DNA of 38,632 nucleotides. Origin: a virus. The translations under genes and the position numbers were made by a program. The DNA lies in IMG/VR virus record IMGVR_UViG_3300044621_002545, positions 1 through 38,632 of that record. One strand, written 5' to 3'. The notes below the pieces were generated by a model. The model saw only the letters and a list, made by a program, of their open reading frames with translations. It ran no database searches and was not told the DNA's origin. Position 1 is the first letter of the stretch, and every line of letters starts with the position of its first letter. This document shows positions 1 through 38,632 of the stretch, in pieces.

Positions 1-552
1 AACTGTCAACCCGCTGAGTCCATTGATATCCAAATGTTTCAAATACTTTTGATGAATGTCTTTTGAAAACAGTTGACTGGCATTGACAACTTCTGCTTGG
101 CACATGTTATCAATACCTTGATATCCCAACCCAGTGACCTGATTCAAAGTCATTGCTTTTTGATTTCTTTCATTGAAAATAATAGTTGAAGCTGGCACAT
201 TGAATTTCAATGGTATAAGAATAGTTTTGTAGGCCAAATCTATTTCGCCAGAATACAACCATCCATCAGTGTGAATACCTCCTGGCTTGACATCATTGCC
301 AATGTAAATGCTATGAACTTTGGCTTCTGGCATGAATTCAGCAATTCTTGATTGTACATAGTTGCCAAACCATTTGTTAAACGGCAAATTCCAATGTGTT
401 TCTTGAATAAATTTTATATTGTTGAATCGCTGTTTATCAAATTGATGGAAGTACCACACACACCACTCTATGGCTTCTTGATCAAAGAAATCATTGATCA
501 TTATGACTTCGTCGTTGCTTACAAATTTAATCGATGATGTGTTAGCTTCCAT
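1..552 (-). CDS. 2OG-Fe(II) oxygenase-like protein, 3' end cut by window edge
   Basis: The minus strand reads open from an ATG at 552-550 to base 1 (184 codons, no stop), so the C-terminus lies outside the window. The visible protein has the facial-triad signature of Fe(II)/2-oxoglutarate dioxygenases: PGGIHTDGW at residues 90-98, with the HxD pair at H94 and D96. It is followed by ILIPLKFNVP and a beta-rich stretch ending in IIFNE. Phage members of this superfamily hydroxylate protein or small-molecule substrates. The distal iron-binding His and the 2OG-binding Arg cannot be assigned, as they should lie near or beyond the edge. The start follows the gp46 stop (556-554) by one base, so it is the last visible gene of the leftward string. 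Hand tallies of GC in it are low (17/60 at 361-420, 20/60 at 121-180), like the cargo genes upstream. The superfamily is fairly clear; the substrate is unknown. Confidence 0.72.
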   Translation of the reverse strand, partial: MEANTSSIKFVSNDEVIMINDFFDQEAIEWCVWYFHQFDKQRFNNIKFIQETHWNLPFNKWFGNYVQSRIAEFMPEAKVHSIYIGNDVKPGGIHTDGWLYSGEIDLAYKTILIPLKFNVPASTIIFNERNQKAMTLNQVTGLGYQGIDNMCQAEVVNASQLFSKDIHQKYLKHLDINGLSGLTV

Positions 553-553
553 T

Positions 554-2317
554 TTAGTTGATTTGTATATCTGTGCTGTAGCTTGTGAATCCGTTTTCTT
601 TGATCACTCGAAGAGTGTTTTCTACCCGACCAGCCAGTTCGTCTTTGTGACTCACAAGCCAAATTGATTTGTTGCGTTCTCTACTTATTTTTTTCAGCAA
701 TGCCAGCCCATTTTCCACACCCTGTGTGTCCAACCCATTGTCCATGAGTTCGTCGATGAACAACATATTGATAGGCTGATAAAGACTTTCCCACACATCA
801 CGAAATGCCCATGACATTGACAAAATCAATCTAGTGCGCTCACCACGACTGAGATTGTCAAAATCTAGTTCACGACCTAGCTCCTCAATGCTGACTGATA
901 GATCGTTTTGAAACTTTACAGTGTGCGGTAGTCCAATGCGATCTAGATAGTGAGTCATCCTTTGATTGAGATAACTCAAGTTTTGATCAATTATTTTCTT
1001 TCGCACAAAACTATCTTTGCTGGTCAGCAACTTGAGTAAAAAGTCTTGATGTTCTTGTAAACGTGTAAGCTCATTGATAGTGTTGTAATTCACAGTTTGC
1101 AGAGCTTGTTTTTGCATGTCTGAGATCTGTTCACCGTAAGGATCTGCTTCAGCTGTACGAGATTCTAGACTCCGGCGCAGACTTTCTAGACTATTGCGAT
1201 GATTCAGCGCATCTTCCAGTGTGTCGTAAAACACCGTGGGTGCCACTCCCAACTCACTTAGATCTTCTAACTCGTTCTCATATTCAACAAGTTCGTTGCG
1301 TTTTTCTTGCCAAGCTGTGTTGATTTCAGCAAGATCAGTGAGCTTGGCTGTTCTAATTGTTTCGTGTTGATTGTCGTGAATGTCTTGACCGCAGGCATGA
1401 CAGCGATGCGAGGCCAGCATGGCAAGTTCTTGCTCTAACCGGGTTCTGGCTTTTTCCAGTTTGACAATTTCTGCAGACACCAATCGATGATTTTTGTTGC
1501 AGTCGTCAATGGATTTTTTGAGTTGATGATAGGATTCAAGATCTCTGTGCGCTTGCACTTCGATGTCAATGTCAATGTGCTCAAGGTCAGCAATGGCCTG
1601 TGCATAAGTTTCACAATCTTCTTGTTGCTTTTTGAGCCACAGTGTTTGACGTTTGCGTAAACTGTCAATCTGTTCTTCAATACGCTTGTTGGCTTCTTGC
1701 ACTGCCCGGATACGCATTTCTTCTTGAGAGATAGATTCTTTGGTTTCGCGATTGAGTTCTTTGATGCGATCGGCTCGGTCACTGAGTTGTGTGATGCCCA
1801 GCAGTTGTTCAATGATGGTACGCTGTTCGTTGGCCTTGAGACTGAGAAAGGCAGGGGTGTATGTATTGAGACCCACAATGTGTTGAAACATGTCATGACT
1901 CATGCCAATCACACGCTCTATGGCATCCTGTGTTTCACGACTGTCGCCTTGTGCTTCGTCAGTGGCAGTTTGTTCTTCTTGATTGACATAAAACTTCAAC
2001 ACATTGGGCTTGCGGCCTCGCTCAATTCTGTACTGACGGCCACCAACTTCAAAGTCCAGCCCAACCAGCATGGCTCGGCCGTTGGTTTTGTTCACAAGAT
2101 TGTCTTTGCGAATGTTGCTGAGAGCCTGACCAAACAAAGCATAGCTGAGAGCATTGATGATTGTGGTCTTGCCTGTGCCATTGCGTGAGCCGTCGCCGCC
2201 AAGGTCTAAGTTTTCGCCTAGAACCAAGGTAAGATCTTGACGATTGAAGTCAATACCTTGAGTGGTATTGCCCACACTCATAAAGTTTTTAACAGTTAAT
2301 TTTTTAAATTGGATCAT
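554..2317 (-). CDS. 46: Recombination endonuclease subunit gp46 (SbcC/Rad50-like ATPase)
   Basis: This 587-aa protein is the SMC/Rad50-type ATPase subunit that works with gp47 to resect DNA ends for recombination-dependent replication and for host DNA breakdown. The Walker A loop is at about residues 43-52 (GSRNGTGKTT). Long heptad-like helices flank a zinc hook, C306-H-A-C309. The ABC signature LSRGERTRL is near residue 485 and Walker B, NMLFIDELMD, near 517. The length is close to T4 gp46 (560 aa). Its ATG (2317-2315) overlaps the TGA of the upstream radical-SAM gene as ATGA, which implies translational coupling. In T4-like phages gp46 normally lies close to gp47; here three cargo genes separate them. 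A sampled line is clearly richer in GC (31/60 at 1201-1260) than the neighbouring cargo. Confidence 0.96.
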   Translation of the reverse strand: MIQFKKLTVKNFMSVGNTTQGIDFNRQDLTLVLGENLDLGGDGSRNGTGKTTIINALSYALFGQALSNIRKDNLVNKTNGRAMLVGLDFEVGGRQYRIERGRKPNVLKFYVNQEEQTATDEAQGDSRETQDAIERVIGMSHDMFQHIVGLNTYTPAFLSLKANEQRTIIEQLLGITQLSDRADRIKELNRETKESISQEEMRIRAVQEANKRIEEQIDSLRKRQTLWLKKQQEDCETYAQAIADLEHIDIDIEVQAHRDLESYHQLKKSIDDCNKNHRLVSAEIVKLEKARTRLEQELAMLASHRCHACGQDIHDNQHETIRTAKLTDLAEINTAWQEKRNELVEYENELEDLSELGVAPTVFYDTLEDALNHRNSLESLRRSLESRTAEADPYGEQISDMQKQALQTVNYNTINELTRLQEHQDFLLKLLTSKDSFVRKKIIDQNLSYLNQRMTHYLDRIGLPHTVKFQNDLSVSIEELGRELDFDNLSRGERTRLILSMSWAFRDVWESLYQPINMLFIDELMDNGLDTQGVENGLALLKKISRERNKSIWLVSHKDELAGRVENTLRVIKENGFTSYSTDIQIN

Positions 2318-3915
2318 ATAAAACTAGAAAACTCTGGTAATACTGTACTCAATGATTCACTTCTAGACTGATCTAATAAATTAGTTAATCGTTTAAATTC
2401 TGACAGAAAATGTGAAGAGTCTTTACTCCACATATATTGTAACACATCTGTCCACTGTTTTGCAAGATTAAATGATTGATTTTGATAACACCAGTTGATA
2501 TGATTTTTTATTTTGTAATCAAGTTGGTCTTTGTGCTCTTTCGGCAAGGTGGTCAGTGTTAAATGATCTGGACCAACTATAACCTGCATTGAGAATTTTG
2601 AAATATCCAAAAGTTTGGTTTCGTGCCAAGTTTTTTGCAACTCGATCAAACTAGCAATATTCAAAAATCCCACGGTCGAAGTCACAGTGAAATTCACATG
2701 GGGACACTGCTGTTTGAGTGCTGTCAAATTTGATTCAATTGTCGGCCATTTGGTTCCGTGCCTAACGTATTCGGCTGTTTTGCCCATTGCATCAAGGCTT
2801 GCTCCAATTGTGACTTTACTGAACTTTTTCCACAAGTCCAACACAGAAATATCTTTGTATACGAGTGATGTAAAATTGGTGTTGTAGATTATTTCTAAAT
2901 CAGTATTTCCACATTCAATTAATGCATTTAATATTTTGTAATGCTCTGACGCAAGCAACGGCTCCCCACCTGCAAAATATATTTTTTCCGCGTGTGGCAA
3001 ATATGTAATGACTTCTTTGAGGACCATTGCTTTTTGTGGAGATTGAATAATTGACCCTGGTGCCATTTGATTGCCAAAGAGAATTGATTCCTCCTGTGCA
3101 ATTGCACTGCTGTAATAACCACTACACATTCTGCATTTGAGATTACAAATGTTGCTTAACCGTATGTCAAGATACACTGGTTCAAATTTTTTGAGTGTAC
3201 CATCAGGATCAATATTTAATTTTTTTTGAGACCATTGAATATTGTGAAATTGCCTTGGACTTTTTAAGCCAGCGTCTTCCTGGACATAACAACGTTTACA
3301 TTCCTTACTGCGCTTGCCTGTCAACATGTTTGTTCGTAAAAGATTAAATTCAGAAGATTTTAAAATTTCATCCACAGTGGTGTTGTTGACATTGCCCATT
3401 GTAAATTTTTGATCAGCAACACAGCACGGCAATACATTACCGTCTGGGCCAATGTATAAATGAATCCATGGTAACACACAAAATGTATCTTGTTGTTGCT
3501 GAAACGTATTGTATTCAATATCATGTACAATGTGACTTTGTATTTTACAAATATCAGTAGAATACAACTTTTGAACTTGTGTTAGTTCATCATCTATATT
3601 TTTATTGCCAGTTATTACTACAATAAAAAAATTACTGATATCTATCTGACTAGCATATTTTTGCAAAGCACATATGGCGCTACCAGGCAAGTCTTGATAG
3701 TCATACACATCTGCACAATCTTGTACTATGAGTATTCTAAAATTGGTATTGTATTTGGGCTGATAAACAGAAGTTAAAAAATTATATAATTTTTTGTCGC
3801 CATCAGTCTGGTAAAATTCTGAAAGGTAATATGGCCCAACAGTGTCATAATTTTTTTGAAAATCAGCAATGGATTGATCTATTAGAGATGTTGAGCACAA
3901 TTTGTTTTTGTTCAT
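2314..3915 (-). CDS. Radical SAM protein 1, twitch/SPASM domain first
   Basis: The start is taken at the ATG 3915-3913 because it overlaps the sulfotransferase TGA (3914-3912) as ATGA, matching three other junctions of this string. An in-frame ATG at 3927 would add four residues. From the chosen start (533 aa), an N-terminal region of about 135 aa is followed by a cysteine cluster typical of a twitch/SPASM auxiliary Fe-S domain: C146 before LPWIHLYIGPDG, C164-C165, C206 and C209. The radical-SAM signature CNLKCRMC follows (C257, C261, C264), then GGEPL at 316-320, which binds the SAM amino group. The auxiliary domain therefore precedes the catalytic barrel, the reverse of classical SPASM enzymes. 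Such enzymes usually modify peptides or sugars by radical chemistry. It is very AT-rich (14/60 GC at 3541-3600). The family call is strong; the substrate is unknown. Confidence 0.9.
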   Translation of the reverse strand: MNKNKLCSTSLIDQSIADFQKNYDTVGPYYLSEFYQTDGDKKLYNFLTSVYQPKYNTNFRILIVQDCADVYDYQDLPGSAICALQKYASQIDISNFFIVVITGNKNIDDELTQVQKLYSTDICKIQSHIVHDIEYNTFQQQQDTFCVLPWIHLYIGPDGNVLPCCVADQKFTMGNVNNTTVDEILKSSEFNLLRTNMLTGKRSKECKRCYVQEDAGLKSPRQFHNIQWSQKKLNIDPDGTLKKFEPVYLDIRLSNICNLKCRMCSGYYSSAIAQEESILFGNQMAPGSIIQSPQKAMVLKEVITYLPHAEKIYFAGGEPLLASEHYKILNALIECGNTDLEIIYNTNFTSLVYKDISVLDLWKKFSKVTIGASLDAMGKTAEYVRHGTKWPTIESNLTALKQQCPHVNFTVTSTVGFLNIASLIELQKTWHETKLLDISKFSMQVIVGPDHLTLTTLPKEHKDQLDYKIKNHINWCYQNQSFNLAKQWTDVLQYMWSKDSSHFLSEFKRLTNLLDQSRSESLSTVLPEFSSFI

Positions 3916-4568
3916 CGTTTCTGCCAATGAGTTAAATTTCTTTCGACCATGCTTTGAAATTTTTCAATTTCAAGATTTATTAACTTGATCTGACTAGAAG
4001 AAAATAGCACTGGAGTTTTAGGCTGTTGATTCTCGTTGACTTTTGTCTCAATGCCATTGATCTTTACATTGCGGAGTTCACAAAACTTGAAATAGTCTGA
4101 TAAAAACTGTGCTGGCTCACTGACTATGTCTTCATAAAATAAGATTTTGAATTTGCTTTTTGAAAGATTTTTGATCCATCTGTTGACTATGTCGCTATAG
4201 CAAATCTGTTTAGTATCAATACACATATCAACAAAATCAGGTATTTCCAAAGTTTTTGGTAGCCAGTTATAAAATCTTTCTATAAACAAATACGGACTGC
4301 TGATCATAATAGTAGTGTGTGTGGCGACTTGATCAAGTTGCTGTATTAAACATTGATCTACTTGCCAAGTAGCAACATGAAAGTTGGCTGAAATATCCAA
4401 GTTTTGATAATATTTTTTATACTCATCAAAATTGTTGTTTTCTAAAAAGTATGGCGGCTCTTTCTCAAGAGTCTCTAAACAAACATCAGGGTGTTGACCT
4501 AATTGTTTCCACAACCACGATGTACCACATTTTGCCATACCAATATTTAAAATATGCTTTTGTTTCAT
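3912..4568 (-). CDS. Sulfotransferase family protein
   Basis: This 218-aa protein opens with HILNIGMAKCGTSWLWKQL (residues 5-23), the P-loop-like 5'-phosphosulfate-binding motif of PAPS-dependent sulfotransferases (GxxKxGTSWL). A later KILFYEDIVSEP segment (141-152) followed by FLSDYFKFCEL is the usual YED...P...FLGL-like helix of the fold. The region around 88-101 (MISSPYLFIERFYNWL) sits where the 3'-phosphate-binding R/S motif normally lies, but it is not canonical. The expected activity is transfer of sulfate from PAPS to a sugar or peptide hydroxyl. It overlaps the 155-aa orphan upstream as ATGA (4568-4565) and radical-SAM protein 1 downstream, so the three genes are translated as a coupled set. 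It is strongly AT-rich (14/60 GC at 4381-4440). The acceptor cannot be read from sequence. Confidence 0.88.
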   Translation of the reverse strand: MKQKHILNIGMAKCGTSWLWKQLGQHPDVCLETLEKEPPYFLENNNFDEYKKYYQNLDISANFHVATWQVDQCLIQQLDQVATHTTIMISSPYLFIERFYNWLPKTLEIPDFVDMCIDTKQICYSDIVNRWIKNLSKSKFKILFYEDIVSEPAQFLSDYFKFCELRNVKINGIETKVNENQQPKTPVLFSSSQIKLINLEIEKFQSMVERNLTHWQKR

Positions 4569-5032
4569 TCCACTTTCTGGTTGTTTCTTTGATATGATCG
4601 AAAATTTCTAAAAACATTTTTATAAAACGGCCAATCAAAATAGTATTCTAACTTGCCAGTAAAATCAACACAATTTGTGTCGCATATATTTTCTTCAAGC
4701 ATGATTTGTTTAGACTTTGAATATATCAAAAAGTCATCATTGAATTTTGAGTGTCCTGAATAAAGTATTTTATCAATGGAATAAAAATCATCAAGCACAA
4801 TTCTAGTTATTGTTAGAGGATAATCAACGATACTATGATTGATTGTTGCAAATGACAATTTTAATTTTTGTGGTGAGAATTTTTTAACAGAAAAATCAAT
4901 CAAAAGATCTGTACAAGATTTGTTTAGATCAAGTTGATATTCAATCAGAATCTGATGAGCATCTCTCAGTTGAACGTCAATGATTAACGGCTTGGGCGAG
5001 ACCAAATGTTCAAATTGGCATGATAGGTTCAT
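4565..5032 (-). CDS. Unknown 155-aa protein between gp47 and the sulfotransferase
   Basis: I do not recognise this gene. The 155-aa product has no signal peptide or membrane segment. Its first two thirds alternate hydrophobic and polar residues (IIDVQLRDAHQILIEYQLDL, LLIDFSVKKF, PLTITRIVLDDFY), which suggests a small beta-sandwich. The end is aromatic and basic (KLEYYFDWPFYKNVFRNF). Two cysteines lie close together (ENICDTNCVDF). Both junctions are ATGA overlaps: with gp47 upstream (5032-5029) and with the sulfotransferase downstream (4568-4565). This implies that it is made in step with them and may serve the same pathway, for instance as a carbohydrate- or substrate-binding partner. That role is inference from position and predicted strand content only. 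It is AT-rich like the other cargo (16/60 GC at 4681-4740, 14/60 at 4861-4920). Confidence 0.75.
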   Translation of the reverse strand: MNLSCQFEHLVSPKPLIIDVQLRDAHQILIEYQLDLNKSCTDLLIDFSVKKFSPQKLKLSFATINHSIVDYPLTITRIVLDDFYSIDKILYSGHSKFNDDFLIYSKSKQIMLEENICDTNCVDFTGKLEYYFDWPFYKNVFRNFRSYQRNNQKVE

Positions 5033-6048
5033 AGGTTCTGATAAATTTTCAACAATAGTTTATTATCGTAGAATTCAGATTCAATATTGGTAAGCTGATC
5101 CACAACAATTTGATCCACTGACTCGAATTTAACTTCGCCGGGTGCCATGTCTTCGTCGACACCAGCTGCCTTGTTAGGAATCAGAGACATCTCTCTTAGA
5201 TTATAATCTCGTATAAAAGTTTCTTTGATGAAGTTGGCTTCTTCGTATGAAATCTCAATGTCTAGATTGACCCTGACATGCATTTTGGGTCTAAGAAGCG
5301 ATCCAGCGTGATCAATAAGGTTGGCGAGTCCGTATACCCTGTAGGTCGGTTGATCAGGCCAAGCATGAAACTCAGGCGCTGATCCCCACTCCAGTACAGT
5401 AAGGCCTCGTTCGTCGTCACCAGCATCTGCATAATTGTGAGGGAACGCATTACCAATGTAGGTAATATTGTTTTTGGTCTGTCGCTTGTGAAAATGTCCA
5501 GTGAATACATGTTCAAATCCTCTGAGATCTTCTCTGCGAACTTCGCCATGATCAGGCATTTCTACCATGGCATTCATGAGATAGCCAGGCAGCTCAAAGT
5601 GACCAAACATATATTTGCCACTCATTTTTGCTAGACGCCGATGATCATCACCCACGAGCCAAGGAGCAATAACCACATCGCCGCTGTCAAACCAGTCATT
5701 ACAAATCTCCACACGGGGGAGGTGTTTGGCCCACTCCACGCTTTGTATGTCTCTCTTGTCTCGATAATACAGATCATGATTACCAGGAATAAAATAAACC
5801 CGTTCAAAGTGATCATTGAGATGCTCCAAGGCTCTGAGGCTGTAGTTCAAGGTCACAATATTTAAGCTGGCACGGTTGTTGTGCCAGTCGCCTAGAAACA
5901 TAGCAGTTTCGCAGCCCAGTTCACGAGCTCGGGTAGTGGCCCAATGAACAAAAGACAAGCAGTCTTCGTTGTGAAGTACTGAATTTGATTTGAGCCCAAA
6001 GTGTATGTCAGTGAATATGGCTGCTTTTTTAAATAAACTGGTCATCAT
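5029..6048 (-). CDS. 47: Recombination endonuclease subunit gp47 (SbcD/Mre11-like)
   Basis: This 339-aa metallophosphoesterase is the nuclease partner of gp46. The five phosphoesterase motifs are in order: TDIHFG (D14, H16), FLGDWHNN (D54, H56), PGNHD (88-92), GHFELPG (149-155) and TGHFHKR (183-189). Together these supply the two-metal site. The length equals T4 gp47 (339 aa). Two ATG codons stand at the start (6048 and 6045) and either could be used. The TGA overlaps the next ATG as ATGA. Upstream, 42 bases separate it from radical-SAM protein 2, the largest gap in the string, so an internal promoter there is possible, although no clear one is visible. GC is high in the line tallied (32/60 at 5701-5760) compared with the flanking cargo. 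Confidence 0.95.
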   Translation of the reverse strand: MMTSLFKKAAIFTDIHFGLKSNSVLHNEDCLSFVHWATTRARELGCETAMFLGDWHNNRASLNIVTLNYSLRALEHLNDHFERVYFIPGNHDLYYRDKRDIQSVEWAKHLPRVEICNDWFDSGDVVIAPWLVGDDHRRLAKMSGKYMFGHFELPGYLMNAMVEMPDHGEVRREDLRGFEHVFTGHFHKRQTKNNITYIGNAFPHNYADAGDDERGLTVLEWGSAPEFHAWPDQPTYRVYGLANLIDHAGSLLRPKMHVRVNLDIEISYEEANFIKETFIRDYNLREMSLIPNKAAGVDEDMAPGEVKFESVDQIVVDQLTNIESEFYDNKLLLKIYQNL

Positions 6049-6090
6049 GTTAGTGTACTGGATTTACGTAAAAAACACAATGAAAACGAA

Positions 6091-7608
6091 TCATTGACTC
6101 ATTGCCATAAAAATTTCTGGGTGACTGTCACTGAATTTTTGATTTCTTTTTTGGTCGTAGGCCAATGTATGACTCACAAAGGCTTTGCCGTCAGCTCCTG
6201 TGCTGTGTTTTACACGCTCAGCGATGTTTTTGAGTTGACTGTGAGAAGAATTTTGAAATTTTTTCCAAACTAAATTTTTAGCGGCTGATGTCATATAATC
6301 TATACAAAAATAGTCTGGACTCTGTACGTAGTTCCAAACAATTTCCAAACCAAGATTCTGAGCAAAATCAACCAATTCGTCAAGATAAAATACATTTTGA
6401 ACGTTCACAGCAACAGCAATTTTGATTGTAATATTTTCAGATTTGTTTTTTAAAATTTGAAGCATGTTGTCACGAACCAAATTCCAGGAAGATCCCCGTT
6501 GAATTTCGAACCTTTTGCCAATGTCATCTATACTGAATAGAATTTCGGCGTTGACAAATTTAGCCAATAAGTCAATCACAGTTTGATCGTAACGACTACC
6601 ATTGGTATTTAACTCCATTTGAATATGGTCAGCATTGCCAGAGTCAATGATACGTTGTAAAAATTCTTTGAGGGTTGGCAGTAACAAAGGCTCGCCTCCT
6701 AATATGTGTATGTCATCGAGGTCTTGATACAATGGCTGATACAAAGACAAAAATGAGTCATTGCCCACTTTTTGTTTGAGTTGATATTTCATTTCATTGA
6801 TCACATGCTTGTTGGTTTCGTTAGCAATATTTTCTACAGCTATCGACGAACTGGCTTGATCGCTACAAATTCTACATTTGAAATTACAAGTGATATCTGG
6901 CACAATAGTCAATGTTTTCACTGTGGGGTTGTCTATGTAATCACTGTGAAAACGGTCGTCGTATTTGGTCAAAAAATATTGTCTATAGCTAGTGGTGCCT
7001 TGCTGCTCGTTTTTCCAGCAACTGCTACATTCACTTGGTTGTTGGCCGTTGCGTATGCTCTGGCGCAGTTGATCAAAATCATTGTTGAACAAAATGTCCG
7101 TGGCTGATGTAGTGCTTAAATTGCCTATGGATTTTTTGTACAAACAGCAAGGAGTAACCGAGCTGGTGGCATCAACAAACATACCAATCCAGGGCATAGG
7201 ACATAGATTACGATAGTCAGCAATGTGACAATCTTCTAAAAGTTGTGTTGGCTCAATTTCTACACATTCACTGCCAATTGCCACGTCATCATATCCATAT
7301 TTGGAATTGGCCCGACTCAGGTTGTCTCTGATGTCGTGAGCGCAATAAATTTTTATAAAAAAATTGCTGATGTCAACTCTGGCTGCGGCACGTTGAACAT
7401 GTTCTAAAATTTTGTCAGATGGTTTGTGACTGGTAAAAAAACACAGTCGTTGATTGTCTTGATAGCAGTCCTGATGTAGTTGTTTGAATAATTTGTAAAT
7501 TTTTGAGTGAGCTGTGACCACATCGGCCAAATCTTCAAAACATATTACATCGTATTTCTTATAGACACTAGATTTGAGATCTTGTATTGATAAAAGATTA
7601 TTCTTCAT
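6091..7608 (-). CDS. Radical SAM protein 2, twitch/SPASM domain first
   Basis: This 505-aa protein is a paralogue of radical-SAM protein 1. The layout is the same: an N-terminal domain of about 130 aa, then an auxiliary cysteine set (C136 in LCPMPWIGMFVD, C154-C155, C194, C197), then the radical-SAM signature CNFKCRIC (C241, C245, C248) and GGEPLL (304-309). The N-terminal domains also match locally: DISNFFIKIY here and DISNFFIVVI in the other protein, both followed by a basic/acidic stretch with a conserved spacing. The two genes are therefore full-length duplicates that have diverged, not just shared catalytic domains. The ATG (7608-7606) lies 11 bases inside the end of gp55. Base composition is intermediate (19/60 GC at 6781-6840, 29/60 at 7021-7080). 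The substrate is unknown; peptide or sugar modification is typical of the family. Confidence 0.9.
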   Translation of the reverse strand: MKNNLLSIQDLKSSVYKKYDVICFEDLADVVTAHSKIYKLFKQLHQDCYQDNQRLCFFTSHKPSDKILEHVQRAAARVDISNFFIKIYCAHDIRDNLSRANSKYGYDDVAIGSECVEIEPTQLLEDCHIADYRNLCPMPWIGMFVDATSSVTPCCLYKKSIGNLSTTSATDILFNNDFDQLRQSIRNGQQPSECSSCWKNEQQGTTSYRQYFLTKYDDRFHSDYIDNPTVKTLTIVPDITCNFKCRICSDQASSSIAVENIANETNKHVINEMKYQLKQKVGNDSFLSLYQPLYQDLDDIHILGGEPLLLPTLKEFLQRIIDSGNADHIQMELNTNGSRYDQTVIDLLAKFVNAEILFSIDDIGKRFEIQRGSSWNLVRDNMLQILKNKSENITIKIAVAVNVQNVFYLDELVDFAQNLGLEIVWNYVQSPDYFCIDYMTSAAKNLVWKKFQNSSHSQLKNIAERVKHSTGADGKAFVSHTLAYDQKRNQKFSDSHPEIFMAMSQ

Positions 7609-8491
7609 AGCTGATTGTTACAGAACCTGACATAGCAGCAGCTGATTTTGAACCCGAGTTCTGTCTAGTCCATGACGGGTTAAGTCCGTTCATTTCAAGA
7701 ATGTCATCTCGAATGTTCTGGTTCTTTTTTTCGATGTTAAGAATCCGTGTAAAACTATTAGTGATCGCAGCGGTATAGTAAGCAAAGGGGTTTTGCGATT
7801 TTGATTCGTCAAATTGAAGACCAATTTGACTAAGTTGAAGTAGAGCCTGTCCACGCATTTCCTCGTTGTATGTATATCCACGCCAGTTTGACCTTGTGGC
7901 ATAACGCTCACACAATTTCATAAACATCATGGCCAGTTTACGAGTCATGTTGCCGTGATCTTTGCTGAATTCTCCTGTGTCTAACGTGCCTCGCCAGTGA
8001 CTTTTGCCCACAAGAAACGGTGTGCGATTTTCATCAATGCGATAGTGAAAAAACGGAGGAAAGTTAACTCTGACATGTGTGGGATCCAACACTGGTTCGT
8101 CTACCAAATCTGCCAGCGTTTCATCAGACTCGTCTATGTCAAGGATGTCTTCAAACTTGCGTTTTTTAAGCTGAGCCTTGGTGGGCTTTTTGGGAGCCAT
8201 GGGTATGTGCTCCCATGTCATCACTCTGTATACCAAGTCTGTGTTGGGTATTTTTTTGGGATCAATTACTTCGCCGGTTTCGCGTTTGATACGGTCAGCA
8301 CGATTTCGACGAGCCTCGGCTGTGGTTTTTTGATTGATTTTGCTGACACTGGGTAAAATTATGTCGTATTGATGGTCCAGGTCTGGGTCACGAAACACAC
8401 AGTAGGTATTTTTGCTGAAGTGTATTTCTTTCAGTATGTCGCGGTTGTTGAGATAATTGGTTTTGGGTGCGGGTTTTGACAACAAAGTCAT
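7598..8491 (-). CDS. 55: Late-transcription sigma factor gp55
   Basis: The C-terminal half (about residues 165-285) carries the region-2-like core of T4 gp55-type sigma factors: FMKLCERYATRSNWRGYTY, EMRGQALLQLSQIGLQFDE, NPFAYYTAAITNSFTRIL and NIEKKNQNIRDDILEMNGL. gp55 directs host RNA polymerase to late promoters whose only element is TATAAATA, with the sliding clamp as activator. At 297 aa it is longer than T4 gp55 (185 aa). The extra N-terminal part is charged and includes a Lys-rich then Asp/Glu-rich patch (KPTKAQLKKRKFED, DIDESDETLADLVDE). Marine T4-like gp55 proteins, as I recall them, also carry such an extension. A GGAG ribosome site precedes the ATG, and a late-type element lies at 8520-8511, so it may act on its own promoter. 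Confidence 0.92.
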   Translation of the reverse strand: MTLLSKPAPKTNYLNNRDILKEIHFSKNTYCVFRDPDLDHQYDIILPSVSKINQKTTAEARRNRADRIKRETGEVIDPKKIPNTDLVYRVMTWEHIPMAPKKPTKAQLKKRKFEDILDIDESDETLADLVDEPVLDPTHVRVNFPPFFHYRIDENRTPFLVGKSHWRGTLDTGEFSKDHGNMTRKLAMMFMKLCERYATRSNWRGYTYNEEMRGQALLQLSQIGLQFDESKSQNPFAYYTAAITNSFTRILNIEKKNQNIRDDILEMNGLNPSWTRQNSGSKSAAAMSGSVTISYEE

Positions 8492-8510
8492 AAAAAGTCT
8501 CCAGGGTCAA

Positions 8511-8520
8511 TATTTATTGT
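8511..8520 (-). promoter_or_regulatory. Late-type promoter element upstream of gp55
   Basis: Read on the minus strand this is ACAATAAATA, a 7/8 match to the T4 late consensus TATAAATA. It ends 19 bases before the gp55 ATG at 8491, leaving room for a transcription start and the GGAG ribosome site. Confidence 0.55.
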
Positions 8521-8574
8521 AGCACAAATACCACAGTTGTCAACCATTGATTAAACTGCGCACAAAAAGATTTG

Positions 8575-8582
8575 GGTAAATA
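8575..8582 (+). promoter_or_regulatory. Late-type promoter element upstream of the structural module
   Basis: GGTAAATA keeps the TAAATA core of the T4 late promoter. It ends 20 bases before the ATG at 8603, with AGGA (8588-8591) between as ribosome site. It is the only candidate promoter for the first gene of the rightward block. Confidence 0.5.
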
Positions 8583-8602
8583 TACATAGGAAAAAATATA
8601 AA

Positions 8603-10195
8603 ATGGCCACCAGCAGTCCAGCACCAGTTGACTTTTTTACCGGAGAATCTGTCCCTCCTACGCCACAACAGGGACAGTACGACCCAACACGATCTGAAGA
8701 ATTTGTCAATGGTGTGACCAGATCCACTGCCGAACAGGCCGAAGCTGAGGCCCTGGCCCTGGGTCGTGCTCAAGCACTGGCCAGATTTGGTGGCGAAAAC
8801 ACCACGGCGTTTGGCCCTGTTTCGGTTCGGATATTTATTCAGTCAAACAAAGACCCAGGACAGCCAGGATTCAACAATCCTAGAATTCCGCTGCGTTTGA
8901 CTTACATTGCCACAGTCACAGTCAGGGCCAGTCCAGCTGTTTTGCCTACACCTGTGCCAGCCCCAGTTCCGCCACCACCTCCACCGCCTGAGCCCAGCCA
9001 GTTGAATGTTGATCCGTTTGACGTACCAGAATTTGAAACTCTGATTGAGCCACCTGATCTTGGGCCACCAGTAACTGAGCCAGTGCCAGTTGATCTTTTT
9101 CTTGATCCAATTGGTGCCAATGTGGCACCGCTGGTAGGTCCGCCGGTAGGTCCATCGGTTGCTTTGTTGGAACCAGTGCCAGTTGATCTTTTTCTTGATC
9201 CAATTGGTGCCAATGTGGCACCGCCGGTAGGTCCATCGGTTGCTTTGTTGGAACCAGTGCCAGTTGATCTTTTTCTTGATCCAATTGGTGCCAATGTGGC
9301 ACCGCCGACTACTGGAGTTGATACCAACCCCAGCCCACCGGCCAGCAATACTGTGGCTGGCAAAGATAATACAATATTTCAGCCAGCGCGAGCTGCCATT
9401 ACCCGCCAGCCAGAATCAGGCGACTGGAGAGTGCGTATCAGCTTGGCTGCCAATGCCAACTACTTGTACAAGGATCCCAACATTATCAGTGGAGGAGGAT
9501 CTAGATCCAGTATACTGGCACCACTGGCCTTGACTGACGGTGTGTTGTTTCCTTACACTCCTGAGATAACCACGGCTTACCGCGCAGACTACGACAACTA
9601 TTCTTTGACTCACAGCAACTACCGTGGATATTTTTACAAAAGCAGTTTTGTGGATGCGGTGAACATCAGCGCTGATTTTACAGCACAAGACACCAGCGAA
9701 GCCAACTACATGCTGGCCATGATTCATTTTTTCCGTTCAGTGACCAAAATGTTTTATGGTCGAGACATTCAGGCTGGAGCACCACCGCCCATGGTATATT
9801 TGAATGGCCTGGGGCAGTTTCAATACAACAATCATCCTTGCTTGGTCAGTCAGTTCAACTACAGTTTGCCCAACAATGTGGATTATGTGCGAGCTGGCAG
9901 TGTGTTAAATCTACAACAAAACTTGTTGACTCAGCGCCCTAGAGCGTCAATTGCTACCAATCCTATCAGCAATGCTGTGAATAGATTGCGCAATGCATTT
10001 GGATTTGTGCCGCAGGGTGGTCAACAACCGCTGCCGCAACCGCCCACTCTCAGTCAGCCTGGAGTTACCTATGTACCTACAAAAATTTCAATACAGCTTA
10101 CTCTGCTGCCAGTTCAAACACGCGGTCAGGTCAGCAAAGAGTTTAACTTGAAAGATTATGCTTCGGGTGCGCTGCTCAAGAAAGGATACTGGTAA
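8603..10195 (+). CDS. Baseplate/tail-tube-junction-like protein with Pro-rich repeat linker (gp48-type?)
   Basis: This 530-aa protein has three parts. Residues 1-115 form an N-terminal domain with an IFIQSNKDPG segment. Residues 116-255 are a Pro-rich linker with a PPPPPPPEP run and three copies of EPVPVDLFLDPIGANVAP. The C-terminal domain (about 270-530) has motifs shared by T4-like tail-tube/baseplate junction proteins as I remember them: ANYLYKDPN, FPYTPEITTAYRADYD, LTHSNYRGYFYKSS, FFRSVTKMFYGRD, PPPMVYLNG and a closing FNLKDYASGALLKKGYW. Its stop overlaps the gp53 start as TAATG (10193-10197). The position at the head of a baseplate operon and the C-terminal motifs suggest a tube cap or initiator (gp48/gp54 role), but this is inference. 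The linker repeat is nearly identical at DNA level. Confidence 0.62.
   Translation: MATSSPAPVDFFTGESVPPTPQQGQYDPTRSEEFVNGVTRSTAEQAEAEALALGRAQALARFGGENTTAFGPVSVRIFIQSNKDPGQPGFNNPRIPLRLTYIATVTVRASPAVLPTPVPAPVPPPPPPPEPSQLNVDPFDVPEFETLIEPPDLGPPVTEPVPVDLFLDPIGANVAPLVGPPVGPSVALLEPVPVDLFLDPIGANVAPPVGPSVALLEPVPVDLFLDPIGANVAPPTTGVDTNPSPPASNTVAGKDNTIFQPARAAITRQPESGDWRVRISLAANANYLYKDPNIISGGGSRSSILAPLALTDGVLFPYTPEITTAYRADYDNYSLTHSNYRGYFYKSSFVDAVNISADFTAQDTSEANYMLAMIHFFRSVTKMFYGRDIQAGAPPPMVYLNGLGQFQYNNHPCLVSQFNYSLPNNVDYVRAGSVLNLQQNLLTQRPRASIATNPISNAVNRLRNAFGFVPQGGQQPLPQPPTLSQPGVTYVPTKISIQLTLLPVQTRGQVSKEFNLKDYASGALLKKGYW
9077..9307 (+). repeat. Three-copy in-frame tandem repeat in the 8603 gene
   Basis: Units start at 9077, 9170 and 9251. 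The 54-base core, encoding EPVPVDLFLDPIGANVAP, is identical in all three copies except for the first Glu codon (gag versus gaa). The spacer encodes a GPSVALL-type Pro/Gly segment. Unit 1 is 93 bases and carries a 12-base extra repeat of the GGTAGGTCC type; unit 2 is 81 bases. Unit 3 stops after the core. All changes are multiples of three. Confidence 0.95.
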
Positions 10196-10494
10196 TGGCT
10201 ACCTACGGAACTAGCAGTCCTTATTTTCTCACTGGGTTCAATCAGTTCTATCTGGATGTCATGGTCAACAGACCCATTCCACCTCAGAGCGATGACATTT
10301 TGATGCAACTCAACAACACCTATCAATACAGACCAGACTTGTTGAGCTATGACCTTTATCAAACTCCTAATCTATGGTGGGTGTTTTATCAACGCAACCC
10401 CAATACGCTGACCAAACCACCGTTTGATTTCAAACAAGGCACAGCAATCTTTATACCCAAATTGACCACACTAAAATCAGCATTGGGATTCTAA
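10195..10494 (+). CDS. 53: Baseplate wedge protein gp53
   Basis: This 99-aa protein carries the gp53 hallmark, YQYRPDLLSYDLYQTPNLWW followed by VFYQRNPN and a closing GTAIFIPKL. T4 gp53 is longer (196 aa), so this is the compact form. In T4, gp53 joins neighbouring wedges around the central hub during baseplate assembly, and its C-terminal part is LysM-like. Its ATG overlaps the preceding stop (TAATG, 10193-10197) and its TAA ends one base before the next start. Translational coupling across the block is therefore likely. Confidence 0.88.
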   Translation: MATYGTSSPYFLTGFNQFYLDVMVNRPIPPQSDDILMQLNNTYQYRPDLLSYDLYQTPNLWWVFYQRNPNTLTKPPFDFKQGTAIFIPKLTTLKSALGF

Positions 10495-10495
10495 A

Positions 10496-11962
10496 GTGGC
10501 CACTACCAATCAACAACAAGTCAATACTTTTGTAGAAACTTTCTACAGTTCGTGGAATCAAAAACTGCTTCAAAATCAGTCTGATTATTTTGATTCAGTC
10601 AATGCGGGCGACGTTGCTGCAGGGTTGCCATTGGGCACAATTCCTCCAGGTTCTATTCCCAGTTTTGCGCAACTCACAGGAGGATCAGCCACACGTACCA
10701 GTGGCGGAGCTACCAGTTCAGGTACCATTGTGGCCAATGCTCAAGCTGGCCAAAACCCTGGAGCCAATCCACAAAATCCTCCAAATATTCCGCTGATTCA
10801 GCCGTTGAACCTGAACCCCACTGGTGCCACGCCTGCGGAAAATTTCGCAGCCAGAATCAATGCCGAAGTCAATGCCTTGGCACAGAGTGTGCTGCCTGGC
10901 ACCCAAAGTCAAGCAGTCAGCCCAGGCAATGTCAATTTTGGTACGTTGGTTCCGGCCAGCCCTCCACTGACCGATGATGGCTCGTTTGGCCGGTTAGAGG
11001 CACAACGATTTGCCGGCACCACACCGGGAGCATTTGCCACTGACGAAGCAGCACGAGCCAATGCTGTACAAAGCAGAGACCTATTGCGTCAACGCATTGA
11101 TCAGTTGTTTGGTGCTACTACTCCAGTCAATAGTCAAGGCAATGTTCTATCAGCCTATGAAAATTATACATATCAGCTCAGCTGGTACATAGCTCCGCCA
11201 GGTGCTCTCAATCGCGGCGGTAACTACAGAAATCTATCCAGCTATTATTTGTTGGCACAGTCAGGTGGTGCAGCAGGCACAGCAGGATCAGTTCAGTCGC
11301 AACAGGGCGTGGATGCTGTGGGTTCTGTGGACACTGCTGTGCCAGACGTAGTATCTGGTGCTTCGCGCAATCCATTTTTTGATTTGGATTTTTACATAGA
11401 TAATTTTGATGTAACCACACGATTTCCACTGGCGGGCACTCGCATGAGTCACAGCAACACTGAAATCAGTTTTACTTTAACTGAACCCTACGGCATCAGT
11501 CTTATACCTCGACTTCAAAATGCCATTGAAGATGTGTACAAGCAGGCCGGAGTGTTTACTGGACGCGGTGCTAGATATGCCAGTGCGCTGTATGTGATGG
11601 CCATAAAATTTTGGGGAGTCAAAGAAGATGGCTCTTTGGAAAAAGTAGTGTCACAAAATGCTGGACCTGTGGAAAAATACATTCCGTTTGTGATTCGCGA
11701 ATTGAGATTTACACAAGGGTCTAGATTCATTGAGTATAGAATTGTGGGCAACCCGCCGTTTACATTTGTGGGGTTTGGTAAAGAACGAGGTATATTGTTG
11801 GAGCGATATACCTTGAATGGTCGCACAGTCAAAGACCTGTTGGTTGGTCAGTCAACAGCCACTGGCACAGCAGCCGCAGACACAGCCACCGAAGGCCGCA
11901 CTGTGACCAGTGCTGTGACTAGTCCAGTTGGGTCTGGATCAGACAACACTTTAACAGGGTAA
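10496..11962 (+). CDS. Large baseplate hub-like structural protein A
   Basis: The start is a GTG (10496-10498) one base after the gp53 stop; no ATG fits the reading MATT-like beginning. The 488-aa product has an Asn/Gly/Pro-rich low-complexity part (about 60-170) and then a structured domain (about 215-460). That domain contains YTYQLSWYIAPP, FFDLDFYIDNFDVTTRF, TEISFTLTEPYGISLIPRL, SALYVMAIKFWGVKEDG and YIPFVIRELRF. I recall similar segments in virion structural proteins of T4-like aquatic phages located just before gp5. The place between gp53 and the gp5-like spike suggests part of the central hub (gp27 role), which is inference. It is followed after 10 bases by protein B in another frame. 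A Ser/Thr/Ala-rich tail ends the protein. Confidence 0.6.
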   Translation: MATTNQQQVNTFVETFYSSWNQKLLQNQSDYFDSVNAGDVAAGLPLGTIPPGSIPSFAQLTGGSATRTSGGATSSGTIVANAQAGQNPGANPQNPPNIPLIQPLNLNPTGATPAENFAARINAEVNALAQSVLPGTQSQAVSPGNVNFGTLVPASPPLTDDGSFGRLEAQRFAGTTPGAFATDEAARANAVQSRDLLRQRIDQLFGATTPVNSQGNVLSAYENYTYQLSWYIAPPGALNRGGNYRNLSSYYLLAQSGGAAGTAGSVQSQQGVDAVGSVDTAVPDVVSGASRNPFFDLDFYIDNFDVTTRFPLAGTRMSHSNTEISFTLTEPYGISLIPRLQNAIEDVYKQAGVFTGRGARYASALYVMAIKFWGVKEDGSLEKVVSQNAGPVEKYIPFVIRELRFTQGSRFIEYRIVGNPPFTFVGFGKERGILLERYTLNGRTVKDLLVGQSTATGTAAADTATEGRTVTSAVTSPVGSGSDNTLTG

Positions 11963-11965
11963 ATA
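11958..11965 (+). promoter_or_regulatory. TAAATA element overlapping a stop codon
   Basis: GGTAAATA overlaps the TAA of hub-like protein A and ends 7 bases before the ATG of protein B. If used as a T4-type late promoter it would give a transcript with almost no leader. It may be coincidental. Confidence 0.3.
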
Positions 11966-11972
11966 CACCAAA

Positions 11973-13496
11973 ATGTCCACAACTGCTCCACCCAATGCTG
12001 ATGCTGCTAGTTCTCCTCCTCAAGGCGGAGGTGAAGTTGTTGGCTTGGTTGAAAGCCTTAACAAAAAGCAACGTGAACTAGTTAACGCAAAAATTATAGA
12101 ATATCCTGACGAATACAGCATTGAATTTGCGCCAGCCTGGGTCGGCAATAGTAAACTACGCAAGCCAGGGCCAGTGGATTTCAGTCAAACACCCATGTCT
12201 CCTGCTGCTGGAGGGGTTCCCAACTCCAATAGAGCTGGCCCAAATCCAGACATTTATTCTCGACAATTTGACGCAGGACAAAGCATTGCTTTTGTGATCA
12301 ATCGTATCATGATGGAAAGCAGCTATGTGTATGAACAGCAGTCAATCCAAATTGACAAAGATGGCAAAACAATTCCAAACGGCAACCCAGCACAACTATT
12401 TTCATGGTACAACATTTTGTGTTTTGCTACTCCTACTGACAAATGGGACAATCGGCGAAATGACTTTGCTTACAAAATCAAATATGTAATAGTGCCATAC
12501 GAAACACCAGTGGTCAGTGAATATTTTCCCAATGGTCAGTTCAGAGGAGCACATAAAAATTACAACTATTGGTTCACGGGACAAAATCAAGAAGTGTTAC
12601 ATTTTGAAGTAGTCAACAACAACGCCTACTACAATGTGATCAATACTCCCTCAGCGGGAACCAATTTCAAAAATAAATTCAACCCGCTTGAAATAGTACG
12701 AGCCGCAGCGCAAGCCCGTACTACAGAAAGTGATCAAGGCGCCAAACCAAGAGTCAATGACATTGCGTCCAACGCCGCTGATTGGCTGTACAATGCTGTG
12801 GACTATGCTGAAATACGATTGAGAATTTTGGGAGATCCTGCCTGGATCAATGCTGAAAATTACAGTGCTGCGTCAGATGTGAGCTTTTCGCCTTTTAGAA
12901 CAGATGGATCAATCAACTTCAGCACTGGTCCTGCTTATTTTACCATGAATTACAATTTGGCTGACGACTACAATCTCAGCACGGGCTTGATGAACATTCA
13001 AGGTTCAGCCACTGTTCAAAATGTTAACACTGCCACGCCAAAGGGACCTGCTTTGAGTTTCAACTACACAGCAGTGGAATGTCGCAGCAGTTTTAGACAA
13101 GGTCGCTTTGAACAAGAACTAGTGGGGCGTTTACGATTGGGCAATGCCCAGGACCTGCCTGATCAAAACCGCACAAGAACAGGAACCTCTACAACGGCCG
13201 CTGCCTCCATAGTGAGACAGCCTCTGGTGGGTGTGCAGGAAGGTATTGCTGATTTTGGAACCGCAGGAGCAATCGCTGCCAATCAAGGAATTCAAGCTGG
13301 CATAGCAGATATCCCCAGCACAGTGACCATTGGTGACAAAGTGCTGCCAGTATTGGTTCAATCGTTGAACCCAGCAAATCGACCGTTGCTGAATGTGAGT
13401 CCTAGACCCTATCAGCCTGGGGTTGTAAATCCGCCAGTGCCATCCGGTTCCACGCCCAACTCTAACGGTGGGCAAAACATGAATAGAGATCCATAA
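11973..13496 (+). CDS. Large baseplate hub-like structural protein B
   Basis: This 507-aa protein contains KIIEYPDEYSIEFAPAW (40-56), FVINRIMMESSYVYEQQ, FAYKIKYVIVPYETPVVSEY, FRGAHKNYNYWFTGQNQEVL, ADWLYNAVDYAEIRLRILGD and a C-terminal Gly/Pro/Asn-rich tail. The VIPYE...YF...FRG.HK.Y.YWFTGQN pattern is one I recall from virion structural proteins of T4-like aquatic myophages, upstream of gp5. The two proteins A and B may be halves of what is one longer polypeptide in relatives. The gene abuts the spike gene exactly (TAA 13494-13496, ATG 13497). Its role next to the spike is probably in the hub or the tube-to-hub adaptor; this is inference. Confidence 0.6.
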   Translation: MSTTAPPNADAASSPPQGGGEVVGLVESLNKKQRELVNAKIIEYPDEYSIEFAPAWVGNSKLRKPGPVDFSQTPMSPAAGGVPNSNRAGPNPDIYSRQFDAGQSIAFVINRIMMESSYVYEQQSIQIDKDGKTIPNGNPAQLFSWYNILCFATPTDKWDNRRNDFAYKIKYVIVPYETPVVSEYFPNGQFRGAHKNYNYWFTGQNQEVLHFEVVNNNAYYNVINTPSAGTNFKNKFNPLEIVRAAAQARTTESDQGAKPRVNDIASNAADWLYNAVDYAEIRLRILGDPAWINAENYSAASDVSFSPFRTDGSINFSTGPAYFTMNYNLADDYNLSTGLMNIQGSATVQNVNTATPKGPALSFNYTAVECRSSFRQGRFEQELVGRLRLGNAQDLPDQNRTRTGTSTTAAASIVRQPLVGVQEGIADFGTAGAIAANQGIQAGIADIPSTVTIGDKVLPVLVQSLNPANRPLLNVSPRPYQPGVVNPPVPSGSTPNSNGGQNMNRDP

Positions 13497-14999
13497 ATGC
13501 CAATCAATCATGACTTAACACGCGGTGTAGCTGAAACTTTTAGACTTGATCGTGGCGATATGCCAACATGGCAAGGCTTGTTTGTTGGCATTGTCAAAAA
13601 CAATGTTGATCCAACACGCAGCGGTGCCTTACAAGTGTATATCAAACAGCTGGGTGGACCCAATGAAAATGATGCCAGTACCTGGCGCAAAGTGAACTAC
13701 TGTTCGCCATTTTACGGCATCACTCAACAGGACAGTACGTCTGCTGGTGCTGGCGGTCTTTTCAATCCTCACAGTTACGGCATGTGGTTTACACCGCCTG
13801 ACATTGGAGTTCAAGTAATTTGTTTTTTTGTAGGCGGTGATCCAACTCAAGGTTTTTACTTTGGCTGTGTGGCTGATCCTGGATTCAATCACATGGTTCC
13901 AGCCATTGGCAGTACCAAAAACTATGACACCACCAATGCCACACAAGATGCTTATTTTACTCGTGCAGCTCAACTGCCTGTGACTGAACTCAACAAGAAA
14001 AATCCAGCAGTCATCAACAATCCTAATTTTTTCAACATACCCAAACCAGTACACGGTATTCAAGCCAGTATCCTCTTTCAGCAAGGATTGATCAATGACA
14101 CTGAACGCGGTACCATTAGCAGCAGTGCGCAACGTGAAAGTCCTAGCACTGTGTATGGTGTGTCAACTCCTGGCAGGCCTGTATATGCTGGTGGATTGAC
14201 CGACGAACAAGTTCAACAGCAGCTGGCGCAAAACAATCTAAATCCAACCAAAACTGAAATCATTGGTCGCAAAGGTGGACACAGTGTGGTCATGGATGAC
14301 GGCACTCAGATTGGTGAGAACAATTTGATCCGGATACGAACCAGCAAAGGTCATCAGATCATGATGAACGACAGTGAAAATTTCTTTTACATCTGTCACA
14401 GCAATGGTCAAACCTGGATTGAGCTGGGCAAAGAAGGCACTGTGGATGTGTTCAGCACCAACAGTATAAATTTACGCAGCCAAGGAGATATCAACATTCA
14501 TGCTGATCAAGACATCAACATGTATGCTGGCAGAAATTTTCATGCTTTTGCCAATGCCGAAGTCAAATTGAACAGTTCTGGAATCAGCCAGATTACCAGC
14601 AAAGGTCGTATGACTGTGGCCACCACAGGCGATTTGGGCCTACTGGCAACCAAATCAGTGAGTATCAAAGGCGACAAAGGCTATTTTGGTGTAGCAGGCA
14701 AATTGGGGTTGACTGGCAGCAAAGTTTTGCTGAACTCTGGTGGAGCCATACCAATACCCCCTCCGGTGCCAATCAGTAAAACACTGCTGGATGATACAAG
14801 TTTCAACAGTACCCGAGGTTGGGAGATTAAAAAAGACGCATTGACCAGCATTTGTAGTCGTGTGCCGTGCCACGAACCTTGGCCTTATCACAATTGCGGT
14901 GTGTCATGTAAAACTCCTGTGTCTTGCGAACCAGGCAACCCGTCATGTCCACCGTGTAGTCAACCCATGCCGCGCGACTGGGCCATCAAAGTAACCTAA
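13497..14999 (+). CDS. 5: gp5-like baseplate spike (OB-fold plus beta-helix, no lysozyme)
   Basis: This 500-aa protein starts with a gp5/VgrG-type OB-fold: WQGLFVGIVKNNVDPTRSG, then GMWFTPPDIGVQVICFFVGG and GFYFGCVADPGFNHMVP. After a linker, repeated short strands (SINLRSQGDINIHADQDINM, GRNFHAFANAEVKLNSSG, LLATKSVSIKGDKGYFG) form the triple-stranded beta-helix that makes the membrane-piercing needle. The T4 lysozyme domain is absent: no catalytic Glu-Asp-Thr region lies between the OB-fold and the helix. The C-terminus has RVPCHEPWPYHN, the tip motif I recall from aquatic T4-like gp5 (RVPTHEPWP), and then a cysteine cluster. Eight cysteines fall in the last 50 residues. It abuts hub-like protein B. 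Confidence 0.87.
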   Translation: MPINHDLTRGVAETFRLDRGDMPTWQGLFVGIVKNNVDPTRSGALQVYIKQLGGPNENDASTWRKVNYCSPFYGITQQDSTSAGAGGLFNPHSYGMWFTPPDIGVQVICFFVGGDPTQGFYFGCVADPGFNHMVPAIGSTKNYDTTNATQDAYFTRAAQLPVTELNKKNPAVINNPNFFNIPKPVHGIQASILFQQGLINDTERGTISSSAQRESPSTVYGVSTPGRPVYAGGLTDEQVQQQLAQNNLNPTKTEIIGRKGGHSVVMDDGTQIGENNLIRIRTSKGHQIMMNDSENFFYICHSNGQTWIELGKEGTVDVFSTNSINLRSQGDINIHADQDINMYAGRNFHAFANAEVKLNSSGISQITSKGRMTVATTGDLGLLATKSVSIKGDKGYFGVAGKLGLTGSKVLLNSGGAIPIPPPVPISKTLLDDTSFNSTRGWEIKKDALTSICSRVPCHEPWPYHNCGVSCKTPVSCEPGNPSCPPCSQPMPRDWAIKVT

Positions 15000-15013
15000 C
15001 ATATCTACTACCA

Positions 15014-16774
15014 ATGGCAATTTTTACTATTGTTCGCAACGGTCAAACATATCAACTCAATGGACCTCCTGGGTCTACTGAAGCGCAGGCTGTGGCTGTG
15101 TTGGAAGCACAATTGTTGTCAGGCACTTTGGTAGGACAGTCATCTGGCGCTGTGATAGACTTAAAGTATCAAGTGGCCAATGGTTTAAACTTGGTTGGAA
15201 TACAATTAGAAAGCACCAGAATCAAAGCTGCTGAAGAACTGCCAGCTTCGTTGCCTCCTAACACAATAGGTATCAGTGATATCAATTTACAAAAAAGTGG
15301 CGAACCTGTGGGCACACTGGACGGCGAACAGGTGCGCGGATTGTTGGCACAAAAAGTCAAGCAAGTTAATCAAAGTCTCACAGATGTCAGCAACGACAAA
15401 GGTATTGGACAGTATGGATTGACTTTGCCTCAACTGGAGCAGGCAGGATTTATCAAGCCAGGCACCAGCAATTTACTGGCCACTGGTGTGGCTTTGGCTG
15501 ACATTGTGGCCAATCCAGCAGTGTGGACAGGCAAAGACAACATGGTGAGTCTTGCTGTGTTTGGCGCTAGTGCAGCCTCACAACAAACAGCTCAGCAACT
15601 GGTTTACAATCAAGCGTTCAATTCTTTAACTGCTCAAGGATTGTTGCCCATTGATATTTTGCCCAAAGATTTAGGAGCTGTGCTTAACACAGCAGCAACT
15701 TTTAATGTTGAGACAGCAGCTGATTGGTTGCAAGGACAACTGTCTCCAGAAACTCAGGCCACGCTCAATGCTGTGGCTCGAGCTGGTGAATTTGCTACTT
15801 CAATCAGTCAAGTGGCCACGCTGGCTGGGCAAGGTAGTCTGTCCAGTGCTGTGATGTTGGCAGGGTCAGCCCTGGGTATCAGTGGTGCGGGTCTGGCCCA
15901 AGCCACATCGGCATTGTCGTTGTTTGAAACAGTTTACAATGGCCCGGGGGCCATTGGACAAGCTCTTAGAACCAGTTTTGGATCCTATGGCCAAACACTG
16001 AGTCAACAGTTTGGTCTTGGAGGAGCACTTCAACAGTCATTGTCAGAATTGGCTTCAGTGCCTGGACAAGTGGTCAATCAGGTGCTAGGCGGAATTCAAA
16101 ATGTAGGCATAACCATTGGTGGAGAACTTAGCAGTGCTTTGTCATCGTTGGGAGGATTTTCTGGCCTTGGAAATCTCAGCTCTGCCGTGGGTGCCAATCA
16201 AATTTTTGACGGCTTCGGGTCGTTGGCCACTGACGCATTTGCTACACAGATACCAGGCTTGTTTGACATAACCAGAGTAGATGCCCTGGGCAACGAGTAT
16301 GTGATAAATCTGTTTTCAGAATTGAAATTGGAAGCAGCAGGTTTATTAGACAGTGCTGGTTCGTTGTTTGGAATACAAAATCTTGGCAACAGTTTGTTTG
16401 GCAGTTTCAGCAGCATATCAGGAGTTCTTGATGTGTTAGGGCCTGTTTCAGCTGGAATCAAAGTTTTCACATCATTCTTTGGTGGCGGCAGTCGAGGAGA
16501 TGCTAGCGGTCTAAATTTCAGCCTTGATTGTGTGCCCAGACCTGTGCCTACGTTTCAAAACTGTTATAACAGGGCCACTTGTGATGCAGCTGTGACCAGA
16601 ATCATTGGCGACCCAAGATGTACCAACATCAACTTTGGTACGGTGAGCAATAGTATTCTTGCTCCAATAAGAGTTGATGCCACTGGTATTGCTGCTGCCA
16701 GAGCATTGATTGGTCAGGTACAGGCTCAAGCAGCCAGACAACAAGCTCAGATAGCTTTTGTTGAAGCCGGATAA
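15014..16774 (+). CDS. Unknown 586-aa Ala/Ser/Gly-rich protein between gp5 and gp25
   Basis: I cannot name this protein. It begins with FTIVRNGQTYQLNGPPG followed by an acidic helix (residues 1-36). Around residue 130-155 is a GIGQYGLTLPQLEQAGFIKP segment, which looks like a small helical substrate- or peptidoglycan-binding-like module. The centre (about 180-420) is made of long Ala/Ser/Gly/Gln-rich helices with few charges. A Cys-containing patch (SLDCVPRP, NCYNRATCD, DPRCTNINF) lies near residues 500-545 and may hold disulfides or a metal. The gene sits inside the baseplate operon between spike and gp25, so a virion tip or tail-lumen role is likely, for example a tape-measure-like or ejected protein. 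That is inference. No Shine-Dalgarno site is seen. Confidence 0.55.
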   Translation: MAIFTIVRNGQTYQLNGPPGSTEAQAVAVLEAQLLSGTLVGQSSGAVIDLKYQVANGLNLVGIQLESTRIKAAEELPASLPPNTIGISDINLQKSGEPVGTLDGEQVRGLLAQKVKQVNQSLTDVSNDKGIGQYGLTLPQLEQAGFIKPGTSNLLATGVALADIVANPAVWTGKDNMVSLAVFGASAASQQTAQQLVYNQAFNSLTAQGLLPIDILPKDLGAVLNTAATFNVETAADWLQGQLSPETQATLNAVARAGEFATSISQVATLAGQGSLSSAVMLAGSALGISGAGLAQATSALSLFETVYNGPGAIGQALRTSFGSYGQTLSQQFGLGGALQQSLSELASVPGQVVNQVLGGIQNVGITIGGELSSALSSLGGFSGLGNLSSAVGANQIFDGFGSLATDAFATQIPGLFDITRVDALGNEYVINLFSELKLEAAGLLDSAGSLFGIQNLGNSLFGSFSSISGVLDVLGPVSAGIKVFTSFFGGGSRGDASGLNFSLDCVPRPVPTFQNCYNRATCDAAVTRIIGDPRCTNINFGTVSNSILAPIRVDATGIAAARALIGQVQAQAARQQAQIAFVEAG

Positions 16775-16793
16775 GATTGAGTTTGATCCTGGC

Positions 16794-16801
16794 AATAAAT
16801 A
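16794..16801 (+). promoter_or_regulatory. Late-type element before gp25
   Basis: AATAAATA differs from the T4 late consensus at one position. It ends 4 bases before the gp25 ATG at 16806, too near for a normal leader, so it may serve a leaderless transcript, drive gp6 and beyond, or be coincidental. Confidence 0.35.
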
Positions 16802-16805
16802 GTTC

Positions 16806-17180
16806 ATGACCACCTTTATTGGATTTAACACTCAAAATCAGTTCAAAAAATTCACGTTGATTGACAATGAATTGATCAAAAGGGACTTGCTGAATGCTTT
16901 ACAAATCAGACAAGGTCAACTGCCTGGCCGTCCTGGTTATGGCACAGTGCTATGGGACTATGTTTTTGAGTCATTGGATTCAACTACTGAGCAGGGCATA
17001 CTGAACGAAATTCAACGAGTCATTGCTCAAGACCCTCGCATAGCATTGTCAGATGCTGTGTTGTATCCTCAAAGCAATGGACTTTTGATTGAAGTTCAAC
17101 TTCAGTACGTAACTGGTACCACCAGCGAAACCTTACAGTTATTTTTTGATCAACAAAACAATACTCTGCTAACGGTTTAA
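16806..17180 (+). CDS. 25: Baseplate wedge protein gp25
   Basis: This 124-aa protein belongs to the gp25/GPW family that forms the wedge core clamp with gp6 and triggers sheath polymerisation. T4 gp25 is 132 aa. Family features are visible: IKRDLLNALQIRQGQLPGRP, then YGTVLWDYVFESLD (the conserved GT.LW..LF.. core) and IQRVIAQDPRIALSDAVLYP. The C-terminal strand QLQYVTGTTSETLQLFF closes the fold. It follows the 586-aa gene after 31 bases and precedes gp6, the usual T4-like pairing in aquatic phages. Confidence 0.93.
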   Translation: MTTFIGFNTQNQFKKFTLIDNELIKRDLLNALQIRQGQLPGRPGYGTVLWDYVFESLDSTTEQGILNEIQRVIAQDPRIALSDAVLYPQSNGLLIEVQLQYVTGTTSETLQLFFDQQNNTLLTV

Positions 17181-17184
17181 CCAT

Positions 17185-17199
17185 GCCGTTTTTCACGGC
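17185..17199 (+). other. Short hairpin between gp25 and gp6
   Basis: GCCGT-TTTTC-ACGGC forms a 5-bp stem with a 5-base loop directly upstream of the late-type element at 17200. There is no T-run, so it is not a standard terminator; it might protect or process the mRNA end. Confidence 0.4.
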
Positions 17200-17207
17200 C
17201 ATAAATA
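17200..17207 (+). promoter_or_regulatory. Late promoter element upstream of gp6
   Basis: CATAAATA matches the T4 late consensus at seven of eight positions. It ends 15 bases before the gp6 ATG at 17223, an acceptable leader. It could drive gp6 and the giant gene, which together span 17 kb. Confidence 0.6.
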
Positions 17208-17222
17208 ACAAAAAGTAAAATT

Positions 17223-20200
17223 ATGGCTCGCACCACTAGACAAACTGTAGTATTTGGGGTAGAAGATTGGAAAAGAATCTATCAAACATACCGCGAAGCA
17301 GATTTTCAAAGCTATGACTTTGAGACTCTGCGCAAGGTATTTGTAGACTATCTGCGTCAATACTATCCCGAAACTTTCAACGACTATGTTGAAAGTTCTG
17401 AATTCATTGCTTTGCTGGACGTGATAGCGTTCATGGGACAGGCACTGAGTTTTAGAAATGACCTCAATACCAGAGAGAATTACTTAGACACTGCTGAACG
17501 CCGTGACTCTGTGGTCAAGCTGGCTGATTTGGTAGCGTATACTCCCAAAAGAAATCAAGCTGCGGAAGGTTTGTTGAAGGTATTCAGTGTGGCCACCACT
17601 GAAAACATTGCAGATTTCAATGGTATCAATCTCAGCAACATCACGGTGAATTGGAATGATCCTACCAATCTCAACTGGCAAGAACAATTTACCGCAATTA
17701 TCAATGCTGCGTTGGTGGACAGTCAAAAAATAGGAAAACCAGCCAATCGAACCACAATTCTTGATGTTAGAACTGATGAATATACCATCAATTTGATTCC
17801 TGGGTTTTTGCCAGTGATCTCTTACAACAGCACAGTGGACGGTATCAGCATGCCGTTTGAAGCTGTGAGTGCTAGCACCATTGGCCAATCTTATATCTAC
17901 GAACCATCGCCGCTGCCTGTGGGCAAGTTCAATGTTTTGTTCCGCAACGATCAACAAGGTTTTGAAAGCGCCAACACTGGTTATTTCTTTTTGTTCAAAC
18001 AAGGTGTGTTGACCAACGTTGATTTCAATTTGGCTGAAGCTGTGGTCAACCGCACAGTGCCTGTCAATGTTGAAGGAGTCAACAACCAAGATCACTGGCT
18101 GTTTCAGCTAGACACCGTGGGCAACGTTCAATTTGAATGGGAATACGTGGAAAGTACCTATGCCGCAGCGGTAGAACAACTGGCTCCAGACCAACGCAAA
18201 TTGTACAGCATTACCAGTCGCTCCAACGATCAAATTACATTGACTTTTGGCGATGGAGTGTTTAGTTCAGTGCCAGTTGGATTTTTCAGATGTTATGTAA
18301 GAGCCAGCAATGGTCTGACTTACATTATCAATCCTGAAGAAATGCAAAGTGTTGTGATTCCCATCACCTATGTCAGTAGAACAGGCAATCGCGAAGTAAT
18401 CACTTTTACCTGTGGTATTACGCAACCTGTGAGCAATGCTCAAAGTCGAGAAACTCTGGCTGAGATCAAACAACGTGCTCCTGCTCGTTATTACACACAG
18501 AACCGCATGGTCAACGGTGAAGATTACAACAACTTCCCGTTCACACTGTACAACTCCATTATCAAAAGCAAGGCTGTGAATCGTGCCAGCATTGGCACCA
18601 GTAGATATCTTGACTTGGTTGACAACACTGGCAAATACAGTTCCACCAACAGCTTTGGCAGTGACGGCGCCCTATGGGAAGAAAATGTATCACCAACTTT
18701 CTTGTTCACATGGTCCAGTGTGAATGAAATTGCCAGCACAATTATCAATCAAGTAGAGCCATTGTTGGTTGACTATGGTTTCACCCAGTTTTACAATGCC
18801 AACTTTCCACGGCCCAATCTCAGTGGACTGTTGATATCATGGCAACAAAGTACCACTCTTATCAATGAAACCACTGGCTATTTCAAAGGCGCATCTGGCT
18901 CTCCGTATCCGATAGGTCCGCTGACCACCAGCAATGCCAAATTTATAGCAGTTGGATCTTTGGTCAAGTTTGAGCCACCAGCAGGATACTTTTTTGATGC
19001 CAACAACAGACTGAAATTAGGCACACCTACCTTGCCTGATGAAAAAGTTGAAATCTGGGCCAGCCCCACAGAAATTTTTGTTGACGGCACCAACCAAGGT
19101 CAGGGTAATCTTGCCAATGGATCTGGTCCAGTGGTATTCAACAACTTCATACCCACTGGTGCCATCCCTACAGAAGTCATTCCACTGTTGGTCACTGATC
19201 TTTCTACTACCATTGAAAATGAAATGATTGCTCAAATTGAGCTGTATAGAAATTTTGGCCTAGGGTATGACAGCACTGGTTCTGTGACTGGCACGCCGTA
19301 CAGCTGGTATGTGATTACTTCTACCAATATTGATGCCAACGGTGATTGGAGCCAACAATATGCTGGCAACACGTCGGGTGCTAACCTTGATGCCAGCTGG
19401 GTGGTAAAATTTACCACTGATGGCGAAACTTATACCGTTACCAGCCGAGCATTGGTCTACTACTTTGGCAGTGTGTTACAGACCAGATTTTTCTTTGAAT
19501 CTGGACAGCGTATCTATGACAGCCGCACAGGCACAGTGATCAGCGACTTTGTCAAAGTTCTCAAAGTCAACAGTCAGCCTGACAGCAGTTTTCCTCTTTA
19601 CACTGATTACAGTCTCAGCATTGTTGGCCAACCAGTTCAAAGTGATGGATATGTAGATGATTTTCAGGTCTTGGTCAGTTATCAAGACATTGACAGTGAT
19701 GGCATTGCCGACGATCCTGACTTTTTTGATGCCATTGTGGCACCATCTGTAAACCCAAATGCCAAGTTGGTATTTTTTGAAAAGACTGTGGACTTTGACA
19801 ATTTACAAAGATATCTGCTGGTCAACCCTGACAGAGTCAATACCAATTATGCCACAGAAAACGACATTGAGTTAGTGAAATTTGAGTTTGTTGACGGACA
19901 GATATTTTACGCTACACAAGAACAAAAATTCTTCCAGTTGGTCATTTCGGGTCTCAACATCAGAACATTGGTGGATGTTACCAATGAATGGTTGGTTCGT
20001 ACTGGGCGTAATGCTTTGTACTATCAGTACAGACACAATGCTCCGCTGACAGCCAGAATTGATCCAGGCACTACCAATATCATTGACATCTATGTTGTAA
20101 CACAAACCTACTATACTCAATATCTAAATTGGATTAGAGATACCACTGGCACAGTGCCTGAACCCGCACAGCCTACTTTACAGCAGCTGACCAATGAATA

Positions 20201-20648
20201 TCAAGGACTGGATCAATACAAAATGATCAGTGACAATGTGTTGGTCAACAGTGTGTCATTTAAGCCACTGTTTGGTCCCAAAGCAGCCGCCGACTTACAG
20301 GCCACTATCAAAATTATCAAAGCTCCCAATGTGGTTGTCAGTGACAGTGAAGTCAAAAACACAGTGGTGTCATTGATGAATACATATTTTTCAATTGAAG
20401 CTTTTGATTTTGGTGACACATTTTACTTCAGTGAACTGGCTGCTTACATTCATAAAAATGCTGGAAGCATAATAAGTTCAGTGGTATTGGTTCCACTGGA
20501 TCCACAAAAGTATTTTGGCGACTTGTATGAAATAAGATCAGCACCCAATGAAATATTTGTCAACGCAGCTGGAGTAGAAAACATACAAGTTATTTCAGCG
20601 TTGACCAGTACCAACTTGAGAACAGCACCAGGCAGCGGAGTGATTTAA
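17223..20648 (+). CDS. 6: Baseplate wedge protein gp6
   Basis: This 1141-aa protein starts with the strongly conserved gp6 N-terminal helices: FETLRKVFVDYLRQYYPETF, DYVESSEFIALLDVIAFMG, RNDLNTRENYLDTAERRDSV and VVKLADLVAYTPKRN. A baseplate-J-like part follows, with RAPARYYTQNRMVNGEDYNN near residues 416-435. gp6 dimers form the ring that links the wedges. T4 gp6 is 660 aa; the extra length lies mostly in the centre and C-terminal half, with beta-rich segments such as a DIDSDGIADDPDFFD acidic loop. The final part (KMISDNVLVNSVSFKPLFGP onward) resembles the gp6 dimer-forming end. The stop overlaps the giant gene's ATG as TAATG (20646-20650). Confidence 0.92.
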   Translation: MARTTRQTVVFGVEDWKRIYQTYREADFQSYDFETLRKVFVDYLRQYYPETFNDYVESSEFIALLDVIAFMGQALSFRNDLNTRENYLDTAERRDSVVKLADLVAYTPKRNQAAEGLLKVFSVATTENIADFNGINLSNITVNWNDPTNLNWQEQFTAIINAALVDSQKIGKPANRTTILDVRTDEYTINLIPGFLPVISYNSTVDGISMPFEAVSASTIGQSYIYEPSPLPVGKFNVLFRNDQQGFESANTGYFFLFKQGVLTNVDFNLAEAVVNRTVPVNVEGVNNQDHWLFQLDTVGNVQFEWEYVESTYAAAVEQLAPDQRKLYSITSRSNDQITLTFGDGVFSSVPVGFFRCYVRASNGLTYIINPEEMQSVVIPITYVSRTGNREVITFTCGITQPVSNAQSRETLAEIKQRAPARYYTQNRMVNGEDYNNFPFTLYNSIIKSKAVNRASIGTSRYLDLVDNTGKYSSTNSFGSDGALWEENVSPTFLFTWSSVNEIASTIINQVEPLLVDYGFTQFYNANFPRPNLSGLLISWQQSTTLINETTGYFKGASGSPYPIGPLTTSNAKFIAVGSLVKFEPPAGYFFDANNRLKLGTPTLPDEKVEIWASPTEIFVDGTNQGQGNLANGSGPVVFNNFIPTGAIPTEVIPLLVTDLSTTIENEMIAQIELYRNFGLGYDSTGSVTGTPYSWYVITSTNIDANGDWSQQYAGNTSGANLDASWVVKFTTDGETYTVTSRALVYYFGSVLQTRFFFESGQRIYDSRTGTVISDFVKVLKVNSQPDSSFPLYTDYSLSIVGQPVQSDGYVDDFQVLVSYQDIDSDGIADDPDFFDAIVAPSVNPNAKLVFFEKTVDFDNLQRYLLVNPDRVNTNYATENDIELVKFEFVDGQIFYATQEQKFFQLVISGLNIRTLVDVTNEWLVRTGRNALYYQYRHNAPLTARIDPGTTNIIDIYVVTQTYYTQYLNWIRDTTGTVPEPAQPTLQQLTNEYQGLDQYKMISDNVLVNSVSFKPLFGPKAAADLQATIKIIKAPNVVVSDSEVKNTVVSLMNTYFSIEAFDFGDTFYFSELAAYIHKNAGSIISSVVLVPLDPQKYFGDLYEIRSAPNEIFVNAAGVENIQVISALTSTNLRTAPGSGVI

Positions 20649-23600
20649 TGGCCACAACCAGAACAGTGGATCTTCTTCCACCAATTTTTCAAACTCAAAC
20701 TAACCGACAGTTTTTGAGTGCCACGCTGGACCAACTCACTCAAGAACCGCAGTTCAAAAAAACACAAGGATACATTGGTCGTAGACTGGGGCCAGGAGTC
20801 ACTGTTGATCAAAACTATGTCACCGAACCCACGGCTCAACGCAGCAATTATCAGCTTGAGCCAGGTGTGCTGCGAGTTGATCCAGACAACAATGCCAAAA
20901 TTTTAGACATCATACCCTATCCGGGTATTCTTGATTCTATAAGCACACAAGGCGGATATGTCAATCGTGCTGATCGTTTGTTTACCAGCGAATACTACAC
21001 CTTTGACCCTTTTGTTGACTATGACAAGTTTGTAAATTATGGTCAATATTACTGGGTGCCTGAAGGTCCATTGGCAGTGGATGTCAGCGCCACTGACATT
21101 CCTTACACAGATGATTTTACAGTAACCAGAACCAGCACTGGATACAAATTTAGCGGTGTGGCCGGCACCAATCCTATTTTGTATCTGGCTCGCGGTGGCA
21201 CTTATACTTTTGCCGCTAATCAACCTGGGTTTAATTTTTGGATTCAGGCCACACCAGGTGTAAATGGGCGGTTGCCTTTTTATCCCAACATTAGCAGCAG
21301 AACTGTGCTTGGCACAGAAAACAACGGAGAAGATTCAGGCACCATAACATTCAATGTGCCTGACAAAACAGCACAGCAGTTTTATTATGATTTGCCCAGC
21401 ATTGGCTCTGTTGATCTCATCACATCTCTACAGTTTTCGCAGATCCAAGGTCAAAATCCAGTGACTTTTGTGGCCACTCAAGGTGGCATTGACGGTATAA
21501 CCAATCTCAATGGTCGCACACTGATTTTCATCAATGATTCAGTGGAAGATCCTGCTCGCAGCATATGGCGTATCAATTACATCACTAGTGGGCTAGGCAA
21601 CATTACCATGAATTTGGAGTTGGTACAGGCAGTATCTAATTTTCAAAAGTTCAGTATTGTGTTTGGATCAGTGTACAGCAACACCAACTGGTACAAAAAT
21701 GCTTTTGGACAATGGGAACAGATTCCGTTGCTGACAGCGGTACAAGATGTGTTGTACTATCAGGACTCCGAGAATCCAGACTTTTTTGGTTTTATCAAAT
21801 TGGTGGAATTGGCAGACAATCCCACTCTTGACATTGATGACATTTTGGGCCAACCCAATTACACCAGTCCCAATGGGGTGGTGTTCACCAACAATCTTCA
21901 AGTTATTTTCCGAGGGCCTACCTCGCCTGCCAGTTATTCCAATCAAGCATATTACGTAGCTGGTGTTGGATCTGCCATTGAACTGTTGCCTGTGAGCGAA
22001 TTCATCACTCCAGAGCCCTATACCAACAGCGCCACTATTCCCTATGACAGCACAGCTTATGACAGCACACCCTATGATGCGGCACTGAATCAACCATTGA
22101 TACCTGACTATCTGGTCATGGCATTGAACAGCCCTGATCGCAACGCCTGGGCACGTACCAACCGTTGGTTCCATGTTGATGTGTTGGTGGCCGCCGCTGA
22201 GTATAACAACAGTGAGTTGGTGCTGGACAACTTTTATCGAGCCAAACGTCCTATTTTAGAGTATCGCGGCGGTCTTAGACTGTTCAACATGGGCACTCAA
22301 AGCAAACAGCCCATTGACATCATTGATTTTTCAAGCACCGATGCATTGAGCAACATCAATGGCTCACTGGGCTACGGCATTGACGGATACAGTTTTGTTC
22401 AAGGCACTAGAGTAATTTTTGCTGCGGATCAGGATCCTCAGGTTCGCAACAAAATTTACGTGGTCAATTTTATCAGTCCAGACGGCACTGGTGACGGATC
22501 GTCAATTCCGCAGCCTATTATAAACTTGGTGCCGGCCAATGACAGCGAAGTGCTGGCCAATCAGTGTGTGGTCTGTATCAGTGGCAACACGCTTCAAGGA
22601 GTGAGTTTTTGGTTTGATGGTGTTGAATGGACACAGGCACAACTCAAGACTCAGGTCAACCAAGCTCCGTTGTTTGATGTGTTTGACAGCAACGGCATCA
22701 GTTTTGGCAACAAAGTTCGTTATCCCAGCAGCAGTTTCACCGGAAACAAACTGTTCAGCTATGCCATTGGATCTGGACAACGTGATCCTGTGCTGAACTT
22801 TGCTCTGCGTTATCTCAGCATTAGAAATGTTGGTGACATTGTGTTTGACAACAATTTGTACACTGACAGTTTTATCTACCTACAAGATTTGATAGCACAG
22901 ACTTTGCCAGTGAGCACAGGTTTTGTACATCAGTACAGTGATCGTACTGTGTATAAAAAACAAACCGGATGGCAAACAGCCGCAGTTGCCAGTAAGATTT
23001 ATCAACAGTTTGAGTTTTCTTATGTCAACGGAACGTCGTTGGTGTTGGATGTGCCAGCACTGCCAGTTGACACTGTGCCCAGTGTCAAAGTGTATGTTGA
23101 CAACGTTTTTCAAGACATTGGCACATATTCTTACAGTGTTCAAGGCCAAAAAACTGTTGTGACATTGGATGACAACCTGATAACCACAAGTCAACGTGTG
23201 GTTGTATTGGTCCTAAGCAACACAGCCAGCTCTGTTGGTTTTTACCAAGTGGCAGCCAATCTTGAAAACAATCCTTTCAATGTCAACAGTTCAACTTTTA
23301 CTCTGGGCTCAATTAGAACGCACTACGAAACCATTGCTCAAAATTTGTTGAATTTTTCAGGGCAGGTCAATGGTGCCAACAATACCAGAGACCTTGGCAA
23401 CATTGTGCCTTTTGGTTTGAATATTTTACAACAGAGTTCGCCACTGACGCTGACTGGTTATTTTTCACGCAGCAGTCAGTACAATGTTTGGCGAGCCATT
23501 CAGTTCAACGGCCAAGAGTATGAAAAATTCAAAGCGCAACTGTTGAACATTGTGGTGACCAATGATTATATCAATCTGTCTATTTCTGAAACACTCACAC

Positions 23601-26600
23601 AGGCCATAGCAGATTTGACCCTGGGCAGACTTGATACCAATCCATTTTATTGGAGTGACATGCTGCCGCATGGCAGCACCTATGAGCAAACAGTGTACAC
23701 GGTATCGCCTATATCTACCAATGTGTTTGACACACAACAGATTTACAATTATGCCAGTGCCAACTATCAAGGCTTGTTGGTTTACTACAACGGAGATACA
23801 CTGTTGACAAGAGGCATTGAGTATGAGGTCAATGCCAATGCTCCAACTATCACAGTAAACATTCCGCTGGCAGTGGGCGATACAATCACTGTTCAGGAAT
23901 ATGCCACCACCTATGGCAGTTTTGTTCCCAACACACCTACCAAAATGGGTCTATATCCAGCGTTTATACCTGAGATATATTTGGACACTACTTACATCAC
24001 GCCCACGCTGGTAATTCGTGGCCACGACGGCAGCATAACCAAGTGTTTTGGCGATTTTCGCGATCAGTTGCTGCTTCAATTTGAACTGAGAATATACAAC
24101 AATCTCAAACTGGAAAACAATCCTGTACCATTGACTGCGGCCGATGTTGTTCCTGGGCAGTTCAGACAAACTGATTATTCATTGAGTGAAATCAATACCA
24201 TACTCAGTGAAGACTTTTTGATTTGGTCTAGCTGGAACAAGCTTGACTATGTGACTCAAGATTACACCACAAATCAGTTCTCCTGGAACTATCAAGCAGC
24301 CAGCAACAAACTGTCGCCAACCAATGGTCCACTGAGAATAGGTGCCTGGCGCGGACTTTATCAGTATTTCTACGATACCATTTATCCCAACACCAGACCG
24401 TGGGAAATGCTGGGCTTTGCTATACAACCTGATTGGTGGCAAATAGAGTATGGTCCTGCTCCCTACACCGGCGATAACTTGGTGTTGTGGGACGATCTGG
24501 CTCAGGGGCTGGTCAAGGATCCCAATGGTCCGTATATCTTGCCTCAGTATGCTAGGCCACAACTGACACAGGTCATTCCAGCTGGATCTGAAGGAGAACT
24601 GCTGAGTCCGTTGTTCAGTGTGGTTGGCAACTACGACAGCAACACTTTCCGCGCCAGCTGGATATTTGGCGACGATGGACCAACTGAAAATGCCTGGCGT
24701 ACCAGCAGTTCGTATCCATTTGCTGTGATGAGATTGTTGGCGTTGACCAGACCAGCAGAATTTTTCAGCCTGTTTGCTGACAGAGATCTTTATCGTTTTG
24801 ATACGTCACTGGATCAGTACGTGTACAACGGCCGTTACAGATTGGATGCCAATGGCATTGAAGTCTATGGCGACGGCACCAGCAAAGCCAGTTACATCAA
24901 CTGGATTGTGGATTACAATCGAGTCAGTGGCATTGACAGCACACGAGACTTGACAGTGGCGTTGAGCAACTTAGACGTAAGACTGTGTTACCGCATGGCC
25001 AGCTTCAGTGCCAAGAATTACATTCAAGTCTACAGCGAGCGCAGCAGTCCCGAAAGCACCAACAGCAGTTTGTTGCTGCCAGACGAGAGTTACAACTTAC
25101 TGTTCTATAAAAATACGCCTTTTGCTTCATTGACTTACAGCAGCGTGATGATTCAAAAACAGGCCAACGGTTATTCAGTTTGGGGATACAGCGTCAATGA
25201 TCCTTACTTTACTGTGTTGGTCAGCGAAATCAATGGTGCCACAAGACAGATCAGTTCAGGCGGCGTCACTGTGTCAGTGCCACGAAATTACACCAACAAT
25301 GTGGTAAGGGTACCATACGGATATGTGTTTACCAATGCCACCATTGTGGCTGACTTTTTGTTGAGCTACAGTGCTTATCTTGAATCCCAAGGTATGATAT
25401 TTGATTCTAGAGAAAATGGTTACACTCTTAATTGGAATCAAATGGTCAATGAATTCTTGTACTTTTCCACACAAGGCTGGGCCGACGGCACAGTGATCAA
25501 TCTCAATCCTGCTGCTACCAAATTGATGATCACTAGACCCGAATCCATAGTTGACGACATCAGTGTTCAAACATTGGAACAACAGGTTCTCAATCAAGAC
25601 AGCAGAACCTTAGATGCCAGAAACTTGATAGTTGATCGCTATGACAACACATTTGTGGTTGAGAGTGTGACAGGGCAAACTATCAATTTGTTGACTGTGA
25701 AGTTTGTGTCTTTTGAACACATGCTGGTGTTTGACAATGTCAGTATTTTCAATGACTTGATATACGAGCCAGCCACTGGCGCCAGACAATCAAGATTGAA
25801 TTTACAGGCTTCGACCACCATGGATTGGAATGGACAGCTCAATGCCAGTGGCTTTTTGTTGAATCAAGACAATGTTCAAGAATGGCAGCCTTTTAGAAAG
25901 TATACCAAAGGCGATCTAGTGCTGTGGAAAAACAACTACTACAGCGCCAACACCATTGTACAGCCCAGTGCTGAATTTCGCATCATGGACTGGAGCCAGA
26001 GCGACTATACCAAAATTCAACAAGGACTGTTGCCTAACTTGGCCAACAAGAGCGATCAATTGGCCCAAACGTACAGTATTTACACAGCCAATTTAGAACG
26101 TGATCAGGATTTGTTCTCTTACGGACTGATTGGATTTAGACCAAGACAGTACATGGCTGCATTGAATCTTGACGATGTTAGTCAAGTAAACCTTTACAGT
26201 CAATTTTTGCCTATCAAAGGTTCTATCAGAGCAGCAGAAATTTTCAAGTTTGCCGACCTTGGTCGAGGCACTGCTGAGTATGATATCTATGAAAATTGGG
26301 CGCTGCTGCGAGCTACCTACGGAGCCAATGCCAATAGAAGTTACTACGAGTTAAGACTGAACGAAGCTTTATTGGAATCAAATCCCAGTATCATTCAAGT
26401 TATAAACAATCAACAAATCAGCGACGCTGATCAAACAGTGACTGTGGACAACATTTGGAAAAGCAGTTACAAAATTACCAGTCCAGATATTCTAAAAACT
26501 TCCTTGATATCTGACTACGTGTTGCCCACAGCGGGCTATGTCAATGAAGATGATGTTGATATCACAGTGTTCAACATTGATGATCCACAGTCGCTGAATG

Positions 26601-29600
26601 CCAATATCGACAGCATTGTGATTGGTACCAATATTTGGGTAGCCAAAATCAATGATTATGATTGGGGCATATTCAGAGCTGACAAGGTACCAGGCCAAAT
26701 TACCGCAGTAAAATCAAATCTCAATGGATTTAGCACAGTGATTTTTTCAGAGGCTCACGGGCTCGCAGTTGACGATATATTGATCATAAAGTTTTTTGAC
26801 GAAAATGTCAACGGCACTTACAAGGTCACTGCTGTGCCTGATGTGTTTTCTGTTTTGATACCATTTGTGTTTCCCAATGCTTTTCAAATTCAAATACTGG
26901 GCACTGGAATTGGTTTTACACTGACCTCTCAACGAGTCAGTCAAGCCAGTGATGTAGCCACATTGAGTTATGCGAAATCCATACTGCCTGGCGCCAAAGT
27001 TTGGGTAGACAATGACGGCACTGGACACTGGACAGTGCTGGAAAAACAAGATATCTTTACCAACGGCGGCTTGCTGCTGCCTCGAACACAAAGTACCAAC
27101 GAACGTTTTGGACAGAGTATATCACAGTCATTGAACAATCAATTTGCCACAGTGGGCACTCCAGGTTTCAACAGCGATGCTGGTGCTGTGTATACATTTG
27201 TGCGTACCGCTCAAAATGTGTTTGTGCTCAATGAACGAATTGAATGTAACGCCATTGACACAGCAAAATTTGGACAGACAGTGGACACTGGCAACTTGCT
27301 GTTTTCAGCCGTGGGCGCACCTGAATCAGCTGACAATTTGGGTTACGTTGGCATTATCTCCAGACTGCCAAATTCAGCAGATTTTTTCCTTACCCAGTTA
27401 ATTACTCCACCTGAAAACTATCTTGGACTGCCTTGTGAATTTGGCAGCAGCCTAGTGATCAGCGATGATGAGGGTTGGCTTTATGTGGGAGCTCCAGGCA
27501 TCAACAAAGTATTTGCCTACGCTTTGATACAGCATCAAAATCAAAGAGTAACTTATGTTACCAACGGGTCTCAGACCGTGTTTAACTACAGCAACACTGT
27601 TCAAATCAACAGTAACAATCCTGGTCAATTGTTGGTTGTACTCAATGACACGGCACTGACTGCTGGCGTAGACTTTGTTTTGACAGCCACTGACATTATT
27701 TTTTCTGTGGCACCAGCCAGCAATTTACAGCTGACCATAGCTAGAAAAATAAGTTACGACTACACCGGTGACGGCAGCACACAGACATTTAGCCTGGCCG
27801 ACCAGTTGTACCTTGCTACTAATATCAACAGCTTCTTTGTAGTATTGAATGGCGTAGTACAACGACCAAACATTGACTATGAATTGCTCAGCAGTTCTGA
27901 TGAACTATACTTTTTTGTTGCACCGCCCAACAACGCACTGATTCAACTGACCACCCCATCATACTACAAGTATGTTGATGAAATCCGATATGCTGTTGTG
28001 TTTGAAGGGTCAATTTTGGGCACCACACTCACAGTGTCAAACATAGTGCCAAATGGTCCTCAATTGGTCTTGGGTATGAAGCTGGCTGGCACAGGCATCA
28101 ATCCAGAAACCACTATCACTGCGCTGGGCACAGGCACAGGAGGTCAGGGCACATATACAGTGAGTATCAGTCAGAGTGTGGCAAGTGCTACCTTTTATGC
28201 CAGACTGAGCGACAATGCTAGATTTGGAGCCAGTGTCAGTTGTACCACTGACGGCCAGCAAGTGATGATTGGCAGTCCTGACGATCGCACTGCTGATCTT
28301 GATGATACTGGGTCACTTTATATTTTTGATCGCACAGTACAACAATTTTTGGTCAGTGCTGCCAACACTACCAGTTTCACAGTCACTGGACCAATCTTGG
28401 TTGCTCCTACTGCTGTCAGTGTCAATGGTAATTTTTTAATCAGTGATGATACTGGGCCCAACGGCCAATACGCTGTGTCTGGTACCACAGTGACTCTGGA
28501 CCAGGCCCCTGACATTGGCGATCTGGTACAAGTTGATGTCAACACATTTAATTTTGTACAAAAACTCACTGCCACAGCACCTGTACAAGGATCTCAGTAT
28601 GGCGAAGCAGTGGATGTGTGTACCAGCAACTGTAGTCTGTTTGTGGGAGCACCGTTTACACCGTTGTCAGTTGATGAGTTTGCAGTGGTTCAAGAATCTG
28701 GCAGTGTGTTTAGAGCAGTGAATCAAAGTAGAATCTACGGCACCATAACCAGTGTCAATGCCAACCCAGCACTGTTGCCAGGCAACACGCTGAGGATCAA
28801 CAACTTTGAAGTTGCTGTGCCGGCAGCGCCCAACAACAATGTGGCTGGTTTGGCCACAGCAATCAACAACTCAGGTATTCCCAATGTCACTGCGTCAGTG
28901 GGTGCCACTGGCACTATCAACGCTGGAAGATTGACACTGAGTGTGATCAATTTTGACGCATCTGATCCCATGAACAGATTGTCAGTGGCACCAGGTCAAA
29001 TTGGTTCAACTTTTGATAGACTTGGATTTAACACTTTTGTTCAAACACAACAAATTCTGCCACCAGTGGCTTTTGATTTTGGTCATTTTGGACAAACTGT
29101 TGTGCGGGACTTGGGCAGTGACACAGTGATAATTGGTGCTCCAGGCGCCAGCCTAGTGCGTCCAACTACGTTTGACAACAACACCACATATTTTGATGGG
29201 CGCACTACAGCATTTGTTCAGATTGTGCCTCAAAGCGGAGCAGTGTACAGTTTTGATTATTTAGACAGTGCCACTTTCTCTGTGAGCACTCCAGGCCAAT
29301 TTGTGTTTGGACAACAACTCAGCAACTCTTTTGTACAAAGTCTTGATCAATTTGGCACAGGACTGAGTTATAGAAATGGCATTCTTCTTATAGGTTCTCC
29401 AGGGTTTGATACCAATGACAGCACAGAAAGCTTCAAAAACTACGGCAGTGTCAACATATTCAACAACCCGTCTCAAGCACCGGCCTGGACTCCTATTCAT
29501 ACCCAGCGTCCAGTGGTTGATATCAGCTTGATCAATGGTGTTTATTCTTACGATCGTATCACCAGTGCCAAGACTCAGTTTTTTGATTATTTTGATCCGC

Positions 29601-32600
29601 TACAGGGTAAAATTTTAGGAGCAGCCAGACAAAACATAGACTATATTGGTGCTGTGGACCCAGCTGGTTACAATGCTGGATCAGTTAACAATTACGGTCG
29701 TCCCTGGGCAGCTGAACACGAAGGACAGATATGGTGGGATACAAATTCTGCTAGATTCATTGATCCCAATCAAGACGACATTGTGTATGCTGCCAGACGA
29801 TGGGGACAACTGTTCCCAGGCAGCACTGTAGACATGTATCAATGGACCAGCAGTCCTGTACCACCCAATCAATATTCTGGACCTGGAGTGCCCAAGTCTT
29901 TGATCAGTTACAGCGTCAAAGGCGAAATCAGTGCTCAAGGCTTTATTGTAACCAACTACTATTTTTGGGTGCGTGGCATCAGTTCTGTGGCTACTCAGAA
30001 AGGCAAAACACTGGCTCCAACCACAGTGGCCAGATACATTGAAAATCCTCGCAGCAGCGGTATTGCCTATGTGGCTTTCTTGAATGCCAGTACCACAGCC
30101 ATATACAATTCTGTGTCTGACATCAGTGCGCAAGATACCATACTCAGCATTGAATTTGACCAAGAGTACACAGACAACGCAGTTCACACTCAGTATGATC
30201 TTGTGCCACAAGATCGCAGTGATGGATTTATCAGCGACATCTTGTATAGAAAATTACAAGACAGTTTTTCAGGCACAGATGTTCAAGGCGCTTTGGTTCC
30301 AGACCCATTCTTGCCAGTGGCCAGTCGGTACGGTGTTCAGTTTAGACCCAGACAAAGTTGGTTTGTCAATAGATTTTCAGCATTGGAAAACTATCTGACC
30401 AAAGTCAATGAAGTATTGAGTAAATTTCCCATAGTTGAGTCTAGAAATCTCAGCCTGTTGTACAGCAAAGATCCTGAACCCAACAGTATCAGCGGACAAT
30501 GGAACAAACGTGTGGCTAACCTTGAAGAGCTCAGCTTTCAGAACTTCTTGTCTGTGCCAGTGGGATACAGATATTTGGTACAGAGTGACAGCACTCAAAA
30601 TGGTTTGTGGACCATCTATGCTCTCACCGAAAACAAAACATTTGATTCATTGGATTTGGTCAGAGTTCAAACCTATGATACCAGCAAATTCTGGAAATTC
30701 ATTGACTGGTATCTACCAGGTTACAACACCAGTATCAACCCAGTGGCAGAAGTGGCCACATCATCGCTGTTAGAAACACTGTCAGTGCCTGTGGGCAGCA
30801 GTGTCAAAGTGACCAGCAATGCGCAGGGCAAATTTGAAATCTATTTGTTAACTGATACTGGTTGGACTCGTGTTGGATTACAAAGCGGAACCATTGAGTT
30901 TTTGTCTGTGTTGTGGAACTATGGCGAAGGAGGATTTGGCTTTGATGTTGATGTGTTTGACAATCAGTACTTTGATGAGTATCCCAATATTGAAACCAGA
31001 CAAATCATCCAGGCCATTAACCAGCAGTTGTTGATAGATGATCTAGCCATTGAACGCAACAAAGCATTGGTGCTGATGTTCAACTTTGTGTTGACAGAGC
31101 AGTTGGCTCCTGAATGGCTGACCAAAACCAGTTTGATCGATGTTGATCACAGAATTCGTGAGCTTGTGCCGTTCCAGGTATACAGACCAGACAATCAAGA
31201 GTTTGTGATAGATTACATTCAAGAAGTCAAACCATATCATGTTCAAGTTAGAGAAATCAATTTGATCTATGATGGATTTGATGAATATTTTGGCAGTGTT
31301 ACTGACTTTGATTTGCCAGCATTCTTCGATACCGCACTGGAGCCTGGTCAATTTGTCAGCCCCATATTGACTCCTTACACTCTCAGCGCTGCCGAAGGCA
31401 CAGGCACTGCCAACACCAACAGTGATGTGGCACCAACCAGCCCACTGTGGCAAACTTTCCCCTACAACCAATGGTTTGCCAACTATCTTTTGGAAATTCA
31501 GGGCATCTCAATTTTGAGCGGGGGCACAGGATATGCCACCAACCCTCAGGTCATCGTGTCTGGCACATGTCAGCAGCCAGCAGTGGTTGAAGCACAGATT
31601 AATTCCGCAGGTGTTGTGACTCGTTTGATCATAGTTGATCCTGGACAAGGGTACATTGAAACAGCTATCTTGACCATCACTGGCGGCGGATTACCGCAAA
31701 ATGCTCAGCTTTGGGAACCTTTTACCACTTACGAATCGGGTTCATTTATTATAACAGCTGATAGAAATTACTACAGCGTTACAGTGACTGGAGTATCCAG
31801 TGGGTCGCCTCCAGATCACGTAGAAGGGTCAGCAACAAACGGTTCTGCTACTTTACTGTATTTGGGAACCAATGCACAGGCTATCACTGTGATGGGCAAT
31901 GACCTGGTTAGAAGTATCAAAACAACCATAAAGTATGACAGATTCCAGTATCAAAGTGATGTGTCAGACTGGGTACCAGGACAGAATTATGACAACGGCA
32001 CACTGGTTCGTTATCTTGACAGGGTGTGGCAAGCGTCGGCTGATGACAGCACTGGTGTTCAGTCAGACACCTTTGATCCAGATCAGTGGACAGTGGTCAG
32101 TGCTGGCGCATTGACTGGAGTAGATAGAACTCAAGGTTACTACACTCCAGGGGTCAATGAGCCCGGCCTGGACTTGGCTTTGCTGATTGAAGGCATTGAC
32201 TATCCAGGTGTTCAAGTGGTAGCTCCTACGTTTGACCAAAACACTGGTTTTGACGTGGGCAATTATGACATCAACCCATTTGACAACATAGCGTTTGGAC
32301 CCGAAGGTCGACCAACATTTGATCCTGGAATTTTAGATGTTGTATACCAAAGTTTTTTTGGAACTCCGGCAACGGGTCCTATACCAACTGGCACTGCTGA
32401 CACAGACATCAATGTCAACGGTGGTGGATTTGTTGACACTTACAGCAGTCATGCTCCAGAAGAATTGGTTCCTGGTTCAGAGTTTGATACACTGGATTTC
32501 AGAGTGTTTACAAGACCTGGCAGTGATTGGGATGAAAATGGTCATGGGTTTGTTTGGAGCACTGTTAAATTTAGCTTTGAAACTGGTGTCACTGACAGTG

Positions 32601-34528
32601 GCAGTTTTGCTAGTATCATTGCCAATCCAGTTCAAGTGAGAGTGACCAATCAAACTCAAGGACGCGATCTTGAACTGGGATTGGATTACTCAATAGATTG
32701 GAACAGTGCTGTGGTCACATTGTTGACTCGGCCGTCGGCGCCGCCTGCTGCCAACGGTGATGTCGTTGTGATTTCAGTGTTTGGCATAGGTGGCGGTAGT
32801 CAATTGTTCAAACAAGGTTACAATGGAGAAGATATTGGCAACAGTGTGACTGTACCAGTGGCATATAGTGAAATTTTTGAATTGGCAATCTTTGTCAACG
32901 GTGCGCTGATCACTGACTACACATACCAGTCTGATGGCGGAATTAGCACAGAAATTGAATTTAATTCAACATATACCAGTGCTGACTACGTCAATATCAC
33001 GGTGTTAGGCAACACCGCGCAAGATTACAGCTGGAGTACACCTATCACACAGTATTTCACAGCCAATGGTTCATTGACGTTTAGTCTTGACAACTTTACT
33101 GGCGGAACGAATCCAGCCAACATGATTGTTGAAGTCAATGGTATCCGAGCACGCCCCCCAGAAGGTGCGTGTTACACAGCTGATGGCAGCACAGCGTATC
33201 AGTTGCCAACTCGCGGCGGTTACAGTCAAAGTTTGATAGCAGACAACGATGTTCAAGTTTGGATCAACAATGAGCCACAAACTTTGTACGTTGATTTCAC
33301 AGTTGAGCCATATACATCTAGCACAGATGAGAGAGAAGTTATATTTGCGACTGCGCCTGCGGTTGGAGATCAAATTGACATCAGTGTCAGTACCAAAGCA
33401 GATTATACTTTGAGCAACGATGGCAGCACAGCCTATAACACAATATTGACTTTTAGAACCACAGGAGGTTTTTACCCCATCGCTGGCGATATTGTGGCAG
33501 TGACCACGTGGAATGACACTGCTCAACAAGATATGTGTACACTACTGTGGCAAGGCCCTGTGACCACTGGAATAACAGCCAACGAACCTTACGATGCTGT
33601 GCCGTACGATCAGGCCACTGTGAGTTTTGCTCCCGGCAGTTATGACTACACTGTTGGCGCAGTAGAAGTGGTGAATGACTTCCAATTGGGCAGAGTGATT
33701 ACCAACCCATCAAGATTGTGGGTAACGTTGAATGGCAATAGAATTTTTTACGGTGATGACTACTTGATTGTTGGAGAAGAATTGATTGTTCATGGGCCAC
33801 CCATTGGTGTAACAGACGTGGTAGTGGCCACGCTGTTCACAGACAGTGTTGTGCCAGAAGCTCTGGGTTTTAGAATATTCCAAGACATGAGAGAAGTACA
33901 GGCAACATACAGAATCACACCTTCAACCACAACCACATTGGCACAACCGTTGAGCGCCACAGACAATGTGATTTACCTGGACAATGTGGCAGCATTGACC
34001 ATACCTGACTTTGTCAGCAATACCTGGGGAGTGATCACAATCAACGGCGAAAGAATCATGTATAGACAGATTGATTTTGCCAATAACACTGTGAGCAGTC
34101 TCATGCGAGGTACGTATGGTACCGCAGCTGACAGTCACAGCCAAGGTGCTGTGGTTTACAATTTGGGAGTGGGCAATTTGGCACCTGTTGAATATCAAGA
34201 CACAGTGGTCTATACCAACACTTTGGCTGATGGTACCCAAACAACATTTGCCGCAGCAAACATTGATCTCAGTGCTCTCGCAGTGAGTTTTGCCGAACAG
34301 GCCATTTTGGTATATGTGGCTGGTACTAGACAAATTGGTAATTACACTGTAGACAGTGTGTCACCAGCCACTGTTACTTTTGATCAAGCTCCAGAATCTG
34401 GTGTAGAAGTCAGTATACGGGTTAGACAAGGATTGAGTTGGTATGAACCTGGCTCTGGTACCGCCAGCAATGGTATAGCATTGCAAATACAAAACACCGA
34501 CGCTGCTGTCTTTTTTCGAGGTAATTGA
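20648..34528 (+). CDS. Giant multidomain baseplate/tail structural protein (4626 aa)
   Basis: This is the dominant gene of the window. Its N-terminus (LLPPIFQTQTNRQFLSATLD, QEPQFKKTQGYIGRRLGPGV, RADRLFTSEYYTFDPFVDYD) is that of giant structural proteins following gp6 in T4-like aquatic phages, where gp7/gp8 would be in T4. Visible modules by approximate residue: cupredoxin-like beta-sandwich without copper ligands (175-256); conserved TPTLVIRGHDGSITKCFGDF block (near 1115); WQPFRKYTKGDLVLWKNNYY, a carbohydrate-binding-like module (1745-1785), with relatives near 3690 and 3775; seven FG-GAP repeats (2152-2940); a GGTGY...GGG pair (3625-3682); and many strand-rich units of the type V.VNG....DY......F..AP..GD.I. 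Near 4465-4508 is INGERIMYRQID...LMRGTYGT. It probably spans wedge periphery to host-facing fibre; the exact role is inferred. Confidence 0.85.
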   Translation: MATTRTVDLLPPIFQTQTNRQFLSATLDQLTQEPQFKKTQGYIGRRLGPGVTVDQNYVTEPTAQRSNYQLEPGVLRVDPDNNAKILDIIPYPGILDSISTQGGYVNRADRLFTSEYYTFDPFVDYDKFVNYGQYYWVPEGPLAVDVSATDIPYTDDFTVTRTSTGYKFSGVAGTNPILYLARGGTYTFAANQPGFNFWIQATPGVNGRLPFYPNISSRTVLGTENNGEDSGTITFNVPDKTAQQFYYDLPSIGSVDLITSLQFSQIQGQNPVTFVATQGGIDGITNLNGRTLIFINDSVEDPARSIWRINYITSGLGNITMNLELVQAVSNFQKFSIVFGSVYSNTNWYKNAFGQWEQIPLLTAVQDVLYYQDSENPDFFGFIKLVELADNPTLDIDDILGQPNYTSPNGVVFTNNLQVIFRGPTSPASYSNQAYYVAGVGSAIELLPVSEFITPEPYTNSATIPYDSTAYDSTPYDAALNQPLIPDYLVMALNSPDRNAWARTNRWFHVDVLVAAAEYNNSELVLDNFYRAKRPILEYRGGLRLFNMGTQSKQPIDIIDFSSTDALSNINGSLGYGIDGYSFVQGTRVIFAADQDPQVRNKIYVVNFISPDGTGDGSSIPQPIINLVPANDSEVLANQCVVCISGNTLQGVSFWFDGVEWTQAQLKTQVNQAPLFDVFDSNGISFGNKVRYPSSSFTGNKLFSYAIGSGQRDPVLNFALRYLSIRNVGDIVFDNNLYTDSFIYLQDLIAQTLPVSTGFVHQYSDRTVYKKQTGWQTAAVASKIYQQFEFSYVNGTSLVLDVPALPVDTVPSVKVYVDNVFQDIGTYSYSVQGQKTVVTLDDNLITTSQRVVVLVLSNTASSVGFYQVAANLENNPFNVNSSTFTLGSIRTHYETIAQNLLNFSGQVNGANNTRDLGNIVPFGLNILQQSSPLTLTGYFSRSSQYNVWRAIQFNGQEYEKFKAQLLNIVVTNDYINLSISETLTQAIADLTLGRLDTNPFYWSDMLPHGSTYEQTVYTVSPISTNVFDTQQIYNYASANYQGLLVYYNGDTLLTRGIEYEVNANAPTITVNIPLAVGDTITVQEYATTYGSFVPNTPTKMGLYPAFIPEIYLDTTYITPTLVIRGHDGSITKCFGDFRDQLLLQFELRIYNNLKLENNPVPLTAADVVPGQFRQTDYSLSEINTILSEDFLIWSSWNKLDYVTQDYTTNQFSWNYQAASNKLSPTNGPLRIGAWRGLYQYFYDTIYPNTRPWEMLGFAIQPDWWQIEYGPAPYTGDNLVLWDDLAQGLVKDPNGPYILPQYARPQLTQVIPAGSEGELLSPLFSVVGNYDSNTFRASWIFGDDGPTENAWRTSSSYPFAVMRLLALTRPAEFFSLFADRDLYRFDTSLDQYVYNGRYRLDANGIEVYGDGTSKASYINWIVDYNRVSGIDSTRDLTVALSNLDVRLCYRMASFSAKNYIQVYSERSSPESTNSSLLLPDESYNLLFYKNTPFASLTYSSVMIQKQANGYSVWGYSVNDPYFTVLVSEINGATRQISSGGVTVSVPRNYTNNVVRVPYGYVFTNATIVADFLLSYSAYLESQGMIFDSRENGYTLNWNQMVNEFLYFSTQGWADGTVINLNPAATKLMITRPESIVDDISVQTLEQQVLNQDSRTLDARNLIVDRYDNTFVVESVTGQTINLLTVKFVSFEHMLVFDNVSIFNDLIYEPATGARQSRLNLQASTTMDWNGQLNASGFLLNQDNVQEWQPFRKYTKGDLVLWKNNYYSANTIVQPSAEFRIMDWSQSDYTKIQQGLLPNLANKSDQLAQTYSIYTANLERDQDLFSYGLIGFRPRQYMAALNLDDVSQVNLYSQFLPIKGSIRAAEIFKFADLGRGTAEYDIYENWALLRATYGANANRSYYELRLNEALLESNPSIIQVINNQQISDADQTVTVDNIWKSSYKITSPDILKTSLISDYVLPTAGYVNEDDVDITVFNIDDPQSLNANIDSIVIGTNIWVAKINDYDWGIFRADKVPGQITAVKSNLNGFSTVIFSEAHGLAVDDILIIKFFDENVNGTYKVTAVPDVFSVLIPFVFPNAFQIQILGTGIGFTLTSQRVSQASDVATLSYAKSILPGAKVWVDNDGTGHWTVLEKQDIFTNGGLLLPRTQSTNERFGQSISQSLNNQFATVGTPGFNSDAGAVYTFVRTAQNVFVLNERIECNAIDTAKFGQTVDTGNLLFSAVGAPESADNLGYVGIISRLPNSADFFLTQLITPPENYLGLPCEFGSSLVISDDEGWLYVGAPGINKVFAYALIQHQNQRVTYVTNGSQTVFNYSNTVQINSNNPGQLLVVLNDTALTAGVDFVLTATDIIFSVAPASNLQLTIARKISYDYTGDGSTQTFSLADQLYLATNINSFFVVLNGVVQRPNIDYELLSSSDELYFFVAPPNNALIQLTTPSYYKYVDEIRYAVVFEGSILGTTLTVSNIVPNGPQLVLGMKLAGTGINPETTITALGTGTGGQGTYTVSISQSVASATFYARLSDNARFGASVSCTTDGQQVMIGSPDDRTADLDDTGSLYIFDRTVQQFLVSAANTTSFTVTGPILVAPTAVSVNGNFLISDDTGPNGQYAVSGTTVTLDQAPDIGDLVQVDVNTFNFVQKLTATAPVQGSQYGEAVDVCTSNCSLFVGAPFTPLSVDEFAVVQESGSVFRAVNQSRIYGTITSVNANPALLPGNTLRINNFEVAVPAAPNNNVAGLATAINNSGIPNVTASVGATGTINAGRLTLSVINFDASDPMNRLSVAPGQIGSTFDRLGFNTFVQTQQILPPVAFDFGHFGQTVVRDLGSDTVIIGAPGASLVRPTTFDNNTTYFDGRTTAFVQIVPQSGAVYSFDYLDSATFSVSTPGQFVFGQQLSNSFVQSLDQFGTGLSYRNGILLIGSPGFDTNDSTESFKNYGSVNIFNNPSQAPAWTPIHTQRPVVDISLINGVYSYDRITSAKTQFFDYFDPLQGKILGAARQNIDYIGAVDPAGYNAGSVNNYGRPWAAEHEGQIWWDTNSARFIDPNQDDIVYAARRWGQLFPGSTVDMYQWTSSPVPPNQYSGPGVPKSLISYSVKGEISAQGFIVTNYYFWVRGISSVATQKGKTLAPTTVARYIENPRSSGIAYVAFLNASTTAIYNSVSDISAQDTILSIEFDQEYTDNAVHTQYDLVPQDRSDGFISDILYRKLQDSFSGTDVQGALVPDPFLPVASRYGVQFRPRQSWFVNRFSALENYLTKVNEVLSKFPIVESRNLSLLYSKDPEPNSISGQWNKRVANLEELSFQNFLSVPVGYRYLVQSDSTQNGLWTIYALTENKTFDSLDLVRVQTYDTSKFWKFIDWYLPGYNTSINPVAEVATSSLLETLSVPVGSSVKVTSNAQGKFEIYLLTDTGWTRVGLQSGTIEFLSVLWNYGEGGFGFDVDVFDNQYFDEYPNIETRQIIQAINQQLLIDDLAIERNKALVLMFNFVLTEQLAPEWLTKTSLIDVDHRIRELVPFQVYRPDNQEFVIDYIQEVKPYHVQVREINLIYDGFDEYFGSVTDFDLPAFFDTALEPGQFVSPILTPYTLSAAEGTGTANTNSDVAPTSPLWQTFPYNQWFANYLLEIQGISILSGGTGYATNPQVIVSGTCQQPAVVEAQINSAGVVTRLIIVDPGQGYIETAILTITGGGLPQNAQLWEPFTTYESGSFIITADRNYYSVTVTGVSSGSPPDHVEGSATNGSATLLYLGTNAQAITVMGNDLVRSIKTTIKYDRFQYQSDVSDWVPGQNYDNGTLVRYLDRVWQASADDSTGVQSDTFDPDQWTVVSAGALTGVDRTQGYYTPGVNEPGLDLALLIEGIDYPGVQVVAPTFDQNTGFDVGNYDINPFDNIAFGPEGRPTFDPGILDVVYQSFFGTPATGPIPTGTADTDINVNGGGFVDTYSSHAPEELVPGSEFDTLDFRVFTRPGSDWDENGHGFVWSTVKFSFETGVTDSGSFASIIANPVQVRVTNQTQGRDLELGLDYSIDWNSAVVTLLTRPSAPPAANGDVVVISVFGIGGGSQLFKQGYNGEDIGNSVTVPVAYSEIFELAIFVNGALITDYTYQSDGGISTEIEFNSTYTSADYVNITVLGNTAQDYSWSTPITQYFTANGSLTFSLDNFTGGTNPANMIVEVNGIRARPPEGACYTADGSTAYQLPTRGGYSQSLIADNDVQVWINNEPQTLYVDFTVEPYTSSTDEREVIFATAPAVGDQIDISVSTKADYTLSNDGSTAYNTILTFRTTGGFYPIAGDIVAVTTWNDTAQQDMCTLLWQGPVTTGITANEPYDAVPYDQATVSFAPGSYDYTVGAVEVVNDFQLGRVITNPSRLWVTLNGNRIFYGDDYLIVGEELIVHGPPIGVTDVVVATLFTDSVVPEALGFRIFQDMREVQATYRITPSTTTTLAQPLSATDNVIYLDNVAALTIPDFVSNTWGVITINGERIMYRQIDFANNTVSSLMRGTYGTAADSHSQGAVVYNLGVGNLAPVEYQDTVVYTNTLADGTQTTFAAANIDLSALAVSFAEQAILVYVAGTRQIGNYTVDSVSPATVTFDQAPESGVEVSIRVRQGLSWYEPGSGTASNGIALQIQNTDAAVFFRGN
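27103..29460 (+). other. Seven FG-GAP-like repeats (predicted beta-propeller) inside the giant gene
   Basis: Seven units share an (R/K/Q/H)(F/Y)G..(V/I/L) opening and a (V/I)G(A/S/T)P core: RFGQSI...TVGTPG, KFGQTV...AVGAPE, EFGSSL...YVGAPG, RFGASV...MIGSPD, QYGEAV...FVGAPF, HFGQTV...IIGAPG and QFGTGL...LIGSPG. They begin near residues 2152, 2206, 2262, 2525, 2651, 2813 and 2901. Seven is the number of blades in integrin-alpha-type propellers. Beta-rich insertions of about 260, 125 and 160 residues lie within or between blades 3-4, 4-5 and 5-6. Confidence 0.78.
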
Positions 34529-34532
34529 TCAA

Positions 34533-34540
34533 GGTAAATA
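34533..34540 (+). promoter_or_regulatory. TAAATA element before the mini-gene
   Basis: GGTAAATA sits between the giant gene's stop and the ATG at 34543, only 2 bases from it. The overlapping AAGG (34531-34534) could instead be a ribosome site. The match to a late promoter is real, but the spacing is unusual. Confidence 0.3.
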
Positions 34541-34542
34541 AT

Positions 34543-34695
34543 ATGATGGAAACTACCGACCAAAAAGACAAACAAAAACTGCCTGTTGTGAATCAACCGC
34601 GGCGCCCCAATGAGCAAGGCACAATCAACGTCAGTAGTTTTGTTAAAATTTATGACCCAAATAACCGCGAAATTTTTGTGGAGACCAGAGAATGA
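34543..34695 (+). CDS. 50-aa mini-protein, paralogous to the N-terminus of the next gene
   Basis: This small gene reads ATG at 34543 (a second ATG at 34546) to TGA at 34693-34695. Its first half is polar and charged (TTDQKDKQKLPVVNQPRRPN). Its second half, INVSSFVKIYDPNNREIFVE, aligns with KVEGFLKIFDPNNGEIFVD at residues 9-27 of the next protein: an F(V/L)KI(Y/F)DPNN.EIFV core of one strand, turn and strand. The TGA overlaps the next ATG as ATGA (34692-34695), so the two are translationally coupled. A ribosome site AAGG (34531-34534) lies 8 bases upstream. I recall similar short ORFs in T4-like aquatic phages but no assigned function. It is probably a virion or assembly partner of the next protein. 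Confidence 0.72.
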   Translation: MMETTDQKDKQKLPVVNQPRRPNEQGTINVSSFVKIYDPNNREIFVETRE

Positions 34696-35300
34696 TTTTG
34701 CTGCCTGGACAATTCAAAGTAGAAGGTTTTTTAAAAATATTTGATCCCAACAACGGCGAAATCTTTGTGGACAAAAAGAATGCTATCCATTATGAGAATA
34801 TCAGTGTGGCCATGGCTGATACTTTGGCGCACCGTGATCAGGGTTGGATTTACTTAATGGCCTTTGGCAATGGTGGCAGCAGTGTGGATCCCACTGGTGT
34901 GATCACATATTTGCCCCCCAATACCACTGGGCAAAACGCTGATTTATACAATGAAACTTATGCCAAAGTTGTAGATGACAACTCAGCAGCCAACACAGAC
35001 CCAGCCAACAACAACATGAATGTGTTACACACAGCTGGCAAAGTTTACACCGATATTTTGGTTACTTGTTTATTGGATTATGGAGAGCCGCTGGGACAGC
35101 AGGCCTTTGATAATTCAACCAATTTCAACGGAGAGTATGTTTTTGATGAATTGGGTTTAAAAACATGGAATGGCAGCGCAACCGAGCTGCGCTTGATCAC
35201 GCATGTTATCTTTCATCCAGTACAAAAAGCCTTGAATCGCCAGATTCAAATTGATTACACAGTGCGTATTCAGACATTGACAAACCTGAGCGCAACATAA
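34692..35300 (+). CDS. Putative virion structural protein (202 aa)
   Basis: This 202-aa product starts with VEGFLKIFDPNNGEIFVDKK and continues AIHYENISVAMADTLAHRD, GWIYLMAFGNGGSSVDPTG and VITYLPPNTTGQNADLYNET. These blocks are familiar from conserved small structural proteins of T4-like aquatic phages that lie between the giant protein and the fibre genes. The C-terminal half is beta-rich (YVFDELGLKTW, LITHVIFHPVQKALNRQIQI, YTVRIQTLTN). A wedge or fibre-attachment function (gp9/gp11-like position in T4) is possible from gene order only. Its ATG overlaps the mini-gene's stop, and its TAA lies inside the late-type element at 35296-35303. Confidence 0.68.
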   Translation: MILLPGQFKVEGFLKIFDPNNGEIFVDKKNAIHYENISVAMADTLAHRDQGWIYLMAFGNGGSSVDPTGVITYLPPNTTGQNADLYNETYAKVVDDNSAANTDPANNNMNVLHTAGKVYTDILVTCLLDYGEPLGQQAFDNSTNFNGEYVFDELGLKTWNGSATELRLITHVIFHPVQKALNRQIQIDYTVRIQTLTNLSAT

Positions 35301-35303
35301 ATA
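35296..35303 (+). promoter_or_regulatory. Late promoter element, first of a tandem pair
   Basis: CATAAATA overlaps the TAA stop of the 202-aa gene. It is followed 22 bases later by an identical element. Both point towards the tail-fibre gene at 35350. Confidence 0.5.
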
Positions 35304-35317
35304 CTGGTAGATTAGAC

Positions 35318-35325
35318 CATAAATA
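35318..35325 (+). promoter_or_regulatory. Late promoter element, second of a tandem pair
   Basis: CATAAATA ends 24 bases before the ATG at 35350. The leader holds AAGGA (35330-35334) and GGAG (35337-35340) ribosome-site candidates. This is the best-spaced late promoter in the window. Confidence 0.65.
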
Positions 35326-35349
35326 TCTTAAGGACTTGGAGCAGCTAAA

Positions 35350-36753
35350 ATGGCATATACAATCAATCTCACAGATGGCACTATATTTGCAGTAATTGCG
35401 GATGGTACCATCAATACCAGCAGCAGTATGACACTGGTAGGAAAAAACTATGCTGGCTACGGTGAGTTTTTGGATGAAAATTTTATTCATCTGCTGGAAA
35501 GTGGTAGCAACACCACGGCACCAGGTGCTCCGCTCACTGGCCAGTTATGGTGGGATCAGACCACTGACACTCTCAAAGTCTACAACGGAACCAATTTCAA
35601 AGTAATCAGTGGAGCCACATCCAGTCCAGCATCCAGCCCTCCAAGCAATCCTGTAGCTGGCGATCTTTGGTATGACAGCACCAATGCTCAGTTGAATGTG
35701 TATTCAGGCACTGCCTGGATCGTGGTAGGGCCAGCGTTTACTGCTGGTACTGGTGTGACAGGGGCTATTCCAGACACCATCACAGACAACACTGCCACCA
35801 GTCACGTTGTGATCAAACTGTTTGTTCAAGACGAAATTGTGGGCATTGTCAGCAGAGATTCAGGACCTTGGACCCCGCAAACAGCTATCCCAGGTTTTGC
35901 CAGCGTAAATCCAGGTATTCAATTGGCCACTGCGGTTGGCGGTGTCAATCAGTTTTTCCAAGGCACTGCTACCAATTCACAGACACTGGACGGATTGGAC
36001 AGCACTGATTTCTTGAGTGCCATAGCCAACGACACTACTTCAGGCACACTGGGCGTGCTCAATGACGGTGGACTCACAATTGGCAGCGACAGTGATTTGC
36101 GATTGTTAGTGTCTGGCAGCGATGTTTTTATTCGTAATCAAACGTCTGACAGCAATATCAGAATACAAGTCAATGATGGTGGTGTTAATACCAACATGAT
36201 CAATCTTTATGGTGCCAATGCCACAGTTGAATTGCCAGGCACTGTCAGAGTGAATACCAGTGCCCAAGCAACGGCTATTTTCAATGCTGGAGGCAACGGA
36301 GTAGGCAATATTGGTTCCAGCAGTGCTTATTTCAACACAGTGTATGCCACTGCTACCACTGCGCTGTATGCGGACGTGGCTGAAAGATTTGAAACAGACA
36401 TCATGTACGACCCAGGCACAGTGGTTGAGCTGGGCGGAACCAAAGAAATTACCATGGTACGCAACGAACTCAGTGACACTGTGTTTGGTGTGATCAGTAC
36501 CAAGCCAGCTTTTACCATGAATGGAGGAGCTGGCACAGACAGCACACATCCACCAGTGGCCATGACAGGTCGCGTTCCAGTAAAAACAGTGGGCACAGTG
36601 CGCAAGGGAGATAGATTGGTCAGTGCTGGCAACGGCATTGCTAGAGCAGCGCAACCAGGTGAAGCAACGGCGTTCAACACCATTGGACGTGCATTGGCTG
36701 ACAAACTGTCTGATGATATTGGCACAGTGGAAGCCATTGTGACCATCAAATAA
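35350..36753 (+). CDS. Tail fibre-like protein (467 aa)
   Basis: The N-terminus (MAYTINLTDGTIFAVIADGT, LVGKNYAGYGEFLDENFIHL, PLTGQLWWDQTTDTLKVYNG) is a well-known opening of fibre-type proteins in T4-like aquatic phages. A second copy of the LWYDSTNAQLNVYSGTAW unit follows near residues 106-125. The middle is strand-rich and repetitive (QTLDGLDSTDF, LTIGSDSDLRLLVSGSDV, FIRNQTSDSNIRIQVNDGG), consistent with a trimeric beta-fibre. The C-terminal domain starts at YADVAERFETDIMYDPGTVV and contains VFGVISTKPAFTMN and GRVPVKTVGTVRKGDRLVS. I recall this domain at the end of many phage fibre proteins, where some members are chaperone-like. No autoproteolysis can be shown here. A tandem late promoter and a good ribosome site precede it. 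Confidence 0.78.
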   Translation: MAYTINLTDGTIFAVIADGTINTSSSMTLVGKNYAGYGEFLDENFIHLLESGSNTTAPGAPLTGQLWWDQTTDTLKVYNGTNFKVISGATSSPASSPPSNPVAGDLWYDSTNAQLNVYSGTAWIVVGPAFTAGTGVTGAIPDTITDNTATSHVVIKLFVQDEIVGIVSRDSGPWTPQTAIPGFASVNPGIQLATAVGGVNQFFQGTATNSQTLDGLDSTDFLSAIANDTTSGTLGVLNDGGLTIGSDSDLRLLVSGSDVFIRNQTSDSNIRIQVNDGGVNTNMINLYGANATVELPGTVRVNTSAQATAIFNAGGNGVGNIGSSSAYFNTVYATATTALYADVAERFETDIMYDPGTVVELGGTKEITMVRNELSDTVFGVISTKPAFTMNGGAGTDSTHPPVAMTGRVPVKTVGTVRKGDRLVSAGNGIARAAQPGEATAFNTIGRALADKLSDDIGTVEAIVTIK

Positions 36754-36765
36754 TAGGAAACAAAA

Positions 36766-37746
36766 ATGTCATATACGTCAGGCGGCTTGATTGAAGCAAC
36801 AGATTACAATAACTTTGTGGGCAGTAGCAGCAGTGGTATCAATCAGTGGTGGAGCACAGGTTCTACCACAACAGGGTGGGGGCAAACTGCTCTGTCAACT
36901 GTGTCAGCTGGCACCACAGTGACAGCCACCAATTGGGCTTCGTTGGTCAACACACTCAGCAGCGGTGGATCACAAACCAATACCGCAATAACATCTCGCA
37001 GCGCACCCACCACTGGCACACTGATTTCTGTCTTGTCCAATGTGGGCACAGATATTAGCAACATTTTTGGTAATCGTGCCAATGCAGCGCTGAGTGGCAG
37101 TCAGTTCACCAGCTGGACTGGAACCAGTAGCAAAACTACGGGCACAGGTTCAGTGCGTAATGCGTGGACTATTACTTTTACTCATACCATAACGTGGGCT
37201 TCAGCCAACGCAGCTAGGTATTTTTTCAATGCTGGCGGACGTATCAAGTTAGAAACATCAAAAACTTCAACTGGACTGGACGCTGATGAAGAATGGAATG
37301 ACTTGGCCAACACATTGATGTCAGATCTGTTCATCACAGCTGGTTTTACCACACAAACCATTGCTGGCTCATCTTACACTGGTCTGACCAGATCTGGCGG
37401 AACTGGATCGCCAACCATTAACTTGACCACAGCAGGATGGTACAATCTTGGAACCACTGACACAGACATATACAGACAGTTTGCCGATACTTTTCCATAC
37501 ACCGGTAATTACATCAATGTGGCTGCTAGAACTGCTGGTACTGGAACTCAACTAATTTTGACCACAACATGGGTCAGCCCAGCTGGATTTGCTAACTATG
37601 CTCAAACAGCTATTTCGGGTGGTACAGCAACCACTGGCATCTCATTTGGCACAGCTCCTGCTACCATAGTCACTTACTTCCCGCCCAGCACCACGTATCT
37701 GACCAACTCGTGGGGCACACCCACAGTGGCAGCTACCACGGCTTGA
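36766..37746 (+). CDS. Putative virion structural protein (326 aa)
   Basis: This 326-aa product begins MSYTSGGLIEATDYNNFVGS and has GWGQTALSTVSAGTTVTATN and LVNTLSSGGSQT, an opening common in structural proteins of aquatic phages located next to fibre genes. The rest is very rich in Thr, Ser, Gly and Ala with regular strands (TITFTHTITWASANAARYFF, GGRIKLETSKT, LILTTTWVSPAGF), typical of a fibre or head-decoration fold. An FFNAGGRIKLE-type strand and a TFPYTGNYINVAAR loop are notable. AGGA at 36755-36758 with 7-base spacing supports the start. It is the last gene before the strong terminator. Confidence 0.66.
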   Translation: MSYTSGGLIEATDYNNFVGSSSSGINQWWSTGSTTTGWGQTALSTVSAGTTVTATNWASLVNTLSSGGSQTNTAITSRSAPTTGTLISVLSNVGTDISNIFGNRANAALSGSQFTSWTGTSSKTTGTGSVRNAWTITFTHTITWASANAARYFFNAGGRIKLETSKTSTGLDADEEWNDLANTLMSDLFITAGFTTQTIAGSSYTGLTRSGGTGSPTINLTTAGWYNLGTTDTDIYRQFADTFPYTGNYINVAARTAGTGTQLILTTTWVSPAGFANYAQTAISGGTATTGISFGTAPATIVTYFPPSTTYLTNSWGTPTVAATTA

Positions 37747-37765
37747 TTTTTGAAAAAACTTATCC

Positions 37766-37793
37766 AAAGGGCCTTGGGGCCCTTTGTTTTTTT
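37766..37793 (+). terminator. Intrinsic terminator ending the structural module
   Basis: A perfect 8-bp stem, AAAGGGCC/GGCCCTTT, with a TTGG loop is followed by G and seven T (37787-37793). It begins 20 bases after the stop of the 326-aa gene. Confidence 0.93.
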
Positions 37794-37802
37794 GAATTTT
37801 TA

Positions 37803-37811
37803 TGTTACAAT
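37803..37811 (+). promoter_or_regulatory. Possible extended -10 promoter
   Basis: TGTTACAAT fits the extended -10 form TGnTATAAT with one mismatch. A start about seven bases on falls at the ATG at 37818, implying a leaderless message. No good -35 is visible, because the T-run of the terminator occupies that spot. Confidence 0.4.
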
Positions 37812-37817
37812 ACGCAA

Positions 37818-38123
37818 ATGGAAACTGATCAACTTCTAGCTCATGCCAAAGCACGTTTTGGACATGCTGCTACCAAAAAACTATTGAAAGAAAAATATCA
37901 AGCCCGAATGACGTTTGCTCATGCTGGTGGCATGTGGTGTGCTGGGCCTGAACTTCAGACTACTCTACTAAGTTGCCCCGACAGTGAAGCAGTGCTCTTG
38001 GATCTGTATGAAAATCCTGTCAAGATCAACACCCGAGAACTGCTAGCCATGAGTCAACAACGTTGGCAAGAGCAAATGAATGCTTGGCTAGTTGAATATC
38101 AGCAGTGCGAACAGCAACGATGA
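37818..38123 (+). CDS. Unknown 101-aa protein
   Basis: The ATG at 37818 is preferred over an in-frame ATG at 37710, because the longer reading would run through the end of the previous gene and the terminator hairpin. The 101-aa protein is probably soluble and helical: LLAHAKARFGHAATKKLLKE, a Gly-rich turn AGGMWCAGPE, then VLLDLYENPVKINTRELLAM and QRWQEQMNAWLVEYQ. I recall similar small proteins in T4-like aquatic phages but no function. Its TGA overlaps the next ATG as ATGA (38120-38123), so it is coupled to the glycosyltransferase-like gene. It starts a new transcription unit after the terminator. Confidence 0.72.
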   Translation: METDQLLAHAKARFGHAATKKLLKEKYQARMTFAHAGGMWCAGPELQTTLLSCPDSEAVLLDLYENPVKINTRELLAMSQQRWQEQMNAWLVEYQQCEQQR

Positions 38124-38632
38124 CTCGGGGTGTTGTAATATTTGCTTTCAACAATCCAGCTGTTGACTATGTGGCAATGGCTACGTGGAGTGCAAAAAGA
38201 ATACATCAACATCTGAATTTGCCTGTGACACTGATTACAGACAACGCCACAGCCAGTTCAGTGTTTGATCGTGTGATTGTTGTGGAGCCAAGATCAGCAA
38301 CTTCAAAATGGTTTCATGAGTTTGACAGCAGCTTGCCGTGGCACAATGCCAATCGCATAGACGCATTTGAACTTTCACCTTATGATCAAACTGTTGTGTT
38401 AGACAGTGATTATGTGGTGGCCAGCAATCAGCTGTTAACTTTGTTTGACAGTGGTCAAGAGTTTTTGGTTCACAGATGGGCAATAGATGTCACTGATTCT
38501 CAAAACTATCAACGCAACAATTATTTTGGCAGACATTCGATGCCAATGAGTTGGGCCACAGTGTTGTATTTTAACCGAAGCAACACAGCTCGGGCCATTT
38601 TTGAAATGATGTCTAGAATCAAACACAACTGG
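38120..38632 (+). CDS. Glycosyltransferase-like protein, 3' end cut by window edge
   Basis: The gene reads from ATG 38120 to the window end (171 codons, no stop). The start GVVIFAFNNPAVDYVAMATW is followed by a Rossmann-like strand LPVTLITDN and by YDQTVVLDSDYVVASNQLL, with a DSD (DxD-type) metal/nucleotide-sugar motif at the end of a hydrophobic strand. Later WATVLYFNRS is typical of the acceptor side in GT-A enzymes of the glycogenin/GT8-like type. Phages use such enzymes to modify host glycans, virion proteins or DNA. The active-site C-terminal part is missing from the window. It is coupled to the 101-aa gene by an ATGA overlap. The fold call is moderately secure; donor and acceptor are unknown. 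Confidence 0.65.
   Translation, partial: MTRGVVIFAFNNPAVDYVAMATWSAKRIHQHLNLPVTLITDNATASSVFDRVIVVEPRSATSKWFHEFDSSLPWHNANRIDAFELSPYDQTVVLDSDYVVASNQLLTLFDSGQEFLVHRWAIDVTDSQNYQRNNYFGRHSMPMSWATVLYFNRSNTARAIFEMMSRIKHNW

Follow-up and report, generated by a model that had tools for sequence, protein, structure and literature searches.

The gp47/gp46 junction of a group of large T4-like phages as a probable slot for exchangeable AT-rich cargo genes

In the phage described here, the recombination genes gp47 and gp46 are separated by an orphan, a sulfotransferase and a radical-SAM gene. This raises the question whether the three genes constitute a system of their own or are one of several contents of a variable site. 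The window, i.e. the whole stretch of DNA that was analysed, was the entire 38,632-bp virus record IMGVR_UViG_3300044621_002545. The phage belongs to a group of large T4-like phages, related to Arenbergviridae and known mostly from metagenomes; its close relatives are all metagenome contigs. Gene order (minus strand, gp47 to gp46), coordinates and all four ATGA overlaps proposed in an earlier sequence-only reading were confirmed, and the features of the locus are as follows (overlaps as read from the sequence).

1..552, minus strand: variable gene after gp46, running off the record; no match in family searches
554..2317, minus strand: gp46, SbcC/Rad50-like subunit, bordering the slot on its downstream side; phrog_77, E=3e-102
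2314..2317, minus strand: ATGA overlap, radical-SAM stop and gp46 start
2314..3915, minus strand: cargo gene 3, twitch-domain radical SAM, 533 aa; NF033640, 384.6 bits
3912..3915, minus strand: ATGA overlap, sulfotransferase stop and radical-SAM start
3912..4568, minus strand: cargo gene 2, homologue of PAPS-type sulfotransferases, 218 aa; PF00685, E=1.4e-7
4565..4568, minus strand: ATGA overlap, orphan stop and sulfotransferase start
4565..5032, minus strand: cargo gene 1, strand-rich orphan, 155 aa; no family match
5029..5032, minus strand: ATGA overlap, gp47 stop and orphan start
5029..6048, minus strand: gp47, SbcD/Mre11-like subunit, bordering the slot on its upstream side; phrog_100, E=3.5e-53
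6091..7608, minus strand: second twitch radical-SAM gene, lying in the adjacent variable slot gp55/gp47; NF033640, 265.8 bits
7598..8491, minus strand: late sigma factor gp55, with which the operon begins; phrog_12791, E=1.6e-76

The radical-SAM gene was taken to start at the ATG at 3915, while a mechanical ORF list extends it to a TTG at 3927. The AT-richness claimed for the cargo held, and 60-base counts made by hand agreed with the sliding profile (30-38% GC across 2251-5000 and 40-49% on either side). GC and GC3 percentages were 29.7/25.6 for the orphan, 32.9/32.4 for the sulfotransferase and 34.5/30.5 for the radical SAM, against 43.7/42.9 for gp47, 43.9/43.5 for gp46 and 43.2/44.3 for gp55. 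Codon usage, proposed as a further check, told less. Its departure from the core, compared with same-length samples, was clear for the radical SAM (0.33 vs 0.20 +/- 0.02), lesser for the orphan (0.50 vs 0.37 +/- 0.04) and little for the sulfotransferase (0.37 vs 0.30 +/- 0.04); taken alone it is weak evidence since gp55 and gp46 are themselves off by about 3 sd.

To place the cassette among its relatives, 98 distinct gp47/gp46 junctions from this T4-like group were compared, the window included; a junction was counted as distinct wherever its sequence differed, so that some are near copies. Thirty-two were empty and 66 filled. In 30 of the empty ones the ATGA at the end of gp47 joins it straight to gp46 in an exact overlap. 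Inserts ranged from 648 to 4883 bp, held one to five ORFs and were built from 29 gene clusters, giving 35 contents with the empty state included. In all 65 relatives compared (65/65), cargo GC was below gp46 GC (means of 36.8 and 44.8). At three control structural junctions nearby, inserts of at least 250 bp were found in 0/44, 0/47 and 2/37 cases (2/128 together), and the neighbouring slot gp55/gp47 was filled in 37 of 83 loci. The variation is thus that of a focal cargo hot spot, and the cassette of the window is one of about 35 contents.

The proposal that the cargo was acquired was borne out. Among the closest relatives by gp46 (94% amino acid identity), two were empty (L081 and L082) and one held another gene (L002). 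The radical-SAM DNA was 80% identical to that in the same junction of L152, compared with 73.5% for gp47 and 67.5% for gp46. Transfer of the 5' part of gp46 together with the radical SAM from an L152-like phage was also considered and rejected, L152 being no outlier within its own gp46 group over the first 120 nt. When the locus was compared among relatives, the same gene order in nearly all of them with congruent trees was not seen. State changes on the gp46 tree, which is not a genome tree, numbered 61, compared with 62.4 +/- 1.2 when labels were shuffled. Among 135 pairs with both gp46 and gp47 at least 93% identical, 20 shared the same state and 115 differed. Cargo was not linked to its flanks: identities of same-cargo and other pairs were 0.853 and 0.858 for gp47, and 0.773 and 0.761 for gp46. 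This missing linkage is partly general recombination, because mosaicism extends to the core genes of these phages (distance correlations of 0.38 for gp47-gp46 and 0.14-0.20 for gp46-structural genes). No island of raised silent-site conservation marking crossover points was seen.

Taken together, the gp47/gp46 junction is probably a cargo slot that swaps AT-rich foreign genes without following the family tree. Such genes would come, go and be exchanged at a point flanked by two recombination genes that are essential and colinear. The exchange, in modules of one to three genes and by recombination between co-infecting phages, presumably runs from phage to phage, and the carried enzymes may help infection through small-molecule, glycan or peptide modification. 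An insert would be tolerated only where gp46 is still expressed. Usually the last cargo gene would keep translational coupling by overlapping the gp46 start (ATGA in the window); otherwise the insert would supply a sigma70-type promoter directly before gp46.

The junctions themselves were consistent with such an arrangement. A 4-nt overlap occurred at the entry of 47 of the 66 filled junctions, and some overlap at the exit (gp46 start) of 46-47 of them. In the window, ATGA overlaps join the cassette genes to each other and to both flanks, in line with the earlier reading that the cargo had been fitted into translational coupling, and no good promoter was found directly before gp46. Across the sample, a sigma70-like promoter (consensus matches only, with a 17-nt spacer and the -10 box 5-11 nt before gp46) preceded gp46 in 13/18 non-overlapping inserts, several of the 13 being related (L065/L116/L127, L015/L047 and L147/L149), in 13/45 overlapping inserts and in 0/30 empty junctions (Fisher p=0.004 vs overlapping, 4e-8 vs empty). 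Shine-Dalgarno-like words of at least 4 nt preceded gp46 at 1/32 of the empty junctions, 10/47 of the overlapping ones and 2/19 of the spaced ones, against a baseline of 17% in random gp46 pieces. These figures suggest that gp46 requires either coupling or a promoter, yet the need for coupling stays unproven since Shine-Dalgarno sites are missing in most spaced junctions too.

How the interval moves is a further matter. Free-standing homing endonucleases might cleave the conserved junction in a second phage infecting the same cell, and repair would then copy the donor interval together with the cargo it carries, as in intronless homing. Such a mechanism would be one form of the slot explanation, not a rival to it, and is quite possible, if short of an even chance. 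The cargo includes HNH-like proteins, which makes exchange of the homing type plausible, though unproven. These proteins (relatives of phrog_5104) were the sole occupants of the junction in L045 and L139, whereas in L075 one lay next to cargo; those of L045 and L075 were 91% identical, against 76% for gp46. A GIY-YIG-like protein was present in gp55/gp47 of L139, another in L019 by motif only, and in T4 mobB lies between a-gt and 55. Against this, such genes occurred in only 3/66 filled junctions (the three just named for HNH), family searches found no endonuclease gene in the window cassette, and Pfam gave no HNH match for the two proteins tested. More speculatively, the junction could be a rule-governed socket in which any gene is swappable if the insert restores gp46 expression, by overlap or by a promoter so close that the mRNA is nearly leaderless; lying within the phage's recombination nuclease operon and driven by homing-type endonucleases, it might then serve large co-infecting phages as a general port for exchanging auxiliary genes.

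Whatever the driver, the cassette of the window is composite: an orphan-sulfotransferase pair and an independent radical-SAM gene. The suggestion that the three genes form one undescribed system was rejected because the modules occur separately, the pair without radical SAM in L013, L161 and L163 and the radical SAM as sole cargo in L152, L153 and L154. That they nevertheless make up a functional unit, selected and moved together (e.g. with the radical SAM oxidising and the sulfotransferase sulfating a glycan or peptide, and the orphan serving as binding partner), is unlikely. The orphan does lie immediately upstream of the sulfotransferase, both in the window and in L013/L161/L163, L162 and L164 (profile search and loci), and L162 has a twitch-type radical SAM with homologues of the orphan and the sulfotransferase at the same junction. 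Yet in L162 the order is different and the radical SAM only 24% alike to that of the window, and the window sulfotransferase is without the RNP arginine that its three relatives keep.

As to the proteins themselves, cargo gene 2 is a sulfotransferase homologue according to its sequence (Pfam score above cut-off; structure match 3rnl_A, E=2e-5). In the alignment its P-loop GMAKCGTSWLWK is intact and the 5'-phosphosulfate loop is present (GMAKCGTSWLW). No working PAPS enzyme is claimed, since the 3'-phosphate motif reads SSP instead of RNP. The NF033640 score of the radical SAM lies well above the curated cut-off of 170. Its CxxxCxxC motif (C257, C261, C264) and twitch cysteines (C146, C164/C165, C206, C209) are present, with invariant cysteines in the alignment. 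Twenty-four remote bacterial relatives (27-36%) were spread over phyla, and the two radical-SAM proteins of the window were 29% identical to each other. A prokaryotic viperin (pVip) was considered and discarded: NF038283 scores of 27.0 and 42.9 bits fall below the curated cut-off of 180, and PADLOC pVip matches were weak and confined to the common radical-SAM core. The orphan had no match in Pfam, NF and phrog family searches, and profile comparison with the small proteins F28 and F43 was not significant. Its poor model (pLDDT 57) gave weak PDB matches throughout (best E 0.04), a mixture of lipase, lipoxygenase, PI3-kinase and LecB-lectin chains, and is compatible with a beta sandwich, no more. 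The commonest cargo, c1, gave a good model (pLDDT 84) without significant PDB match; sulfotransferases recurred on top at E ~0.15, a lead only.

An ancestral gene-rich junction from which lineages lost different genes is very improbable, although T4, KVP40-like and cyanophage relatives also carry small ORFs there. The 35 states hold mostly unrelated families without phylogenetic signal on the gp46 tree, cargo GC is distinct, the radical-SAM DNA is more alike than its flanks and the junction is empty in Arenbergviridae, the named sister group. Cargo remnants were absent at empty junctions, 30 of which leave no room for them because they are exact ATGA overlaps. Assembly chimeras of related phages can scarcely be credited: the close relatives do come from metagenomes and the region is common to many similar phages, but the same arrangements recur in separate records (L152/L153, L013/L161), ORFs are intact with junctions coupled in frame, and nearby junctions are almost without such inserts.

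Variable regions are well known in T4-like phages, e.g. the cyanomyovirus hyperplastic region g15-g18 (PMC2984593), hot spots including gp46-gp25 (PMC3037559) and the pelagimyophage host-recognition island with radical-SAM cassettes (PMC7029224). They likewise hold host-like metabolic and other genes, gained and lost between relatives at fixed core-gene positions, and the junction resembled hyperplastic regions in its fixed position, focal variation and differing content among close relatives. Those regions are multi-gene islands between modules. The slot, by contrast, consists of just one 4-nt overlap within an operon for two subunits; its inserts comprise one to five ORFs, are mostly coupled by overlap and lie about 8 GC points lower. 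Our literature search found no description of gp47/gp46 as a hot spot or slot. Lambdoid morons (PMC1524935) are also genes of foreign origin and unusual GC that lie among core genes, and some inserts of the slot share with them a promoter. Most slot inserts, in contrast, are translationally coupled without promoter and terminator, and where there is a promoter it serves the core gene downstream. The window cassette showed the odd base composition without a promoter and terminator of its own, terminator-like sites in 1-8600 not exceeding shuffles; novel ORFs of T4-like phages match core GC (PMC1524935), unlike the slot cargo. No pair of repeats was found flanking the ends of the cassette, and the scanned cargo families included no transposase or integrase, setting the cassette apart from transposons and integron cassettes.

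The slot offers a compact, countable model for auxiliary-gene gain in lytic phages (one 4-nt site, an empty state and 34 fillings) and a testable rule for the conditions under which an insert leaves the next core gene functional. Adjacent phage genes should, moreover, be assigned to a single pathway only with caution, because neighbours here reshuffle almost freely. A split gp47/gp46 pair is not in itself new: T4 (NC_000866) has 46.2 and 46.1 between 47 and 46, with 4-nt overlaps (ATGA at gp47/46.2, GTGA at 46.1/46), and a-gt and mobB between 55 and 47. Both junctions are thus occupied as in the window, but the T4 47/46 inserts are two ORFs of less than 90 aa, whereas enzyme-sized genes differing between near relatives occur here. 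The closest named phages, the Arenbergviridae (Pseudomonas phages MIJ3 and PA5oct), share the divergent structural block followed by gp55-gp47-gp46, and unlike in the window both junctions are empty; gp46 of the window is 51% identical to theirs, its best named relatives. The place after gp46, occupied by the gene at 1..552, holds different genes in relatives.

The junction between gp47 (SbcD/Mre11-like) and gp46 (SbcC/Rad50-like) was firmly documented as a hot spot, where gain, loss and module exchange occurred at a single site. IMG/VR was scanned twice, with gp47 and with gp46, yielding 151 loci; the gap was measured in these and in loci from the radical-SAM search, giving 97 distinct junctions besides that of the window. 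Empty junctions made up 32 of the 98 (30 with gp47 stop and gp46 start sharing ATGA, two with a short variant) and the other 66 carried inserts of 648-4883 bp, whose GC was below that of gp46 in 65/65 filled relatives (means 36.8 vs 44.8%). The 116 insert ORFs fell into 29 clusters and composed 34 fillings, i.e. 35 states counting the empty one. Cargo families comprised twitch and other radical SAM enzymes, DUF6071 proteins, 2OG-Fe(II) oxygenase, AMP-binding enzyme, TctC receptor, Rieske dioxygenase alpha and beta, a methyltransferase-like protein and, by a weak match, short-chain dehydrogenase.

Two small ORFs occupy this site in T4, with the same overlap type as here, and two ORFs in Phosso; one is found in Atu_ph07 and one small ORF each in a KVP40-like phage and a cyanophage, whereas MIJ3 (Arenbergviridae), RaK2, Kaldavass, Melnitz-3 and AsFcp_2 have none. 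Variable regions of T4-like genomes are known at other positions (PMC2984593, PMC3037559, PMC7029224), and none of the open-licence papers searched described a hot spot at gp47|gp46. The cargo also departs from core GC, unlike novel T4-like ORFs, which were core-like in one study (PMC1524935).

On the gp46 tree, 61 cargo changes were counted against 62.4 +/- 1.2 for shuffled labels (97/500 shuffles at or below the observed value). The gp47 tree held a slight signal for cargo content, with 53 changes vs 56.4 (7/500). Pairs having both flank proteins at least 93% identical shared the same state in 20 of 135 cases. This missing linkage between cargo and trees calls for caution, since core-gene distances intercorrelate just weakly to moderately (0.14-0.70) and the genomes are therefore mosaic anyway. 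Even gp46 seems to have been exchanged beside the slot, because its relatives split into one set at 59-62% and another at 71-94% identity to the window, whereas gp47 mostly remains at 82-93%. At three neighbouring structural junctions, inserts of at least 250 bp occurred in 0/44, 0/47 and 2/37 loci, compared with 66/98 at gp47|gp46 and 37/83 at gp55|gp47.

Exchange probably proceeded through recombination between co-infecting phages, with homing-type endonucleases as a possible driver. HNH-like proteins related to phrog_5104 were present in three of the 66 filled junctions (L045, L075 and L139), and homing-type candidates also occurred in the adjoining gp55|gp47 slot; T4 likewise has such an enzyme, mobB. 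Neither integrase nor transposase appeared among the cargo families scanned, nor were flanking repeats found at the cassette ends.

Related contigs from metagenomes are as long as 250-350 kb, so the window, one complete virus record of 38.6 kb, probably represents part of a larger phage genome. Among named phages, those closest in gp46 are Pseudomonas phages MIJ3 and PA5oct (Arenbergviridae, 51%). Its minus-strand operon runs gp55 (late sigma factor), radical SAM, gp47, orphan, sulfotransferase, radical SAM, gp46 and an unknown gene, and lies divergent to a group of large ORFs on the plus strand that match structural genes of named relatives. The features concerned are:

1-552, minus strand, gene following gp46 and truncated where the record stops; on visual inspection alone, an HTD motif resembling that of 2OG-Fe(II) oxygenases
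554-2317, minus strand, gp46
2314-3915, minus strand, twitch-domain radical SAM, GC 34.5%
3912-4568, minus strand, sulfotransferase, GC 32.9%
4565-5032, minus strand, orphan, GC 29.7%
6050-7610, second variable slot, gp55|gp47

The sequence-only reading had described the cargo as AT-rich and joined internally and to gp47 and gp46 by ATGA overlaps. All four overlaps are in the sequence, and the three genes lie well below gp55, gp47 and gp46 in GC (43-44% in the latter) as in GC3 (26-32% vs 43-44%). Sulfotransferase and radical SAM were assigned by Pfam and NCBIfam; family searches including both gave no match for the orphan. The further proposal that the three genes form a new system was not borne out, since the orphan-sulfotransferase pair occurs without radical SAM (loci L013/L161/L163) and radical SAM as sole cargo (L152-L154). 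The cassette is a composite: L162 has the order radical SAM, orphan, sulfotransferase, and L164 carries the pair beside genes that, from their ORFs, we take to resemble T4 gp62 and uvsW. DNA identity between window and L152 was 80% for radical SAM, 73.5% for gp47 and 67.5% for gp46. The window sulfotransferase may be altered or decaying, because it shows SSP where relatives have an RNP motif. Cargo enzymes such as sulfotransferase, radical SAM and oxygenase would be suited to modifying glycans, peptides or small molecules.

Insert ends showed a 4-nt overlap on the entry side in 47/66 junctions and some overlap on the exit side in 46-47/66. Most junctions of every class (empty, overlapping, spaced) had no recognisable Shine-Dalgarno sequence before gp46. 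Of the 18 junctions where the last insert gene stopped short of gp46, 13 showed a sigma70-like promoter (17-nt spacer); 5-11 nt separate the end of its -10 box from the gp46 start, so that the mRNA would be nearly leaderless. The same arrangement occurred in 13/45 overlapping junctions (Fisher p = 0.004), mostly within the end of the commonest cargo cluster, c1, and in 0/30 empty ones (p = 4e-8). Strong promoters of this kind precede gp46 in L065, L116, L127, L015, L047, L155, L078 and others. From these consensus matches, we read gp46 as being kept expressed in two ways, by overlap with the last insert gene or by a promoter directly before it, an interesting and testable rule. The window follows the first: its gp46 start is ATGA-coupled, and no good promoter match was found directly before it.

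The gp55|gp47 slot was filled in 37/83 loci, most often with twitch radical SAM, with electron-transfer flavoprotein subunits in L122 and a GIY-YIG-like protein in L139 (in L019 by motif only). Six gene families were shared by at least two of the three slots (gp55|gp47, gp47|gp46 and after gp46), and the place of the gene at 1-552 is taken by other genes in relatives. TctC receptors and the Rieske dioxygenase pair, the gp47|gp46 cargo of L042, L010, L147 and L149, are more host-like than other cargo, and the abundance of TctC may point to a betaproteobacterial host. The plus strand at 20648-34528 is a single ORF of 4626 aa, apparently a giant structural protein. Downstream of gp46, F28, a small protein of about 160 aa that is rich in strands, repeatedly lay between families F20 (probably radical SAM), F23 and F3 (radical SAM) in L126, L055, L064, L035, L031 and L039, a possible enzyme-partner pattern. 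Most relatives also carried F5 there (142 aa, GIY-YIG-like by motif only; 76 ORFs over 98 loci), perhaps a resident nuclease of the operon.
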